Shown here: piece after piece, positions 1 through 64,000 of the stretch
Layout: every line of letters begins with the position of its first letter
Position numbering within the stretch: position 1 is the first letter of the stretch
Assembly: GCF_026229185.1 (NCBI RefSeq)
Contig: NZ_JAGGJA010000011.1
Coordinates: 1-64,000 of the forward strand
Origin: Fodinibius salsisoli
Lineage (GTDB): Bacteria; Bacteroidota; Rhodothermia; Balneolales; Balneolaceae
Reading direction: 5' to 3'
DNA length: 64,000 nucleotides
The notes under the pieces: generated by a model
What the model was told of the DNA's origin: nothing
What the model saw: the letters and a program-made list of their open reading frames with translations, nothing else
The model's database searches: none
Translations under genes and position numbers: made by a program

Positions 1-86
1 GCAAGCGCCTGCATTCAAGCCTGGATTACCGCAGCCCTGCACAAACCGAAGAATTATTAATAACCCAACAGCAACAGGCCGCATGA
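1..86 (+). CDS. IS3-family transposase (OrfB), C-terminal end only
   Basis: Reading from base 3 gives 27 residues that begin KRLHSSLDYRSPAQTEELL, then a TGA stop at 84-86. The pattern (K/R)-R-x-H-S-x-L-x-Y-x-S-P is the well-known C-terminal signature of the DDE integrase-type transposase OrfB of IS3-family elements, which cuts and joins the element ends. Only the tail is inside the window; the catalytic DDE core would lie to the left. The family call is firm, the subgroup (IS3, IS150 and so on) cannot be told. Confidence 0.8.
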   Translation, partial: KRLHSSLDYRSPAQTEELLITQQQQAA

Positions 87-126
87 TCACCCTTAACTCA
101 CTGTCTACTTTTTTGTTGCAATTCCA
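1..126 (+). mobile_element. Right end of an IS3-family insertion sequence
   Basis: After the transposase stop there are 40 bases to a probable terminal inverted repeat that ends GCAATTCCA at 126, so read inward the element starts TGGAATTGC, fitting the 5'-TG...CA-3' ends of the IS3 family. The boundary is set independently: the minus-strand coding sequence of a C39-like gene is intact up to base 127 and lost exactly there. The left end and target duplication lie outside the window, so the duplication cannot be verified. Confidence 0.7.
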
Positions 127-234
127 ACTCAGCATTGAGGGGTAGTCAGGGTGGGAGGCAATGAGTTTTTTACAGTATTTTTTTGCAATGGGGATATCAA
201 GATCCGCCAGATATTTAACTACAATATTCTCCAT
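127..234 (-). pseudogene. C39-peptidase-like/VKOR-type gene, N-terminal fragment truncated by IS
   Basis: From an ATG at 234 the minus strand reads 36 residues that start MENIVVKYLADLDIP and end SHPDYPSMLS, directly at the IS boundary. The H-P-D-Y-P-S-(L/M)-L-S stretch is typical of the N-terminal C39-peptidase-like domain found in Bacteroidota proteins, often fused to vitamin K epoxide reductase or thioredoxin domains. Everything after this is missing, so the protein is not functional unless the rest lies beyond the IS. It is downstream of the short AraC-type regulator on the same strand. The family call rests on one short motif and is tentative; the truncation is seen directly. Confidence 0.6.
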
Positions 235-359
235 AGCTCATTTGATGATTATGACAGCAATTACTTAGCTTCTGCTGTAAAATGGGGTTCATATTGAATC
301 AACTGTTTGTACTATAAAAAATTCCCCCTTCCCTCGCTTAACAAATCACCTTAACATTT

Positions 360-758
360 TCAGGACTGGCGGCGAAATTCCGACGGCGTGACTCCTTTCC
401 GGCGTTTAAACGTCCGGCTGAAAGCGGAATGGCTGCTAAAACCGACGGCAAGAGCCACATGGAGTATGGGGTATTCTGTCGGTACTCTCTTTAACAGCCT
501 GCATGCAGCGGCTATACGATGTTTTATTATATACTGCTTAGGTGAAAGGCCAACATAATATTTAAAGATTGCAGAAAAATTACCCTCATTAATAATGCAC
601 TTTTGTTTCAGCTTTCGAACCGTCATCCCTGCATCAAACTGATGGCTATGAATACAGTTTACCACTCGCTGTACTTTTTGAGGCCAATTAGAATTTGGCT
701 CAGGTAGCTTATCAAAATAGATTGCCAGTATCTTTTCAACGTTATTAAACTCACTCAT
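360..758 (-). CDS. Short AraC-type DNA-binding protein
   Basis: 132 residues, almost only the AraC/XylS DNA-binding domain: a first helix-turn-helix around residues 45-70 (TVRKLKQKCIINEGNFSAIF), the linker GLSPKQYIIKHRI, then the second helix-turn-helix with VGFSSHSAFSRTFKRRKGVTP near the C-terminus. Full-length AraC regulators have about 280 residues, and the N-terminal ligand-binding part is absent here, so it may answer to a partner or act constitutively. A GAGGGA ribosome-binding site lies just before the ATG. It sits between the truncated C39-like gene and the beta-propeller array, all on the minus strand, so it is a reasonable candidate regulator of that locus (inference). Confidence 0.8.
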   Translation of the reverse strand: MSEFNNVEKILAIYFDKLPEPNSNWPQKVQRVVNCIHSHQFDAGMTVRKLKQKCIINEGNFSAIFKYYVGLSPKQYIIKHRIAAACRLLKRVPTEYPILHVALAVGFSSHSAFSRTFKRRKGVTPSEFRRQS

Positions 759-1080
759 TATTTCCCTCAGATCATTTCTCTAATGATTTCAAAGATATTG
801 ATTACGTAGTTTTGTGTAATGGTCTCTCAATAAATACACTAAATGGCATATAGTATATTAAATATCACTCAAAACAATTTTTATAAAAAATAAAATATAT
901 AAAAATTATTTTTTAATACTATATATTTTCATGTAAGGGTATATAATATTTATCTCTTACTAAGAATATCATGCATTAAACCCAAGAACTAATTATTAAA
1001 TATGTAAAAATTTAATACCATAAGGCAGTACAGAGAGATTACTCTCTCCTCCATTGTTCATAAAAATTTATCCCCACAAC
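759..1080. other. AT-rich gap without a gene
   Basis: Very AT-rich 322-base stretch upstream of the AraC-type gene and downstream of the first beta-propeller gene. No reading frame, hairpin or repeat could be recognised; it probably carries the promoter of the AraC-type gene. Confidence 0.4.
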
Positions 1081-2220
1081 TTAAAATTCATACGCTCTTA
1101 TCTCCGCCTCTTCCGTTACTACAAAAATCCGCTGGCTGTTGAAATCAATATCGAAAATAGGCACCAGATTTACCTCCTCTGATACTAACCGGATCCTTTG
1201 GTTAAGTTCTCCTTCATTTGTAAACTCATGGATCCACAGATCGTTGGATGAATCCATCATTCCATTCTTCCCTACCACCAAATATAGATCCCCATCCTCA
1301 TTGGTTACTCCAGATAGGTAAGTATCAAGTCCTATTCTATTTTTACCACTCATATCAGCTGACACTTCATAAAAATGAGTGAATATAGAATCCATCTCCG
1401 CCGTATTGGGAACATCCTGCTCCCAAGTTTTTTCTCCGGATGTATGATATTTCACAATTTTCGGAAAGGCGGTGTAGATAAAATAAAACTCATTATGGTT
1501 GCTCCTATCATTGACCGGAAATACGTTGGGTCTGTAATAAGCCGGAACCTCGCCCTCGTCCACAGTCGCTTGGTATTGCTCGTAATCTAACACAAACGTA
1601 CTTCCGTCTGGGATATCGCCTATCTCAGCCTTCTGATTTCCTTGCCAGTCCACTAAGGTATACAATTTATTGAAATCTTCTCCCGGAGCGATAGCCGACA
1701 CCATTACCTGTCCGCTGGATGTTACAAAAGGTTGGTTAGCAATATCTTTTGGTCGCGGAATTAATGACTGCGGAGCCGGGGGCGGCATGGATTGGGAACC
1801 TTTCTGTCCATAATCCAGGGTAGCATCCAGCTCCCCGTCAAGTGTAAAGCTGGCAATACGAAATTGTAATTGATCAACTATATAAAGATAGTCATTATTA
1901 AGATAGAAGTTATTCACCAAGAGAAATTCTCCCGGTCCGCGACCCTGGCCACCAAATTCGCGTATAAACTGCCCGTTTTGATCCAATGCCAGCACCTGTT
2001 TCTTCTTTACATCATATACATAAAGAAGTGAATCGCCGTCATATCTTAGAATAGCCGGATTGATTAACGTACCCTCTTCATACGAAGCTATGGTATCATA
2101 GTCTTTAAGCTCAACTATTTCTATATCCGATGATGAATCCGGCATCCCCTGACAACCGAATATACCTATTAACATACATGCCACAGCGAAAATCATCTCC
2201 AGACGAATATTACTATACAT
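1081..2220 (-). CDS. 6-bladed beta-propeller lipoprotein, paralogue 1
   Basis: 379 residues. The N-terminus is a lipoprotein signal: hydrophobic residues 9-22 followed by lipobox I-F-G-C with Cys23. The motif GRGPGEF lies at residues 93-99 in the context FGGQGRGPGEF, diagnostic of the 6-bladed beta-propeller (NHL/TolB-like) lipoproteins common in Bacteroidota, Balneolota and Gemmatimonadota. Repeated strands of the type Y-I-V-D/F-D-x-N follow. It is the last (most 3') of eight related genes on this strand. Function unknown: such proteins are thought to be surface or periplasmic binding scaffolds, and no catalytic motif is visible. Downstream the gap leads to the AraC-type gene. Confidence 0.85.
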   Translation of the reverse strand: MYSNIRLEMIFAVACMLIGIFGCQGMPDSSSDIEIVELKDYDTIASYEEGTLINPAILRYDGDSLLYVYDVKKKQVLALDQNGQFIREFGGQGRGPGEFLLVNNFYLNNDYLYIVDQLQFRIASFTLDGELDATLDYGQKGSQSMPPPAPQSLIPRPKDIANQPFVTSSGQVMVSAIAPGEDFNKLYTLVDWQGNQKAEIGDIPDGSTFVLDYEQYQATVDEGEVPAYYRPNVFPVNDRSNHNEFYFIYTAFPKIVKYHTSGEKTWEQDVPNTAEMDSIFTHFYEVSADMSGKNRIGLDTYLSGVTNEDGDLYLVVGKNGMMDSSNDLWIHEFTNEGELNQRIRLVSEEVNLVPIFDIDFNSQRIFVVTEEAEIRAYEF

Positions 2221-2384
2221 ACATCCCTATTTAGATTAAAATCTTAATGTTGGCCATTTTTTAGCATATAATCAAAAAGTTCTTGCTTATATCACTCACC
2301 TAATTTAACGTGATGAGTGGTTAAGATTGGAGTTTACAGGGTGGTGAATACCCGATATCTAAGTTCTAAAGCGGATTGCAATAC

Positions 2385-2480
2385 GATGTCATCCCCCTAC
2401 TCACGGCAAAAGAACCGTGAGTTTTCTCCCTTCGAAGGGGGACAGGGGGATGTGCCACTCCTAAATACAGCCTAAACCTG
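2385..2480. repeat. Folded intergenic repeat, copy 1
   Basis: Outer stem CATCCCCCT (2390-2398) with AGGGGGATG (2444-2452) encloses two hairpins: CTCACGG/CCGTGAG (2400-2406 with 2415-2421) and CCC-TTCGAA-GGGG (2428-2440). Read together this is a three-way junction. The 3' flank (CCTAAATA-AGCC) is also shared with copy 2 at 5038-5163. The rest of the 2221-2568 gap shows no gene. Confidence 0.75.
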
Positions 2481-2568
2481 CACAATCGATCTTCTCGTTG
2501 TTTTTCTAACTGCTTTACACGTTTTACTTAATAAATACGAATTAATACTGCTTCTTTCTTCATATTAT

Positions 2569-3699
2569 CTACCAGTCAAACTTTAACAACCAAATATTAT
2601 TATTCCCGATGTTGCGTTCCCGTATATAAATATTCCCGTTGCTATCCATGGCTTCAGCATGCCAGCCAATAGTATTACCCCGTTTATGGGCTATCGGAAT
2701 TCTTTTTATTGGCACGTAGCCTAATGGCTGCATTTGTGTATTAAATAATCCTACCCCAAACACCCGCTCCTCACGGTTATTATCAAACTCACACTGCGTA
2801 AAATGATAGATCTTATCTTGATGCATAAGTAGTCCGCGTGACTGATTATGTACCACGAACTCAAGCGGTTTATTGAGCCTGATAGAGCTTAATGTCAGAT
2901 CAGGATAACGTCCCGAACTATTTTCTAACAGCGTATATGGATAGCGGTCCACATTCCCTTTGTAAGTATTTGTATTCTTCCATCGCCCATTTTCCTTTTC
3001 AAACTGATAGAGTTTTCCATTATAAAAATAGGGCGCATAAATAAATGTATAGTCATCCGTCATTAAAAAATGTCCGGGATAGAATTTTAGAACACCTTCC
3101 ACATCCTCAAGTCCGGGAATAAGTTGAGTAAGCTTTAGAAATGGCTTTCCTCCCGTTGAAAAATCCCTGTCATGCTCTCGAGCATAGGTGGTATTTGAAG
3201 GTGATTCAGGTCCTGTATAACTGCTATAAATGCCCAGATGATGGTCTTTCCCCAACGGTTTTAAAATAACAGGTGCGGCTACATTCAAAGAATGCGTTGT
3301 TACGGCCTTGCCCGTGGTCGAAAATACGTTCAGTCGCTGCAATTTTTGATCAAAAGCATAAATAGAATCACGATAGACAAAAAAGCCGCTGTTGCTGATG
3401 AACTCGCCCGGTCCGCGACCACGGTTCCCCACTATTCGCAGTGGACGTCCCTCTTCAGAAAAAACTTTAATATCCATTTGGGCTTCATCAAATACGTAGA
3501 CATTACCCGCCGAGTCGGTTTGGAGTTTATCAGGCTCGTAGATTATCATGCTATCTGCGAGGTTGTTATCCAAAAACTGCTCTTTCGTGATTTCCAGTCC
3601 ATCAGGTGGCCCGGGGAATGACTGTTTTTCTACTTGAGAATGGCATCCCCAGCAGAGCATAACGACTCCTAAAAAAGTTAAAAAACGGATATTTTTCAT
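2569..3699 (-). CDS. 6-bladed beta-propeller lipoprotein, paralogue 2
   Basis: 376 residues with a short SPII signal ending C-W-G-C (Cys19) and GRGPGEF at residues 94-100. The C-terminal part ends with a blade reading MDSNGNIYIRERNIG, a typical NHL-like strand. The start is the ATG before MKNIRFLTF. It lies 48 bases downstream of paralogue 3, close enough to share a transcript. As in the other copies no enzyme motif is seen; the expected site is the periplasmic face of the outer or inner membrane, anchored by the lipid. Confidence 0.85.
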   Translation of the reverse strand: MKNIRFLTFLGVVMLCWGCHSQVEKQSFPGPPDGLEITKEQFLDNNLADSMIIYEPDKLQTDSAGNVYVFDEAQMDIKVFSEEGRPLRIVGNRGRGPGEFISNSGFFVYRDSIYAFDQKLQRLNVFSTTGKAVTTHSLNVAAPVILKPLGKDHHLGIYSSYTGPESPSNTTYAREHDRDFSTGGKPFLKLTQLIPGLEDVEGVLKFYPGHFLMTDDYTFIYAPYFYNGKLYQFEKENGRWKNTNTYKGNVDRYPYTLLENSSGRYPDLTLSSIRLNKPLEFVVHNQSRGLLMHQDKIYHFTQCEFDNNREERVFGVGLFNTQMQPLGYVPIKRIPIAHKRGNTIGWHAEAMDSNGNIYIRERNIGNNNIWLLKFDW

Positions 3700-3747
3700 A
3701 CCCCCCCTGTTTATCTAATCTATATTCATAGAAAATTTACCACCCAT

Positions 3748-4887
3748 TTATTGCAACCCAAACCGGTAAATATGCTCTTCAAAGATGGATCCGTAATAGA
3801 CCCTGTTTTCATCCTGATCGATAATAAAATTTGAAATAGTAATGCCATAAGGCCGCTCTTCCCGAGTTTCGGGGTCACTATAGGTGAAAAACTTTGCCCA
3901 CTCTGCCCGATATTTATCTTCTTCACTATCATAACTCAAATGATAAAGCCTGCTGCCGTGGGAAAAATATAACGAGCCGTCCTCCGTTAGAGAAGGTCTC
4001 CCAATCAAGCCCTTCACTCCAATAGCCTCTGATGCCGTTCGTGCCGGCTTATCAACAGGCGTCACCGGCGGATTATCGGGCAAATCCTCTTCAGGGAATT
4101 TTACATAGATCACATGCTGTAGTTGATGATTCTTATCATATAGGAAGATATACGGCAGACCCAAATAAGAGACAGCTATATCCCCCATCCTGTTTGAATC
4201 TATACTGTAATTATTATAAGGGCCCGGTTGCATGCCCGGGGGAATCAGACGCGGGTGAAAGGTTGCCAAAGAGTCAAAAGGCGGCGTTGCCCTGTAAACC
4301 GAAATTAAATTATTCTTTGCACCGGTTGAAAGATACAGCAGGGAATCGGTCACGCTCATCGATTTATTGCCTGATAAGCCAGAGCCATGAATAACATGTT
4401 TAAAGGTGGTTTCCAGGTTAAAACGTTGGTCAAACATTTGTAGACGAGCATTTGTTATATCGCCGGCAAAAATAAAGTCTTTATTTTCCATTAGGCCACT
4501 TAAATCGCCAAACTCTCTTGGTCCCCGGCCTTCCCGCCCTATTTTACGGCTTATGACTCCCTCTTGGTCGATGGCCCAGATACAGCCTTGCTGCCCGTCG
4601 GCTACATATAAACTGTCGCCCACTTTGACCAGCCCCGCTACTCGTCCCAGCCGTCCTGATGGAGACAATAAATCTACGCTACTGTCGGCCATCACATGAT
4701 CTGGTTCGGCATAAAAAGTATCGACCGGGAGGTCTGCGAGGGGGACAATAGAGGCCGGAGCTGATCCCAACAGCGTATTTAAAGTTTCACTTTCTGTTTT
4801 CGGAATTTGCGGTCTCTCTGTTGAACAATTTGATAACAGCAACATACAAACGGATAGAAAACATAGAATGCGGTAATCCATAATCAT
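3748..4887 (-). CDS. 6-bladed beta-propeller lipoprotein, paralogue 3
   Basis: 379 residues; signal with lipobox L-S-N-C (Cys21). The family motif is altered to GRGPREF at 120-126 (Gly to Arg at the fifth position), and it sits about 26 residues later than in paralogues 1, 2 and 4 because the N-terminal region is longer. Two ATG codons (residues 1 and 3) are possible starts. The protein ends YGSIFEEHIYRFGLQ, a closing propeller strand. Its upstream gap holds copy 2 of the folded repeat. Confidence 0.85.
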   Translation of the reverse strand: MIMDYRILCFLSVCMLLLSNCSTERPQIPKTESETLNTLLGSAPASIVPLADLPVDTFYAEPDHVMADSSVDLLSPSGRLGRVAGLVKVGDSLYVADGQQGCIWAIDQEGVISRKIGREGRGPREFGDLSGLMENKDFIFAGDITNARLQMFDQRFNLETTFKHVIHGSGLSGNKSMSVTDSLLYLSTGAKNNLISVYRATPPFDSLATFHPRLIPPGMQPGPYNNYSIDSNRMGDIAVSYLGLPYIFLYDKNHQLQHVIYVKFPEEDLPDNPPVTPVDKPARTASEAIGVKGLIGRPSLTEDGSLYFSHGSRLYHLSYDSEEDKYRAEWAKFFTYSDPETREERPYGITISNFIIDQDENRVYYGSIFEEHIYRFGLQ

Positions 4888-5037
4888 ATATTTAGCTTTA
4901 TAGGTATCTTAATATGTTCAGCGGTTAGATTTAAATAGTTCTGTGCATGGTTTTTGATTTTAACCCCTATTTCCTGGTGGAATCTGGATGGAGTTGTTAC
5001 ATTTTGATTCTAAGTAATGAAATGGTGACATAGATAT

Positions 5038-5163
5038 AATGACATCTCCCACTCACGGAAAAAGCACCGTGAAGTTGCCCGCTACGTCGCTAAAGCTATG
5101 AAGCGTCGGCGACCTTCGAAGGGGGACAGGGGGATGTGCCCATTCCTAAATATAGCCACAACC
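5038..5163. repeat. Folded intergenic repeat, copy 2 with insertion
   Basis: Shares with copy 1 the order CATC-CCC, TCACGG/CCGTGA hairpin, CCTTCGAAGGGGGACAGGGG, GATGTGCC and the flank CCTAAATA-AGCC. Compared with copy 1 it carries about 32 extra bases (roughly 5078-5112), including CTACGTCGCTAAAGCTATG, placed between the two inner hairpins. Confidence 0.75.
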
Positions 5164-5190
5164 TCTGAAATCAAACTCCTTACTTGTTTA

Positions 5191-5223
5191 CCCGTCTGAC
5201 CGCAAGACCAGCGGTCGGACGGG
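5191..5223. terminator. Strong hairpin downstream of the CxxC gene
   Basis: CCCGTCTGACCGC (5191-5203) pairs with GCGGTCGGACGGG (5211-5223): 13 base pairs including one G-U, with a 7-base loop. It follows the stop at 5246 on the minus strand. No T-run follows, so it may be a mobile palindrome rather than a true intrinsic terminator. Confidence 0.45.
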
Positions 5224-5245
5224 GCAGTTTTGCCAAAGCTTAAAA

Positions 5246-5704
5246 CTACTGTTCAACACATTGCAATTCTTCTTTAAATAAAGATAGCGGAGCTGGCAAA
5301 GGATAAACCTCACTCGTTTTATCCCTTGACCTTATCCTTGCTGAAACCGGAGCATTAAAACATCCATCACATCCTTTTCGATAGCTGAGTGCTCCCCACA
5401 AATCCCATTCCTTAATATTACTAAGGGTTTGAGGTTCAATCTCTTTTTCCCCAAGCCAGGAATCATCTTCCAAGACTAATTGTATCGGGATATTATTTTC
5501 CCGCGCATAATCGTACCATTTCATCAACGATTCTTGGCACTGTGTGCATTTCTCATCAAAAACGCCCTCGGTAAAATAAAAGGTTACCTCCTCATCTTTA
5601 CATGAACCAATATCTGATAATGCATTTCTTATGATGTCTGCCCCATCCATCGTATAAACAGTATCTCCATCCACGGCCAGAAGCTCACCATTAGCTACTC
5701 GCAA
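5246..5704 (-). CDS. Unknown CxxC protein in the propeller locus; start doubtful
   Basis: The open frame gives about 150 residues with C-T-Q-C near residue 56-59 and later C-D-G-C, spaced after a strand (EEVTFYFTEGVF) as in thioredoxin-like folds. This would suit a periplasmic redox or metal-binding role, but no family could be recognised. The frame has no good start: the first usable codon is TTG at 5704, while an in-frame ATG eight codons upstream (5728) is followed by MRYRES and then two consecutive stops, TGA TAG. The first internal ATG is residue 19 (5650). It may be a real gene starting at TTG or ATG-5650, or a gene broken near its 5' end. It follows paralogue 4 by 46 bases. Confidence 0.45.
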   Translation of the reverse strand: MRVANGELLAVDGDTVYTMDGADIIRNALSDIGSCKDEEVTFYFTEGVFDEKCTQCQESLMKWYDYARENNIPIQLVLEDDSWLGEKEIEPQTLSNIKEWDLWGALSYRKGCDGCFNAPVSARIRSRDKTSEVYPLPAPLSLFKEELQCVEQ

Positions 5705-5750
5705 CTATCAGCTCTCACGATAACGCATGGGCCATGCCAAGATCTCAACA

Positions 5751-6833
5751 TCACTCCATACGCAGAACCCTGAGTAATGGCGTCTCCTCCCTGTCAAATA
5801 GATATACGGAATTCCCATTGACCTCATGGATTATCTTATTAGGTGGCTGTATAGAATCAAGAACGGAATAATAGAGCGGCTCACCTTCTCGGCTGAATTT
5901 CTTAGCGATAAAGTCTAACCCGTCATCAGAGCTTCTTTCCTGAATTGTAAAGTGCATAAAGGTATCCTGACCGTTCCAAAATAGACCACTCGAGCGAGCA
6001 TGAAATTGTGCGGCGAAGCGTCCCTCCGGTAACCTAAAAGGAGCATCCACTCGTTCTGCCTGGCTATACGAACTGAAGGTAACTGGATTATCATGCCGAC
6101 TATACCCCTTGATTGTATCAGCTACTTGCCACTGCTGATTATTTTTTAACACATACTTGTATAAACTGCCTGTATAAATACTGGGCGAAAAAAGTATCAC
6201 ATCTTGTGCGAGAACAAGTATGCTTCCCGGCTGGTATCGGACCCACATCTCTTCTAACCTGTTTCCGGTACTGAGAATGCTCGAAACAGGACCCAGGCTT
6301 GTTTCAATACTGCTAAAGCTTGAATCAACAATGTGTATCAGCTTCTTTTCGTGATATCCCAAAAGAATATATCGTCCATCAGGCATTTGTTTTATTTTTC
6401 TAACACCTGTCAAAGGTAAATTATGCATAGAAAGAAATTTTCCCTCCAGAGAAAACACACCCACCCTATTCTGCTCTGGATCTAAAACAACCAACTGCTT
6501 CCGTTGATTGATAAAAAGTGTGCTAATGTCTTGAAATTCTCCCGGGCCTGATCCCTCTTTTCCAATATATCGCTCAAAAGAGCCCTCTTCGTCATAAACT
6601 CGAACCCGGAATTCTCTGGCATCCGCTACATACATCCTGTTCTTTTGATCCGTAACGATATCCACGATGAAGCTAAAAATCTCGTGGTCCTTTACATCCA
6701 GGCTATCCGTGCCAATACTCAGCTCCTGCGTTACCGTAATATCTTCCTCAGAAACCGAATGGTCTTCAGTACATTGGATAGTCATGAACGTGATAATGAA
6801 AATGATAAATGTCCTGGTAGTTGTCTGCATCAT
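5751..6833 (-). CDS. 6-bladed beta-propeller lipoprotein, paralogue 4
   Basis: 360 residues; signal ends M-T-I-Q-C (Cys21), a slightly unusual lipobox with Gln before Cys. Family motif GSGPGEF at residues 94-100. The following blade VVLDPEQNRVGVFSLEG is a clear propeller repeat unit. It is 47 bases downstream of paralogue 5 and 46 bases upstream of the CxxC frame, suggesting one transcript of these genes. Confidence 0.85.
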   Translation of the reverse strand: MMQTTTRTFIIFIITFMTIQCTEDHSVSEEDITVTQELSIGTDSLDVKDHEIFSFIVDIVTDQKNRMYVADAREFRVRVYDEEGSFERYIGKEGSGPGEFQDISTLFINQRKQLVVLDPEQNRVGVFSLEGKFLSMHNLPLTGVRKIKQMPDGRYILLGYHEKKLIHIVDSSFSSIETSLGPVSSILSTGNRLEEMWVRYQPGSILVLAQDVILFSPSIYTGSLYKYVLKNNQQWQVADTIKGYSRHDNPVTFSSYSQAERVDAPFRLPEGRFAAQFHARSSGLFWNGQDTFMHFTIQERSSDDGLDFIAKKFSREGEPLYYSVLDSIQPPNKIIHEVNGNSVYLFDREETPLLRVLRME

Positions 6834-6880
6834 ATCCTTTTTTTAAAATCACCTTATATTGTACATAGCCAGGCTCATCT

Positions 6881-8020
6881 CTAATCCATTGCAATATTAT
6901 ACCGTATAATTGTCGGGAGTTCTTCCGGGATTTGTGATATCCCATAGGCTTTGCCCTTTTGTACGGCATATAATTTGACATGGGTGGGCAGCGCAAACTC
7001 CCATCCCGGTTTTCCATCTTCGCTAAAGACAATCCATCTTTGTTGCTGTTTGCCCGGATCCACCAATTGTATCCAAGCCCGGTTGGCACCATCAAGCAAA
7101 ATATGCTGAAAAGCCGGCCAATGAGTGGGACTTCCAACTTTCTGGACTACTTTACTGAATAGCTCTCCCTTTTCATCTGATATACTATCGATATCCGCTT
7201 GGTCAAGGAATGGTCCCTGAAAGGATCCTGTTAAGGTATCAGTAAGTCTTCCAGCATGATCATATCCACGCAACAGTAAGCTATCGCTGGTACCGATATA
7301 AAGGTGCCCTTGTCTATCGATCGCTGTCTCATAATCCGGATAAAATGGAGCTGTAAAAACGGACATGCTTGCTCCATCCATATGAATGAGCTTCTGATCC
7401 GTCGGGAATAAGGTATCGAATTGCAGGAAATCCTTTTCTACGAACTTCCCGGATTTGTCGATCACTGAAACCGTCGTCTTACGGGTAGCTCCGGTCTCTT
7501 TCGGGTCTTTAAGATGAGGCTTCACATATAAAACCATAATATCACCATTCGGCCGGGGCAGTATCTCTTTGGGGGATCCAAGGTCAGCACCATTAACTTT
7601 ACTTTTGGGAACATCGATAGTGCCAGCCAGCACTTGGTCTGCCAGGCTAAACATCGTAATTCGCCAGTTTCTTCTATCCAGGGCAAATAGCGTATCCGAC
7701 TGAATTTTTATTTGAGAATCCAGCCAGTTAAACTCTCCCGGCCCCTCTCCCTCCCGTCCAAGAGAATCTATATATTCACCTTCAGGTGAAAACAGATGGA
7801 TTTTCATCAGTCGACTGTCGGCAGCATAAATATCACCTCTTGCATCAACGGCGAGACCGGAAAAATCACCGGCCAACGCTTCTGCAGAGTTTGCCGAGAT
7901 CTGGAGCTCTTCTGTTAATTTTATCTGTTCAAGACTATTATTGGGCGACTGACTTTTGGAAGCACATCCTACAGCCAACATTAAGACAAGAACCAAGGTA
8001 ACTAATGAATTATAACTCAC
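6881..8020 (-). CDS. 6-bladed beta-propeller lipoprotein, paralogue 5
   Basis: 379 residues; textbook lipobox L-A-V-G-C (Cys19) followed by ASKSQ. Motif GEGPGEF at 91-97, preceded by DSLGRE. A phrase of the same type appears in paralogue 6 (DSIGREGKGPGEF), so 5 and 6 look like a close pair. The blades carry typical A-x-D-x-R/G-x-(I/L)-Y-x-(A/G) strands. No catalytic motif is visible. Confidence 0.85.
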   Translation of the reverse strand: MSYNSLVTLVLVLMLAVGCASKSQSPNNSLEQIKLTEELQISANSAEALAGDFSGLAVDARGDIYAADSRLMKIHLFSPEGEYIDSLGREGEGPGEFNWLDSQIKIQSDTLFALDRRNWRITMFSLADQVLAGTIDVPKSKVNGADLGSPKEILPRPNGDIMVLYVKPHLKDPKETGATRKTTVSVIDKSGKFVEKDFLQFDTLFPTDQKLIHMDGASMSVFTAPFYPDYETAIDRQGHLYIGTSDSLLLRGYDHAGRLTDTLTGSFQGPFLDQADIDSISDEKGELFSKVVQKVGSPTHWPAFQHILLDGANRAWIQLVDPGKQQQRWIVFSEDGKPGWEFALPTHVKLYAVQKGKAYGISQIPEELPTIIRYNIAMD

Positions 8021-8260
8021 TTTCCGAAAATTTATATTATAAAGAATACTGATGAATAGCTCTTAACTTGCATTATAAAAATGAAGTACCAGACTATATG
8101 TCGGTGATAGCAGCTCTATTATAGATCCGAAGAAAGTCATAGCAAGTAAGCCTATTCATTATGGGAATAACCTCAGACAGTATACTAATAATAAAGTATT
8201 ACTACAATAGTATTTAAGAGCGCCTCATGGATCAATTGCTCTATTAGTCCTTGAATGGTA

Positions 8261-9466
8261 TCACATTTTAATATCATAGCGAACAATCTCTTCCAGTCCG
8301 GTCTCTTTATCCCTCTCGCGGGTATAGAGCTTCCCACTTTTTATCACTTCGATCCGTTTTTCCCGCGGCCATTCGAACCGGGTCAGCAACTCTCCATTTT
8401 CAGCATCCAGCATCCACCACTTATATATCTTCGGGTCATCGGTAAAGACAGAAACCCATAGACGATGCTCATCATCCGCTTTTATGGTGTTGAAGGCCGG
8501 CCAGGTTTCGGGGAGGGTATCATTTCGTATGGCTCGGATGATGTTTTTGCCGGGATCTTGATACTGGGCAAGTGCATCTTCCACATTCAGTGGAATTTCA
8601 GGATTTGGATGATAAAATGCTCGCTGATACTCTCCTTCTTCATTACAAGTCTTGAACAGCAGATCTTCTGTCCACCCGTGTATCAGCTCTTGCCTCGAAT
8701 AGGCGAATCGAGAACTCCGTTTATAGGGTACCCTAAACATTACAGTCATTTCCTCTTGATCTGTAAGTGTTTGTCCTGTCCACACAAAAGAGAGGAGATC
8801 ATGCTTCAGATATTTTTTCTTTGTTGGATCATAAAGAGATACTTCATAAGTACGTCCTTCCACATTATTCATCGGGCCAACTCCTTCATCACCAAAAAAT
8901 ACCAAATAATTGCCGTCTGAACGGACATAGAAATCAATCGGTTTGTAAGACAGCTTTTTTTTACGGGTCCAATCTAACCAAGGCGGGGATTGATGCATCT
9001 CTTCGCTAATGGAAAGTTTCATATCATGGATATGCTTCATTGTTTGGAGATCAAATACCGATATCTTTTGAGAGGCATAGCCCAATACATGCAGAGTGTC
9101 GTCAGCAACTCTGATCCTCCAAATCATCTGGAACTCTCCCGGCCCTTTGCCTTCCCGACCGATACTATCAAGGTAGGAACCATCGGCATTATATACATAG
9201 ATGGTTTTCGCCTGAAAATCGGGTATGTATACCCGTCCCCGGCTATCTACCACAACATTTCCCGAAATTATTCCGCGTGTTACTTCCTCTGTGTCCTCAT
9301 AAGTAACCTCCTCGTCAAGTACGATCTGCCGGCTTGGTTCTGCATTCGGAGTATGAATGGTGACGTTTTCCAACGATTTGACAGTCTCAGGAACCTCAAC
9401 CCCCGGTTTGGAGGCACAGCCCAATATTAGTAAAAGCACAACATATTCAATCCATTTTTTTGCCAT
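8261..9466 (-). CDS. 6-bladed beta-propeller lipoprotein, paralogue 6
   Basis: 401 residues, the longest copy. Lipobox L-I-L-G-C (Cys17) followed by ASKPG, almost the same mature N-terminus as paralogue 5. Motif GKGPGEF at 106-112. The start ATG encodes MAKKWIEYV. It lies 84 bases downstream of the RND adaptor gene stop and may be read through from it. The 240-base gap to paralogue 5 shows no feature. Confidence 0.85.
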   Translation of the reverse strand: MAKKWIEYVVLLLILGCASKPGVEVPETVKSLENVTIHTPNAEPSRQIVLDEEVTYEDTEEVTRGIISGNVVVDSRGRVYIPDFQAKTIYVYNADGSYLDSIGREGKGPGEFQMIWRIRVADDTLHVLGYASQKISVFDLQTMKHIHDMKLSISEEMHQSPPWLDWTRKKKLSYKPIDFYVRSDGNYLVFFGDEGVGPMNNVEGRTYEVSLYDPTKKKYLKHDLLSFVWTGQTLTDQEEMTVMFRVPYKRSSRFAYSRQELIHGWTEDLLFKTCNEEGEYQRAFYHPNPEIPLNVEDALAQYQDPGKNIIRAIRNDTLPETWPAFNTIKADDEHRLWVSVFTDDPKIYKWWMLDAENGELLTRFEWPREKRIEVIKSGKLYTRERDKETGLEEIVRYDIKM

Positions 9467-9550
9467 TCTATTTTTCCTGACCCAAAGTATCTGTTCCTTT
9501 TGATTATGATTAAAACCGGCTGACCCGATAACTCACTACTCAAAACTCAT

Positions 9551-10690
9551 TCAATTTGAGGCAGATACTTCTTCCTGCAATTCGAAAACAGGCTCCACCA
9601 CCTGCAGGTGACTGAGGGCAAAATGGCGATCGGTGGCAATGGTATCGCCGGGAGCAATATTCTCGTGATTAATAATTGCCCACTCACCGTTTTGGGCTTC
9701 GGGCTCCACATAGACCCATTCGACCTCGTCATTCTCGGGATTCAATTTAAAAAGCAAGGTACGTCCGCCATCACGGGATAATATAGCTGAACGTGGCACC
9801 CGAGCCTTGCCACCCTCTTGCAACGTTTGGATACGCCCCTCTACCGTCATCCCCGGATACAGTAGCTGCTTGCTGTTATCAGCACTCACAATGACCGTAC
9901 CCGTCTTGGTATCAGCATTAACTACCGGCTGGATCGCCTCCACCTGCCCCTGCAGCTGTTGTCCACCCGGAGCGGTGAGCTGCACGCTCATACCACTGTT
10001 TATATTACCCAACTCTGATTCCAGCACATCAAAACGAAGACGCACCGTGCGGTCATCGACCAGTTCTCCCACCGTTGTTCCAGCAGCGACATAAGTCCCC
10101 GATGCTAATCGTTTTTGGGTGGAAAGTACCCCTGAAAAAGGAGCGGTCATCACCGTATAGGATAGATCCAACCGGGCGCGTTCCAGCTTTAATTTAGCAT
10201 TGGCCAGTCCGGAATAAATGCGTACCAAGCTATCATCTCTTGCAATAGCCTGCTCGCCACTGCTCAAACTTTCCATTACACCCTGCGATCGATTCTCGAT
10301 CTTGTACTCGCTGAGGGCTTGCTTGTAATTATTCTGCGCTTCATCAACGGCCATGGCATATTCCCGCTGATCAAAAGTTAGCAGCTCCTGCCCTTTCTGT
10401 ACCCGCTTTCCTTCGGTAATATACGACTGCCCCACGTATCCGCTGATCTTCGGCTTCAGCTCTACGGACTGGTTGGCTTCTACTACGCCTTGACTTTCGA
10501 TATACTGGTAGATAGGCTCATCATCGGCCACGGCAAAAATCACTTCAGGACGTACTTCCGCCGATTCTTGCTCTTCTTCGGAAAGGGGGTTACCATCTTC
10601 TGGTTCGCTGCTCTGGCAGGCGCTTAAAAATAATCCCACACAGCATAAAAGAACGGCTACTTGATGAGATAGCGACAAATATTTAGTCAT
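9551..10690 (-). CDS. RND efflux periplasmic adaptor (MFP) lipoprotein
   Basis: 379 residues. Signal with lipobox L-S-A-C (Cys25), so membrane-anchored in the periplasm. The order is that of the AcrA/MexA family: barrel-sandwich entry (GVVEANQSVELKPKISGYV), biotinyl-lipoyl-like half motifs, an alpha-helical hairpin around residues 120-175, then LSYTVMTAPFSGVLS as the returning lipoyl strand, and beta-barrel and membrane-proximal domains. It would bridge an RND permease to an outer-membrane TolC-type channel. The only permease nearby is at 14516-17566, about 3.8 kb away, and no TolC homologue lies in the window. A fragment of a second copy exists at 12065-12120. Confidence 0.9.
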   Translation of the reverse strand: MTKYLSLSHQVAVLLCCVGLFLSACQSSEPEDGNPLSEEEQESAEVRPEVIFAVADDEPIYQYIESQGVVEANQSVELKPKISGYVGQSYITEGKRVQKGQELLTFDQREYAMAVDEAQNNYKQALSEYKIENRSQGVMESLSSGEQAIARDDSLVRIYSGLANAKLKLERARLDLSYTVMTAPFSGVLSTQKRLASGTYVAAGTTVGELVDDRTVRLRFDVLESELGNINSGMSVQLTAPGGQQLQGQVEAIQPVVNADTKTGTVIVSADNSKQLLYPGMTVEGRIQTLQEGGKARVPRSAILSRDGGRTLLFKLNPENDEVEWVYVEPEAQNGEWAIINHENIAPGDTIATDRHFALSHLQVVEPVFELQEEVSASN

Positions 10691-10855
10691 GAAAAATACA
10701 TTAGGTTTTACCTCAATAGTATTTGTAATGTATTGAGAAGGATCGGATTAGGCAAATGTGAAGCATACCTAGATTACAATCCTGTTCCCCCTGCAACTCC
10801 AACTGCTGCCAGTTTTCTACCTGTTGGACTCGCGTCTGTGGCTCAGCGGGAAAAA

Positions 10856-10939
10856 CTATCGGCGGACCACCAGCCCGATAATCACAAGGGCGCAAAGTAC
10901 CAGTACTCCAGTAAAAGAAAGCGACAGAAGATCTTTAGT
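10856..10939 (-). other. Orphan 26-27 residue membrane-helix frame
   Basis: The minus strand reads KDLLSLSFTGVLVLCALV then IIGLVVRR and a TAG stop, after an in-frame TAA. It looks like one transmembrane helix closed by two arginines. No ATG precedes it. It may be the tail of a lost membrane protein beside the adaptor gene, a tiny membrane peptide with a non-ATG start, or chance. The remaining part of the 10691-10954 gap shows nothing. Confidence 0.25.
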
Positions 10940-10954
10940 TTACATCACTGTTTA

Positions 10955-12040
10955 TTAACTGTTGGAATTAACCTTATAACGCACTACTGACTGAACTCCC
11001 TCCTCATCCTCTCGGATGCCATAAGTGTAACCGTCGCTCACTTCTTTGAGCTCCACGGACTTCGGAAGCGTTGTTTGATCTACCAGATCGCCTTCTTGAT
11101 CATAAATACGCAATGAATAATGTTGCCGGTCTTTCGTATTGACGGCGACCCAGATTCTACTCTTGTCATCAATAACAAACCAGTCGTACACTGGAAAGTT
11201 ACTCCCATCCAATTTGTTTATAATAGAATCTATCTCCCTCGAGTTATACCCCAATTTTTTTGATTCCACTATCAAATCATTCTTATTTACGGCCTCCCTT
11301 TTCACATTTTTATGCACAATCTTTTTTATAGAATCCTTATCCAGCGAATATTTGAATATCTCCAATTTGTTAGTATCCCCATAATAAAACGATTGACGTG
11401 AATCATCAATTTGGAAGATTGGCTGCTTTCCAAAAGGTTTGGGACCTACGCCAAAACTTTGCCCCCTCGAAGACACCAAATATTCTTTAGCTGGTTTAAC
11501 CATTATAAAATCCTGAATAATATTCCCCTCACCGTTTAGCAAAGCCACAACAACTTCCTTTTTTTCGTTCAAGTTCCTGTTTGAATAGGCGGTAGAATAT
11601 ACTCCCAAAAACCGTGTGGAATCAAGAGCAATAAGTTGGTCGGGAGTACCGTGATGTGTTTTTTTAAGAGTGATAGTATCCAGGATTTCTGTTTCATTTC
11701 TAACATCAAAAACAGAAATTCTAAGTAACTGATTATCAAAGATATAAAGGGTATTTCCAATAATAGAGAAACTCCTGGGTATTTGAAGCTCTCCGGGTCC
11801 CCTTCCTTTTTTTCCTATCTTTTTTTCCAGCGTTCCTGTAGGCAAAAATTGTTTTATATCTCCACCTATAATATCAGACACAAATATATTCCCGTATTGA
11901 TCTATACCAAGGTCATGAATGTATCCCACTTCCTGAGACTCTATTTGCAGGTCTTTTTCCAGACTTATTTTCTGAGATAAACCAATATTGGTAATCAACA
12001 ATAACTGAATGGATATTATAAATAAAATCTTATTGCGCAT
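10955..12040 (-). CDS. 6-bladed beta-propeller protein, paralogue 7 (non-lipidated)
   Basis: 361 residues. The signal peptide ends N-I-G-L-S-Q with no cysteine, so this copy is probably cleaved by signal peptidase I and free in the periplasm or secreted, unlike paralogues 1-6. The motif is GRGPGEL at 79-85. It is rich in Lys, Asn and Ile and visibly more AT-rich than its neighbours, which hints at separate acquisition. Its 5' end abuts the relic of a second RND adaptor gene. Confidence 0.8.
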   Translation of the reverse strand: MRNKILFIISIQLLLITNIGLSQKISLEKDLQIESQEVGYIHDLGIDQYGNIFVSDIIGGDIKQFLPTGTLEKKIGKKGRGPGELQIPRSFSIIGNTLYIFDNQLLRISVFDVRNETEILDTITLKKTHHGTPDQLIALDSTRFLGVYSTAYSNRNLNEKKEVVVALLNGEGNIIQDFIMVKPAKEYLVSSRGQSFGVGPKPFGKQPIFQIDDSRQSFYYGDTNKLEIFKYSLDKDSIKKIVHKNVKREAVNKNDLIVESKKLGYNSREIDSIINKLDGSNFPVYDWFVIDDKSRIWVAVNTKDRQHYSLRIYDQEGDLVDQTTLPKSVELKEVSDGYTYGIREDEEGVQSVVRYKVNSNS

Positions 12041-12064
12041 TGCGATGAAGGTTTATTTATGGTT

Positions 12065-12120
12065 TTTATATAATTGATAGATAGGTCCATCAACAGCCAT
12101 GGCGAAATAATAACTTCGGA
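12065..12120 (-). pseudogene. Relic of a second RND adaptor gene
   Basis: In one minus-strand frame 12065-12106 reads FAMAVDGPIYQLY, matching FAVADDEPIYQYI of the intact adaptor. The preceding EVI also matches, after a two-base shift, and the nucleotide sequences align across about 50 bases with the adaptor at about 10503-10555. The fragment stops 25 bases before paralogue 7. The remaining 12041-12328 gap shows no gene. Confidence 0.65.
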
Positions 12121-12328
12121 ACATATTAGAACATGCCCTCTAGTCTCTGTGAGGGGTATTAAAATTCAACTCCTGCCAACCTGATCTTCTCTATAAATTT
12201 AGATTTTATAATTTCTGTTAATTAAGATTATATCTGAAGTACACTGTTCCTGTCATGACTTAGAATTGATTTCCATATCTATTTTGTTAAATCTGCCAAA
12301 TTTATCCACCTCCCACCTCTTTTAGAGT

Positions 12329-13333
12329 TTATTCTGCTGCTACAAATTTATATTTAAAAATGGCATTTTCTTCTTCGGAGTAGACAAACAGGTATTCATC
12401 ATTGGCCGTTATATCTTCGGCTTTAACACCCAAATCATGGGTAGCAACAAATTGCTCCTCTTTGAAATCATATTCGAGCAACTGATCTAATTCATAATCC
12501 CGATTCTCACTTTTACCTTTGGCAAGTAATAATATTCGGTTTGGCGAACCGGGAATATAGGCTACATCTTCATTAAGGATATCCACCTTTTCGGGAGGAT
12601 ACATGATTCTGGCCCCTTCCTCATTCGTCATTGCTTCCCTCTCTTTTATTTCCGATTCATCAAAAGTTATTTTTTTCACCATCTTCTTTGATGATAAATT
12701 ATATACGTAAATCCGGGGATAGTACTTTATAAAGTGTATTAAATTAATTCCCTGGATAGTCATCCAGCCCTCTTTATGAAACGGACCCGGAAATTCCTCT
12801 GTAACCTTTGTGGTCCCCATTGTAAGAGGAGTATATGTCTCCTCATCATCCTGAAGATAGAAAACAGCCTTCTTGTTTAATCCATTCATTAAGATTCGAT
12901 ATTTCTCATTACTGACAATTCTTAAGGGTAGTAACGAAGATGGGGTGCGTAGATCCTCTAAAAAATTCCCTGATGCTGTAAGACGGATCAGTTTAACATT
13001 TATATTATCCACGAGATGGATAAATTTGCCGGAAATAGACAGCCCCGATATCTGTTGGTACTCATTGGGCCCCCTCCCTTCCTTCAAGTGAACCTCTTTC
13101 ATATCCTTGTTGGCTATATCATAAATAAACACGGTCCCTGTATACCCTTCATACCAAACCAAAAAATCTTGGGATGTATCGAAAAAATAATAAGCATAAT
13201 CTTGTTCTAAGGCCACATTAGGGACCTTATGGACAAGGTCCAAGGTTACACTTGCATTTGGCTGAGCGTGTAAATAGCCGTTAATGGATGCCCAAAGAGC
13301 AATAATAAACCAGAACTGATAAAGTAAACGCAT
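12329..13333 (-). CDS. 6-bladed beta-propeller protein, paralogue 8 (divergent)
   Basis: 334 residues, the shortest and most divergent copy. Signal peptide ends G-Y-L-H-A-Q with no cysteine, suggesting signal peptidase I cleavage. The family motif is degenerate, GRGPNEY at 86-92. Later strands (YVYNLSSKKMVKKITF, EDITANDEYLFVYSEEENA) keep the propeller pattern. A hairpin lies 13 bases upstream of the ATG, so translation or transcription may be controlled. Assignment rests on the motif, size and array position. Confidence 0.75.
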   Translation of the reverse strand: MRLLYQFWFIIALWASINGYLHAQPNASVTLDLVHKVPNVALEQDYAYYFFDTSQDFLVWYEGYTGTVFIYDIANKDMKEVHLKEGRGPNEYQQISGLSISGKFIHLVDNINVKLIRLTASGNFLEDLRTPSSLLPLRIVSNEKYRILMNGLNKKAVFYLQDDEETYTPLTMGTTKVTEEFPGPFHKEGWMTIQGINLIHFIKYYPRIYVYNLSSKKMVKKITFDESEIKEREAMTNEEGARIMYPPEKVDILNEDVAYIPGSPNRILLLAKGKSENRDYELDQLLEYDFKEEQFVATHDLGVKAEDITANDEYLFVYSEEENAIFKYKFVAAE

Positions 13334-13345
13334 ATCATAAAAGTT

Positions 13346-13387
13346 AATATGGTAAAGAGCACTATTCCTAATGCTCTTTTACCATAA
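13346..13387 (-). promoter_or_regulatory. Hairpin in the leader of propeller paralogue 8
   Basis: TATGGTAAAGAGCA (13348-13361) pairs with TGCTCTTTTACCATA (13372-13386), about 14 base pairs with one bulged base and a 10-base loop. It is immediately upstream of the start codon at 13333 and could hide the ribosome-binding site or stop transcription. Confidence 0.45.
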
Positions 13388-13423
13388 GTTTTCTTGTTGA
13401 ACTATAATCATTAAGCCTACCTA

Positions 13424-13459
13424 TTAGGGAGTAACCACAATTGGTTCACGTCCTCTCAT
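13424..13459 (-). CDS. Possible 11-residue leader peptide
   Basis: An AGGAGG ribosome-binding site (13465-13470) lies five bases before an ATG that encodes MRGREPIVVTP and then TAA followed by TAG. This is one of the strongest Shine-Dalgarno sequences in the window, in front of a frame too short to be a normal gene. The hairpin at 13346-13387 and paralogue 8 follow. It could be a leader peptide or the start of a lost gene. The rest of the 13334-13684 gap shows nothing else. Confidence 0.3.
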   Translation of the reverse strand: MRGREPIVVTP

Positions 13460-13684
13460 TAGAACCTCCTGCACCTATATCCTTTTATCAAAGCTATAAT
13501 TAGGAATACAGGGGGGGATATATCTATAATCATCTTCTCTTTTGATTGAATGAATTTTTGGTAACCTTTCATTACACATGAGTAAAAAGCGAGCTAATTG
13601 TTACAAAATAGTTTTAAAAAACTATTTTTTTCGGCGCGGATGTAGGCGAATTATCGTAAATAATAGCTGTTTTTATGAAAACCT

Positions 13685-14104
13685 TTACTCTACAATACTT
13701 ATACCACTCAAAAATTCACCGGGACTATAAACGGGAAGATCACTGCTTTTAAAATCTCGTTGATTCCTGGTAAGAATAGCATCTAAGTTGGCATGGATAG
13801 CTGACTGATAAAGTACCGCATCTTGATAATCCTTAAAACCGCTTGTTAAGGCGTCTTCCAACACAACACGATTAATATTTGAAACATAGAAAATTTTAAG
13901 CACACTCTTGATATGCTTTTCTGCTTTCTCACGAGAAAGGGCTTTATTCAACAAATAATAAATCGTTGTGACGGTAGTACCACCAATCCATCCTTCTATT
14001 TTACCTTTTTCTGTTAGTCCCAAGACTTGGGATGATGACTCAAAGAAAGGGCGCCGTTCCAAGAAAACATCTAATAATACATTGGTATCAAAAAGAACTT
14101 TCAT
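13685..14104 (-). CDS. PIN-domain ribonuclease toxin (VapC-like)
   Basis: 139 residues of the PIN fold. The acidic metal-site residues expected of this family are seen: Asp6 in LFDTNVLLD, Asp95 in KDYQDAVL and Asp117 in LTRNQRDF. VapC-type toxins cleave RNA, commonly tRNA or rRNA, until neutralised by their antitoxin. The ATG overlaps the stop of the antitoxin gene by four bases (14101-14104), the usual coupled arrangement. It lies in the middle of the split RND/propeller region. Confidence 0.85.
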   Translation of the reverse strand: MKVLFDTNVLLDVFLERRPFFESSSQVLGLTEKGKIEGWIGGTTVTTIYYLLNKALSREKAEKHIKSVLKIFYVSNINRVVLEDALTSGFKDYQDAVLYQSAIHANLDAILTRNQRDFKSSDLPVYSPGEFLSGISIVE

Positions 14105-14346
14105 TTGAGGTGCTTGTCTTCCAGGTACGATTTGTAATCTTGCTCTTGGATATCTGTGTTCTTTAAAATACCCGTTAAAGAAGAGGTAATAGGAGGTAAT
14201 TTTTTAGAGGGAGAGGTATCTTCTATTTCGATCAGGGCAAAATAATCGGCAACCATTTGCGATACAGACGTACCTTTTTGCTTGGCGTGCTTTTTAGCCC
14301 GTTTAATCAATGAGTCGTCTAAACGGAGCGTTAATTTATTTTTCAT
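14101..14346 (-). CDS. Ribbon-helix-helix antitoxin (DUF6364-like)
   Basis: 81 residues. N-terminal ribbon-helix-helix DNA-binding part (KLTLRLDDSLIKRAKKHAKQ, then GTSVSQMVADYFALIE) followed by a polar tail that would wrap the toxin. It precedes and overlaps the PIN toxin gene by four bases. Such antitoxins bind both the toxin and their own promoter, so autoregulation is likely. Family name is tentative; the toxin-antitoxin role is well supported by the gene pair. Confidence 0.8.
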   Translation of the reverse strand: MKNKLTLRLDDSLIKRAKKHAKQKGTSVSQMVADYFALIEIEDTSPSKKLPPITSSLTGILKNTDIQEQDYKSYLEDKHLK

Positions 14347-14462
14347 AACAGAGACGTATTAATTTATTTTAAATATACGTCATCCAAACGAGCAAATGCA
14401 ACAAATATTTTGTCCCCCTCATTACCGTTAAAATTATGTACCTCAGGAAAGAATGTAATGTG

Positions 14463-14497
14463 ATTCGTCCGACTGGAAAACCAGAATTCGGACGAAT
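14463..14497 (-). terminator. Hairpin after the RND permease gene
   Basis: ATTCGTCCGA (14463-14472) pairs with TCGGACGAAT (14488-14497), with an inner CTGG/CCAG stem around AAAA. It starts 19 bases after the permease stop. There is no long T-run on the minus strand, so it may be a weak terminator or mRNA stabiliser. It argues against co-transcription with the toxin-antitoxin pair. Confidence 0.5.
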
Positions 14498-14515
14498 GTC
14501 TTCATTTACTCATTC

Positions 14516-17500
14516 CTAATTCTCTATTCTCCTCCCTTCTACCCACTGAAAAATAATGGGTGCCAGGTAGAGGGTCAGCAGCGTGCTGGTCACCATCCCG
14601 CCCATCAGTGCCAGGGCCAGTGACTGACGAAAGGCATAACCGTCGCCAAAGGGCAACAGCATGGGGATGAGTCCAAATATCGTGGTAAGACTGGTCATCA
14701 CTACCGGACGAAACCGGTGCAACCCGGCCTGGGTTACTGCCCGGTGCAAGTCGCCCGTGTCGGCCAGATAGCGGCGCATGAAATCCACTTTTAAAATAGA
14801 GTCATTAACGGCAATACCGGTTAAAATGAGGATACCCATAAACGAAAGGGCATTCAGACTGATGCCGGTAATCCACAGAATGAGCACCGACCCTACCCAG
14901 GCGAAAGGCACCGCGGCCAAAATAATGAGCGGGTGCCGCAGGCTTTCGAACTGCACCGACAGGATAATATAAATAATGACCACGCTGATGAGCAGCAGTA
15001 ATCCCATGTCCGACAGCAACGAAGCGATACTCAAGACCGATCCCCCGACCTTTACCTCCGTGCCGGTCTCGCGGGCGAAGCCAGTAAGTGCTTTCCGGAT
15101 ATCCGCTCCGTGCCACCACCAGTCGGTGAAGCTGATATCCGCCATATAACTCAGCACCGGGGTCTGGTTGACGCGCTCCAGCTGCTCCGGTTCGGAGGCC
15201 CGATCAATAGAAACGAGCTTTGTAAGTGGTATTTTTTGCCCTTTCAAATCCAGGGTAATGTCCTCGGGAGTAAAGATCTGCCGGTCATATCCAACGAGCC
15301 GGACGGGCACATTCTCATCCTGCCGGTTCCAGTCGGTGATCCAGCTGCCGCGGGTCAGCGACTCCAAATATTGAATTACTTCCTGTTCGCTGAGGCCCAG
15401 CTGTAGTAAGTTTTTGGCCTTAAACCGGAGCTGATACGTATCCAGCTCCTGCTCATACTGCTTGGTGAGGGCCATCTCCAGTCCTAACGATTGCAGGCTT
15501 TCCTGCAGGCGACCTGACAGCTGCTCGCTCTGTTGCCTGTTTTCATTAACCAGGCGAAAAAGAATGGGAGGCTCACTGGAAGACGGTAATACATTTAAAG
15601 CGTTTTCGGCAGCAAGAGGCTGAGCAGTCCACCCCGGCTGCTGCTCAAAATAATCCAGTATCTCTTCTCGCGCCCGGTCCGCCATGGCGTAGCCATCCAC
15701 GGGGATACTCATTGTAAACTTGTTCATTCCCTCTTCCGACAGATTCGACAGGTTGGTCTGATCGGTATAGCCCCCCAGTATCCGGATGGGACGTCCCTCT
15801 TCTTTAACACTTTTTAGCTGTCCAAGAAGACTTCGGGCGGCCTGCTGCGTGGCGTGCAGCGAGGTATTACCGGGCAATCGTACCTGGTAACGCAGTTGTT
15901 GGGGCTTTGTCTCGGGCAGTACATTTTTATGAACCAACATAAATATATAGACAGCCCCGATTAGCAGTACCAACATGCTTCCCAAAAACAGCCCTTTGTG
16001 GCGGAGTGCCCATTGGAGGCTTCGTTCGTAGCGGTCGCGCATCCGGTCGAAAAAACGATTAAAGCCAAAGACGGACGATCCCTCCTCTCCCTTTTTCTGA
16101 AATTGGGTGACCAGTACGGGCAGGATCAACAGGGCTACCCCCAGCGAGACCAGCAGGCTAATAGAGAGCGTCCACGCCTGGTCCTGGAAAAAAGCACCTT
16201 CAAATCCACCCAAAAACACCAGCGGCAAGAAAACAGAAATAGTCGTTAAGGTGGAGGCCGTCACGGCCAGCGCAATCTCCCGCGTGCCCAAGTCAGCTGC
16301 TTCCAAAATAGAGGTCGACTCCGAACGGTGCCGGTTGATATTCTCCAGCACAATAATGGCGTTGTCTACGAGCAGGCCGATGCCGAGGGTCAGTCCGCTG
16401 AGCGAAACGATATTTAGCTGAATATCGGAGACAAACATCACAAAGAAGGTCAGGAAGATGCTCACCGGAATCGCCACCCCGATAGTGAAGGGCGTCCGCC
16501 AGTTATCCAAAAACAGGAAGAGCACAATAAAGGCCAGCACGGCGCCGTACAGCAGCGTCTGCAGCAGATTATTGATGGCATTGCGGATAAAGCTGGCATT
16601 TTCCTGGAGCACGGTGATGCCGATGTTGGGATTTTGTCCGCGTAGTTCCTCCAGCAACGGCTCCAGGGTATCATAGGCTTCGACAGTGTTGGCCCCGTAC
16701 TCTTTTTTGACAAGGACGCTCAGCACTTCATGTTCATCCACCAGCGAAAAAGAGGTCGGATCCGATTCACCCAGCTGCACTTCGGCCACGTCGTTCAGCT
16801 TGAGCACGCGTCCCGTGCCCAGCGTTTTCAAAGGCACCGCCTCTACATCTTCAATCGACTGAATACGACTCTGGATCTTCAGCGAGTATCGGTACCAGCC
16901 GTCACGAAGCTCACCGGTGGCCGTAAACAGGTTGGCCTGCGACACAAGGTTCTCTACTTCGCTAAGCGACACGCCAAAACGGTTCAATGCCTTGGGACGA
17001 TACCTAATTTGTACTTCCGGCTCGACGGCTCCAACCAGCACCGTCTGGGCGATGCCATCGGCCTGCTCTAAGCGCCGGGAAAGTACCTGCTCGGCCCATC
17101 GCTTAAGATCGAGACGGGTCCGGAAGTCGGGATTGCTCTCATCAAGACTGGTGATACCCAGTACGGCGATGGGTTCGTCGGAAGCGGTATTTTGCACCAG
17201 CTGGGGACGCTCGGCCTGCTCGGGCAAGGTAAAGCGAATTTGATCCAGCTTCTCACGGACATTCAGGAAGGACAAATCCATATTTTGTCCCCACTTAAAA
17301 CGCAGGGATATAATACTCTGCCCCTGACGTGCAAAGCCGTGTACATCTTCCAGGCCTTTTACGGTACTTAATACGGCTTCCATCGGTTCGTTAATACGCT
17401 GCTCGATCTCCCGGGGGGCGGCCCCACTCCAGTCCGTACGCACCAGCAAAGCCGGTGAATCGACCTCCGGCAGCAGGCTCACCGAGAGCTCACCCAAGGC

Positions 17501-17566
17501 GATCGTCCCGAAGATGAGCGTCGCCAAAATAAGCATAAATGCTGTAATGGGCCGTTTTAGGAGCAC
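14516..17566 (-). CDS. RND efflux permease (AcrB/HAE1-type)
   Basis: 1016 residues, the usual length for resistance-nodulation-division permeases. N-terminal helix (ITAFMLILATLIFGTIAL) is followed by the periplasmic loop, then a six-helix block at about 330-530, a second periplasmic loop, and the last helices at about 850-1005. In the fourth helix the sequence is GLLVDNAIIVLEN: one of the two proton-relay aspartates of AcrB is kept and the second position is Asn, as in many HAE1-like members. It uses proton flow to export compounds through an adaptor and TolC. The frame starts at GTG with only 5 residues before the first conserved KRPIT motif, slightly short, after a TAA. Confidence 0.9.
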   Translation of the reverse strand: MLLKRPITAFMLILATLIFGTIALGELSVSLLPEVDSPALLVRTDWSGAAPREIEQRINEPMEAVLSTVKGLEDVHGFARQGQSIISLRFKWGQNMDLSFLNVREKLDQIRFTLPEQAERPQLVQNTASDEPIAVLGITSLDESNPDFRTRLDLKRWAEQVLSRRLEQADGIAQTVLVGAVEPEVQIRYRPKALNRFGVSLSEVENLVSQANLFTATGELRDGWYRYSLKIQSRIQSIEDVEAVPLKTLGTGRVLKLNDVAEVQLGESDPTSFSLVDEHEVLSVLVKKEYGANTVEAYDTLEPLLEELRGQNPNIGITVLQENASFIRNAINNLLQTLLYGAVLAFIVLFLFLDNWRTPFTIGVAIPVSIFLTFFVMFVSDIQLNIVSLSGLTLGIGLLVDNAIIVLENINRHRSESTSILEAADLGTREIALAVTASTLTTISVFLPLVFLGGFEGAFFQDQAWTLSISLLVSLGVALLILPVLVTQFQKKGEEGSSVFGFNRFFDRMRDRYERSLQWALRHKGLFLGSMLVLLIGAVYIFMLVHKNVLPETKPQQLRYQVRLPGNTSLHATQQAARSLLGQLKSVKEEGRPIRILGGYTDQTNLSNLSEEGMNKFTMSIPVDGYAMADRAREEILDYFEQQPGWTAQPLAAENALNVLPSSSEPPILFRLVNENRQQSEQLSGRLQESLQSLGLEMALTKQYEQELDTYQLRFKAKNLLQLGLSEQEVIQYLESLTRGSWITDWNRQDENVPVRLVGYDRQIFTPEDITLDLKGQKIPLTKLVSIDRASEPEQLERVNQTPVLSYMADISFTDWWWHGADIRKALTGFARETGTEVKVGGSVLSIASLLSDMGLLLLISVVIIYIILSVQFESLRHPLIILAAVPFAWVGSVLILWITGISLNALSFMGILILTGIAVNDSILKVDFMRRYLADTGDLHRAVTQAGLHRFRPVVMTSLTTIFGLIPMLLPFGDGYAFRQSLALALMGGMVTSTLLTLYLAPIIFQWVEGRRIEN

Positions 17567-17785
17567 CGTCTCTTAAAGGTTTATATCAAAATTATTAGAA
17601 ATAGTGTAATGGTTATTTAGAATAGATACAAAAGAACATCTGAATTATTATCTAATAATAAAATGCTTGGGTGAAATAATGATCATAAAATAATAGTCGT
17701 TTCTTATTAGTTTACAACCTTGACATTTGAATAGGAACTCCCTTGGAACATTGGGTCAAATTAATTTAAACTGCTCTATCTGGTA

Positions 17786-17825
17786 TAAAAAGAAAAGCAT
17801 GACGAGGATTAGCCCGCCATGCTTT
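17786..17825 (-). terminator. Intrinsic terminator of the pyrophosphatase gene
   Basis: On the minus strand AAAGCATG-GCGGG pairs with (T/C)-rich CTCGT-CATGCTTT around a short loop (17794-17825), followed directly by TTCTTTTT. This is a classical rho-independent terminator 27 bases after the pyrophosphatase stop. Confidence 0.8.
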
Positions 17826-17851
17826 CAAAATATATCTAATAATTTGATAGG

Positions 17852-18547
17852 TTACTTAAGCCCGGTCTCAATCATTTTAAGGAGATCACGCTTGTCTCCA
17901 TAGAAGCGATTGTTATAGTCCTCGGTACTTCGATTGATAACTTCGGCCGCCTCTTCCCTTCCGTAGATATGAGTAATCTCACATTCGCGTTTTTCATCAC
18001 TAAAGGGCTTCTCCTTGTAGGTCAGGAAATAGTGCGACAGACGGTCAATCATATGGTTGGGTACCTCAGAAATATCACGCATATGTCCAAAAGTAGCATC
18101 ACCGCTGAGCACTGCAATAATTTTATCATCGGCTTCTTCGCCATCAATCATGCGAAAGCCACCCACGGGTATGGCATCCAGAATCAGATTTCCGTGCGGG
18201 ATATTCCGCTCGGTAATTACACAAATATCCAGGGGATCATCATCGCCTTTGATACCTGAACGCCCCGTTTTTTCCATGCAAAACTGGCCCACTTTCTTTG
18301 CACATAGCGTCTGCGGGACAAAGCCGTATGGCATGGGACAAATGTTGGAATAGCGCTGAGGGCGATCTACTTTCAAATAACCACTTTCTTTATCGAGCTC
18401 ATATTTCATCGTATCCCCGGGTACGATTTCAACATATACTTTTACTTTCTCCGGTGCATCTTCACCGATATTAATGCCATGCCAGGGATGGGGCTTTGAG
18501 AATAGTTTTGTGGTCTTTAGAAAACGACGTATCTGATTTCTTTTCAT
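17852..18547 (-). CDS. ppa: Soluble inorganic pyrophosphatase, family I
   Basis: 231 residues from the ATG at 18547; a longer frame would need TTG at 18562. The enzyme hydrolyses pyrophosphate to phosphate in the cytoplasm, pulling biosynthetic reactions forward. The signature D-D-D-P-L-D-I carries the Mg-binding aspartates, and Y-G-F-V-P-Q is the typical substrate-loop motif. The protein is longer than the bacterial 175-residue type and resembles the longer family I enzymes. Single gene with its own terminator, flanked by unrelated genes. Confidence 0.92.
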   Translation of the reverse strand: MKRNQIRRFLKTTKLFSKPHPWHGINIGEDAPEKVKVYVEIVPGDTMKYELDKESGYLKVDRPQRYSNICPMPYGFVPQTLCAKKVGQFCMEKTGRSGIKGDDDPLDICVITERNIPHGNLILDAIPVGGFRMIDGEEADDKIIAVLSGDATFGHMRDISEVPNHMIDRLSHYFLTYKEKPFSDEKRECEITHIYGREEAAEVINRSTEDYNNRFYGDKRDLLKMIETGLK

Positions 18548-18630
18548 GCTAAAGGTTATCAATAAAAAAATTACCAGTTAGGGCGGCTAAGATACGAATT
18601 TTTTAAGGCTTAATGAACTAAAAAGATAGG

Positions 18631-18798
18631 CTGAAAAATAAATGGAGCCGATATAGATTTTGGCTGTCTGCTGTTCTATTGAGTACAGCCATGCTGTTTT
18701 GTACAATTGATAAGAAACCGTACTATCCCGACCACAGTGAGAACCTACAGAAAGCAACTCGGGCAGGATTTAAGGCCCTGCCCTCAGAGCGTTATTAA
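18631..18798 (+). CDS. Possible small exported peptide, no ATG
   Basis: A frame of 55 residues starting at CTG (18631) reads a basic N-terminus KNKWSRYR, a hydrophobic run FWLSAVLLSTAMLFC, then a polar tail ending FKALPSERY. It looks like a signal or lipoprotein leader with a short mature part. There is no ATG before the hydrophobic run; the only one (18691) is inside it. It may be a small lipoprotein with an odd start or the relic of a larger secreted protein. The rest of the 18548-18976 gap carries the promoter of the regulator gene. Confidence 0.3.
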   Translation: MKNKWSRYRFWLSAVLLSTAMLFCTIDKKPYYPDHSENLQKATRAGFKALPSERY

Positions 18799-18938
18799 GT
18801 CGAATTAGGGAGATGGTTTGGCTTCACTGTGTAACTCTATGACGTCAGACAGTACTTTATGATTAGTGTTTTATATTACTACTTATTGATGCTTGTATCA
18901 TTTTAAGTTACTTTAATTAAACAATTAACATTATTATA

Positions 18939-18954
18939 AGTAATTTCAATTACT
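18939..18954. promoter_or_regulatory. Palindromic operator candidate of the XRE-like gene
   Basis: AGTAATT-TC-AATTACT, a perfect inverted repeat with a two-base spacer, centred about 30 bases before the ATG of the regulator at 18977. A related half-site (AGTTACTTTAATT) lies at 18905-18918. XRE-type dimers bind such sites, so autoregulation is plausible. Confidence 0.5.
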
Positions 18955-18976
18955 ACAAAATAAATAATTAAAAACT

Positions 18977-19429
18977 ATGAACGATCAAAAACTAAGTAAA
19001 TATTTCAAGATCGGGGACAACATCCAGAGAGCAATAGACCATAGAGGCGAAACTCAAAAATGGTTAGCCGACAAAATGACCAAGAAGGCACATAAGGAAG
19101 GCTATCCAAACAAGTCATTTGATCGACAGCACATTAATAGATGGTGCAGAAATAGAAATGTTCCATCAACTACAAACATGAGCTGGATAGCTGATATATT
19201 AGACTGCACAGTAGAAGAAATCATTACTGGAAATTTCGAGTGGGACCCAAGCCATTCACTAATATCAGACCTAAAAGAAGATCCAATTGTAAATCAAGAA
19301 ATAGAAGGGATACTAAATACTGTGGTCAATGTTTGCGAAGAGGGAGAGCTTGGAGAGGCCAAAACCAAAAGGTATCGATCACTTGTTGAGGACAAGATTG
19401 ACTCAATTATTAATTACATTTCAAGCTGA
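18977..19429 (+). CDS. XRE-like helix-turn-helix regulator
   Basis: 150 residues. The N-terminal half has an extended XRE-type helix-turn-helix: NIQRAIDHRGETQKWLADKM, an insertion, then SFDRQHINRWCRNRNVPSTT as recognition region and IADILDCTVEEIITG as the typical closing helix. The C-terminal 60 residues are acidic and probably helical (dimer or ligand part). Cytoplasmic DNA-binding protein; target unknown. Base composition is more AT-rich than its neighbours. An operator-like palindrome lies just upstream, so it may control itself. It stands alone on the plus strand between minus-strand genes. Confidence 0.75.
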   Translation: MNDQKLSKYFKIGDNIQRAIDHRGETQKWLADKMTKKAHKEGYPNKSFDRQHINRWCRNRNVPSTTNMSWIADILDCTVEEIITGNFEWDPSHSLISDLKEDPIVNQEIEGILNTVVNVCEEGELGEAKTKRYRSLVEDKIDSIINYISS

Positions 19430-19498
19430 CTTCAACCAATACTTCAACCACTAAAATTATTATAAATGAACAATCACCCAAAATCACCGTTTAAAATA

Positions 19499-19527
19499 CA
19501 GAAACCCGGCTTTCAACCGGGTATCTG
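19499..19527. terminator. Bidirectional hairpin between regulator and recD
   Basis: CAGAAACCCGG and CCGGGTATCTG pair over about ten bases with one mismatch around CTTTCAA. It lies between the convergent ends of the XRE-like gene and recD and probably serves both. Confidence 0.55.
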
Positions 19528-19695
19528 TTGTACGTTGGCTTTTCGGGGTACAAATCAATGGTCATTTATAGAATAAATAACCAGGGATCAGTATGTTCAC
19601 TAATAGATACTGACCTTTGGAGATTATGTTCCCGATATTTTCTGTGCTCCTGAAATGATTATATCATGAGGAAAGAAATGAAAAGAATCGCATAA

Positions 19696-21552
19696 CTACT
19701 TGTGCCACAATCGGTCTGCCAGACCTGAGGCACGCCGAAGATTTTTGCTGATGCCCTCTTTCAGCACTTTTCGGGAAGCCCAAATCGATACTTGTGTGCG
19801 AGCACGTGTGACGGCCGTATATATAAGCTCCCGACTCACAATTCCGGAGGTCTCAGCAGGCAGAACAAACAGAATGTGATCAAACTCTGATCCCTGGCTT
19901 TTATGAACCGTCAATGCATAGGCCCGGTTGTGATCGGGCAGGCGACCTGGAGCAATAGCCCGAATGGAGCCATTTTGCTGGAAATAAACCCTGAGCTCTC
20001 CTTCCGCATTGGGATAACAGATGCCGGTATCCCCATTAAATAAACCTAACGCATAATCATTGACATTGATGATGATAGGTTTACCCGGATACCAGTGGGC
20101 ATATTTGGGAATACGTCCCTTTTGCTGAAGAACCTTCTCAACATATTGATTGATATACCGGATGCCCCACGGCCCTTTGCGGTGGGCCGCCAGAATACGA
20201 AAGCCGGCGAGCCTATCAAAGGCTTCTTGGGGAGAGTTGCAATGCTGAAGCTGCTGAAAGTAACGTTCGGTCTTCTCTTTCAGTATTTTTTGAAAAGCCT
20301 CGATACCTTCATCATCAATTAATGATATATCACTAAAATTTTGGCTGACAACATGTTGTAATGATGAATCAACATCGCCGGCATTCACTGATTCAGACAG
20401 GCGGGCGATGCCGCTGGACTCGTCAAAGCGGTAGCTTTTGGTGAGTAAGGTAACATGATCGGTAAGCATTTTCGGGTCAGCTTCCACTTTATCATCAGGC
20501 AGACTAACCCCCACATTACCTAACCATTGAGCGGATGCAGTGGAAAATCTATTGCTTGCTTCCATACAGATATCTCCCAGCACTGAGCCCGCTTCTACCG
20601 AAGCCAGCTGATCTTTGTCGCCCAGCAGAATAAGCTTGGTGCCTTTAAGCAATGCCTCCATCAGCCTGCTCATCAGTCTTTGGTCGACCATCGATACTTC
20701 ATCCACAATGACTACATCGTAGGGCAGTGGATTTTCTTTGTTATGCTTAAAGCGAGCGGTGTGTCGCCGGGCTCCCAAAAGCTGGTGAAGGGTCACGGCT
20801 TCATCGGGAATGGCCGTTTGGATGGACTCTGGAACGGGCAGATTCTCTTGGGCTGTACGAATTGATTCTTGTAATCTTGCCGCGGCTTTCCCCGTGGGTG
20901 CCGTTAAGGCTATGGAAGGAAGCTCCTCACGCAAGGTGCCCTGCTCTATCAGCAGTGCTAATATACGGACCACCGTTGAGGTTTTCCCCGTTCCGGGTCC
21001 ACCGGATATCACCATAAGGTTTTGCTGCACCGCCAGTGCTGCCGCTACTTTTTGCCAGTTAATCTCGTCGGACTCTGCCTCCGGAAAAAGCCGACTCAAT
21101 CCTTCTTTTAGCGCAGGGATATCGATATGCTCTGTTGAAGACTCACACCGCTGCAACAATGATTCCGCCAGTTCTTTTTCGTGGTACCATAACTTATGCA
21201 GGTACAACCGATTTTGATCATCCAGGATAAGCGGCTTAAAGGACCCTTCCGATCCAATGAAAGAGCTTTTTTGGAGTATGGAGAGCCACTCATCCAGGGC
21301 TGGAGCGACTATATCCAGAGCAAGGTCGGGCGCTGCTTCAAATCCATCGAAAAGCGGATGGCCGGCATACTCATCCAGCTGCAGGCATACATCCCCCTGG
21401 CGATAGAGGTGACTTACCAGGCAGGCGGCTTTCAGTACGTCATCAGAAACATCAGGATGCTGTTCGGCCAAAAAGCGACAGAGTTCCAGGTCAATTTCTT
21501 CGATAATGTCCTGCTTATGCAGTTGATTAAAAGCTTCTAGTATCTTATTCAT
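19696..21552 (-). CDS. recD: Exodeoxyribonuclease V alpha chain (RecD helicase)
   Basis: 618 residues. RecD is the 5'-3' helicase motor of RecBCD, which processes double-strand breaks for recombination and degrades foreign linear DNA. Seen: Walker A GGPGTGKTSTV near residue 185, motif II VDEVSMVD, the motif GDKDQLASVEAG, and motifs V/VI (TVHKSQGSEFDHILFVLP, YTAVTRARTQV). The start ATG overlaps the end of recB by eight bases and is preceded by AGGAGG inside recB, so translation is coupled. Last gene of the recC-recB-recD operon. Confidence 0.95.
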   Translation of the reverse strand: MNKILEAFNQLHKQDIIEEIDLELCRFLAEQHPDVSDDVLKAACLVSHLYRQGDVCLQLDEYAGHPLFDGFEAAPDLALDIVAPALDEWLSILQKSSFIGSEGSFKPLILDDQNRLYLHKLWYHEKELAESLLQRCESSTEHIDIPALKEGLSRLFPEAESDEINWQKVAAALAVQQNLMVISGGPGTGKTSTVVRILALLIEQGTLREELPSIALTAPTGKAAARLQESIRTAQENLPVPESIQTAIPDEAVTLHQLLGARRHTARFKHNKENPLPYDVVIVDEVSMVDQRLMSRLMEALLKGTKLILLGDKDQLASVEAGSVLGDICMEASNRFSTASAQWLGNVGVSLPDDKVEADPKMLTDHVTLLTKSYRFDESSGIARLSESVNAGDVDSSLQHVVSQNFSDISLIDDEGIEAFQKILKEKTERYFQQLQHCNSPQEAFDRLAGFRILAAHRKGPWGIRYINQYVEKVLQQKGRIPKYAHWYPGKPIIINVNDYALGLFNGDTGICYPNAEGELRVYFQQNGSIRAIAPGRLPDHNRAYALTVHKSQGSEFDHILFVLPAETSGIVSRELIYTAVTRARTQVSIWASRKVLKEGISKNLRRASGLADRLWHK

Positions 21553-24500
21553 GCTCCCCTCCTGCTAAAATGTACTGGTCTAATGCTTCAATAAGCTCTT
21601 CATCCGGGCGATCAAAAAAGATGCCCTCTGTTCCTTCTTCATTCATGCCGCGCAGAAAAAGGTAAAAGGCCCCGCCAAGATGGGTTTCATAGTCATAGTC
21701 CGACAATTTCTGTTTCAGGAAGCGGTGCAACGCGATGGTATAAATGTGATACTGCAAATCATAGGAAGCTTCCTTCATTTCCTCCTCCAGAGCGGACTCC
21801 TTATAATCCTCATAGGCATCACCAAGATAATTGGTCTTGTAGTCCAGAATATAGTATTTGCCCTTATACTGGAAGGTGAGGTCAATAAATCCTTTGAGAA
21901 AGCCCGCGGCTGCCTGCCCTTGTTGCCAGCCTACCTCTTGATCCGGACGAATGATCTCCAGTAATTCGGAAGTTTCAATATGACCGGTTTGGTAATAGAA
22001 TTCCAGCTCCTGCACCTGGGCATGCTCCGGGATGGCGGCAAGCTTTATCCCTTCTTGTTCGTTAAGGAGTGGCTTGCCAACGGAGGTCGCCAGCATCTTC
22101 TTAACGATGGGCATCCACTCAACATCGATGCCATAGGTTAATAGGTTTTGGCGTATGATTTCGTCGGAAGCATCCAGGTCTTGAAAATCGATATCCTCAA
22201 AAATTTTGTGGATACAGGTACCCGGCTGTGGACCTTTGGGAAAGGAGAACATCGTACTTTCCTGACCATGCTCCTCTTCATCGGCATTTACTCCTTCATA
22301 GATCGATAAAAACTGGTCATAATCCGGGATGTCAGGATCGTGATCATCCATAACGCTGGTGAGGGCTGAAAAGCTCGAAATTCTGTAGCTGGGTTTTAAA
22401 GTACCTTTTCGATTAAACCGTCGCGTCTTCAGGCGCGGTTCGTCAAGAACTTCACCAAAGCTTAGTTGCTGGTCGGTCTCGCCCTGTTTTATTTCATCGC
22501 TAAATAACGAGGGATATGATTCACAAAGCTTTTGAATAGTCTGTTCAGCGGCTTGTGGCCCCAGGGGTTCGTATTTTTCGGATATTGTCTGCTGCAGGCT
22601 GTCTGTGGAAGCTTTGCCTCCATACAGCAGGTATCCAAGGGGTGAAAATTCGGACTTCTTTGCATAGCACCACCCCAGGTAACAGCGGTGCTCGGCCCGC
22701 GTGATAGCCACATAGGCCAATCGCATACTCTCGGCCAGCTCTTCGCGGCGGCTAAGCCATCGCTTGCGGCTGCGCTCTGAATCGTTCTTGCCCTGTAAAT
22801 CCATATAGGCCTGGCCATTTTCATGGAACGTCAACGGTTGACCACTGTCGGCAATTCGTGGACCATACCACAGGAATGGGCAAAACACCACCGGGTATTC
22901 GAGTCCCTTACTGCGATGCATGGTCACAATCTTTACCAGTCCTTCGTCGCTTTCCAGTCGCAGCTGTTCTTCATCCTGGTCCCCCTGTTCTTCTTGTCGC
23001 TTGCGGGCCAGCCATTTCAACAAACCGCGGCCTCCTCCCTCCAGCCGCTGATCCTCTTGCTGTAACAACTCCCCGAGGTGCAGCAGGTTCGTCAACCGGC
23101 GTTCGCCGTTGGCATAGCGCATGACGTTAGTTGCAATCCCTGCCGTCTTCATGATTGAACCGAACATTGCTGCAAAGCCTTCCTCATTCCACTGCCGGTG
23201 CCAGTGAGAAAAACGATCCAAAAGGTCAAGCCATTGCTGCTCGTCTTCTTCAATCTGTAGCAATTCGGAGGCCTGGCACCCCATCAATGGAGTGGCCAGT
23301 GCAGCCATAACCGCAGACTCATTGGAGGGTTCAACCACTGCTTTCAGTAAGATCGACAAGTGGTCAGCCTCCTCACTTTTAAACACACTCTGTTGGCTGT
23401 ATTGCACGCTTTTAATGTCTCGCTGCCGGAGAGCTTGTTTAATGATATCGCCCTGGTTATGGCTACGGACCAGCACGGCAATATCTTTGGCTTCCAGTGG
23501 ATCCTCCCCAATGCAAACTTCCTTCTTCTTGGCTCCCTCTAACAGACGGTAAATTTCATCCGCCGTCTGTTTAGCGGCTCGTTCTGCCGCCTCACTTTTC
23601 GACCACTGCTGCTTATCATCAGAGCCCCATTTTCGAAACTGTATAGGCGCTTGTTGTTTACCATATTCTGTTAGCTGATCATACTCATCCGCCTCTTTTC
23701 CAGCCCGGACTGGCTCAAAGTGAATCTGATCGATAACAAAGGGATCTTCATGCTCCCCAAAAAACACGTTGATGCCCTCAATAAGCCCGGGAACCGACCG
23801 GAAGTTACGACCAAGGTTGTAGGTTTTCTCTTTTACAGCATCTTTCTTGGCTTCGAGATAAGAAAAGACATCGGCCCCGCGGAAACTGTAGATCGATTGT
23901 TTGGGATCCCCAATCATAAAAAGAGCTGAGGAGTCATCCTCTGGTCCACTATAAATCTTTTGGAAAATGCGGTACTGACTGGGATCAGTATCCTGGAATT
24001 CATCTACCATGGCGATCGGGTAGCTCTGCCGCAGATGTTGGGCTAACCGGTTGCCTCTGTCACCCTCGCACAGGGCCTTTTCGAGCTGCACCAGCAGGTC
24101 ATTGTATGAAAGTACTTCCAACTCTTCTTTCTTCTGTGGGAGCTTGTCCTGAACGTAGTCTATTAACCGAAGCAGAAAGCTCGTCGGATAATCGGCCAGC
24201 AATACCGCAAGCCGTTGATATTGGTCAGCCACCTGGAAAAAGCGGTGCTGCGGCGGCTGAACGCCCTTCTTTTCTGCTTTCTTTTTTAGGCTGTTATTAA
24301 TGCGAGATTGCGTAAAGCGATCAAATTGGTCAAATATTTTGATCGAGGGAATTTCGGAACTCAACAGCTCGTCCATCTTACTCATCCAGCCCGACAACCA
24401 GTCAGATCGGTAGTTACTCATCTCCTCTCTGCTTAACATTTCCAGGATCTTCTGCCGATCAGATTGCCATTCCTCCTGCAACACAGAATATGCCTCTGTT

Positions 24501-25156
24501 AGTTTTTCCAGCGTTTCATTTTGGTTAGCATTTGCGGACTCTTCAGGAAGCACTTTTAGATAAGGATTTCCAACCAGCTGTTGCAAGGTTGCGGCTAAGG
24601 ATTCCGGTGTTGTGCCCCGATCAATCATCAGCTGTAGCAGCGGCTGTTTATATGGATGGTCTGACATCTCGGCCACCCAGTTGCGCCAGTAATCATCGAT
24701 GACTTCCAGCAGTAACTCCGCATCGTCGCCGATCATCTCCATACCGTAAAGTGCCCGGCTTTCAAAGGCTTGGTCCTGCAGCACCTGCTGACAAAAGCCG
24801 TGGATGGTAAAAATAGCCGCTTCATCAAAAGTTCGCCGGGCCTGTTCAAGGCGTTGAACGGCCAGGGGCACATCCTCCACATGCTCGCATAGTTCCTTTA
24901 GAAACTGATCTTCTTGCTCTTTATCACTTAGGAGGGCCTCGATAGATTCATGAAGCCGGCTCAGTAAACGATCTTTGAGCTCCTTTGTGGCGGCTTTGGT
25001 AAAAGTCACCACCAGAATCTCGCTGACGCTCAACCCACCTTCAATGAGTGCTCTCACATAGATAGAAGCAATGTTATAAGTTTTGCCCGTACCTGCACTG
25101 GCTTCCACCAGGTTGATGCCCGACAACGATATGTCAAATGGTTTGAGTGGCTGCAT
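21545..25156 (-). CDS. recB: Exodeoxyribonuclease V beta chain (RecB helicase-nuclease)
   Basis: 1203 residues from the ATG at 25156, which has AAGGAG ten bases upstream inside recC; a longer frame begins at 25186. RecB is the 3'-5' helicase and the only nuclease of the complex. Motifs: Walker A ASAGTGKT (residues 19-26), DEFQDTDPSQY, GDPKQSIYSFRGADVF, TMHRSKGLEYPVVF and YVAITRAEHR, all SF1A helicase motifs. Near the C-terminus GFIDLTF and ILDYKTN form the RecB-type nuclease site (Asp, Asp, Lys). Only one base separates it from the recC stop. Confidence 0.95.
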   Translation of the reverse strand: MQPLKPFDISLSGINLVEASAGTGKTYNIASIYVRALIEGGLSVSEILVVTFTKAATKELKDRLLSRLHESIEALLSDKEQEDQFLKELCEHVEDVPLAVQRLEQARRTFDEAAIFTIHGFCQQVLQDQAFESRALYGMEMIGDDAELLLEVIDDYWRNWVAEMSDHPYKQPLLQLMIDRGTTPESLAATLQQLVGNPYLKVLPEESANANQNETLEKLTEAYSVLQEEWQSDRQKILEMLSREEMSNYRSDWLSGWMSKMDELLSSEIPSIKIFDQFDRFTQSRINNSLKKKAEKKGVQPPQHRFFQVADQYQRLAVLLADYPTSFLLRLIDYVQDKLPQKKEELEVLSYNDLLVQLEKALCEGDRGNRLAQHLRQSYPIAMVDEFQDTDPSQYRIFQKIYSGPEDDSSALFMIGDPKQSIYSFRGADVFSYLEAKKDAVKEKTYNLGRNFRSVPGLIEGINVFFGEHEDPFVIDQIHFEPVRAGKEADEYDQLTEYGKQQAPIQFRKWGSDDKQQWSKSEAAERAAKQTADEIYRLLEGAKKKEVCIGEDPLEAKDIAVLVRSHNQGDIIKQALRQRDIKSVQYSQQSVFKSEEADHLSILLKAVVEPSNESAVMAALATPLMGCQASELLQIEEDEQQWLDLLDRFSHWHRQWNEEGFAAMFGSIMKTAGIATNVMRYANGERRLTNLLHLGELLQQEDQRLEGGGRGLLKWLARKRQEEQGDQDEEQLRLESDEGLVKIVTMHRSKGLEYPVVFCPFLWYGPRIADSGQPLTFHENGQAYMDLQGKNDSERSRKRWLSRREELAESMRLAYVAITRAEHRCYLGWCYAKKSEFSPLGYLLYGGKASTDSLQQTISEKYEPLGPQAAEQTIQKLCESYPSLFSDEIKQGETDQQLSFGEVLDEPRLKTRRFNRKGTLKPSYRISSFSALTSVMDDHDPDIPDYDQFLSIYEGVNADEEEHGQESTMFSFPKGPQPGTCIHKIFEDIDFQDLDASDEIIRQNLLTYGIDVEWMPIVKKMLATSVGKPLLNEQEGIKLAAIPEHAQVQELEFYYQTGHIETSELLEIIRPDQEVGWQQGQAAAGFLKGFIDLTFQYKGKYYILDYKTNYLGDAYEDYKESALEEEMKEASYDLQYHIYTIALHRFLKQKLSDYDYETHLGGAFYLFLRGMNEEGTEGIFFDRPDEELIEALDQYILAGGEHE

Positions 25157-25157
25157 C

Positions 25158-28100
25158 TTACCCCCGCTCCTTTTCAACATGTTCAAAGAATGGTGCCCAA
25201 AATTTGACCGCTTGCTTCTGGAATTCGGGTTCCTGAAGTGGCTGATCAGACCCTACAGCCAGCCGTATGTACCCATCATCACCTTCACCGGGATAGCCGT
25301 TGTAGCTCGGCTCCCACGCCCGGATCGCATTCTTCATAGCTTCAGCCTCTTCCTTCTTTTTCTGACAAAGCTGTTCCGCAAAGGCAAAGGCCGATTCCGG
25401 AAACAAATAACTCATCGATTGCTGGCCCTGCCAATATCCTTGTAACAACCGCTCAAGTAAAGAGACTGAATCTTCCACCGGAGAAAGCTCATATTCTACA
25501 AATGTCTTATATCGATCCTTCGCATAAAAAAGGCTATAATTTGGATAGGTGTCATCGCTAACTGTTTGCAATACAACGTGTTTTACCCAAAAACTAATGA
25601 GATCTTTAGCTCTTGGACTTCCAAAGCGGTAACTCAGTCTACATGGAGTATAGAGGTTCGACAGGTGCCCGACAATGTGGAAACCTCCAACCGATAGGTT
25701 AACTTCCAAGTCATCCAAAGGTTCTTCTTCGACGGCTCTGGAAATTGCTGTCGCAAAGTTTTGAACTTCTGTTATTTTTTTATCATAAGCCTGTTCACCC
25801 ACCCAGCCTTCCGGAAGCTGGTCTCTGGACCGTAACACCTCGTGATATGATTCCAGTGGTTTCTTTTTGATATAGCGATCCAGCAACACCTGCCCTACCT
25901 GGTAGTTGTCCAATCCTTGCAACGCAAAAGGCTCCCGATCCTCGGTGATCACTTCTTCCGTTCGTAGATAAATACCCAATCGGTTTCGCATCACATATTG
26001 AATCGGATGCTGATAAAACGAGATTAGCTGGTTAAGAGAAAGTTGCTTTTTCTCCTCATCCGGCGGGGGAAGCCTTTCCTGTATAAAGGATGGTGGTGCC
26101 TCAGCTGAAGAAAGCATCTGCTGGCTGATTTTTCTCTGTAGTTTCGAATAGGAAAAGTAGCCCTCATCCTTAAAATAGCGGGAGCTAAACGCCTGCAGCG
26201 GATGTCGTGTAATCAACGAGTCCGTTGTTAAACCGTGATGTGTCTCCAGGTAGTCGAGGAATTCGGACAGTACGACCGACGGCGGGAAATCAGTATCATC
26301 ACGGTTGCTTTGTCCTACATAACTAAAGTAGATATGGCTGCCGGCCGAAAGCAGGTTTTCAAGGAAGAGATAGCGATCCTCCTGGGCATTTATCGGGTCT
26401 CCCGGACGCTGCTCTTCGGACATCAGATCGAACGCCACAGGCTTCTTAGGACGCGGGAAGGCATCATCATTCATCCCAATGACGCCAATGACTTGAAAAG
26501 GAATACTCCGCATGGGCATTAGTGAACTGAAGGTTATCCCCTGCCCGATACGTCCCCCGCCCGTATGCTGTTCCTCCAGCTGGTTTTGAAACCAAGATCG
26601 TATAAGCCGATACGGTACCGTTCGGCCATAGCCCGAAACCTCTCCCTGCTCTTTAAGGGTATCAATGCGCTGTCTGATCTGGGCAACTTCACTGAATACT
26701 TCTTGGTTGTCAGGAAAAAAGGTCGATACCATGCTAGCTATACAGTTGGCCCAACCATCGATTGACTTGGACTGCTGGACCTCCTCATAGAGCTCAAAAA
26801 GGGACTGTAGGAAATACGCCAACTTGCCGGCAAGCACGGCATCATCGGAAGATGCAACCTCTTCATAGGGATAAATACTTTCAAACAACTGATCTTCTGT
26901 AGCTTCCATCGTGTAGCCCAATATCATGCGCCGGAGTCCCGCTTTCCAGCTAAAATTTGAGGTAGCCGGAAGACCTAACTTCTCCTTAAACGGTCCATCA
27001 ATGCCCCACCGGATGCGATTTTCTTCCACCCATTGTTCAATTTGAGTTATTTCCTCTTCACGGATTTCAAAAGCAGAGCGGATTGGAGAGGTATCCAGTA
27101 AATCCAACAGTTCAGTCACTTTAAACCGACTTTCCAGCAGGGCCAGCAGACCCAGAAAAGCCTCGGTAACGGGGCGGCTTGCCCCTACTCCACGATCAGA
27201 GATATGAAACGGAATCTCCAGTTGACCCTCTTCCTGTGATCCAAATACGGCCCGTATCATAGGAGCATAGGTTTCAATGTCCGGCGTCATGATGAGCACA
27301 TCATCCGGATGGCAATTGGGGTTTTCATCCAGAATCGACAGCAGCTGATCGTAGAGGATTTCCACTTCCCGCATCGGGCTGTGGCAAGAGTGCACGCGAA
27401 TCGATCCATCTTCAGATAATCCTGTTTCCAGCCTGGAGGAAGATTGGTTTTTCTTCAGCGATTCTTGGACCTGTAGAAAAGTGGAAAAAGTGGATTGCCC
27501 ATCTTTATTTCGGGCGTCAACAGATGTATAATTTGGTTCAACTCCATATCGTTTAACACTCTGCTGCAATAGGTTAGATAAATCAGACCCGACTTTTCCA
27601 AAGGACTGAAGCAGCGGATGGTAAAAGTCCGCGGCGTCAGTAACCAACCGGTCTGTGGTAAGTTGATAAAACGAAACATCAATAAGAGCAGATACCTGGA
27701 CCAACGTCTGAACGAGGGCTGGCGGCATCCCGGAAACCCCAAACACACTGAGGCGGGCCGGCAGGGCTTCTCCATCTAATACACCTTCTTCGATTGCGTC
27801 AAAAAGCTCTTGCTGTAAGAGCGCGCGGTGCGGGGCATATTCGTCAGGCCAATCGACTTTCCAGTTGTCCTGCAGTTTTCGCCAGATTTCTGATTGCCAG
27901 CGCTCGGCCTCATTATCCTCAAAATAGGTTTTGCCTTGCTCCCACTTCAACAGTAAATCGGGACGGTAGACCAGGTACTGATCAAAGACGTCGGCAATTT
28001 TGTTGCTCAGCTTCCACTTACGCACCTCCTGTCGGCCGGGATCAGTATCCTCCATATAGAACCGAAGGGGGGCAAAGATGGGTTCATCAGCATACTCCTC

Positions 28101-28397
28101 CAGCAGCTGCATCAGGCTCCAGGCCATGGGTCCCCGGTCGGACGGCAACGTTTGCGGTAGATCAGGATGCAGTAAGCGCACCAGCTTCCACATACGCTCA
28201 GCGGGAAATTCAAAAACCATATTGGCTGCAACGCCCTCCGCACGAGCCCGATGCATGGTCAACCACTGTCCCATGCCATGATTTTGTACGATAAGCACTT
28301 CTTCGGCAAGTGGATTTCCCCCGGAAGCGTCTCGGCATTCTTTTAGCAGCTGGTCCGCCAGCGCTTGTTGATCCGTAGCATGAAAAATCGTGAGCAT
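25158..28397 (-). CDS. recC: Exodeoxyribonuclease V gamma chain (RecC)
   Basis: 1079 residues, close to the about 1120 of E. coli RecC. RecC holds the complex together and scans for Chi. It has the inactive helicase-like fold: no Walker A, but typical RecC phrases such as DDVLIMTPDIETYAPMI, IPFHISDRG and VIGVIGMNDDAFPRP. First gene of the operon; recB follows after one base. The Chi sequence of this organism cannot be told from the window. Confidence 0.93.
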   Translation of the reverse strand: MLTIFHATDQQALADQLLKECRDASGGNPLAEEVLIVQNHGMGQWLTMHRARAEGVAANMVFEFPAERMWKLVRLLHPDLPQTLPSDRGPMAWSLMQLLEEYADEPIFAPLRFYMEDTDPGRQEVRKWKLSNKIADVFDQYLVYRPDLLLKWEQGKTYFEDNEAERWQSEIWRKLQDNWKVDWPDEYAPHRALLQQELFDAIEEGVLDGEALPARLSVFGVSGMPPALVQTLVQVSALIDVSFYQLTTDRLVTDAADFYHPLLQSFGKVGSDLSNLLQQSVKRYGVEPNYTSVDARNKDGQSTFSTFLQVQESLKKNQSSSRLETGLSEDGSIRVHSCHSPMREVEILYDQLLSILDENPNCHPDDVLIMTPDIETYAPMIRAVFGSQEEGQLEIPFHISDRGVGASRPVTEAFLGLLALLESRFKVTELLDLLDTSPIRSAFEIREEEITQIEQWVEENRIRWGIDGPFKEKLGLPATSNFSWKAGLRRMILGYTMEATEDQLFESIYPYEEVASSDDAVLAGKLAYFLQSLFELYEEVQQSKSIDGWANCIASMVSTFFPDNQEVFSEVAQIRQRIDTLKEQGEVSGYGRTVPYRLIRSWFQNQLEEQHTGGGRIGQGITFSSLMPMRSIPFQVIGVIGMNDDAFPRPKKPVAFDLMSEEQRPGDPINAQEDRYLFLENLLSAGSHIYFSYVGQSNRDDTDFPPSVVLSEFLDYLETHHGLTTDSLITRHPLQAFSSRYFKDEGYFSYSKLQRKISQQMLSSAEAPPSFIQERLPPPDEEKKQLSLNQLISFYQHPIQYVMRNRLGIYLRTEEVITEDREPFALQGLDNYQVGQVLLDRYIKKKPLESYHEVLRSRDQLPEGWVGEQAYDKKITEVQNFATAISRAVEEEPLDDLEVNLSVGGFHIVGHLSNLYTPCRLSYRFGSPRAKDLISFWVKHVVLQTVSDDTYPNYSLFYAKDRYKTFVEYELSPVEDSVSLLERLLQGYWQGQQSMSYLFPESAFAFAEQLCQKKKEEAEAMKNAIRAWEPSYNGYPGEGDDGYIRLAVGSDQPLQEPEFQKQAVKFWAPFFEHVEKERG

Positions 28398-29471
28398 TGA
28401 GGTGTGTGCTAAAAAATTAAATCCAATTCCGGCAAACGTCTCGTATTGAATGATTGAAGCTTAGGTACGAATAAAAATGAAATCCAATTAAATAACAAGA
28501 GAACATGCAAAAAGTACTTGCATTGTTCGTTGTTCTTTTTGCAGAGCTCACCGGGATGACTTTTGAAAAAAGTCAGAATAGTCCAGTAGTTACTCTACTA
28601 CTATCAATGTTCCTTTTACCACTTTTGTGTCGACAAAAGTGGAACAGAAGGTTCTAATTTATTGAATCTAAGTTCCTTTTGCCGTGTCCCGTCCATACGG
28701 GGGCGTGATCCTTCCGAAGGGTCGGAACCAGCAGAGCTAGGGCTTGTAAAAGATCTAGGGCCCACTACGCCGAAGTAGCATAGCTACGTAGGCTGTACTG
28801 GAAATTTCTTGGCGGCGCTCATGGCCTCCGTGCTGTATAAATTCAATGGTCCTTCTACTCCTTCAACCTCAAGTTGAGATCGAACCGGTATGAATTTATA
28901 CGGTTCCACTTCGCCCCATTCGCTTTCCTCCGCCAACAAATTCAAGGCCAAGGGTATTCCAGTTCAAGAAACAGCCCTTCTATTCAACGATGATACCTCT
29001 TCCTCATGCCGGCGGTTAGGTTTCTTGGATGTCGAAAGGAGTCTCTCCATCCGGCCTTATAAATTCTGCTGGAAAAAGTAACCGTAGCCGAAGCGTAATA
29101 AATCATTTCCTGTCTGAAAGTTGCTGTTTTTGAGCAACTTGAGTTAAATGATTTTAGCGCAGGCGAAGGGAACGGCAGCAGGAATTTATTCAGCCGGCGA
29201 CGTTTTTGGGTTCCGTTTTTGTGTCGTTTCAAAAATGGAACAAGTAATATATGTCTTTACTACCTTTTGCATCAAGGTAAAAGGTGCAAGCACAATAGAT
29301 TCAGACAGTTTTTGTGTCGACATTCCGAAGGATCGGAACCAGACAAGCTGGAAGGGGCAAAACGACCGATTGTTCCTTGCATCCCTCCCACAAATTGCTA
29401 ACTTATTGCGTCGGGGTTACCTAAACAACGCCACCACTTAAAATATTACATAAGCATAAAGTACTCTATTT
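28398..29471. other. 1-kb gap without a convincing gene
   Basis: No frame in this stretch has a recognisable domain or start. It is filled with short repeated and palindromic pieces, listed separately. A short ATG frame at 28505 (about 48 codons, hydrophobic start) ends inside the first palindrome and is not convincing. The region looks like decayed mobile or intergenic repeat DNA. Confidence 0.5.
28619..29342. repeat. Group of diverged palindromic repeats
   Basis: Two hairpins share the core TTTTGTGTCG: CCACTTTTGT-gtcg-ACAAAAGTGG at 28619-28642 and GTTCC-g-TTTTTG with CAAAAA-t-GGAAC at 29210-29241. A third TTTTTGTGTCG occurs at about 29310-29320. A 20-base unit TTCCGAAGG(G/A)TCGGAACCAG, itself palindromic, occurs at 28712-28731 and 29323-29342. 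Confidence 0.6.
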
Positions 29472-29759
29472 ATGGATAATCAAGAGGTTTACAGACAATC
29501 TGGTGATCAGCAACAGCATGTTATATCCGTCGGGGAATGGGTGCTCTACTTGTTTCTCTTCTCACTTCCTCTTATCAACATCATTATGCTCTGCATTTGG
29601 GCCTTCGGCAATGAGCCCAATCCTACTAAGTCTAATTTTGGCAAGGCCGGCCTCATCTGGATTGCCATCGGCATCGTCATCTACCTCATCCTTATGTTTA
29701 CGGTCTTTAGCTTCTTTTCAACGGCCTTCAACGAGATGAACCAGATGCAGACGATGTAG
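29472..29759 (+). CDS. Small membrane protein with two helices
   Basis: 95 residues. A polar, Gln-rich N-terminus is followed by two hydrophobic helices, about 25-45 (WVLYLFLFSLPLINIIMLCI) and 60-85 (GLIWIAIGIVIYLILMFTVF). The middle segment NEPNPTKSNFGKA is conserved-looking in small Bacteroidota membrane proteins of this type. It would be in the inner membrane. No enzyme motif; function unknown. A second coding fragment in another frame overlaps its last codon. Confidence 0.65.
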   Translation: MDNQEVYRQSGDQQQHVISVGEWVLYLFLFSLPLINIIMLCIWAFGNEPNPTKSNFGKAGLIWIAIGIVIYLILMFTVFSFFSTAFNEMNQMQTM

Positions 29760-29881
29760 AAAGAATTATCTCTAAAATCAAGACTCAACGGCGACCTTAT
29801 GTAAAGGAATATGATCCTAAAAGAGATAACTTTCTCCGCGCTGGTTATGCGCAAGCATCATCAGGTAGTTATAATATTTAG
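29756..29881 (+). pseudogene. C-terminal fragment of an unrecognised protein
   Basis: The frame shifted relative to the preceding gene reads VERIISKIKTQRRPYVKEYD then PKRDNFLRAGYAQASSGSYNI and a TAG stop. Composition and length of the open stretch look like real coding sequence, but there is no start codon. It may be the tail of a gene lost by deletion next to 29472-29759, or a frameshifted extension. Confidence 0.35.
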
Positions 29882-29890
29882 AGGGTGTTT

Positions 29891-30292
29891 ATGGAAGATA
29901 AAGTCAAACAAAAGTTTAGTTCATATCCGGATAAGATCAAGCCGAAAATGGAGATCCTTCGCGATTTGATTTATGAGGTGGCTAAGAATACAGAAGGCGT
30001 TGGCAAGCTGGAAGAAACATTAAAATGGGGCGAACCAGCATATTTACCCTCACAAACAAAAAGTGGAACAACGGTCAGAATTGACTGGAAACCTAAGAGT
30101 CCAGATCAAATTGGGATGTATGTAAGTTGCAATACTACCTTGATTAGCACCTTTAGAACCATGTTTGGTGATGACCTAAATTTCGAAGGAAACAGAGCCA
30201 TAGTATTTCCAGTTGACAAACCAATACCTAAGAAGCAGCTCATGATTTGCATACAGATGGCGCTACGATATCACCTTGATAAAAAGACGTGA
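29891..30292 (+). CDS. DUF1801 (YdhG-like) protein
   Basis: 133 residues from the ATG at 29891, which has AGAGGG five bases upstream; a GTG two codons earlier is less likely. The pattern L-K-W-G-E-P-A-Y at about residues 42-49, then R-I-D-W-K and the final A-L-R-Y-H fits the DUF1801/YdhG family, small cytoplasmic proteins with a fold related to frataxin and of unknown role. It is a single gene and nothing around it suggests a pathway. Confidence 0.8.
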   Translation: MEDKVKQKFSSYPDKIKPKMEILRDLIYEVAKNTEGVGKLEETLKWGEPAYLPSQTKSGTTVRIDWKPKSPDQIGMYVSCNTTLISTFRTMFGDDLNFEGNRAIVFPVDKPIPKKQLMICIQMALRYHLDKKT

Positions 30293-30433
30293 GCAAGTAC
30301 CTCCTCATCTACGCCAGATCATTTGTGGTGCAGTCACCATACTCAATACACTTTTTTAACTCCCCTCCCCTTGGCCAGCGCTCCTTTTCCGGTATCCGTA
30401 CTGCCTAAAACAGTACTGCTCACAAATAAAAAA

Positions 30434-30455
30434 GGCCAGGCAAAACTGCCTGGCC
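30434..30455 (-). terminator. Intrinsic terminator
   Basis: GGCCAGGC (30434-30441) pairs with GCCTGGCC (30448-30455); on the minus strand it is followed by TTTTTTATTTG. It ends the transcript of the gene at 30495-31016. Its core GCCAGGCA/TGCCTGGC is shared with the palindrome at 46320-46352. Confidence 0.75.
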
Positions 30456-30494
30456 CGAATCGTTAATTTTCCGTACTCAGAACAAAATAATTCC

Positions 30495-31016
30495 TTAAGC
30501 TCTGGAAAGTTTCTTAATACGGTTACCGGAATGATCAAAAAACAATCGCTGCTTCATGCCATCTCGTTCTAAATCTACTTCATATTCCGTTCGCTGTGCA
30601 TCGAAGTTACGAACAACGGTTTTATTATGGACCATTGTCCAATCCTTATAATCATCTGCTGCCAGGTAGTTCCTGATGGTTAATGGAACAGGCGCATCTT
30701 TTGAGGTAATGATTCCCTTAATCAGACTTCCATCTTCTCTATAAGTGGCAAAAAGTTTAAATTTTTTGCCCGTATTTTTTAGCGTAAAAGTTTTCGCTCC
30801 AGCAGATCCGGGGGCTAACCCGGTGTATCTGATATTCGAATATTTTTTTAAGCCACTAATATTCAAAAAGTTTGGATAGTCGTTCTCTCCAATCATTGTC
30901 AAAACAGTTGTCTTTTCTACTACTACTTCTTCCGGACATCTACAATCCTGTGCTTTAAGGGAAAGAGCCATCAAAAAAAGGACGCTTAGACTTACAATTA
31001 TTTTCGTTGTTTTCAT
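30495..31016 (-). CDS. Secreted PepSY-like protein
   Basis: 173 residues with a clear signal peptide (MKTTKIIVSLSVLFLMALSLKAQ, cleavage after A-Q) and a mature protein starting DCRCPEE. Two repeats of the type F-x-(A/T)-x-Y-x-x-D-G-x-L and YEVDLERDGMKQRLFFDHSG resemble the PepSY-like (BLIP-like) fold found in many periplasmic Bacteroidota proteins. Role unknown, possibly an inhibitor or stress protein. The C-terminal IKKLSRA is followed by a terminator. Confidence 0.6.
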   Translation of the reverse strand: MKTTKIIVSLSVLFLMALSLKAQDCRCPEEVVVEKTTVLTMIGENDYPNFLNISGLKKYSNIRYTGLAPGSAGAKTFTLKNTGKKFKLFATYREDGSLIKGIITSKDAPVPLTIRNYLAADDYKDWTMVHNKTVVRNFDAQRTEYEVDLERDGMKQRLFFDHSGNRIKKLSRA

Positions 31017-31585
31017 GGTTTACCTTGAGTCCTTAAACTCATTTTATGTTAGAATAAGAAGAAAGTGGTCTCATACAGTAATTTTTTTGGATCTAACTTC
31101 TGGGAGAGGCTTTCTTCTTATCTTGTATAAAGATACCCTCATTACCAATAGTAACCTATTGTTTTTATTAACTTAAATGGAATAGTCTTCGTCAAACCTA
31201 CTACCCTTTGATCCTGATATTATTACTCTTCATCCCAAAAAAGAAAATATTAATCACACACTCTTCTCCGGTTTTTGTTCCGCATTGTGCGTGCTCCCGT
31301 TAAGAATCTACGTCGTATATCTCAGGATTCCTTCCTTAACCGTCCTGCTCCCTTGCCTCTGATCGGCACAAACAGTATCCTGTTATTGGATTGCATTGCC
31401 ATATGATGCCGGCAAACGTTCGCGCGCATGCGCAGATCTGTAATACACGGAATAAGGATAAACAAGAAAAGAGAACAGATAACATAAATGGGGATTGTAG
31501 CCTTTTCTTTTGAGATATTCAGAATTATCAGTGCCAAAATGAGAGAGGGCATATATTTATCCACAAATAAATAAAGAGGACGATT
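31017..31585. other. 569-base gap without a gene
   Basis: Separates two diverging genes. An 80-codon frame at 31322-31564 (minus) contains a hydrophobic stretch but no recognisable family and lies in AT-rich DNA, so it is not called. No tRNA, repeat or riboswitch was seen. It probably holds both promoters. Confidence 0.4.
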
Positions 31586-32245
31586 ATGAATTCACAAACC
31601 ATCATTTCACTAACCACAATTGCTTTATTATGGATGTTTGGTGCGATTACCGCTTGCGCCCAGGAAGATACTTCAGAAAACGACATGAGTTTTTTCATCA
31701 CCAGTGAAGGGCCCGGCAACGGGGCTGATCTCGGAGGACTTGAGGGAGCCGACGGCCACTGCCAGATGCTGGCCGAAGAAGCAGGCGCCGGGGAGAGTAC
31801 CTGGCGCGCTTACCTGAGCACAAACGCAAATAAAACAGTGCATGCGCGCGATCGCATCGGGGCGGGCCCCTGGTACAATGCTAAGGGCGTCATGATAGCC
31901 GAAGATATCGAGCAGCTGCATGGAGATAACAATCTGAATAAAGAAACGGCCCTTACTGAAAATGGAGAACAGGTCAACGGACGCGGTGACAATCCAAATA
32001 TGCACGATATTTTGACTGGCTCGCAGCTGGACGGCACTGCTTTTTCGGGTGATGAGGACACAACCTGCAGAGACTGGACCAGCAGCGGAGAAGGCAGTGC
32101 CCAGGTAGGCCATCACGACCGCGAAGGCGGCGGGGAAAACCCAACTTCCTGGAATTCTGCCCACGGCTCCCGTGGCTGTAGTCAGCAGGATCTCCAAGGC
32201 ACCGGCGGCAATGGCCTCTACTACTGCTTTGCTATCGGCGAATAA
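31586..32245 (+). CDS. Exported lectin-like lipoprotein
   Basis: 219 residues with an SPII signal (lipobox A-I-T-A-C, Cys24). The mature part is acidic and Gly-rich with paired cysteines, WRAYLST, ARDRIGAGPWYN, DWTSSGEG, a Ser-His-Gly region SWNSAHGSRGCS and a final LYYCFAIG. The layout resembles secreted C-type-lectin/endostatin-like domains (DUF1554-type proteins) found in a few bacterial groups. The predicted place is outside the cytoplasm, anchored by lipid. Ligand and function unknown. The acidity is typical of halophile surface proteins. Confidence 0.55.
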   Translation: MNSQTIISLTTIALLWMFGAITACAQEDTSENDMSFFITSEGPGNGADLGGLEGADGHCQMLAEEAGAGESTWRAYLSTNANKTVHARDRIGAGPWYNAKGVMIAEDIEQLHGDNNLNKETALTENGEQVNGRGDNPNMHDILTGSQLDGTAFSGDEDTTCRDWTSSGEGSAQVGHHDREGGGENPTSWNSAHGSRGCSQQDLQGTGGNGLYYCFAIGE

Positions 32246-32300
32246 CGGTGAGTAAGTAACAAACATTTTGCCCTCCCCTCCTTTCAATCAAAATCTTTTA

Positions 32301-32322
32301 CCCCGGACGAGCCGGTCCGGGG
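32301..32322 (+). terminator. GC-rich hairpin after the lectin-like gene
   Basis: CCCCGGAC (32301-32308) pairs perfectly with GTCCGGGG (32315-32322) around GAGCCG, 56 bases after the stop. The following TCGTTGTT is only moderately T-rich. Confidence 0.6.
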
Positions 32323-32501
32323 TCGTTGTTCAAGGCATTTCTCCAGCACTTTTTCGGCATTATCTGTACCTTACACTGGCACATAAAGCTGCCCCCCTTT
32401 CTAAATATGCTTACTATTTGTCACCTCTTTTAAGAATACCATAGTTATCATTAAAGATTAAAGTGTATAGTATTGTTAATCAGCTTTTAAGAAAAAATAC
32501 T

Positions 32502-33143
32502 ATGAAATATTACCTGTTTGTGGGTCTACTGATTATTGGATCGACTGCATACGGCCAAAATATGCCCTCCGGAGAAATGCAGAATAATAAGTTTCAATTA
32601 GGCTTCTTTTATTCAACAGATCAAAATCTGAGTGGTGATCAGGTTAAAATAGATGAATATATGGGCTATGAAACAGAATATGATCAATATAATTTTTTGG
32701 CAGGATTAACTACCACCTACTCTTGGCGTACCCAATGGGCTCTTCGTTCCGGCTTAACCTATGCTGACCGATCCTTTACGGGAACCTTTTATTGCCACGT
32801 CTGCGACTTCATCACATCCCCACAGCCGCAAAGCTTTGATCTCGCATTTGTGCAAGTTCCCATCGCGATAAGATATTATCCCTACCGTAAAAGAGTGAGC
32901 CTGTTTGGAGAGCTGGGCATCCTCAACCAGCTGATGGTTAAGGAACCAGTGATTTCCAGATTAGAAGCAAATACTTATTCCCTAAGCAGCCTCATAGCAG
33001 CAGGTATAGCGTACAATATAAGTCAACAGTTTTCAGCACAACTTTCCGTTCAATACAGCAATGGGTGGTCAAAATTGTTTAAAGAGACAGATTATTCTTA
33101 CCAGATTTTAGGAATTGAATTGAGTTTGCTCAAACATTTTTGA
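32502..33143 (+). CDS. Small outer-membrane beta-barrel protein
   Basis: 213 residues from the ATG at 32502; the longer frame starts at GTG 32463. The signal peptide ends S-T-A-Y-G-Q. The mature part alternates hydrophobic and polar residues in strands (NKFQLGFFYSTDQ, TQWALRSGLTYADRSF, AFVQVPIAIRYYPY, LFGELGILNQ, QFSAQLSVQYSNGW, YQILGIELSLLKHF) as in the PorT-like/OmpA-like eight-stranded barrels of Bacteroidota. A terminal aromatic (Phe) fits outer-membrane insertion. Substrate unknown. It may share a locus with the next secreted protein. Confidence 0.7.
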   Translation: MKYYLFVGLLIIGSTAYGQNMPSGEMQNNKFQLGFFYSTDQNLSGDQVKIDEYMGYETEYDQYNFLAGLTTTYSWRTQWALRSGLTYADRSFTGTFYCHVCDFITSPQPQSFDLAFVQVPIAIRYYPYRKRVSLFGELGILNQLMVKEPVISRLEANTYSLSSLIAAGIAYNISQQFSAQLSVQYSNGWSKLFKETDYSYQILGIELSLLKHF

Positions 33144-33288
33144 GTGTTATAGACTAGGTTACGTCCTTCTTAGCCAAGCAAACTGTTTACGCTCTACTCC
33201 ATCCCCACAGAGCCCAAAATTGCTTTTAAGCAGTATGATGGTTAAAATATTTTTACAAATAGATATAGGGATTAAAAATACAACCGTT

Positions 33289-34020
33289 ATGAAAAAACTT
33301 ACCTTCTCCTTCCTTGGGTTATTCCTCCTGTGTATTACCGTACAAGCTCAAGATAAGGGACAAAAGAAAACTAAAGACAAGCAACCTGTCATCATTAACA
33401 ACGAGGCCGTCCAAGATGTTATCCAGTCTAAAAAGACGTTAAAGGTCAACACTCAAAAAAAGGTGGCTCTTTTTGACAATGTGCAAACAATCGATAATGA
33501 CGATACCAACTTGATGATCAAAAAAAACCTGGCGAAGGATATTCAATTATCAAATTCCAAAGCAGTTGATCTCGTTACCCTGCCAGAGGTAAACATTCAG
33601 CCTGCTTCCGTCAATGGTTCACTGACGCCACGCAATAACTACCTAAACAGGATAGCCTACTTGGAATTCATTAATGTGGGTGTGCTGGACCCTGAGAACA
33701 ATACGGCTCAATGTAACTGTGGTGGCACCAGTGGCCTTACTTATGTAAATGTGCTGTTTAGAGGAGAAGCCGATCAACGATATATGGTCACTATGGATGT
33801 GTCGCCATTTGATGATAGCGAGACACCTGGCATCAGCCTGTTTGTCGAGAATAGCGGGCAAGTCTATAATTTTACTATTTCCCAGCCTAATGATGAAATT
33901 GATGTGATCATTAGGCCCGATGAAACCGGAATGATTAAATTGTGGTCCCAATGTGCACGCCCTAATGACAATCCAATGAATTGGGTGTTTAACGAAGCAA
34001 CCATCCAAAAGATTGATTAG
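33289..34020 (+). CDS. Secreted protein of unknown function
   Basis: 243 residues from the ATG at 33289, chosen because a signal peptide (MKKLTFSFLGLFLLC then ITVQAQ) starts there; the open frame begins at 33220. The first part of the mature protein is Lys/Asp/Asn-rich (DKGQKKTKDKQPVIINNEAV) and probably flexible. The second half has short beta-strands and the pair C-N-C plus one further Cys. No family was recognised. It may be extracellular or periplasmic. It follows the beta-barrel gene on the same strand after about 145 bases. Confidence 0.55.
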   Translation: MKKLTFSFLGLFLLCITVQAQDKGQKKTKDKQPVIINNEAVQDVIQSKKTLKVNTQKKVALFDNVQTIDNDDTNLMIKKNLAKDIQLSNSKAVDLVTLPEVNIQPASVNGSLTPRNNYLNRIAYLEFINVGVLDPENNTAQCNCGGTSGLTYVNVLFRGEADQRYMVTMDVSPFDDSETPGISLFVENSGQVYNFTISQPNDEIDVIIRPDETGMIKLWSQCARPNDNPMNWVFNEATIQKID

Positions 34021-34332
34021 GGGCTTATGATTCTGGCTTGGCACAATACTCCTGCCAAGACTTTAAGCTTAAAGTAAGTAGTGCCTGTTCCGTTTTTAAA
34101 TAATGTTATTGGTTTGTCACTCCAAGTGTTGCGAGGAGTCTCAAGTAATCGATAGGTTTATACCACTCATCCGATGCGGATTGTTACCTTGCTATGAAAT
34201 ACCCCCTCTTTGCTCCTTCCCTCCAAGCAGGGAAGGGAGGTATTATTGGTCAAGATGATCAGTGTCATTATGCAGCAGCGTCCTGCAGAAACTGTTTCTG
34301 AACATGCTTCCAAATCACTAATTTCGTCTCTT
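34021..34332. other. Gap between converging genes with two hairpins
   Basis: CTTGGCA/TGCCAAG at 34037-34059 may end the plus-strand gene. A second palindrome, CCTTCCCT/AGGGAAGG at 34215-34236, lies nearer the minus-strand gene. No coding frame was recognised. Confidence 0.5.
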
Positions 34333-35082
34333 TTACATTCCCTCAAGCACTTCCAGGTACTCCCGGATGCGGTGGGCATTCACCCCTATGTCACCACGAC
34401 CAATACGAGAAACGGAACGGACATCTATAGCTGTTTGACCTGAAGCCTGGCTTGTATCCACGCGAATGACAATGTCATCCTTAAAACCAAACCACGGCAC
34501 TTCATCCGTGGCTTCAATGCGTCCGGTGGCTTTGTCCGCTGCAACCATTTCTTCCCAGCCCATCGTCTGGGCAGCTTTGAGAGCTCGATCAAAGGCTTCC
34601 GGATAGTCCGTATCCAGGTAAACTGTTTCGATATCAGGATAAGCTTCTCGCTGCAGATTGGCCTTTTCCTGATCCCCATAAGTCGTATCATTCGGTGCAT
34701 CGGCTCGCAGTGGTACCACAGCCTCAAAGGTCGGTGGATTCTGGATATCGGTTGAAATATCGTGGATGGGCGGGTATTGCTGGGCCTGTAGAAACCAGTA
34801 GCCGATCGTCCCAATGACCGCAAGACCTAATATCGTGCCGGTCCAGGCCCACCCCTGACCCTTTTGTTCGGGCTGTTTACGTCTGGAGAATCCAAAGGTG
34901 ACCCCAAGACCTGTTGCCAAAAGCCCCAGTATCAGGCTGCCCGGTAACAGCCAGGTAAAGGCCGTGCCTAAGCCCCACCATCCCCACTGGTAGCCGTAGC
35001 CCGCCCCCAGAAGCATTAGTGCGGCGATGATACCAACGATAATCCCAAAAATTGCTAACAGTGACGTTCTTCTATTTTCCAT
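34333..35082 (-). CDS. DUF1499 membrane protein
   Basis: 249 residues. Three hydrophobic helices in the first 115 residues (about 8-32, 42-62 and 81-98) are followed by a soluble domain with D-I-S-T-D-I-Q-N-P-P-T-F, R-I-E-A-T-D-E-V-P-W-F-G-F-K-D-D-I-V-I-R and V-D-V-R-S-V-S-R-I-G-R-G-D-I-G-V-N-A-type residues, the signature of DUF1499. Role unknown; similar proteins are inner-membrane. It ends in the gap beside the converging gene. Confidence 0.8.
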   Translation of the reverse strand: MENRRTSLLAIFGIIVGIIAALMLLGAGYGYQWGWWGLGTAFTWLLPGSLILGLLATGLGVTFGFSRRKQPEQKGQGWAWTGTILGLAVIGTIGYWFLQAQQYPPIHDISTDIQNPPTFEAVVPLRADAPNDTTYGDQEKANLQREAYPDIETVYLDTDYPEAFDRALKAAQTMGWEEMVAADKATGRIEATDEVPWFGFKDDIVIRVDTSQASGQTAIDVRSVSRIGRGDIGVNAHRIREYLEVLEGM

Positions 35083-35132
35083 GAATTACTTTGTTTTTAA
35101 AATATTAGCAGATGGCTTTGCAAAACCCGTAC

Positions 35133-35242
35133 TTCTTGTCATTCTGGACCCCGACGGCAGTCGGGACAGGCTTTGTTTCAGAATATCAAATTATCTTGTG
35201 AGTATTTAAACGTAGATCCTGAACTAAATTCAGGATGACAAG
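35133..35242. repeat. REP-like palindromes, first site
   Basis: Contains CTTGTCATTCTGGACCCCGAC with the hairpin CCCGACggcaGTCGGG and, at 35215-35242, GATCCTGAA-ctaaa-TTCAGGAT followed by GACAAG. The last unit recurs at 39243-39270 with only loop changes. The two blocks at 35133 and 35215 point in opposite directions. Confidence 0.7.
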
Positions 35243-35279
35243 TTTAGTTTTATAATGCCCTCTAACAGTCTTTTTGCCC

Positions 35280-36194
35280 CTACCCTGGAGACCGGATGTC
35301 CGCTTGCTTTCTTTTCAACTGGATTAATACAACGGCACTCAGGACCAGGATCATTCCAATGAGCTGAAACACGGTCAACACTTCCTTAAAGACCAGGACG
35401 CCAATGAGGGTAGCCACTACCGGCTCAATAGTAGCCGTTATAGAAGCACGGCTGCTTTCAATTTGAGCAAGTCCCATGGTATAGAGCAGATATGCCAGGG
35501 CTGTCGGTAAGAGTCCGAGTCCTGCGATCAGCATCCAGGTATGGGCGGACTGCAGCTGGCTGGCTTCGATCGTTGGCCCACTAAACGGCAACATGAAAGC
35601 CGAAGCAAAGACAAAAGTGTACGTTATTACGGTAAGAGCATGGTATTTTTTCAACGCATGCTTGCCAAAGATACTGTATAGGGCGTAGCCGAAACCAGAG
35701 CCTAATCCCACAAATAATCCAAAGAGAGAGATTTGCTGTTCCCCTGCCGGTACAATTTTGATGACCAACCCACAGCCGATGAGCGTCAACAGTAAGGCCC
35801 CCATTTTGCGCCGGGTCATGGGTTCTCCAAAGAAGATCCAGGACAGAATAGTTACAAAGGCTGGCCCTGTATAAAGCAGGATGACCGCTACTGAAAGTGA
35901 TACCTCCTCTATGGCCGTAAAATAGCACCAATTGAAGAACACAATGCTAAAGATGCCCGCCCCGATAAAACTAAAGGCATCCTTGAACTCAATCTCAAGC
36001 AGCTTTGGATTCTTAAACCCGAGGTAGCCTACCAGTAGCACCGCAGCACTGACCACACGCAAGGTCACAATCTGCAGGGCCGAAAATCCTGCGCCCGTTA
36101 ATCCATCTACAAACAGACCGATGATCCCCCACAGGGCTGCCCCTGTGAGTACATAAAAATATGGAAGACGATGATGGGATAACTTTCTATCCAC
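35280..36194 (-). CDS. EamA/DMT-superfamily permease
   Basis: 304 residues with ten predicted helices and the internal two-fold repeat of EamA transporters: first half from YFYVLTGAALWGIIGLFVDG, second half beginning LFGLFVGLGSGFGYALYSI. Typical E-x-x-x-x-x-x-A-x-L-I-G-V-L-V-F-K-E near residue 265 closes the family pattern. It lies in the inner membrane and exports or imports small metabolites; the substrate cannot be predicted. Divergent from the E1 dehydrogenase gene. Confidence 0.85.
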   Translation of the reverse strand: MDRKLSHHRLPYFYVLTGAALWGIIGLFVDGLTGAGFSALQIVTLRVVSAAVLLVGYLGFKNPKLLEIEFKDAFSFIGAGIFSIVFFNWCYFTAIEEVSLSVAVILLYTGPAFVTILSWIFFGEPMTRRKMGALLLTLIGCGLVIKIVPAGEQQISLFGLFVGLGSGFGYALYSIFGKHALKKYHALTVITYTFVFASAFMLPFSGPTIEASQLQSAHTWMLIAGLGLLPTALAYLLYTMGLAQIESSRASITATIEPVVATLIGVLVFKEVLTVFQLIGMILVLSAVVLIQLKRKQADIRSPG

Positions 36195-36373
36195 TTAAGA
36201 TTAAATTCGTAAATTAAAACCAGTTTTAGTTTCCTAAAGCCCCTAAAATAGGCTTTTTCAAGCAGAAACAAATTCGTTGCAACTGTATATCGTCCAGCCT
36301 ATTTTCAGTCTTGCTTTTCATCAACAACTGTACCATGTTTGGCTTAAGTAATTATAGCATTCGGTCTACCTCC

Positions 36374-38356
36374 ATGATTCAGCCACACCAAAACTATACC
36401 CGGCAACAAGCTATTGACCTGTATAAGCACTTGCTCCTGCCCCGCCGCATTGAAGAGCGAATGTTGAAGCTGCTGAGACAGAATAAAATCAGCAAGTGGT
36501 TTTCGGGTATCGGCCAGGAAGCCATCTCCGTGGGTGTCACAGAAGCACTGCATAAGCAGGATTATCTGCTTCCGATGCACCGCAACCTGGGACTTTTTAC
36601 GACGCGTGGTGTGGACCTTTACAAACTGTTTTGCCAATGGCTGGGTAAGGCCGATGGTTTTACGGGCGGTCGTGATCGTTCTTTTCACTTTGGGGTGCCA
36701 GAGAAACGCATTGTAGGCATGATCTCGCATTTAGCCGCAACGATACCAGTAGCCGATGGACTGGCCCTGGCCTCACAGCTGCGGAATGAAGGATTTGTTG
36801 CCTGCAGCTTTTGTGGTGATGGTGCAACAAGTGAGGGCGAATTCCATGAGGCCTTGAATTTGGCCGCTGTTTGGAAACTTCCGGTCATCTTTATCATCGA
36901 GAATAATGGCTATGGGCTCTCAACGCCCACCAACGAGCAATATGCCTGTAATGATTTGGTTGATCGTGCCTTAGGCTACGGCTTAGGGGGCATGAAAGTG
37001 GACGGCAACAATATTTTCGAGGTTATGGATGCCATCCGCAAAGCCAGGAAGAGCGCCCTGAATGGAACCCCTACTCTTATTGAAGCAAAGACCTTCCGCA
37101 TGCGGGGCCATGAAGAAGCCTCCGGAACCTTCTATGTGCCTGATGAAAAGTTCGAAGAATGGAAGAAAAAAGACCCTATCGACCGATTTAGTCAGTGGCT
37201 TCAGGCCGAGCAGGGTATCACAGAAAAAGAGTTAGAATCTATAAAGGAAGAAGTTGATTCCTCTTTTTTACCACAGCTTGATCGTGCGTTGGAGGCAGAG
37301 GACCCCAAATTTGATCTCAATGCCGAAAAACAGCGGCTATTTAGCCCCGTAATATTTCGCAATACAGCCGAGCCCACCTCCTCAACCTCCGAAAAACGCT
37401 TTGTTGATGCCATTCAGTTCAGCCTGCAACAGGCCTTTGAAGAAGATGACGACTTTCTAATCATGGGCCAGGATATTGCCGAATATGGCGGAGTCTTTAA
37501 AGTAACCGAAGGCTTTGTAGATCAGTTTGGCAAAGACCGAATTCGCAACACGCCCATCATTGAGGCCGGTGCGTTGGGCTGTGCCGTAGGACTTGCCCTC
37601 GAAGGACTAAAACCAATCGTTGAAATGCAGTTTGCTGACTTCATCTCATGCGGCTACAACCAGATTATTAACAATATTTCCAAGGCCCAGTACCGCTGGA
37701 TGCCGCCGTTGAATATTACTGTTCGGGCTCCTCATGGTGCGGGCGTTGGAGCCGGTCCGTTCCACTCACAGTCCCCCGAAGGATGGTTTATGCAGCATCC
37801 CGGCTTAAAGATTGTTGTACCGGCTACGGTTAAGGATGCCCAGAACCTCCTTTACAGCTCGCTCCATGATCCCAATCCGGTGCTTTTCTTTGAGCATAAG
37901 AAATTGTATCGAAGTATCCGGGAAATGACGCCGGACCAATGTGTGCCTGAACCGTTGGGACAGGCCAAGGTGAGGCGAGAAGGCCACGATGCCACTATTG
38001 TGACCTACGGCATGGGTCTACATTGGGCTCAGGACATCGCCAGTGCCTATGCAGAAAAAGGATTTGAGCTTGAGGTGGTAGATCTTCGTTGTCTTGCACC
38101 CCTGGATTTTGAAACCGTTCAACAGTCCGTTGTTAAAACCAATAAGGTACTGCTTCTTCAGGAACCTTCTGCTACACTTGGACCGATGAGTGAGCTTTCT
38201 TCGCTTATCATGGAACAGTGTTTCGAGCATCTGGATGCCCCCGTCCTCCGTTGCTCTTCCCACGACATGCCCATCCCCTACAATCCAGAACTGGAAAAAG
38301 AATACCTGGCGGATGCCCGACTACAGGAGACGTTAGATAAACTGCTGGCTTATTAG
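36374..38356 (+). CDS. 2-oxoacid dehydrogenase E1, alpha-beta fusion
   Basis: 660 residues from the ATG at 36374; the frame is open upstream to 36311 with another ATG at 36335. The first half is the thiamine-diphosphate E1 alpha chain: GDGATSEGEFHEALN then ENNGYGLS, the classical GDG-x-NN cofactor motif. The second half is the beta chain, starting KRFVDAIQFSLQQAF with FLIMGQDIAEYGG, APHGAGVGAGPFHSQSPE and a C-terminal transketolase-like domain. Such fusions act as branched-chain 2-oxoacid (or pyruvate-like) dehydrogenase E1. E2 and E3 are not in the window. Confidence 0.88.
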   Translation: MIQPHQNYTRQQAIDLYKHLLLPRRIEERMLKLLRQNKISKWFSGIGQEAISVGVTEALHKQDYLLPMHRNLGLFTTRGVDLYKLFCQWLGKADGFTGGRDRSFHFGVPEKRIVGMISHLAATIPVADGLALASQLRNEGFVACSFCGDGATSEGEFHEALNLAAVWKLPVIFIIENNGYGLSTPTNEQYACNDLVDRALGYGLGGMKVDGNNIFEVMDAIRKARKSALNGTPTLIEAKTFRMRGHEEASGTFYVPDEKFEEWKKKDPIDRFSQWLQAEQGITEKELESIKEEVDSSFLPQLDRALEAEDPKFDLNAEKQRLFSPVIFRNTAEPTSSTSEKRFVDAIQFSLQQAFEEDDDFLIMGQDIAEYGGVFKVTEGFVDQFGKDRIRNTPIIEAGALGCAVGLALEGLKPIVEMQFADFISCGYNQIINNISKAQYRWMPPLNITVRAPHGAGVGAGPFHSQSPEGWFMQHPGLKIVVPATVKDAQNLLYSSLHDPNPVLFFEHKKLYRSIREMTPDQCVPEPLGQAKVRREGHDATIVTYGMGLHWAQDIASAYAEKGFELEVVDLRCLAPLDFETVQQSVVKTNKVLLLQEPSATLGPMSELSSLIMEQCFEHLDAPVLRCSSHDMPIPYNPELEKEYLADARLQETLDKLLAY

Positions 38357-38489
38357 CTTAAAAGCGGTCTTCTCATCCGAATTCTGGAGTTGAAGTCGAA
38401 TGAGTGTAAGGTGCCCTTGATCTATTCACCGGACGACAACCCCAGTCGCCCGATGAGAGATCATAATCCCATTTTACAAGCTGTGGACT

Positions 38490-39212
38490 CTACATCGGGG
38501 GTACGCGGCCGTGCTTCGGTTTCACGATCATTTCTTCTACAACCGTGCGTGGAGAAAGTGAGGTAATGCTCAGGATGAGCCGCGCCACATCATCAGGATC
38601 GATCAGTAAAGAGCGGTCCATGGAGGATCCGTCCCACGAAGAAGACTCCGTCTGCCCCAGGTTAAGAGCCGTGACTGCCACTTCCGTATCCATCAGCTCC
38701 TTCCGAAGCGAACGGGTGTAGCCAAGCAGGGCATGTTTCGAGGCGGAATAGGCGCCGCTGTCTTTTCGCCCTTCTAAAGCACTCACTGAACAAATATTGA
38801 TGATATAAGAATGCGGCTGCTGTTTTAAATCATCCAAAAAACGATTAGTCGTATTTACGGCAGACATAAGATTGGCCTGTATCTGCTGGCTAAACTCCAC
38901 TGTGCTGGTTTCTTGCAGTTTCTTTAGTAGAAATGAACCGGCATTATTGATAATAATTTTAGAAGTCGGAAAGTCCTCAGGAAGCCTAGTACTACGAACC
39001 TTCTCGGCATTTGAAGTATCACAAGGTAATACTTCTATCTTATTGTTCCCCTTGCTATTACATAGCCTCCTTGTCTCTTCAAGATCATCTTTAGTTCTGG
39101 CTATAAGCAGCAAAGCATAATCGGTATGTTCTGCAAAAGCAAGCGCTATACGGCGACCGATCCCGCGACTTGCTCCGGTTATTACAACAGAATGATTACG
39201 TTCAGGTAGCAT
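38490..39212 (-). CDS. Short-chain dehydrogenase/reductase
   Basis: 240 residues, classical SDR: nucleotide-binding TGASRGIG at 13-20, NNAGSF, and the catalytic pair YSASKHA with an upstream Ser in ICSVSAL. The C-terminal MIVKPKHGRVPPM is short. It may resemble sepiapterin-reductase-like members, but the substrate cannot be told. The start ATG encodes MLPERNHSVVITG. Lies upstream of a REP-like repeat and queE. Confidence 0.85.
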   Translation of the reverse strand: MLPERNHSVVITGASRGIGRRIALAFAEHTDYALLLIARTKDDLEETRRLCNSKGNNKIEVLPCDTSNAEKVRSTRLPEDFPTSKIIINNAGSFLLKKLQETSTVEFSQQIQANLMSAVNTTNRFLDDLKQQPHSYIINICSVSALEGRKDSGAYSASKHALLGYTRSLRKELMDTEVAVTALNLGQTESSSWDGSSMDRSLLIDPDDVARLILSITSLSPRTVVEEMIVKPKHGRVPPM

Positions 39213-39242
39213 GAAATAATATGTTAGACAAAATATATTTGA

Positions 39243-39270
39243 GATCCTGAAACAAGTTCAGGATGACAAG
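39243..39270. repeat. REP-like palindrome, second site
   Basis: GATCCTGAA-acaag-TTCAGGAT then GACAAG, 28 bases, differing from the unit at 35215-35242 only in the loop. It sits between the SDR gene and queE. Confidence 0.7.
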
Positions 39271-39296
39271 AGAGTAGGTTTTCAGAATATATATCA

Positions 39297-39953
39297 CTAC
39301 CGAACTCCCATAAACTTGTGTGTTTGCAGGCTGATGCCCCACTCCGGATGTTCTTTCACATACTCAATGATCAGTTCAACAGCTCCCTCTTTTTCCCACT
39401 CCGGTTGCAGTAACAATTGTGTTTTATCGGGACATTTGGCCGCATTCTTTTCAGCGTATTCTAAATCTTTAGTAGTTAATACCACTACTTTCAACTCATC
39501 TACATGCGGAAATGCTTCATCCAGCGGTTCTTTAAAGCGCTTAGGTGAAAGAGTTACCCAATCCAGATGCCCGGACAATGGCGAGGAACCGCTTGTTTCA
39601 ATATGCGTCTTTAAGCCGGCTTCCTTTAGCCGATGAGTCAACGGATCAAGATTGTGCAGCAGTGGCTCGCCTCCCGTAATAACGGCAAACTCTGCCCCAC
39701 TGGCCTGGGCTCTTTGTACGATATCACCCACTTTATGAGATGGATGCGCCTCTTCGTCCCAGCTTTCCTGTACATCACACCACCAGCAATTAACATCACA
39801 GCCGGCAGTACGGATAAAGTAAGCCGGACGTCCGGTATGAGCGCCCTCACCCTGGATGGTATAGAAATCTTCCACCAACGGGTAAGTTACGTCATCAAAA
39901 TTATCCGGTGCGGAAGCATTTTTCAGATTGGATTTTTCTACTACGTTAAACAT
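39297..39953 (-). CDS. queE: 7-carboxy-7-deazaguanine synthase (QueE)
   Basis: 218 residues from ATG 39953, preferred over ATG 39995 because it gives the normal family length. Radical SAM enzyme of the queuosine pathway, turning carboxytetrahydropterin into carboxydeazaguanine. Seen: EDFYTIQGEGAHTGRPAYF near the N-terminus, the cluster motif C-D-V-N-C-W-W-C (CX3CX2C, FeS ligands) and GGEPLLH. Other queuosine genes are not in the window. Confidence 0.88.
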   Translation of the reverse strand: MFNVVEKSNLKNASAPDNFDDVTYPLVEDFYTIQGEGAHTGRPAYFIRTAGCDVNCWWCDVQESWDEEAHPSHKVGDIVQRAQASGAEFAVITGGEPLLHNLDPLTHRLKEAGLKTHIETSGSSPLSGHLDWVTLSPKRFKEPLDEAFPHVDELKVVVLTTKDLEYAEKNAAKCPDKTQLLLQPEWEKEGAVELIIEYVKEHPEWGISLQTHKFMGVR

Positions 39954-40142
39954 ACATCTATTCTTTGTCCTCGATGAGCAACTAAAAATAGCCATTTTTT
40001 GGCATAATTAGAACTCCTTCGTCAAATAGTGTATATAACCGAAGAAATACTGTTGCACATACCCATCTTACCCCCTGTATTGTTGTACAAGAGAAAGTAA
40101 TCCTTTCCTACGATAAATCGCTGGCGGCAAATACCTGAGGAC

Positions 40143-40493
40143 TCACCGTAACCGAGCCCCTTGTGTGATCTGCCTGCAAACGGACCGAGCCCCCGGATAC
40201 CCCGCGTATCTCCACTGCATTCGGGAAAGCACTCTCACTTGAAAGCTCTGGTTTGATCCACCAGCATCTGAATAATAAAGCATACTGGATCCGCCAATGG
40301 CAATGCCAAGCAGATCTTGTATTATCCAGCCGGACTGAAAGTACCGGGGTGTTTCTACAACATAGTATTGGCTGTTATACTCAACCACCATGGCATAGAC
40401 GCCCCCTCCCATACAGCGATCTTTAACCTTATACTCCTGGGCCAGTAAGGTAGTAGGAAGAAAAAGTATCAATATGACAACTGCCCATTTCAT
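40143..40493 (-). CDS. Small secreted protein, unknown
   Basis: 116 residues from ATG 40493, where the signal peptide begins (MKWAVVILILFLPTTLLAQ). The mature part has two cysteines and a Gly-rich loop GIAIGGSSMLYYSDAGGS; no family recognised. The frame extends upstream to 40544 with a hydrophilic start that would hide the signal. It lies between queE and the divergent SIMPL gene. Confidence 0.5.
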   Translation of the reverse strand: MKWAVVILILFLPTTLLAQEYKVKDRCMGGGVYAMVVEYNSQYYVVETPRYFQSGWIIQDLLGIAIGGSSMLYYSDAGGSNQSFQVRVLSRMQWRYAGYPGARSVCRQITQGARLR

Positions 40494-40687
40494 AACCCCA
40501 TTCCTTTTTAAAGGGTTTGTATTATGTATGATACTAAAATCCATCCTTTAAATCACTTATTATGTGTTTTAAGATCAAAAAACAAGAGGCTATATTTGTC
40601 TTTATAATATGCTCTTACTATCATCCACTGGTAAATAAGCACTTTCATCACTTAGCTTTTCTTAAAAGATCAGAGGTACCATATATT

Positions 40688-41419
40688 ATGCCCACCCAAT
40701 CTCAAAACAATCTATTCATTGCCGTCATCATTACAGTTGGTCTTTCACTTGCCGGATGGTTTATTGGTAATGGTTTTATGGAAGCCCGGTCAGGCAACCG
40801 TTTTGTAACCGTAAAAGGTGTTTCCGAACGGGATGTAATGGCGGATGTCGCCCTCTGGCCCATCCGATTTGTAGCAGCTGGTAATGACCTCAATGCCGTA
40901 CAACGTAAGATCACGGAAGACCGTAACCAGATTCAATCATTTCTGGAAGGCCATGGGATCGCTACCGATGCTATTGAGTTGCAGAACCTGGAAGTCACCG
41001 ACCGAACCGCACAATCTTACCAATCGGGGTCATATACAAATCGTTTTATTCTCGCCCAAACCCTGATGGTTCGCTCTGAAGATGTCAGCAAAATTGATGA
41101 AGCCAGCCAGGATGTTGGTCAACTGGTGGAAGGCGGCGTAATCATTAATAATCAATATTCGGGCGGCGGACCCACTTATTTGTTTAACAGCCTTACCGAG
41201 TTAAAGCCTGAAATGATTGCGGAAGCTACCAAGAATGCCCGAAGCTCTGCCGAGCAATTCGCTCGTGATTCCGGCAGTGAACTGGCCGGTATTCGTCGCG
41301 CTAACCAGGGCGTGTTTGTTATCCTTGCACGCGATAAGGCGCCCATGCTGCAAGAAGAAAAACAAATTCGTAAGACCGTCCGCGTGGTCTCTACCCTCGA
41401 TTATTATTTGGAGGAGTAA
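40688..41419 (+). CDS. SIMPL-domain (DUF541) membrane-anchored protein
   Basis: 243 residues from ATG 40688. One N-terminal transmembrane helix (LFIAVIITVGLSLAGWFIG) anchors a periplasmic SIMPL domain: NRFVTVKGVSERDVMADVALW, then AVQRKITEDRNQIQSFL, and later a helix EMIAEATKNARSSAEQFARD, the typical DUF541 order. Related proteins take part in stress, pilus or signalling processes; exact role unknown. The frame open upstream to 40562 has no signal or site that supports use. Confidence 0.85.
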   Translation: MPTQSQNNLFIAVIITVGLSLAGWFIGNGFMEARSGNRFVTVKGVSERDVMADVALWPIRFVAAGNDLNAVQRKITEDRNQIQSFLEGHGIATDAIELQNLEVTDRTAQSYQSGSYTNRFILAQTLMVRSEDVSKIDEASQDVGQLVEGGVIINNQYSGGGPTYLFNSLTELKPEMIAEATKNARSSAEQFARDSGSELAGIRRANQGVFVILARDKAPMLQEEKQIRKTVRVVSTLDYYLEE

Positions 41420-41694
41420 CTTATTAGACCTGCCAAAGCCCTGCTCTATTTCAAAAAGCTCATATTCGTAGTCAAAGTTATGAATGGATCTGGGTTTACA
41501 ACTATCTCCATTGACAAGTTTTTAAACAGGCGTTCATTCTTTTTGACCCTAGTTTCAATCTTGCGTCGGCATAGGTCTCCTTTCCTAAAGTATTATGAAC
41601 CTCAAGCTTGCCCCCTTCCTCTATTCCTGTTCCTATTAGCTATTTCTTTGTAAAAAATGCTTTATAGGAACAATCCAGTAAGCATCTGTTGCAT

Positions 41695-41773
41695 ATCCTT
41701 ACTGTTTCTGCCATAAATCCTTACTGTTTGTACGGCACATCCTTACTATATGTACACCATAAACAGTAAGGAT
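41695..41773. repeat. 22-bp phased repeats with an inverted copy
   Basis: The 13-base unit ATCCTTACTGTTT begins at 41695 and 41717, a changed copy (ATCCTTACTATAT) at 41739, and the exact inverted unit AAACAGTAAGGAT at 41761-41773, all 22 bases apart. It lies in the 604-base gap between SIMPL and amidohydrolase genes; the rest of the gap shows no gene. It could fold into a terminator-like stem (followed by TTTTTAT) or serve as a row of protein-binding sites. Confidence 0.7.
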
Positions 41774-41967
41774 TTTTATAATGCCCTTTATAGAGTGCTA
41801 ACGGCCCTTATTAAATGTGGCCAATAAAATTTGGGCATAGCTTTAAATTTATATCGATATGATTCTTATAAAAGGATTGTAATTCTCCGTTAAACTGAGC
41901 TTGTGCCGACTCCTAATAGGGCTCTGGATGACAGAATTGTTAGCTTTATAGATCTCTTGGAAATAAA

Positions 41968-41997
41968 AATGGCGGACCGAACAAACGATCCACCATT
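41968..41997 (-). terminator. Terminator of the amidohydrolase operon
   Basis: AATGGCGGACCG (41968-41979) pairs with CGATCCACCATT (41986-41997), fully paired with two G-U pairs; on the minus strand it is followed by TTTTATTT. It comes 26 bases after the stop at 42024. Confidence 0.75.
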
Positions 41998-42023
41998 AAA
42001 AAAACTGTAGGGGTGTTGAACTC

Positions 42024-43340
42024 TTAGTTCTTCTTGGCCCCTCGGTTCAGGTACTCGTCATTGAGCTGCGAGTGGCGGCTGACCATTGGAATCTTATAGC
42101 CTCGGATAAATACCTGCTCGATGTGGGTCATTGGTTCAAACGGATCGCCATCGGATAAAAACAGGTTGGCCTGTTTGCCCACCTCAATGCTACCAAGTTT
42201 ATCCTGCACGCCGAATATCTCCGCCGCATTAAGCGTAATGGCTTTAAGCGCTTCTTCTTTCCCTAATCCATAGGTGGCAGCATAACCAGCATGATAAGGC
42301 GCATTCCTCACGTTCTCAGTATCCCCGGTAGAAATAGCTACTTTTACGCCTGCCTCGTGTAACAGCCCCGGGTTTTGATACGGTCTCTGGTAGTTATCAT
42401 AGTCACGTTCTGGAGTGTAAAGCGTTGATACGAGGCATGGAAGTCCCGCATCAGCGATTTCATCGGCTACGCGCCATCCATCATGAACTCCGGCTAAGAT
42501 AAACTGCGCATCAGGATGTTGTTCGGTCCATGCAATGGCGTTAAGGATGTCTTTCTTATTACCCACAGATATAATGACCGGTATATTTCCATTAATTACC
42601 TCGCTCATGGCTTCCATTTTCTTATCCGTATCGGGCATCTCCTGGTTAGCATTATTCTCATCGTATGAGGCCACCATTTTATCATAGAATACCGCTTTAT
42701 CCCAGAACTTATTCAGTTCCTTCAGGTTTTTCTCATACTCTTTTTGAACCTTTTCGTCACTGCGATCGTCCCAATAGCCCCCTTTTACGGCGCTGGGCCA
42801 GTTAAGATGCAGGGCAGCATTGGGTGAGACGGCCATTGAATCCGGAGAGTAGCCGTATAAGTCAATAAGGGTTGCCTTACCCGAAAAGCGTCCAGATACC
42901 GGCATTGAAATGACATGAGTAACGCCGTTTACCCGCGTAACAGGAATGCTAACACTGCTGGGATTGATGGCGGTAAAAGCGCGAACATGAGGATTAAACT
43001 CACCCAGTTCTGCCTGATCATTTGTCACATCGACGGCGCCAATCTCTTTGAGTCCCAATTGGGTACCGGCATCCATAAAGCCAGGATAAAGGTGCTTGCC
43101 CTCGGCATTAATCTGTGTATAGCCGGGCTTTATCTTGGCCTTTTGACCTACAAACTCAATGGTCTCTCCATTGATAAGCACTATCCCATTTTCGATGACT
43201 CCATCAGAAACGGTGTGGATGGTTGCATTGGTAATAGCAAATTTGCCGAAGGTAGCCTTTTCGGTGATTTGGGCATCCACGCTGAGGGTTGTAACCAGCA
43301 TAAGTGCGAGCCCGGTAACAAGTGATGATAAATACTTCAT
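42024..43340 (-). CDS. Secreted amidohydrolase-fold protein lacking HxH
   Basis: 438 residues from ATG 43340 (MKYLSSLV), where a signal peptide begins and ends S-V-D-A-Q. The composite beta part and C-terminal TIM-barrel end (NAAEIFGVQDKLGSIEVGKQ, FIRGYKIP) belong to the metal-dependent amidohydrolase superfamily. The metal motif after strand 1, normally HxH in PG-x-(I/V)-D-x-H-x-H, is here PGFMDAGTQLG, without histidines. The late motif STGDTENVR keeps the Asp. It is the last gene of a three-gene run and may be an inactive subunit or use other ligands. Confidence 0.75.
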   Translation of the reverse strand: MKYLSSLVTGLALMLVTTLSVDAQITEKATFGKFAITNATIHTVSDGVIENGIVLINGETIEFVGQKAKIKPGYTQINAEGKHLYPGFMDAGTQLGLKEIGAVDVTNDQAELGEFNPHVRAFTAINPSSVSIPVTRVNGVTHVISMPVSGRFSGKATLIDLYGYSPDSMAVSPNAALHLNWPSAVKGGYWDDRSDEKVQKEYEKNLKELNKFWDKAVFYDKMVASYDENNANQEMPDTDKKMEAMSEVINGNIPVIISVGNKKDILNAIAWTEQHPDAQFILAGVHDGWRVADEIADAGLPCLVSTLYTPERDYDNYQRPYQNPGLLHEAGVKVAISTGDTENVRNAPYHAGYAATYGLGKEEALKAITLNAAEIFGVQDKLGSIEVGKQANLFLSDGDPFEPMTHIEQVFIRGYKIPMVSRHSQLNDEYLNRGAKKN

Positions 43341-43369
43341 AGTCCGTTCTGCGTCTTTCATAGTGTCAA

Positions 43370-44776
43370 TTATTTTGTGCTTTGCTGATATTTCATGCCC
43401 TGATTTGTAAACCTCATTTCGGCGCCACGCATGCAGCTTCCACCTTGGCGACCGTTGGCATCATACCACCTTTGTTGAGATCGCCCGAAGTCTTCTTCCG
43501 GATTAGCTTGCAAGCGCATATCATTGGCATCTTCACTGCGATCAAAATATTTTTTGCCGTCAATGAAGGTTGCTTCCGCAATGCTATAAATACTCAGTGG
43601 ATCACCACTCCAGATTGCCACATCGCCTTGTTTGCCCTCTTCAATGCTTCCTACCTTGTCAGCAATGCCCAGCTGCCTGGCGGGATTAATGGTAATCATC
43701 TTAAGGGCATCCTGCTTAGAGGTTCCTCCATAGTGCACGGTCTTGGCAGCTTCATGGTTCAGGTGACGAATAAGCTCTCCACTGTCAGAGTTGATGCTGT
43801 TTGTTACTCCATTAGCATTGAGTATTGAGGCGTTGAAGGCCGTGGAATAATAGACCTCAAACTTATAGGCCCACCAATCCGAAAAGACGGAAGTATAGGC
43901 ATTATTCTCGCGCAGTTCAGGGGCAATTTTAAAGGCTTCGTTCGCATGCTGGAACGTATAATCTTTGATTCCATAATCATTAAATACGCGCATCAGCATC
44001 ATAATTTCATCGGCCCGGTACGAGTGGCAATGCACCCTTATTTCTCCGGCTATAATATCAGCAAGGGCGTCCATACGGGCATTCTTGGCCACCGGCACGG
44101 GGGGTTTGGAGAGCTGTCCCTTTTCATAGGCCTCTTTGGCTTCCAAATAATCCTTACGGTTGCGTTTGTAATCCAGGGCCGCATCAAAATGGTTACGGAT
44201 AACCTGTTCTACGCCCATACGGGTTCGGGGCTTTACGTTAAAGTTCTGTCCGTGCACCCGCGTTGGATTTTCCCCAAGAGCAAATTTGATGGTCCGGGGT
44301 GCGCCTTTAAACCGCATTTCGTCCATACTGGACCCATAGCGCAGTTTGAGGGTCTCATTTTGTCCTCCAATGACATTCGCCGATCCGTGCATCAGGTGGA
44401 TAGAAGTCACGCCGCCGGCCAGCGCCCAATAGATATTAACATCATTGGGATTAATGGACTCTTCCATGGAGACTTCCGCCGTCACAGGATTGGTCCATTC
44501 ATTAATATCAACGCCAGCAATATGCGAATGGGCATCGATGATGCCGGGCATCACATATTTTCCCGAAGCATCAATGGTCTCAACGCCAATGGGAGCAGCC
44601 AAGTCTTGGCCTACCTCTGTGATGATACCGTCTTCAATAAGAACGTCCGCATTTTCTTTGTTGCCGTCGGTGATGGTAACCACTGTTCCATTGGTTATGA
44701 GCACCGATCCCTTATCCTGCGCTAAGCCGCTATGACTTAAACAAACTGCAAATAGTAAGAGTATGATCCTTTTCAT
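43370..44776 (-). CDS. Secreted amidohydrolase with intact metal motif
   Basis: 468 residues from ATG 44776, chosen because the signal peptide (MKRIILLLFAVCLSHSGLAQ) starts there. PGIIDAHSHIAG gives the HxH at His83/His85; VHCHSYRADEI and NSDSGELIRHL supply further metal and catalytic residues of imidazolonepropionase-like amidohydrolases. C-terminal DKVGSIEEGKQGDVAIWSGDP is typical. The enzyme hydrolyses C-N or related bonds in the periplasm; substrate unknown. Thirteen bases separate it from the upstream partner gene, 29 from the downstream one. Confidence 0.85.
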   Translation of the reverse strand: MKRIILLLFAVCLSHSGLAQDKGSVLITNGTVVTITDGNKENADVLIEDGIITEVGQDLAAPIGVETIDASGKYVMPGIIDAHSHIAGVDINEWTNPVTAEVSMEESINPNDVNIYWALAGGVTSIHLMHGSANVIGGQNETLKLRYGSSMDEMRFKGAPRTIKFALGENPTRVHGQNFNVKPRTRMGVEQVIRNHFDAALDYKRNRKDYLEAKEAYEKGQLSKPPVPVAKNARMDALADIIAGEIRVHCHSYRADEIMMLMRVFNDYGIKDYTFQHANEAFKIAPELRENNAYTSVFSDWWAYKFEVYYSTAFNASILNANGVTNSINSDSGELIRHLNHEAAKTVHYGGTSKQDALKMITINPARQLGIADKVGSIEEGKQGDVAIWSGDPLSIYSIAEATFIDGKKYFDRSEDANDMRLQANPEEDFGRSQQRWYDANGRQGGSCMRGAEMRFTNQGMKYQQSTK

Positions 44777-44789
44777 AATATATCGCCAA

Positions 44790-46115
44790 CTATTTAGATG
44801 ATTCTGATTCAATTTCGGTAACTGTACCGTTTGTCACGGAGTACAGGCTTTGCGCTTTTTCTTCCATGAAGGGAGTATCATAGACCGTAAAACTGGCTAC
44901 TCGCCCTTCTTTTATGTCGCCTAAGCGCTGTCCAAAGCCCAGAATGTCGGCTGTGGATTGGGTGAGCAGATTCAAAATTTGCGTATTATTAAGCCCCCCT
45001 TCTTCACTTAGCCTTGTAAGATTCTCCCGGATATCCGAAAGCTTCACTCCATTGGAGGCATAGCCCACTTCTACGCCTGCTTCTTTTAACTTCTGGATAT
45101 TCTCAATGCTTGCCCGGTAGGCCTGCTCCTGCTTATCCCGAAAGATGCGCATCTCGTCCGTCACTTCCTCCGGTTCTTCTTTTTCTTCATCATCGGACAT
45201 CCAATCGGGTTCCTCCGGAAGGTCAATGCTGGCCAAAACCGGAATGTTACGCTCTTTAAGTTCATCGGCTTTTTCATGGGCTTCCTTGCCGGACACCAGC
45301 ACTACCTCAAAGTCAAATTCATCCTGTAACCAAAAAAGACGTTCAATATTTTCTTTGCTATCCACCACAAAGAAGAACGGCTGCTCCTGGTCCATGACCG
45401 GGTACAATGCTTCAAGCACTTCTTCTTTCTTTGGAGCCGGGTAATCTGATGCTACGGATGCAAAATATTCCTGCTGCTGGCGTTGGGCTTTGGCATCATA
45501 GAAGAGCTGGCGGAATTGGACCATCAGAGCCATCATCGTGGATGGGTATGTGGCTCCTTCAGCTTCTTCAAATTGCGCGAAGGCTCCCACTCCTTCTTTC
45601 AGTAAGTTATCAGCGGTATTGGGGCCATTAATAAAAAAGAGGTCTAACTGTCCGGGTAGCATTTGCCCTTTAAGCCCTAAAGCTGCAGTCGTAAAGCCAT
45701 GTTCCGGAGCCTTTGCTAAGGCCTCATCCTTGGCATTAAGCAGGTCTGACGGCTGCCGGTGAGGTTGAATGCCCGCTCGTTTGTAACTGGGATCGCCCGG
45801 TTCTTCGGGCTGCCCGTCCTTTCCTTTATCCTCAGGGCTCCCCCAGAGAGCAAGCCCATCAATAAAGCCCGGATATACATGGAGGCTATCCCCTCCATCA
45901 TGAACATAAGCATCAAAAGGGATAGCGACGTCTTTACCAACTGAGCTGATAATGCCATCTCTCCATACAATTGTGCCACTTTCTATCACCTGGCCGCTTG
46001 CCGTATGGATCGTCACATTGTCAAATGCTTCTGCAGGTGCCGTCTGTGCAGAAGCTTGAGCTACTCCCACCATCAGCACAGCAACACCTATCGAAAATAT
46101 ATGCGTTAGTTTCAT
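44790..46115 (-). CDS. Secreted amidohydrolase-fold protein, degenerate
   Basis: 441 residues; signal peptide ends A-Q-A-S-A-Q. First gene of the run. The fold is recognised from the N-terminal strands VTIHTASGQVIESGTIVWRDG and the C-terminal ILGFGQRLGDIKEGRVASFTV. The metal motif is PGFIDGLALWG, again without HxH. An acidic insertion EEPDWMSDDEEKEEPEEVTDE (shown in part: DDEEKEEPEEV) is present at about 300-320. Possible role as a non-catalytic partner of the middle gene, or as a binding protein. Confidence 0.75.
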   Translation of the reverse strand: MKLTHIFSIGVAVLMVGVAQASAQTAPAEAFDNVTIHTASGQVIESGTIVWRDGIISSVGKDVAIPFDAYVHDGGDSLHVYPGFIDGLALWGSPEDKGKDGQPEEPGDPSYKRAGIQPHRQPSDLLNAKDEALAKAPEHGFTTAALGLKGQMLPGQLDLFFINGPNTADNLLKEGVGAFAQFEEAEGATYPSTMMALMVQFRQLFYDAKAQRQQQEYFASVASDYPAPKKEEVLEALYPVMDQEQPFFFVVDSKENIERLFWLQDEFDFEVVLVSGKEAHEKADELKERNIPVLASIDLPEEPDWMSDDEEKEEPEEVTDEMRIFRDKQEQAYRASIENIQKLKEAGVEVGYASNGVKLSDIRENLTRLSEEGGLNNTQILNLLTQSTADILGFGQRLGDIKEGRVASFTVYDTPFMEEKAQSLYSVTNGTVTEIESESSK

Positions 46116-46319
46116 AAGATGAATTATTGGTTAGATATTGTTATTTCGAAAACTTTCCTATTTAAATAAGGTGATAGACCCATTAACAACAGTTATCAAA
46201 AGCCAACTCCAGGCCAATTATTATTTTCTTAAACTACTGGTATCCAATAAGATGAATTTGCAGATCTTTCTAAAGGAGGAAATCAATAAAAAATGTAAAG
46301 GACAGAATGCTGTTTATTA

Positions 46320-46352
46320 AGCTGCCAGGCACTTAAAAAGTGCCTGGCAGCT
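46320..46352. repeat. Perfect 15-bp palindrome beside the RAYT gene
   Basis: AGCTGCCAGGCACTT (46320-46334), loop AAA, AAGTGCCTGGCAGCT (46338-46352). It begins 20 bases after the RAYT stop. It may be the terminator of that gene or a REP-type palindrome acted on by it. A similar core occurs at 30434-30455. The remaining 46116-46371 gap shows no gene. Confidence 0.7.
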
Positions 46353-46371
46353 CTGTGTTCACCTAATTATT

Positions 46372-46938
46372 CTATTCAAATAGATATTGCTCAATTTTTT
46401 GGGGAGATTTATAATCATCTACAAATTGTTTGTATTCTTCTGGAGATGAGAAATAGTGCTGCAGCAGATCGGGATTATAAAGCGACCCTTTACGTGCATT
46501 AATCCATTCGAGATAGTTCGAATACGGCCAGTCGTTAATATTTTTCACCAAATGAGCTTCCAAAGGATTACGATGAATATATCTACACAAATGGATAAGA
46601 TAGTTTCTGTCATCTACATGAATAGCCCGATAAGGACCTTCAAACAAAGTGCCTTCACGACCATACTGCTTATTAACCGCTTTAGAATAGCTATTGAAGA
46701 TTCGCTGAATAAAGGTTCCTGCTGTATAGTTGCCATCTTGACGAATTAAAAAGTGATAATGGTTTGGCATCAAACAATAGGCAATGAGCGAAATTGAAAG
46801 TGATGAAGTGTATTTTTTCACCTTCTTCAGGAGAAAATGATAATTCTTTTCCTCAAAAAATATTTCCCCTTTGTTAGCTCCTCGGTTATAAAGATGGTAA
46901 TAGTGGCCTATTTGATATTCAGGTAATGTTCGACTCAT
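46372..46938 (-). CDS. REP-associated tyrosine transposase (RAYT, Y1 HUH)
   Basis: 188 residues from ATG 46938; an upstream TTG at 46968 would add ten residues. Y1 HUH nuclease of the IS200/IS605-related RAYT group: YHLYNRGANK, the HUH motif in CLMPNHYHFLI, and the Tyr-bearing helix with RIFNSYSKAVNKQYGREGTLF followed by YIHRNPLEAHLV. Such single-copy domesticated proteins process REP palindromes. It lies 33 bases from the carboxyltransferase gene and next to a perfect palindrome. Confidence 0.9.
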   Translation of the reverse strand: MSRTLPEYQIGHYYHLYNRGANKGEIFFEEKNYHFLLKKVKKYTSSLSISLIAYCLMPNHYHFLIRQDGNYTAGTFIQRIFNSYSKAVNKQYGREGTLFEGPYRAIHVDDRNYLIHLCRYIHRNPLEAHLVKNINDWPYSNYLEWINARKGSLYNPDLLQHYFSSPEEYKQFVDDYKSPQKIEQYLFE

Positions 46939-46971
46939 ATTTCGGTGTTCAGCTATAACTATTCTCAATTC

Positions 46972-48606
46972 TTAAACCTGCATGACACCGGTCTTGAATT
47001 CATCGATATCCGGATTGTGGTTGGCATAGCGAATAGATTGAGAAATACGATCCCGCGTTTTAATAGGATTGATAATGCCGTCCACCCATAGCCGGGCGGC
47101 CGCATACCGAACATCCGTCTGATGATCATAACGGCTGCTAATCTCCTCCATAATCTGTTGCTCCTCTTCCTCTGAAATCTCTTTCCCCTTTTTCTTAAGA
47201 GAAGAAACCCGAATCTGGGTCAGAACCTTTGCCGCCTGCGTTCCTCCCATGACGGCGATCTGGGCTGATGGCCAGGCATACATAAACCGGGGATCATAGG
47301 CGCGTCCACACATGGCATAATTGCCGGCCCCGTAGCTGTTACCGACTACAATCGTAATTTTGGGGACGGTGCTGTTGGAAACGGCATTTACCATTTTGGC
47401 TCCATCTTTAATGATGCCACCATGCTCGCTCCGCTTACCAATCATAAACCCGGTTACATCCTGCAGAAATACGATAGGGATTTTCTTTTGGTTGCAGTTC
47501 ATGATGAAGCGGGCCGCCTTATCCGCCGAATCGGAATAAATAACTCCGCCTACCTGCATCTCTCCTTTCTTGGTTTTGGTAACCTGCCGTTGATTAGCTA
47601 CAATCCCCACACTCCATCCATCAATCCGGGCATAACCGGTGATGAGCGTCTGCCCATACCCTTTCTTGTATTCTGTAAACGTATCGGCATCCACAATGCA
47701 CTCCAGCACATTGTGCATGTCGTAGGGTTTGGACCGATCGTTGGGAAAAAGGTCCAGAATATCGGTGACGTCACGAGCTGGGGCTACCGTTTCTTTACGA
47801 TTGAATCCGGCTGTTTCAAACGGCCCCAACTTATCAACCAGATCACGGACGGTTTCCAAACACTCTGTGTCGTCTTTCATCTTATAATCGGTGACCCCAC
47901 TAATTTCGGTATGCGTAGTCGCTCCGCCGAGGGTTTCATTATCCACTTCTTCGCCGATGGCTGCTTTAACGAGGTAACTACCTGCTAAAAAGACACTTCC
48001 CGTGCCATCAACAATGAGCGCCTCATCGCTCATAATTGGCAGATAGGCCCCGCCGGCTACACAACTACCCATGATGGCGGCAATCTGTGGGATTCCCTGG
48101 GCACTCATCACGGCATTATTTCGAAAAATACGCCCAAAATGATCTTTGTCAGGAAAGATTTCATCCTGCATTGGCAAATAAACGCCTGCAGAATCTACTA
48201 AATAGATAATTGGAAGATGGTTTTCGAGGGCAACTTCCTGGGCCCGCAAATTTTTCTTTGCCGTTATGGGAAACCAGGCTCCTGCTTTGACGGTGGCATC
48301 GTTGGCAACAATCACACAATCCCGGTTCGATACCTCACCGACGCCCATAACTACGCCTCCCGCCGGACAGCCCCCTTCTTCTTCGTACATTTCATGGCCG
48401 GCCCATAGTCCCAACTCATTAAATTTACTGTCCTCATCGATAAGCGTTTCAATACGTTCCCGGGCGGTCATTTTGCCCTTGTCATGCTGTTTCTGGATGC
48501 GCCGCTCGCCTCCTCCCTTTTTAATCTCGGCTTCGGTCTTATTGATTTGTTTTATTAAAGATTTTAAATCCGGTTGCGCAGAATTCTTCGTACGATTAGA
48601 ACTCAT
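46972..48606 (-). CDS. Acyl-CoA carboxylase carboxyltransferase subunit
   Basis: 544 residues of the biotin-dependent carboxyltransferase family (Accase/PccB/MccB). Conserved points: ERRIQKQHDKGKMTARERI, YLVDSAGVYLPMQ, IMGSCVAGGAYLPIMSDE, FLQDVTGFMIG, VVGNSYGAGNYAMCGRAYDP and WPSAQIAVMGG. The GGAYLP and full length fit methylcrotonoyl-CoA carboxylase beta best, transferring CO2 from carboxybiotin to 3-methylcrotonoyl-CoA in leucine breakdown, which would match the E1 fusion gene. The biotin carrier/carboxylase subunit is not in the window. Confidence 0.85.
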   Translation of the reverse strand: MSSNRTKNSAQPDLKSLIKQINKTEAEIKKGGGERRIQKQHDKGKMTARERIETLIDEDSKFNELGLWAGHEMYEEEGGCPAGGVVMGVGEVSNRDCVIVANDATVKAGAWFPITAKKNLRAQEVALENHLPIIYLVDSAGVYLPMQDEIFPDKDHFGRIFRNNAVMSAQGIPQIAAIMGSCVAGGAYLPIMSDEALIVDGTGSVFLAGSYLVKAAIGEEVDNETLGGATTHTEISGVTDYKMKDDTECLETVRDLVDKLGPFETAGFNRKETVAPARDVTDILDLFPNDRSKPYDMHNVLECIVDADTFTEYKKGYGQTLITGYARIDGWSVGIVANQRQVTKTKKGEMQVGGVIYSDSADKAARFIMNCNQKKIPIVFLQDVTGFMIGKRSEHGGIIKDGAKMVNAVSNSTVPKITIVVGNSYGAGNYAMCGRAYDPRFMYAWPSAQIAVMGGTQAAKVLTQIRVSSLKKKGKEISEEEEQQIMEEISSRYDHQTDVRYAAARLWVDGIINPIKTRDRISQSIRYANHNPDIDEFKTGVMQV

Positions 48607-48767
48607 AGGCCATCAATATTTTATTGATAATAGTTAGCCGATTGTATCGTTTCCAAAATAACGATTTTTAGCAATCCCGAAAGTAATGATTATGTTTATT
48701 GTATATTCATTACCTTGGCTTTTGATGAGTGATATAATTATCCAACATTCAACCAACTGATAGTAAC

Positions 48768-50195
48768 GTGAGATACCTAACCTACTGTACTTCGGCTATT
48801 TTACTTCTTTTACTTTCTATCTGCTCAGTAACAGAGGTGTATGCACAGCGGTTTTCGGAATACCAGAAACTTTCTATACGCGACCAGCGCCCACCGCTCT
48901 TTTTTGACTTCTTTGTGCTGCCTGGCGATTCAGAAGAATCTGTTCAATTAGTTTCAGCCTACAGTTTTTCCTATCGTTACCTTCCATTTAAAAAGCTCAA
49001 TCAATCATCTTCAAACCAGGATCCCGCCAAAGCTTTTTTTAGTCCTATCAATTTAAGCATGGAGGTATTCAATGCCACGGAAAAACAGCTTCGTAAAAAA
49101 GGGCGTGATGTTTCTGTTGAGGGGCTGGAGACCGCCGGACGATCTTTTTGGGAGGATACCGCCTATGCGGAGACCTATGAAGAAAGCCAGTCAGAACTTA
49201 AATTTTTGCAAGGAAACCTCAAGGTAGATTTAAGGCCGGGCATCTACAGTTATGTATTGCAAATGAAGCGTGGCGAGGGAACAGATCCCCGAATGTCCAG
49301 AACACGGACGGTACGGGTTGAGTCCTATCCCCAAATGGAGACCGGCAATGTTCTTCTTGGAAACAGTATGTCTGAGGATTCGGGCTCCAAACAATTTAAG
49401 TTGGTAAGTATGGGGGAAAATGTGAAGTATGGAAGTGATTTCCAGGCACTGGCTTACATCCCAAATTATGACCCATCGGCAGAATATACGGTTAAAATAA
49501 ATAGCCTTGAAGTCTCTGGGAAGGATACCAGCCAGACTAAAACTGTTTTCACACAAAAGCTGTCTGATGAAGATATTCATGCCAATATCCGCCCCACTCT
49601 AAAGCAAAATAGTGAGGCTGAAAATATTTTGGAGCTGTCACCTAACGATAATGGTTTTACGTATGCGCTGCTTAACATTCCGAACAGCACCTTCCCCAGC
49701 TCTTTTTATAGATTAAGTATCCATAAGGGGAGCAGTGAAAAACCCGCTTCTGAGACCACTTTCCGATCTATGTGGATTAATATGCCTCGAAGCTTGCTAA
49801 GCCTTGATGTCTCTATTGATATGCTTCATTACATTGTTAATGAAAAGACGTTAGATCAGCTTCGAAGCGGATCTGAGTCAGCGCGGGAACAGAAGTTCAG
49901 AGCCTTTTGGGAAAAGCGTGACCCTACCCCGGATACAGAGTATAATGAGCTGATGGCTGAATACTACCGGCGCATAGACTATGCTTACCAAAATTTCACC
50001 ACAAACAATACCATAGGTTATGAAAGCGATCAGGGAGAAATCTATATCAAATTTGGTCCGCCTGAAAATAAAGAACGAAGGTTTCCAGCTAATGGCTCTA
50101 CCATTGAAATATGGACTTATCCCAATCGCCAGTTCGTCTTTAGAGCAACCACTGGATTCGGAGATTTCAAATTAGTTACAGATCAAAGCCAATAA
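48768..50195 (+). CDS. GWxTD-domain secreted protein
   Basis: 475 residues with a GTG start. Signal peptide ends V-Y-A-Q. The GWxTD domain is in the last 130 residues: FWEKRDPTPDTEYNELMAEY, YRRIDYAYQNF, GYESDQGEIYIKFGPPENKE and IWTYPNRQFVF. It is typical of Bacteroidota/Rhodothermota genomes; role unknown. Predicted periplasmic or surface. The upstream 160 bases hold two diverging starts and probably both promoters. Confidence in the family is high, in function low. Confidence 0.85.
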   Translation: MRYLTYCTSAILLLLLSICSVTEVYAQRFSEYQKLSIRDQRPPLFFDFFVLPGDSEESVQLVSAYSFSYRYLPFKKLNQSSSNQDPAKAFFSPINLSMEVFNATEKQLRKKGRDVSVEGLETAGRSFWEDTAYAETYEESQSELKFLQGNLKVDLRPGIYSYVLQMKRGEGTDPRMSRTRTVRVESYPQMETGNVLLGNSMSEDSGSKQFKLVSMGENVKYGSDFQALAYIPNYDPSAEYTVKINSLEVSGKDTSQTKTVFTQKLSDEDIHANIRPTLKQNSEAENILELSPNDNGFTYALLNIPNSTFPSSFYRLSIHKGSSEKPASETTFRSMWINMPRSLLSLDVSIDMLHYIVNEKTLDQLRSGSESAREQKFRAFWEKRDPTPDTEYNELMAEYYRRIDYAYQNFTTNNTIGYESDQGEIYIKFGPPENKERRFPANGSTIEIWTYPNRQFVFRATTGFGDFKLVTDQSQ

Positions 50196-50324
50196 GTTTA
50201 ATCTGTATTTTAAAATAAAGATACCCGCGTTGTAACTTTGATTATCATTGCTTTTGGATGGACAGTTTGTGTAGTTTAGCGGAACCATTTTTATGTAACT
50301 TTTAATGAACCACAGATATATTTT

Positions 50325-51335
50325 ATGGGGCAACGCATTGCGATAAGCAGTGGAGACATCAATGGTATTGGACCTGAGATTATTCTTAAGACACTTAACA
50401 ACCGAGAACTAAAGGATAATACCGTTATAATTCTTTCCTCGAAATCAGTTATCGATTTTTATGCCGATAAATTAGGTATTGACCTTAACTATAAGGTTGT
50501 TACTTCCATTGAAAACATCCAGGAGCAAGCAATCAACCTGCTCCATGCTTATGAAGATGATGCACCTGCTATTTCTCCCGGCACCCTTAATGAACAATCC
50601 GGGGCTTGTGCGATGCAGGCGGTTGAACAGGCATTAAAGCTTTGTAAAACCGGTCAGGCAGATGCCTTGGTTACCGCTCCAATATCCAAAGAGGCGGTCA
50701 ACTTAGCAGGATATCATATCCCCGGCCATACCGAGTTTTTGGCTGAACATACAAATACTACCGACTTTCTGATGATGCTGGTCAATGACGGCCTTCGGGT
50801 GGGACTTGCCAGCATCCATATTCCCATCGCGGATGTCCCCGAAGCATTAACTGAAGAATCAATCATCCGTGATGCAACCATTATGCACCAAAGCCTGCAA
50901 CAGGATTTTGGCATAGCAGCACCTCGCATTGCAATGTTGGGACTCAACCCCCATGCCGGCGATGGTGGTATTATTGGAAAAGAAGAGCAGCAATTAATAG
51001 CTCCGGCTATTAAAACCTTGACAGATCAAGGACTGGAAGTGACCGGTCCCCACGCTGCTGATGGTTTTTTTGGTAATCGCAAATACGAGCATTACGACGG
51101 TATTTTAGCGATGTATCATGACCAGGGACTTGTTCCTTTTAAAACACTCTCTTTCGGGACCGGGGTAAACTTTACTGCTGGCTTACCGATCGTTCGCACC
51201 TCCCCCGATCATGGTACCGCCTTTGATATCGCCGGAAAAGGCCAGGCTAATCCCTCTTCCTTTGAACAAGCTTTCGATTTGGCTCTTCAACTATCTGCCA
51301 ACCGAAAGGTAAAAAATAATGATCATGAATATTAA
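50325..51335 (+). CDS. pdxA: 4-hydroxythreonine-4-phosphate dehydrogenase (PdxA)
   Basis: 336 residues, normal PdxA length. NAD-dependent enzyme of the pyridoxal phosphate (vitamin B6) pathway. Visible marks: start GQRIAISSGDINGIGPEI, metal-binding H-T-E-F-L-A-E, LGLNPHAGDGG, YHDQGLVPFKTL and the conserved SPDHGTAFDIAGK. The gene overlaps the following methyltransferase by 17 bases, so they are co-transcribed. Other B6 genes are not in the window. Confidence 0.93.
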   Translation: MGQRIAISSGDINGIGPEIILKTLNNRELKDNTVIILSSKSVIDFYADKLGIDLNYKVVTSIENIQEQAINLLHAYEDDAPAISPGTLNEQSGACAMQAVEQALKLCKTGQADALVTAPISKEAVNLAGYHIPGHTEFLAEHTNTTDFLMMLVNDGLRVGLASIHIPIADVPEALTEESIIRDATIMHQSLQQDFGIAAPRIAMLGLNPHAGDGGIIGKEEQQLIAPAIKTLTDQGLEVTGPHAADGFFGNRKYEHYDGILAMYHDQGLVPFKTLSFGTGVNFTAGLPIVRTSPDHGTAFDIAGKGQANPSSFEQAFDLALQLSANRKVKNNDHEY

Positions 51336-52113
51336 AGAACGACCAGCCTATACGACGCTGGCCGAAATTTATGATGCAGTGATGCAGGAAGTGAATTACG
51401 ACTTTTGGGCCGACTTCCTGGATGCGCTTATGCTCCAGCATCATCCCAATCCGGAAAGCGTTATGGAGCTGGCTTGTGGAACCGGATCGCTGGCACTCTC
51501 GCTGGATGAACTCGAGTGCTATGAAATGTGGGGCACGGACAGATCCCCGGAGATGATCGCCAAAGCACGCCAGAAGAATAAGGACCGAATGTGTTCGGTC
51601 AATTTTTCGGTCATGAACTTCCTGGACATTACGATTGATCGTACTTTTGATGTTGTTATTTGTGTCTTCGACAGTATTAATTATTTGCATGAGCCCAAGC
51701 AAGTTCTCCGTTTTCTGCAGGAGTGCCAAAAACTGCTCGGTCCAAAAAGTCTTCTTATATTTGACTTCACTACGCCTATAAATTCTATGGAGGCTATCGA
51801 CTATCTAAATAATGAAGAAGATACTACCGATAATCATTTTCATTTTCTGCGGAGAAGTACGTATGATGCCGAGAAACAAATTCATACTAACAGGTTTGAG
51901 ATACAGAAGCTATCAGCCGACCATCAAACCGTAGAAGAGGAGTTTGTGGAGGTCCACCGACAAAAAATATATACGCTACAACAAATGCTTGATATTATCG
52001 ATCAGACCCCGTATACCGTAGTGGCGAAGTATAACGAATTTGAATTCGAAGAGGCCAATGAAGAAAGTTTAAGAATAACCATGGTGTTACAATGTCTACA
52101 CACTCAGTCATAG
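51319..52113 (+). CDS. Class I SAM-dependent methyltransferase
   Basis: 264 residues. Motif I is VMELACGTGSLALSL, followed by GTDRSPEMIAKARQ (motif II region) and FDVVICVFDSINYL, which is motif IV. Cytoplasmic Rossmann-fold enzyme; target unknown. Its first 17 bases overlap pdxA and its last 22 bases overlap ftsE, making a compact three-gene operon. Two in-frame ATGs six bases apart could be the start. Confidence 0.85.
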   Translation: MIMNIKERPAYTTLAEIYDAVMQEVNYDFWADFLDALMLQHHPNPESVMELACGTGSLALSLDELECYEMWGTDRSPEMIAKARQKNKDRMCSVNFSVMNFLDITIDRTFDVVICVFDSINYLHEPKQVLRFLQECQKLLGPKSLLIFDFTTPINSMEAIDYLNNEEDTTDNHFHFLRRSTYDAEKQIHTNRFEIQKLSADHQTVEEEFVEVHRQKIYTLQQMLDIIDQTPYTVVAKYNEFEFEEANEESLRITMVLQCLHTQS

Positions 52114-52784
52114 AATTTAAGAACGTCTCGGTTACTTACGATCATCGTGCGGTGCTTAACAATATTAATTTCTCACTTGAAAATGGGGAGTTTGCCTATT
52201 TAATTGGACAAACAGGGGCTGGTAAAAGTTCTTTTTTACGACTTATTTACCGAGATCTCGTCCCCGATCATGGATCTATACAAGTCGCTGATTACGATGT
52301 GGCGTCTTTACCAAATAGCAAAGTTCCCTACCTTCGCCGGAGGCTGGGCATTGTATTTCAGGATTTTCAGCTTCTGCCTGATCGCACTGTTTATGAGAAT
52401 GTTGCCTTTTCTATGAAGGTTATTGGTGCCAAAAGCAGCTATATTAAGCAACGCGTGCTGGAAGTACTCGGCATGGTTGGGCTCAGCCACAAGCGAAAAA
52501 GCATGCCCGAAGATTTATCCGGGGGTGAACAGCAGCGTGTTGTCATTGCCCGTTCTTTAGCCAATGAACCCCGAATTATGCTGGCCGATGAGCCCACTGG
52601 TAATCTTGATCCCGAAGCTTCAGCTTCTATCATGGAGCTTCTTCAGAAGATTAACAATCGGGGTATGGCCGTCCTTATGGTAACCCACGACTATGATACC
52701 GTTCGTGATTATCCCCACCGCACACTCAAACTTCAAGATGGAAGTATTGCGGAAGTTGAACCTCGTAAACTCGGCAAGGTTTAG
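52092..52784 (+). CDS. ftsE: FtsE-like ABC ATPase
   Basis: 230 residues, the length and sequence pattern of the cell-division ATPase FtsE. Walker [10 protein letters not shown], signature LSGGEQQRV, Walker [11 protein letters not shown] and H-loop VTHDYDT are all intact. FtsE pairs with the FtsX membrane protein to control peptidoglycan hydrolases at the septum. ftsX is not next to it: after a hairpin the neighbouring gene is on the other strand. Overlaps the methyltransferase gene by 22 bases. Confidence 0.88.
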
Positions 52785-52791
52785 TTATTTT

Positions 52792-52837
52792 GTTATCCAG
52801 TTAATAAAAACAAAGCTGTTAATGTTAACTGGATAAC
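52792..52837. terminator. Long inverted repeat between converging genes
   Basis: GTTATCCAGTTAA (52792-52804) pairs with TTAACTGGATAAC (52825-52837), 13 base pairs with a 20-base loop. It lies seven bases after the ftsE stop and 87 bases before the stop of the minus-strand gene. It may end both transcripts. Confidence 0.55.
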
Positions 52838-52924
52838 TGAGATATGTACTGAAATCTCAAAAGTGGTCGTCTTACCTTGGACCTTAATTTTCGGCCACTC
52901 TGGATCCTCAAGATTATGTGGTAT

Positions 52925-55744
52925 TTATTCCGAAGACAGTGATTTTATATATTCAGTAATAGATGCTACTTCATTGGCAGAAAGGATACCCAAGAAAGAA
53001 GGCATCTCTCCTTCATATCCTTCTACAACTTGTTCGCTGGGCTCTAAAATGGCCTGTTCAATATAGTCTGCAGTCACTTTCGCCGATTCCCCGGATTTAA
53101 GTTGCCGGGTCGTACCAAAGATGCCATGGAGTGCTGGACCTACATTCCCTTCACCCGAACCTTCCACTGCATGGCAGGCAATGCAACCTGTTTGCTGGAA
53201 GAGTTTTTTCCCTCGTTCTGCAGTAACAGGCTTTTCTGTTTCCTTGGCACTGGCAACCGTAGCTGATCCGGTCAGTAATTCATCAACATTAATATTAGGG
53301 AAGCCCTGGGCCAGCAGATCGGCTTCTTCAACATCATTCACTGAAAACCAAAGTTGATCATTAATGAAAGTTCCATCATTACTTTCCAGGTTATAGCCAA
53401 CTTCCATCTGCTGGACTTCTTGGATATCCGGAATAGCAATAAAGACGGACTTTCTATCTTCGGATAAGTGAGCCGAAAATACGGGCAGTACTTCTTCACC
53501 CGGACTTCCATCCAGTTTATAATGGCCAGATCCATATTCCTGGGTACGCTTATAATTCCAGCGCTTAACCTGGAAGTTAGCGGGATTGGTGGCGGCTGCT
53601 TCATGCAGTTCTGCACCGAAACTTAGAATAACGCCTCGTTTACGAACCTGAAAGTCACGGGGCTTTAGACTCTGCTCTCCCGTGTATCTCAGTCGTATGA
53701 GTGAACTAATCACATCCGAGTCAGAACCCCAAAGCGAGAAGCCGCCCACATACAGTTGCCCATCTTTGGGACTGACATCTCCCTTCATGGTTGGTGCCGG
53801 ATAGTCAGCGTCTATAAAAGAAACAGCTCCCTGAACGGCATCACTGGTGCTATCCATCAGTACCTTAAAGATACCCGGTTTCCCATACGAAAGATGCACC
53901 ATACTTCGACTGAGTGGTCCCATTTTATCGCTGGTAATCCAGGCCTGGCCCGAACCGGACCGATCTACGCTGTGTGGGATCCAGGTAAGCGGAGGTGTTG
54001 TTTCTGGCAGTGGATCGCGATAAGCGGTTGCCGACACGCCATAATAATCGCCTCTATCTATTAAATTAATGGGCGTGGAAGGCATTGAGTGACCCTGTTG
54101 ATCTGAGGATGAAACCACACCTGTTTCAGGATTGATACCCAGATATGGACCGCGAAATCCGGTTGCATAGTATTCAATACTGCGTCCATCAGGAGCAATC
54201 TTAGTGATTGTTCCTCCATAGCGTGAGCCGGCCCGAAAGCCCATAATACTTTTGGGTGAGGATGTTTCAGGCCCCATATCCAGTGCTCCAAATTTGGAAA
54301 CATAAAACGACCCATCAGGAGCGCCCACCATCCCGCTGGCCCATTCTCTTGTTTCGATGGATTGGTCCATCAGGTTAGAGAAATTTTCGTAATAATCGGC
54401 TGAGCCATCACCATTGAAGTCGTGAAAACGAGTAATACCACCTTTACCAAAAGTGTAGATGGATCCATCTACAATCTCGATACTTTGGGTCTCGTATAGT
54501 CCGGAAGCAAATCGTTTCCAGGTCAATTCTTGGAGCTTATCATCAATGCCTTCAATTAGCCACACATCTCCTTCAAAAGTTACGACGGCTGCTCTGTTAT
54601 CCTCAAAGAAAGCCACATCTACAACCCGTACATTTCGCTTCCATGGATTGGGAATGGGCAGGGTCAGGCGGTCTACAACATAGGCCGATGTATCAGGCGC
54701 AATTTGACCACGAGTACGAACACGTTGGTTCCACTGGTCCGGACCGCCCTCCTGGTAATCAGGAAACTCACTATTTTCTCGAGCTTGGGTAACCAGTTGA
54801 TCAAAAGAAGATATATTAGCAGCTGCCCCCTTCCAGAGCACCACCGTAAATTGATGCTCGGTTTGACTATCAGAAAGCTGGACAGTGACATATTGGTCAT
54901 CCGTTACCTGTACCTGTTGCCCGCTATCTTCTCCAACAACGGCTACTGCCGTTACGGAGTCCTCCTCCGTGCCCTGATATAGGTAAGCCTGATTTCCTTC
55001 AATTTCGCTCCTTGCGCCATTGGCTACCTCTGCAGCAACCAGCGAGAGCGCTTGATTCAAATCATCAATGCGAAATGTACGCGTGAAGGCCCTTTGTTCG
55101 TCATCCATCACGCTACCGGGCGTTTCAAGAATTTGGGTACCGTGCATGGTGTAGTTTAACACCACTTGGTTGCCATCCAGGTACAGGCCATTCCAACGGC
55201 CAATTTCTTGTGGTATGGGTCCCCATGATGGTGCTTCGGGATTGGGCGACGGTGAACGCGGATCTTCAAATTGTGGCTCAGCTCCGGTCCAGCCGGGATA
55301 TAACCCTGTGGCAATTTCAGGTTTGCCGGCGATTAATGGAATTTTATTGCTCTTATTGTGGAAATCCCGATAAGAGATTTGTGCCATTGTAACCATCGGC
55401 AAAAAATCGCCAGTCCAGGCCACCGACCAGCGGAGCATATCGGTATCGAAGCAGGTATAGGCATCCTGCCCAAGTTTGATGGCCACACAGCGAGGTGTAA
55501 TATTGTCGTTTGGAAACCCCTCTCCTAACGCTCTTGCATCCACGGAGGTGGTAATAAAAGGAAAGTCTCGCTCAACAAATGAAGCGATACTGTCGGGATT
55601 GAAATTTTGCTCGGTAATAGGTGGCGGGCCTTCATCTACCGAACAGCCAGTAGCTATAATAAGCAGTGCCAGCAAAGAAAGCTGGAACCATTTTTGGGGA
55701 TCATTAAATGAAACATTCTTACGGTTGGTAACACTCAAAAACAT
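52925..55744 (-). CDS. DUF6797/propeller/cytochrome c lipoprotein
   Basis: 939 residues. SPII signal (lipobox I-A-T-G-C, around Cys34) after a basic N-terminus of about 20. The first third contains DARALGEGFPND, CVAIKLGQDAYTCFDTD and the WTGDFLPMVTM-type elements of DUF6797. The middle is propeller-like (VVDVAFFEDNRAAVVTFEGD, SFYVSKFGALDMG). Near the C-terminus is one c-type heme site, G-C-I-A-C-H, then MPSFLGILS with a likely Met ligand. This suggests a periplasmic dehydrogenase or electron-transfer protein acting on a sugar. Last gene of the carbohydrate locus. Confidence 0.8.
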   Translation of the reverse strand: MFLSVTNRKNVSFNDPQKWFQLSLLALLIIATGCSVDEGPPPITEQNFNPDSIASFVERDFPFITTSVDARALGEGFPNDNITPRCVAIKLGQDAYTCFDTDMLRWSVAWTGDFLPMVTMAQISYRDFHNKSNKIPLIAGKPEIATGLYPGWTGAEPQFEDPRSPSPNPEAPSWGPIPQEIGRWNGLYLDGNQVVLNYTMHGTQILETPGSVMDDEQRAFTRTFRIDDLNQALSLVAAEVANGARSEIEGNQAYLYQGTEEDSVTAVAVVGEDSGQQVQVTDDQYVTVQLSDSQTEHQFTVVLWKGAAANISSFDQLVTQARENSEFPDYQEGGPDQWNQRVRTRGQIAPDTSAYVVDRLTLPIPNPWKRNVRVVDVAFFEDNRAAVVTFEGDVWLIEGIDDKLQELTWKRFASGLYETQSIEIVDGSIYTFGKGGITRFHDFNGDGSADYYENFSNLMDQSIETREWASGMVGAPDGSFYVSKFGALDMGPETSSPKSIMGFRAGSRYGGTITKIAPDGRSIEYYATGFRGPYLGINPETGVVSSSDQQGHSMPSTPINLIDRGDYYGVSATAYRDPLPETTPPLTWIPHSVDRSGSGQAWITSDKMGPLSRSMVHLSYGKPGIFKVLMDSTSDAVQGAVSFIDADYPAPTMKGDVSPKDGQLYVGGFSLWGSDSDVISSLIRLRYTGEQSLKPRDFQVRKRGVILSFGAELHEAAATNPANFQVKRWNYKRTQEYGSGHYKLDGSPGEEVLPVFSAHLSEDRKSVFIAIPDIQEVQQMEVGYNLESNDGTFINDQLWFSVNDVEEADLLAQGFPNINVDELLTGSATVASAKETEKPVTAERGKKLFQQTGCIACHAVEGSGEGNVGPALHGIFGTTRQLKSGESAKVTADYIEQAILEPSEQVVEGYEGEMPSFLGILSANEVASITEYIKSLSSE

Positions 55745-55783
55745 AGTACAAAATTAGGGTTCAGATACTTCTTATCTCAGGTT

Positions 55784-57019
55784 CTACTCCGCAGTAACTG
55801 TTACTCCCGGAGGATAGGCATAATCTTTCCATAGATGATTTAATGCATCCACATCTGGTTCACCATCGTAAGTTACAAAACGGTAGCGCATTAAATAAGG
55901 TGAACCGGGCTTAATTTTAAAATCCCCCAATTGCATGGGAGCATACACAAAATAAGGTGTACTGGGATTAATGCGTACCGGCTGGGGAGAACGAAAATTA
56001 TCGGGGTGGCTCAGTATAGCTACGCCCACCTGTTTGCCATTAACCTGTCCTCCTACATGCACCCATCGTGCGCGGGTTTCGTTGCCATTGCTGCGGTCAT
56101 AGCCCGCGGAAGTGAGAAAAGAAACGTTGTCCGGATTATCCCACTGTTGGTGACCTCGAAAAGCCAATCCCCCGTAATGGTAGGTTGGCAAGGTAAGCGG
56201 TTGACCGGAATTCGCAGTGTGCGTGAGTTTAAGATCGAAGAGGTTATACTCCTGCTTATCAGTACCGGAAATATTATATATTTTTGTCTGCCATTCCTCA
56301 TTGAGGCCAATAACAGGTGCAGAACCTGATATATCCACAAAATAATTGGTTGCTTTGAGTCCTCCATACACCGGTCCCTCCCAGACCTTATCCAGAGAAT
56401 CGGCATGATCGACTCGACCCGTTTCATCCTGCTGGTTCCAAAAGTCGGGTGAACGTCCCTGGAATTTGGTTTTTGTCCAGGCCGACCAAATACCATAATG
56501 GTGCGGATGCATTTGGGTATCCAGGTGATTGGTTAAAGAAACACCGTTGGGAGTGTAGGCCGGATGAATATAGCCCGCCCGCTTATACCGATGATCTAAT
56601 TCCGTGGGCGGGTTATTAGAATCATAATAATACGACAATACCGGCTTGCCATCTTTTTGGAAAGTAAACGTATTTTCATCAGCGGTATAGTTGACCTGCG
56701 ACGCTCCGACTGATGAAGCCGCTTCTCCGGAAAAATGATAGATCTCTGAATCGCCTGCGGAAAGCTTATCTATAATAAATAAGCCCATATTATGTTCGTT
56801 GACCTGAATGGGAACAGTATTTCCCGATCCATCTTCCAGGGCATATACGCCCGGGGCAACCGAATCCGGAAAGGTAACTGATACGACGCTTTCAGCTCGA
56901 TCAATGCCCCCAGCCGTTACCGTAATTGAATATTGAGCCACGGTCTCCACTGGATGAAGTGCCAGCAGCAATACAGCCAAAAGCTGTGCAAAAAATATAG
57001 ATGCTGATTTCAAATACAT
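55784..57019 (-). CDS. PmoA-like (DUF6807) secreted protein
   Basis: 411 residues with a signal peptide (ends E-T-V-A-Q). The H-P-H-H-Y-G-I-W-S-A-W and the later P-T-Y-H-Y-G-G-L-A-F-R-G motifs are diagnostic for the DUF6807/PmoA family, which is common in carbohydrate-use loci. The many His residues suggest a metal or sugar site. Role unproven. Nine bases separate it from the symporter stop... its own start is at 57019, 9 bases after the symporter gene ends at 57029. Confidence 0.8.
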   Translation of the reverse strand: MYLKSASIFFAQLLAVLLLALHPVETVAQYSITVTAGGIDRAESVVSVTFPDSVAPGVYALEDGSGNTVPIQVNEHNMGLFIIDKLSAGDSEIYHFSGEAASSVGASQVNYTADENTFTFQKDGKPVLSYYYDSNNPPTELDHRYKRAGYIHPAYTPNGVSLTNHLDTQMHPHHYGIWSAWTKTKFQGRSPDFWNQQDETGRVDHADSLDKVWEGPVYGGLKATNYFVDISGSAPVIGLNEEWQTKIYNISGTDKQEYNLFDLKLTHTANSGQPLTLPTYHYGGLAFRGHQQWDNPDNVSFLTSAGYDRSNGNETRARWVHVGGQVNGKQVGVAILSHPDNFRSPQPVRINPSTPYFVYAPMQLGDFKIKPGSPYLMRYRFVTYDGEPDVDALNHLWKDYAYPPGVTVTAE

Positions 57020-57028
57020 GAGTAATTG

Positions 57029-58597
57029 TTAACTTAAAATTGAACTCAGTCCTTCGGGAACAACTCCGATATCGATCCCCAAAATAAGGGTAAAAGCGAA
57101 ATAAGTTAAAAGCGTAATAAGAATGGCAAAAAACATGTTTAGCACCAGTCCGGCACGGGCCATTTGAGGGATATCCATGATCCCACTTCCATAAACAATG
57201 GCATTAGGTGGCGTAGCGACCGGCAGCATGAATGCACAACTGGCAACCATGGTAACAGGAACGGCAAATAGCAAGGGATCTTGTCCTATACCAATGGCCA
57301 CCGATCCGATAACCGGCAAAAAGGCTGCCGCGGTAGCAGAATTGCTGGCAAGCTCAGTAAACATGAGGATAATACCCGAAATGACGAATATAATCAGGAT
57401 GACAGGCCATCCTCCCAGAATTTCAAAATAGCCGCCAACCCATTCGGCCAATCCCGTTTTCTGGATGGCTCCGGCTAACGATAAGCCTCCACCAAAAAGG
57501 ATGAGCACTCCCCACGGCAGGTCTTCTGCATCTTTCCAACGCATCAGGAAAATGGATTTCTTTAGATTCACGGGAATGATGAAGAGCAGCAAGGCTCCAA
57601 AGATAGCGATACTCGCATCCGAAAGCCCCGGAATAAATTGTTCAAGCAGCGGCCGTGTCATCCAGAGCAGGGCTACCAGAATAAAAACCGTAGCCACCTT
57701 TTTCTCCGGATTTGATATTTGTCCCAACCGATTCATCTCATTCTGGATATACTCTTTACCGCCGGGCAACGATTTTAAGCGAATAGGAAAAACGATATTG
57801 GCTAACGTATAGAAAATGATCGGTAATCCTAATATCACAACGGGAATACCCAACGACATCCACTGGACAAAACTGATTTCTACCCCATAAGCATCATTTA
57901 CAAAAGCAATTAACAGGGCATTGGTCGGCGTACCGATGACCGTCCCTAAGCCTCCGACATTGGCTGCATAGGCAATGGCCAGCATCAGGGCCACGGCAAA
58001 ATTTCTATACTGGGCTGACTCTTTCGGATCCGTCTTATTGTCTTTTAGTAATTGAATAACCGAAAGGCCAATGGGCAGCATCATCATGGTAGCGGCCGTA
58101 TTGCTTACCCACATGCTCATGAAGGCAGAGGAGACAATAAATCCAAAAATAATATTCCTCGGCTGCGCCCCAATGAAATTGATAATATTGAGGGCTATTC
58201 TGCGATGAAGGTCCCATCGCTGCATGGCAATAGCAATGATGAAGCCCCCCAAGAACAGATAGATCATCGGATCCGCATAGGGTGCGGCGGCAGCTCCTAC
58301 ATCGACCACTCCAAGGACAGGAAATAAAACAATAGGCAAAAGTGCGGTCCCTGAGATAGGGATGACTTCTGTAACCCACCAAATTGCCATCAGTGTAGCA
58401 ACAGCAGCAGTTCGCCAACCTGCAAGGCTAAGTCCCTCTGGGGAGCTTGAAAACAACATCAGGAAAAATAGGAACAGGCCTCCGAAGAAGCCGCCCCATT
58501 TAACAGCACCTGGCGGACCGTTTTCTGCGACTTCAGGCCCCATCCCCTTTTTTTGCTCTTTGTTTTCCTCTTCTATTTCTTCTGTTTCATAATCCAT
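57029..58597 (-). CDS. SLC13/DASS sodium-coupled anion symporter
   Basis: 522 residues with about 11-13 helices. The two family-signature loops are present: first V-S-N-T-A-A-T-M-M-M-L-P (SNT motif) and, in the second repeat, A-S-N-S-A-T-A-A-A-F-L-P. NVGGLGTVIGTPTNALL and VATPPNAIVYGSG are typical too. The protein takes up di- or tricarboxylates or similar anions with sodium. In this locus the cargo is likely an anionic sugar derivative or acid (inference). An acidic N-terminal tail of about 30 residues is present. Confidence 0.9.
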   Translation of the reverse strand: MDYETEEIEEENKEQKKGMGPEVAENGPPGAVKWGGFFGGLFLFFLMLFSSSPEGLSLAGWRTAAVATLMAIWWVTEVIPISGTALLPIVLFPVLGVVDVGAAAAPYADPMIYLFLGGFIIAIAMQRWDLHRRIALNIINFIGAQPRNIIFGFIVSSAFMSMWVSNTAATMMMLPIGLSVIQLLKDNKTDPKESAQYRNFAVALMLAIAYAANVGGLGTVIGTPTNALLIAFVNDAYGVEISFVQWMSLGIPVVILGLPIIFYTLANIVFPIRLKSLPGGKEYIQNEMNRLGQISNPEKKVATVFILVALLWMTRPLLEQFIPGLSDASIAIFGALLLFIIPVNLKKSIFLMRWKDAEDLPWGVLILFGGGLSLAGAIQKTGLAEWVGGYFEILGGWPVILIIFVISGIILMFTELASNSATAAAFLPVIGSVAIGIGQDPLLFAVPVTMVASCAFMLPVATPPNAIVYGSGIMDIPQMARAGLVLNMFFAILITLLTYFAFTLILGIDIGVVPEGLSSILS

Positions 58598-58644
58598 AAT
58601 GCTAATCTTTAGTAGTATCCAATTTGATATTAAATCTTAAATGC

Positions 58645-59415
58645 TCATAGCCGCTGCACTGACAATCCGCCGTCAACCATCATTACTTCTCCGGATGAGT
58701 ATGGAAAATCCCCATCTGCCAAAGACAATACGGCTTTCCCAACATCTTCGGGTTGTCCCCAACGGCGCTGGACGGTCAATCCATCGGCAATTAGCTTATC
58801 ATATTTTTCGGTGACTCCGGAGGTCATATCAGTGGCGATAATACCAGGTCTCACTTCATAAACCGGGATATCATATTCTGCCAGCCGAACCGCCCATACT
58901 TTGTTATGCATGGCGAGCCCCGCTTTGGAAATGCAATATTCTCCCCTATTGGGGGAGACAATCGTAGCAGATATTGATCCTATCGTTACAATGGTTGCAT
59001 CAAAGTTGGCTTTCTCTTCCTTTTGCTCCACCATCCAGCGTGCGGCAAGTTGTGTCAGGAAATAAGGGCCCTTTAGGTTAATGTCCATTACCCGATCATA
59101 ACTCTCTTCGGTGGCTTGCAATGGATCTTTACGCTCTTTAGGGGCTACGCCTGCATTATTGACAAGTACATTAAGCTGCCCAAACTCAGACCGTACTTTA
59201 TCTATAATGGCGGTCCGGTCATCAGCTGAGCTAACATCGCCCTGGCAATAGATTGCTTCAGAGCCCGTAGCGCGAAGCTCTTCCAATGCATCCTGCACTC
59301 TATCTTCCGACCGCACTCCATTGATTGCTACATCATATCCATTCTGACATAATTTTGTAGCTATTGCAAACCCGATGCCTCGCGATCCTCCGGTAACTAA
59401 TGCTGTTAATTTCAT
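58645..59415 (-). CDS. Short-chain dehydrogenase in the carbohydrate locus
   Basis: 256 residues from ATG 59415, which has AAGAAGAAAG just upstream; the longer GTG frame at 59439 would overlap GH88. TGGSRGIGFAIA (cofactor), NNAGVAPKE, the catalytic Ser in TIGSISAT and the pair YCISKAG identify a classical SDR. C-terminal GEVMMVDGGLSVQRL is typical of 3-ketoacyl-reductase-like members. Thirteen bases after the GH88 stop, so co-transcribed. It probably reduces or oxidises a keto-uronate or sugar. Confidence 0.88.
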   Translation of the reverse strand: MKLTALVTGGSRGIGFAIATKLCQNGYDVAINGVRSEDRVQDALEELRATGSEAIYCQGDVSSADDRTAIIDKVRSEFGQLNVLVNNAGVAPKERKDPLQATEESYDRVMDINLKGPYFLTQLAARWMVEQKEEKANFDATIVTIGSISATIVSPNRGEYCISKAGLAMHNKVWAVRLAEYDIPVYEVRPGIIATDMTSGVTEKYDKLIADGLTVQRRWGQPEDVGKAVLSLADGDFPYSSGEVMMVDGGLSVQRL

Positions 59416-59428
59416 TCTTTCTTCTTTT

Positions 59429-60808
59429 TTAAGTTCCACTGAAAAAGGTGTAGTACGGTAAATCCTTTAAAAGGTGCGTTAAATACAATGCAAGCTCCCG
59501 CATGTGATAATCGCCCCACATGCTCGATTCTCCACAAGGAATCTGTTGTCCATCCGGGATATGATCCCAACCATTGGGTCGATGATACACTGAGTGGAGC
59601 AGTAACCCCTGGTGGTCCTCATCCGTACTTAAATAAGGCTCATCCAGAAGTGTTTGGGTGACCGTCAGGCCTGCTTGCCAATAACGCTCTCCTGTTTCAT
59701 TTTCTCCATTGGATTTAAGGTAATGTCCCAGCCTAAGAAGTCCCTGCCCGGCAATAGCTGCCGCGGAACTGTCGACAGGCTCATATTTATTGTAGGGATC
59801 CGCTTCTTTGTCTTGGTAATTCCCCAACTGATGAAGATTAGGTGCACCGGTATCCCAATATGGAATACCATCTGATGAAGTGTATTCTATATAAAAGTCA
59901 CAGGTTGCCCGAGCTGCTTTCAACATCATCTCCCGAATATCTTCATACCCCCCGAAAGGTGCCAGCTCCTCCTTATCAAGAGAATCAATGAACTCCAGCT
60001 GTTCGGCAAAACCACACATCGCCCAGGCCAACCCTCGGGTCCAGGTTGAAAATGGAGAGTAACCCTGTTGAGAGTTTGGGCATCGAAACTGTCCATCATT
60101 GGTATTAAAGACCGCTTCATGGGTGGTTCGTCCCCGGATATCATAGGCATCTCGGCCTTCTCCGTAATAGACGCTATATTTTGCCGTGGAACGAGCGTGT
60201 TCAATCAGTCGTCCCAGAAGAGAAACCTTCGCATCATGTTCCGCATACAGAGAATGCCCCAATTGGTGACTCAAGGCCAGTGCCCGAATAGTACGGATGG
60301 TGTCAACAAAGAGAGAATGAGGCCCGTTGAAAGAATAGATAAAGCCTCCCCCCTCTGCCGTGTTGGTCCAACGTGCAGCCTGTACCGCACCTGTGGACTT
60401 GAGTGCCAGATCGTAGAATTCTTTTTCCCAGCTTTCAGCCTCAAACCGATTATTAGTGAGCAGCCGTCTCAAAGCACCATAAGTACTCACATTGTTAAAC
60501 CCGTGATCATGAACCCCGATATGTGTAATATGAGGCGCCATTTTTTCTACGGTTGCTTTTCGACCTTTCTCCAGATACTCTGAATTGTCGGTGGCATCAA
60601 ACTGTATTATTTCGGATCCAAACTGGAATCCCTGGGTCCATTCGGTCCACCCGCGTGTGGTATATTTACCTTCCACGGTAAAGACCGGTGAGCCCTGCGT
60701 AGTATCGTATTCTTCGCGAATCAGGTTAATTTTTTGACCAGAAAGCTGCCAGAAATTATCCAGCAGCTGGTCAAGATGTTCAATACTGAGATCCTTCTGT
60801 ATGTCCAT
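59429..60808 (-). CDS. GH88-type unsaturated glucuronyl hydrolase
   Basis: 459 residues with no visible signal peptide, so cytoplasmic. (alpha/alpha)6-barrel motifs: GWTEWTQGFQFG, HDHGFNN, NTAEGGGFIYSFNGPHSLF, TWTRGLAWAMCGFA, YWDTGAPN and GESSMWGDYHMRELAL. GH88 and its relatives remove unsaturated uronic acid from oligosaccharides left by polysaccharide lyases. The catalytic Asp pair cannot be assigned without alignment. It follows the Gfo/Idh gene after 41 bases. Confidence 0.85.
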   Translation of the reverse strand: MDIQKDLSIEHLDQLLDNFWQLSGQKINLIREEYDTTQGSPVFTVEGKYTTRGWTEWTQGFQFGSEIIQFDATDNSEYLEKGRKATVEKMAPHITHIGVHDHGFNNVSTYGALRRLLTNNRFEAESWEKEFYDLALKSTGAVQAARWTNTAEGGGFIYSFNGPHSLFVDTIRTIRALALSHQLGHSLYAEHDAKVSLLGRLIEHARSTAKYSVYYGEGRDAYDIRGRTTHEAVFNTNDGQFRCPNSQQGYSPFSTWTRGLAWAMCGFAEQLEFIDSLDKEELAPFGGYEDIREMMLKAARATCDFYIEYTSSDGIPYWDTGAPNLHQLGNYQDKEADPYNKYEPVDSSAAAIAGQGLLRLGHYLKSNGENETGERYWQAGLTVTQTLLDEPYLSTDEDHQGLLLHSVYHRPNGWDHIPDGQQIPCGESSMWGDYHMRELALYLTHLLKDLPYYTFFSGT

Positions 60809-60849
60809 TATTTAATTTCTATCTGCTATCCTATTTTTAGTTATAACTT

Positions 60850-62010
60850 TTATACCAGCGATGGCACGTCCTTCCAGGCACGCTCTTCGGAAGCTTCATA
60901 ACCGATTTCTGCCAGCTGTACTCCCTTCGCAGCTTCCAGAAGGTTCCATCGGAAGGGCTCATCCTTTACTACATGCCGTAAAAATAACTCCCATTGAATT
61001 TTGAAGGCATTATCAAACTCCTGTTGCTCTGGCAACTCAATCCAGTCCTGACGGAAATTATCATCCGTATCAATATCGGGATTCCAGACCGGCTTGGGAG
61101 TTGCGGAATACGGCTGAACCCATACATCCCGAAGACCCGCTACTGCAGAGCCTTTTGTTCCATCGACCTGAAAAGTTACCAAATCATCGCGACGGACACG
61201 GGTAGTCCATGAAGAGTTAAACTGAGCGACCACCCCGTTATCTAATTCAAAAATAGCATAGGCCGCATCATCGGCGGTAGCCTCGTAAGGTGTACCATCA
61301 TCTTCAAATCGTTTGTCAATATGCGTTGCCCCAAGGCAGGATACTCTTTTCACCTCTCCAAACAGGTTGTCCAGGACATAGCGCCAGTGGCAGAACATAT
61401 CCAAAATAATACCGCCGCCGTCTTCCTTCCGGTAATTCCAGGCGGGGCGCTGAGCAGGAACGGTATCTCCTTCAAATACCCAATAGCCAAAATCTGCCTT
61501 CACAGAAAGGATATCTCCAAAGAAGCCCTGTTTTTTAAGCTGACGAAGTTTGGCAAGCCCCGGAAGCCAAAGTTTATCCTGAACAACCCCATGCTTTACA
61601 CCTTTTGATTCGGCTATTTTGTGAAGTTCTACTGCATCCGAAGTCGTAAGTGCAGTCGGTTTTTCGCAATAAATATCCTTGCCGGCAGCTACCGCTTTCT
61701 CCACGCTATCAAACCGGAGGTCCGTACGTTGTGCATCGAAGTAAATCTGGTATTTATCCTGTTTTAATACGGAGTCAAGATCGGTAGTCCAATCTTCGAT
61801 ACCGGTTTCATCGGATAATTTTTCCAGCTTAACAGGATTACGCCCCACCAACACCGGATCGGGCATAATAACTTCGTTATCATTTATTTTAACGCCTCCT
61901 TGCTCCATAATAGGCACAATAGAGCGCCGCAGATGCTGGTTCGTTCCCATCCGGCCGGTAACACCATTCATGATAATGCCGACCTTGTGCGTTGTCAATT
62001 CGTTACTCAT
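60850..62010 (-). CDS. Gfo/Idh/MocA-family oxidoreductase
   Basis: 386 residues. N-terminal NAD(P) fold around GIIMNGVTGRMGTNQH, then the catalytic-type motif D-I-Y-C-E-K-P-T-A-L (E-K-P), and the C-terminal alpha/beta domain with YRKEDGGGIILDMFCHWRYV. Cytoplasmic sugar or sugar-acid dehydrogenase. Next to the cupin gene and the GH88 gene, it fits a uronate-converting pathway. The start ATG encodes MSNELTTHK. Confidence 0.88.
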   Translation of the reverse strand: MSNELTTHKVGIIMNGVTGRMGTNQHLRRSIVPIMEQGGVKINDNEVIMPDPVLVGRNPVKLEKLSDETGIEDWTTDLDSVLKQDKYQIYFDAQRTDLRFDSVEKAVAAGKDIYCEKPTALTTSDAVELHKIAESKGVKHGVVQDKLWLPGLAKLRQLKKQGFFGDILSVKADFGYWVFEGDTVPAQRPAWNYRKEDGGGIILDMFCHWRYVLDNLFGEVKRVSCLGATHIDKRFEDDGTPYEATADDAAYAIFELDNGVVAQFNSSWTTRVRRDDLVTFQVDGTKGSAVAGLRDVWVQPYSATPKPVWNPDIDTDDNFRQDWIELPEQQEFDNAFKIQWELFLRHVVKDEPFRWNLLEAAKGVQLAEIGYEASEERAWKDVPSLV

Positions 62011-62049
62011 GCTTACTTTCTTTTTATTGCTCTTTTAGTCGTTGAGTGA

Positions 62050-62505
62050 TTACTTATATTCTTCCGCCGGTTCCGTGCACTGTGGTTGAGCACCTTCAGG
62101 AAGTGGAGGGGCTTCTTCTCCAGCCTTTGGGAGTGTGCCCTTCAGTTCTTGCTTCCAATGGTCAACATCACCGGCCGGACCATAACAATAGATAAATTGG
62201 AGAGGAGTTTCACCAATATTTGTTAATTGGTGAAACTCATTAGACGGTATATAAACGGTTTGGCCTGAATAGATTTCGGAGCGTTCTGTTCCAAGACATA
62301 TTTCTCCTACGCCTTCCAGTATCGTATATATTTCTTCTTCCGGATGATTATGCCAAGGCACTTGTCCGCCATTGGGTTCAAGCGTAACAAGTCCCATGCA
62401 AAAGTTTTCAGCTTGGATAGAAGAAACTCCTCCCGCGATATTCTTTGTGAGCCGACGTGCGGGATAGGTATTACCGTCGATTTTCTCCAAATCAGAAATA
62501 TTCAT
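62050..62505 (-). CDS. Cupin-domain protein
   Basis: 151 residues. Both cupin motifs are seen: motif 1 PWHNHPEEEIYTILEGVGE (His-His-Glu metal ligands) and motif 2 around ETPLQFIY with the earlier FHQLTN (His). It would be a small metal enzyme such as a sugar isomerase or a binding protein; similar cupins (KduI-like or RhaM-like roles) occur in uronate loci, but the exact reaction is unknown. It lies 39 bases before Gfo/Idh. Confidence 0.82.
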   Translation of the reverse strand: MNISDLEKIDGNTYPARRLTKNIAGGVSSIQAENFCMGLVTLEPNGGQVPWHNHPEEEIYTILEGVGEICLGTERSEIYSGQTVYIPSNEFHQLTNIGETPLQFIYCYGPAGDVDHWKQELKGTLPKAGEEAPPLPEGAQPQCTEPAEEYK

Positions 62506-62640
62506 TATTTCAGTTCTTGCGTTATCAGTTATTTAGTTAATTAGAATCCTTTCAGGAAAAGCCAAGAGGGATTGGATAATGGTTAGATATCTCAACCCCT
62601 AAAGACTTTAATTATAGTTTATTTGCATCATTTGCTAAAA

Positions 62641-64000
62641 TTAATAGCCCCTATTTTGGGGAAAGGAATCGCTTCCGCCTTCTGTACGGTCAATTTGGCC
62701 CTGAGGTATGGGACGAAGCTTGTGATACTCCTGCAGATTTCCAAGTGGAGGCACTACATCCGGATTATGAGCCTTGGCTCGTTCCAGCAGCTTGTCGGTC
62801 CGAACCAAATCAAACCAGCGGAAGCCTTCACCCAGCAGCTCACGTCCTCGTTCATCCAGGATAAAATCTATACCATCCTCAGCGAGAGCAGTTGCAGTAC
62901 GCGAAGTCATCGTTACCTCCTGACCTGGCCAAGCGGCACGTTCTCGTACGGCATTCAGATGATCAATTGCATTTACAGAACCTGCCCCATTCATCATGAA
63001 ATAAGCTTCTGCTGCAATCAGATGGGTCTCAGCAAGGCGGAAGGCCAACCAATTACGTGAACCAGCCGTTACATTAACACTCGCTCGATTCGGGTCAGCG
63101 TGTTTCCACAGCGGTGGAAAATTAATAGAGTTATATTCTTCAGGGGTGATTACCTGCGTATCCTGCTGCTGTTGTTCTTCCAGCGGCATATTATAGCCCG
63201 GGAACCAAATGGCCGTATCACCTTCGGCAAAGTCTTTCTCTACGCCATCCACTTCATAAGTCCCAGGGTCAATGACACGGAAAGTCAGCTTGAAGCTTTT
63301 CTCATAACGAGAGTCTACATCTCGGTCATCAATATTAAACATTTCCTGAGTCGTAAAGAGCGTAGGTCGGAATCGTCGCCATGGTCGACCGAATTCGACT
63401 GTTCTAAACAGACCGGGCTCTTGGTCATAAGGGAAGTTGAAATAGAGATGAGAAGAGTTTCCATTTTTGTCATCGGCCGACTCATTTGCAAGCGGGTTGG
63501 GGGAATACTGTACCGCCCAGATGACCTCAGCATTTTGTTCATTACCCACAGCATGCACATCGCCGAAATCATCCAGCAGGGTGAAGTCATAGTCATTAAT
63601 GACCGTTTCAGCCAGATCAGCTGCTTGCTGATAGTCACCCGATGCTCCTGCTTCGGAAGTAGCTTTGGTCAAATAAACACGGGCCAGCAGATGTTCGGAA
63701 GCAGGCTTTGTAGCGCGTCCGGCCTGTTCGGCCTCTACCGGTAAATTGGCAATGGCAAACTCCAGGTCTGAAATTATTTGCTCATAAACCTGTGGTACCG
63801 GTGTGCGAGAGGCCTCCAATTCTACGCCCTCAGTCTCTTCCGTGGTCAAGTGTACGGCCCCGAACATTTGGACGAGAATAAAATAGTATTGCCCTCTCAA
63901 AAACCGAGCTTCAGCGGATCTGCGTGTTACCACTTCCTGACTTATTCCTTCAACCCCGGATTCGGCCCGTGCCAGAACCGTATTGGCAATATTGATACCT
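62641..64000 (-). CDS. SusD/RagB outer-membrane lipoprotein (5' end missing)
   Basis: At least 453 residues; the frame runs out of the right edge of the window, so the start and lipid signal are not seen. At the edge it reads NIANTVLARAESG then EARFLRGQYYF, the typical first helical region of SusD. The C-terminal marks FILDERGRELLGEGFRWFDL, VRTDKLL and LRPIPQGQID are diagnostic. SusD pairs with a TonB-dependent SusC channel to capture glycans; susC should lie just beyond the edge. A GTG in the visible part (63933) is internal and not the start. Confidence 0.92.
   Translation of the reverse strand, partial: GINIANTVLARAESGVEGISQEVVTRRSAEARFLRGQYYFILVQMFGAVHLTTEETEGVELEASRTPVPQVYEQIISDLEFAIANLPVEAEQAGRATKPASEHLLARVYLTKATSEAGASGDYQQAADLAETVINDYDFTLLDDFGDVHAVGNEQNAEVIWAVQYSPNPLANESADDKNGNSSHLYFNFPYDQEPGLFRTVEFGRPWRRFRPTLFTTQEMFNIDDRDVDSRYEKSFKLTFRVIDPGTYEVDGVEKDFAEGDTAIWFPGYNMPLEEQQQQDTQVITPEEYNSINFPPLWKHADPNRASVNVTAGSRNWLAFRLAETHLIAAEAYFMMNGAGSVNAIDHLNAVRERAAWPGQEVTMTSRTATALAEDGIDFILDERGRELLGEGFRWFDLVRTDKLLERAKAHNPDVVPPLGNLQEYHKLRPIPQGQIDRTEGGSDSFPQNRGY

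Follow-up and report, generated by a model that had tools for sequence, protein, structure and literature searches.

Exported β-propellers as probable cognate partners of small Cys-rich peptides in Balneolales and beyond

Results

Small Cys-rich peptide genes precede some β-propellers and vary with them

Comparison of a β-propeller gene array in Fodinibius salsisoli with related loci suggests that propellers of this family recognise small, variable, Cys-rich secreted peptides, perhaps for self-protection. Within the order Balneolales, a small exported-looking Cys-rich peptide gene lies just upstream of 30 of 212 propellers as against 6 of 405 control genes, one of which (L098 15914) could be a propeller that escaped recognition. 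The median gap between peptide gene and propeller is 61.5 bp. Outside the order, such a gene precedes 20/51 propellers and 1/74 control genes. The propellers of the order were drawn from 231 matches, 215 of them at least 200 aa long; matches shorter than 200 aa, or fitting an adaptor, permease or C39 better, were dropped to leave 212, the near-duplicate loci L104 and L109 were both kept, and all counts are uncorrected for relatedness.

By our search criteria, a peptide gene is absent upstream of 182/212 propellers of the order, including all eight copies (p1 to p8) in the window, by which we mean the whole 64,000-nucleotide stretch of contig NZ_JAGGJA010000011.1 analysed here. Inspection by eye of the translated sequence ahead of p1, p2, p3, p4, p6 and p8 likewise revealed no peptide; the gaps ahead of p5 and p7, outside this reading, are 47 and 48 bases long.

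Across 49 peptide-propeller pairs (50 less one duplicate), propeller similarity correlates with similarity of the mature peptide (r = 0.74) and of the leader (r = 0.34), each value lying above all 2000 permutations. Nearest neighbours agree with those of the propeller in 19/49 pairs for the mature part, compared with 6/49 for the leader. The leader/mature split is mechanical, and at one locus outside the order, L179, part of the leader fell into the 'mature' portion, giving that pair values of 0.45 for the mature part and 0.04 for the propeller. Because the leader correlation also exceeds all permutations, common descent accounts for part of the co-variation. Peptide-linked propellers cluster on the tree as well, with 20 label changes compared to a mean of 28.2 and a minimum of 25 in 200 shuffles.

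The L179 locus carries four tandem units whose leader DNA is 94-98% identical over 127-150 bp (two of the units share 92% over 241 bp). Identity stops near the leader/mature border, beyond which the mature peptides are unrelated and the propellers only 23-26% identical. This arrangement of a constant export part with an exchanged C-terminal part is found in the four L179 units and one L184 pair, both outside the order, and was not seen in the window. Together, co-variation with the mature part and the unit swaps at L179 indicate that peptide and propeller are probably cognate partners.

A lipobox is present in 10/30 peptide-linked propellers and 127/167 others, as scored by a text pattern that at first overlooked p7 and p8 and was relaxed once for that reason (previously 9/30 and 102/167). 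This difference suggests that linked and orphan propellers may differ in role. Assignment of the peptides to the NVEALA family (PF14055) was ruled out, with none of 38 genomes over the cut-off and none of 20 peptides matching at E 1. Two GG-type peptides (from genomes G006 and G009) scored under the cut-offs for GG-leader precursors (TIGR04149, NF047798; 12.7 vs 25 and 17.9 vs 23.5 bits), and these models were not among the matches listed for the other 18 peptides tested.

The window array was not built by local duplication

Eight propeller reading frames of 334-401 aa were re-found on the minus strand at the positions initially annotated (Table 1), and all eight pass the curated cut-off of PF17170 (DUF5128, '6-bladed beta-propeller'; E 2.6e-18 to 8.9e-6), placing them with the DUF5128/DUF4221 six-bladed propellers of Bacteroidota. 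Six lipoboxes and two plain signal-like N-termini (10955, 12329) were likewise recovered. The G-x-G-P-(G)-E-F motif ascribed to all eight is strictly GxGPGEF in five (1081, 2569, 5751, 6881, 8261) and takes variant forms in the other three: GPREF (3748), GPGEL (10955) and GPNEY (12329). A search of viral contigs gave seven pattern matches to p5, none of them confirmed as a relative by tblastn.

Table 1. Features of the window (positions in the 64,000-nucleotide stretch)
Feature	Position	Strand	Characteristics
IS-like element end	1..126	.	at contig end; similar inverted ends at C2:1 and C33:1, 3-bp duplication AGT (by eye)
VKOR/thioredoxin-type gene, first 36 residues	127..234	-	69% over residues 1-36 to L017 4584; interrupted by IS-like element
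Short AraC-type regulator	360..758	-	HTH_18 E 8.8e-22
Propeller p8	1081..2220	-	379 aa, lipobox; PF17170 E 2e-12; 65% to G011
REP-like palindrome	2390..2452	.	between p8 and p7
Propeller p7	2569..3699	-	376 aa, lipobox; PF17170 E 8.4e-12; 67% to G011
Propeller p6	3748..4887	-	379 aa, lipobox; PF17170 E 8.8e-6; 74% to G006
REP-like palindrome, second copy	5043..5136	.	between p6 and CxxC gene
CxxC protein	5246..5704	-	thioredoxin-like by eye only
Propeller p5	5751..6833	-	360 aa, lipobox; PF17170 E 2.6e-18
Propeller p4	6881..8020	-	379 aa, lipobox, GTG start; PF17170 E 8e-8
Propeller p3	8261..9466	-	401 aa, lipobox; PF17170 E 7e-14; structure modelled
RND periplasmic adaptor (MFP)	9551..10690	-	TIGR01730 E 6e-45, over cut-off
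Remnant of DsbA-like gene	10778..10945	-	48% over 56 aa to L021 19278, E 1e-10; frames broken
Propeller p2	10955..12040	-	361 aa, plain signal-like N-terminus; PF17170 E 8.9e-6
Propeller p1	12329..13333	-	334 aa, plain signal-like N-terminus, GPNEY; PF17170 E 2.7e-8
PIN toxin-like + DUF6364 antitoxin-like pair	13685..14346	-	PF13470 E 1.4e-24, PF19891 E 4e-24
RND permease RND1	14516..17566	-	ACR_tran (PF00873) E 1.5e-199

The initial annotation had described these genes as an array of paralogues, and this description is not supported. Fifteen of the 16 propellers of this genome find their best match in another genome, the copies are not each other's closest relatives, and the tree shows 16 changes of the own-genome label for the 16 leaves concerned; the array is therefore not a local duplication. 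Recent tandem duplication was also ruled out by the significant local matches among the eight, which are only 21-44% identical, with some p1 pairs not significant. Such a pattern of relatedness had been named in advance as telling against a paralogous array specialised for recognition, yet recognition of a ligand survives because propellers and the mature portions of the small peptides are co-inherited. Copy number, which had been proposed as a check, varies strongly in the genus, from 0 to 27 matches.

Propeller p1 stands close to peptide-linked propellers in the order in which the tree's leaves were printed, and the best match of p2 is a peptide-linked propeller of genome G009 (L021 18157, 29%). 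The DsbA-like remnant beside p2 matches the gene order in G009, where such a gene follows this best match. A CxxC gene follows p5, as it does the peptide-linked propeller of L025. The RND adaptor, CxxC protein and toxin-antitoxin-like pair reported from the first reading of the window are all present. No Pfam match at E 0.01 was obtained for the CxxC protein, whose single-sequence fold model has a pLDDT of 32.6; small CxxC proteins had no Pfam match over a cut-off, so 'thioredoxin-like' is a description by eye. The intergenic repeats reported there correspond to two copies of a REP-like palindrome sharing a 28-nt arm that never occurred in 100 shuffles; its 24-nt core has three looser copies elsewhere in the genome.

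The array very probably extends beyond the contig end

The window begins at a contig end, and the array does not stop at 1081. The first bases belong to an IS-like element, which we take to be IS3-like, interrupting a VKOR-type gene whose remainder (residues 36 onward) lies on contig C33. Very probably, then, the array goes on in C33 on the far side of the insertion, so that two RND permeases would enclose 13 propellers and a fragment. C33 still carries one pair of Cys-rich peptide and propeller; the majority of the genome's remaining propellers lack a peptide gene. The C39 exporter gene of the array is shortened to about half. As an intact C39 exporter is encoded elsewhere in the genome and one DsbA-like and one MauE-like gene of the array have no visible break, the capacity for maturation need not be lost.

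Propellers neighbour a two-permease RND pump

In the order, propellers occur in 56/58 genomes with the RND adaptor compared with 31/70 without it, scored on at most 15 candidates per genome; five or more are present in 7/70 adaptor-negative genomes. The nearness of RND genes to propellers, pointed out for the window, holds in relatives: a propeller lies within 10 kb in 44/58 adaptor loci, and in 33/36 of those at least 15 kb long. The genes have the ACR_tran permease and RND_mfp adaptor of HAE-type RND efflux; RND1 falls outside the interval initially annotated (1081-13333). Of 38 loci that show a permease on both sides of one adaptor, 36 are contiguous. MdtABC-type systems also have one adaptor between two permeases, but RND1 scores below the equivalog cut-offs of MdtB (349.4 vs 1584 bits) and MdtC (399.8 vs 1774 bits).

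Among 108 genes between the core genes, we counted HTH_18 (19), Peptidase_S26 (7), MauE (5), Peptidase_C39 (4) and VKOR (3), each found at most once among 108 flanking genes; the inner genes come from the array's strand and the flanking controls from either strand. Before this tally, 8/116 inner genes judged unrelated by eye were dropped (one transposase, genes of housekeeping type and ORFs that probably arose by chance). Short AraC-type regulators such as that of the window recur in arrays of relatives.

Fold and variable face

For p3, the one window propeller of the eight that was modelled (pLDDT 87.1, pTM 0.85), strands assigned by hand form six blades. The nearest solved folds are propellers: 3s9j (DUF4221, Z 20.7), the Brat NHL domain (Z 19.5) and 4raa (BF0058, Z 18.1). 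The proposal that a ligand-binding face varies between copies received partial and weak backing, in the one subfamily modelled. Top-face loops are more variable than bottom loops (2.71 vs 2.09 bits, p 8e-5), a comparison made on hand-assigned strands and with no control propeller, and the test is weak because the tight AB/CD turns of the opposite face are constrained anyway. Inner strand A is likewise the most variable strand (2.71 bits vs 2.08, 2.07 and 2.42 for B, C and D). Among 66 closer pairs, BC loops, A strands and DA loops are again the most variable.

Discussion

The initial suggestion of a recognition system linked to an RND pump keeps two of its elements, as peptide and propeller are inherited together and RND genes are neighbours; the local paralogue array drops out. 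We tentatively favour, at slightly less than an even chance, a reading in which bacteriocin-like peptides, propeller immunity and RND efflux form one system, with the window array a largely orphan reservoir. The peptides would be exported by Sec and oxidised in the periplasm, where the products of neighbouring VKOR, DsbA-like and MauE genes may take part, and would act on competing bacteria. At the outer membrane or within the periplasm, each peptide would be bound and neutralised by its cognate propeller, and the RND pump would remove or export the peptide. The broken VKOR and array C39 genes and mostly peptide-less propellers of this genome would suit protection against the peptides of neighbours. 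As part of this same reading, and with the same reserve, the eight window genes may form one half, the one seen here, of an island in which exported six-bladed propellers are organised around an RND pump that has one adaptor and two permeases.

The pairs could also be signals and receptors, with propellers in the periplasm or outer membrane acting as receptors or sinks upstream of the short AraC-type regulators, and the RND pump exporting the signal. Such regulators are the commonest neighbours among the families listed (19/108 inner genes), and specificity pairs that swap as a unit would fit signal-receptor groups too. We nevertheless regard this as unlikely, since no sensor kinase appears among the 25 families listed of the 68 in inner genes, and up to 27 propeller matches per genome with few peptides are hard to explain. 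Another view makes the propeller a chaperone or carrier that holds the peptide while it is oxidised, has its signal cleaved and is passed to the RND pump. RND pumps draw substrates from the periplasm, MauE, VKOR, DsbA-like and S26 signal peptidase genes share these loci, and most peptide-linked propellers are not lipoproteins. This too seems improbable: the 182 peptide-less propellers of the order, all window copies included, would be left unexplained, and propellers persist in an array whose VKOR and C39 genes are disrupted.

Finally, the propellers may be unrelated envelope proteins, binding glycans, metals or cofactors, that share a hot spot with peptide cassettes and RND genes. PF17170 is indeed broad (53/148 genomes drawn from the phylum), and propellers occur in adaptor-negative genomes of the order, at times in numbers. 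We find this distinctly improbable, as even upstream spacing, co-variation with the mature peptide and unit swaps behind a constant leader are unexpected for hitch-hikers.

The proposed system has partial parallels. In lantibiotic immunity, a LanI lipoprotein works with a LanFEG pump, which resembles the surface lipoprotein and pump proposed here for protection, but here the pump is RND rather than ABC, the propeller is not LanI, and the N-terminus is mostly signal-like rather than a double-glycine leader. Polymorphic toxin systems likewise combine a constant N-terminal export part, a variable C-terminal part and a co-changing downstream partner, as at L179 and in one L184 pair; those toxins are large, in contrast to peptides of about 57-120 aa. 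Taken over all propellers, placement directly behind a peptide is partial (30/212 in the order, 20/51 outside it, none of the eight window copies). A 2012 review of these systems (PMC3482391) reports that β-propellers had not been found among their immunity proteins.

According to PMC5705921, the antibacterial protein BfUbb of B. fragilis is encoded in a strain-variable region adjoining divergent β-propeller genes; it is small, is exported by a signal peptidase I signal, and is replaced by a toxin-antitoxin pair in other strains. A small exported antibacterial protein beside propellers is the likeness; BfUbb is, however, a ubiquitin homologue, unlike the Cys-rich peptides, and the propellers there may belong to another family. 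The authors of that paper suggest that BfUbb needs no immunity protein, which counts against propeller immunity. Such propellers are mentioned in passing only in the accessible text of PMC12204202 and PMC10434189, and 'propeller' has no mention in that of PMC10352776. Our searches of open-licence PubMed Central turned up no assigned function for PF17170, and the papers they listed describe no link to Cys-rich peptides or RND; the peptide gene about 60 bp upstream of some propellers is new here.

More broadly, there may be a Bacteroidota-wide system of constant leaders with exchangeable Cys-rich antibacterial peptides, each with its own propeller as immunity protein, and, in some members of the phylum, with an RND pump of two permeases dedicated to the system. 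We offer this as a possibility, and one less likely than not; the window would then be a store of immunity genes, almost all of them orphan, such as bystanders keep. Its build would resemble that of conotoxins, in which a constant leader carries exchangeable Cys-rich peptides.

Cognate pairing of propellers with hypervariable secreted peptides, if it holds, would make a large family, for which our searches gave no function, testable pair by pair. Small genes without a family match would acquire a role, and a major phylum would be seen to possess a system of antagonism or signalling. The orphan array would then illustrate how non-producing bystanders retain protection or perception. Should the immunity reading be right, the β-propeller would join the folds used for immunity.

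Structure and extent of the propeller array

The array in the window is real: eight open reading frames lie on the minus strand where the initial annotation placed them, and all eight (p1 to p8) pass the cut-off of PF17170, the DUF5128 propeller family. Six of the eight carry a lipobox, as annotated; the GxGPGEF motif, described as common to all, is strict in five and takes a variant form in three. Pairwise identity is 21-44% over significant local matches, often confined to the N-terminal half.

Our AlphaFold model of p3, built from 23 sequences, is confident (pLDDT 87.1, pTM 0.85). We read this predicted fold as six blades, the last closed by an N-terminal strand, with the motif in the loop joining blades 1 and 2. 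The closest solved folds are DUF4221 (3s9j, Z 20.7), the Brat NHL domain (Z 19.5) and BF0058 (4raa, Z 18.1). Across the 59 sequences of the p3 subfamily variation is greatest in the top loops and inner strand A, a pattern that is repeated in 66 closer pairs and may reflect a variable binding face.

The picture of local duplication proved wrong. For 15 of the 16 propellers of the host genome the best match among the stretches compared is in another genome (the exception is p5), and host leaves are scattered on a tree of 197 propellers, their label switching 16 times for 16 leaves (shuffle mean 15.6). Matches reach ~73% for p3 (to genomes G006 and G011 of the genus), 74% for p6 (to G006), and 67% and 65% for p7 and p8 (both to G011); for p1, p2 and p5 no match among these stretches exceeds 30%. 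Some local duplication is seen in G006, where 8 of 26 best matches fall inside its own genome.

The window's contig, C2, begins at window base 1, where the minus strand enters a VKOR-type gene (residues 1-36) and then an IS-like end. Another contig, C33, opens with a second IS-like end and resumes this gene at residue 36; the insertion is flanked by a 3-bp duplication, AGT (by eye). From the split gene, the IS-like ends and the duplication we infer that C2 and C33 adjoin and that the array runs on into C33. Its layout, a gene order over two contigs and not one joined sequence, is RND1 (permease), toxin-antitoxin-like pair, p1, p2, DsbA remnant, RND adaptor, p3, p4, p5, CxxC gene, p6, p7, p8, AraC, broken VKOR and a DsbA-like gene. 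C33 continues with one propeller, a C39 exporter gene of which roughly half is left, three more propellers, a propeller piece of 101 aa, AraC, a Cys-rich peptide, a fifth propeller, a MauE-like gene and RND2 (a second permease). The whole comprises 13 propellers of at least 334 aa and the 101-aa piece.

Coordinates of array features and of other loci observed
Feature	Sequence	Position	Remarks
Propeller p1	window, minus strand	12329-13333	
Propeller p8	window, minus strand	1081-2220	
RND adaptor	window	9551-10690	
RND1 permease	window	14516-17566	
Three large ORFs	window	19696-28397	resemble RecD, RecB, RecC (by eye); ~2 kb past RND1
Y1_Tnp protein (PF01797)	window	46372-46968	70.6 of 80 bits, below cut-off, for REP-associated tyrosine transposase model; candidate mover of the palindromes
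REP-like palindromes	window	2390 and 5043	
Cys-rich peptide	host C33 (L028)	10816-11067	54 bp ahead of fifth C33 propeller
Lone propeller	host C9 (L030)	5784-7262	small Cys-x-x-Cys gene directly upstream, same strand
Propeller adjoining RND-like genes	host C11 (L031)	6094-11819	seemingly different permease and adaptor, opposite strand (by eye)
Tandem peptide-propeller pairs	L035	2645-5871	two pairs; mature peptides related, propellers related; possible recent duplication
G006 array	L017	564-10531	two GG-leader peptides, C39 ABC exporter, VKOR-thioredoxin protein, glycosyltransferase-like (by eye) and LanC-like genes; probable RiPP cassette

Cysteine-rich peptides upstream of propellers

Between core genes of the arrays we found 116 inner genes, of which 108 were tallied after eight were set aside by the analyst. 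These include HTH_18 (19), Peptidase_S26 (7), MauE (5), Peptidase_C39 (4) and VKOR (3); in 108 flanking genes, which span 149 families, none of these five makes the 25 most frequent, and since those at the foot of that list have one member, each of the five occurs there at most once.

In relatives' loci, short Cys-rich, exported-looking ORFs lie directly ahead of propellers. We defined such a peptide as a same-strand ORF of 50-130 aa with a hydrophobic N-terminus and at least three cysteines after it, ending between 60 bp inside and 200 bp before the propeller. Across 81 sources, one precedes 30 of 212 propellers versus 6 of 405 genes of other kinds, an odds ratio of 11 (p 6.5e-10); the median gap in the 30 pairs is 61.5 bp. 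Because this rule was fixed after examples had been seen in part of these loci, it was rescored outside the host's order, on 20 stretches (L168-L187) from 14 genomes chosen for holding PF17170 matches, where it found peptides at 20 of 51 propellers versus 1 of 74 other genes (odds ratio 47, p 1.6e-8).

When 20 peptides were scanned against Pfam and NCBIfam, none reached a cut-off. GG-type leaders occur in two of them (G006, G009), whose matches to bacteriocin leaders stay below cut-off; in G006 such peptides sit among C39 ABC, VKOR and LanC-like genes.

Mature peptide and propeller change together

In 49 pairs, similarity of the mature peptide tracks that of the propeller (r 0.74, versus a maximum of 0.30 in 2000 permutations). 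The leader gives r 0.34, also above every permutation (largest 0.17), a value depressed by low complexity; common descent feeds both correlations. Nearest neighbours agree with those of the propeller for the mature part in 19 pairs and for the leader in 6.

One stretch, L179, carries four tandem units whose leader DNA is 94-98% identical over 127-150 bp (in one unit pair, 92% over 241 bp with upstream bases counted in). Identity stops near the leader/mature border (by eye); the mature parts are unrelated and the propellers 23-26% identical. Two units satisfy the strict peptide rule, one has its start read too far in, and the propeller of the last was read only as a 205-aa ORF ~500 bp downstream. 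The same leader-only identity, 174 nt at 87%, occurs in one pair among three units of L184. The leader is thus separable from mature part plus propeller, which switch together. Peptide-linked propellers also group on the tree (20 label changes; shuffle mean 28.2, lowest 25 of 200). Together, these data make it probable that a peptide and its linked propeller are cognate.

The RND pump and propellers across genomes

Among 12 genomes of the genus, those with an orthologue of the adaptor (at E 1e-40 or better) are the host, G004, G006, G007, G009 and G011, each with at least ten propeller matches. It was not found in G001, G002, G003, G005 and G008, which have no propeller matches, or in G010, which has one weak match. 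Across 128 genomes of the order, host included, PF17170 occurs in 87 and the adaptor in 58; at least one propeller is found in 56 of 58 adaptor-positive versus 31 of 70 adaptor-negative genomes, and at least five in 45 versus 7 (Fisher 1.6e-15, kinship ignored). A propeller of at least 200 aa lies within 10 kb at 44 of 58 adaptor loci, and at 33 of the 36 loci of at least 15 kb; 20 of the 58 contain a Cys-rich peptide-propeller pair.

Where permeases lie on both sides of the adaptor (38 loci), the trio is contiguous in 36; in G007 and L098 propellers intervene. Viewed from one side, propellers separate adaptor from permease in the host, G004 and G009, and in G006 they lie between adaptor and RND1, which are on neighbouring stretches.

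Possible roles of the pairs

A signalling or carrier role for the pairs fits several facts. Our tentative reading, which we place a little short of an even chance, is a putative bacteriocin and its immunity protein, with RND efflux. Mature peptide and propeller swap as a pair, and propellers outnumber peptides, both of which favor this reading, although 182 of 212 propellers are unpaired and a lipobox is found in just 10 of 30 linked propellers versus 127 of 167 others. Propellers and pump persist although the array's VKOR and C39 genes are broken, which likewise favors bacteriocin and immunity, but host contig C6 encodes a C39 protein that is intact, with an open frame of 736 aa. BfUbb, as described in PMC5705921, offers a precedent; its authors there suggest, however, that an immunity protein is unnecessary. 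PMC3482391 states that, as of 2012, no immunity protein with a beta-propeller fold had been found.

The recognition role and RND linkage proposed from the window were guessed rightly in outline; the informative partner is the peptide, whose genes lie outside the window.
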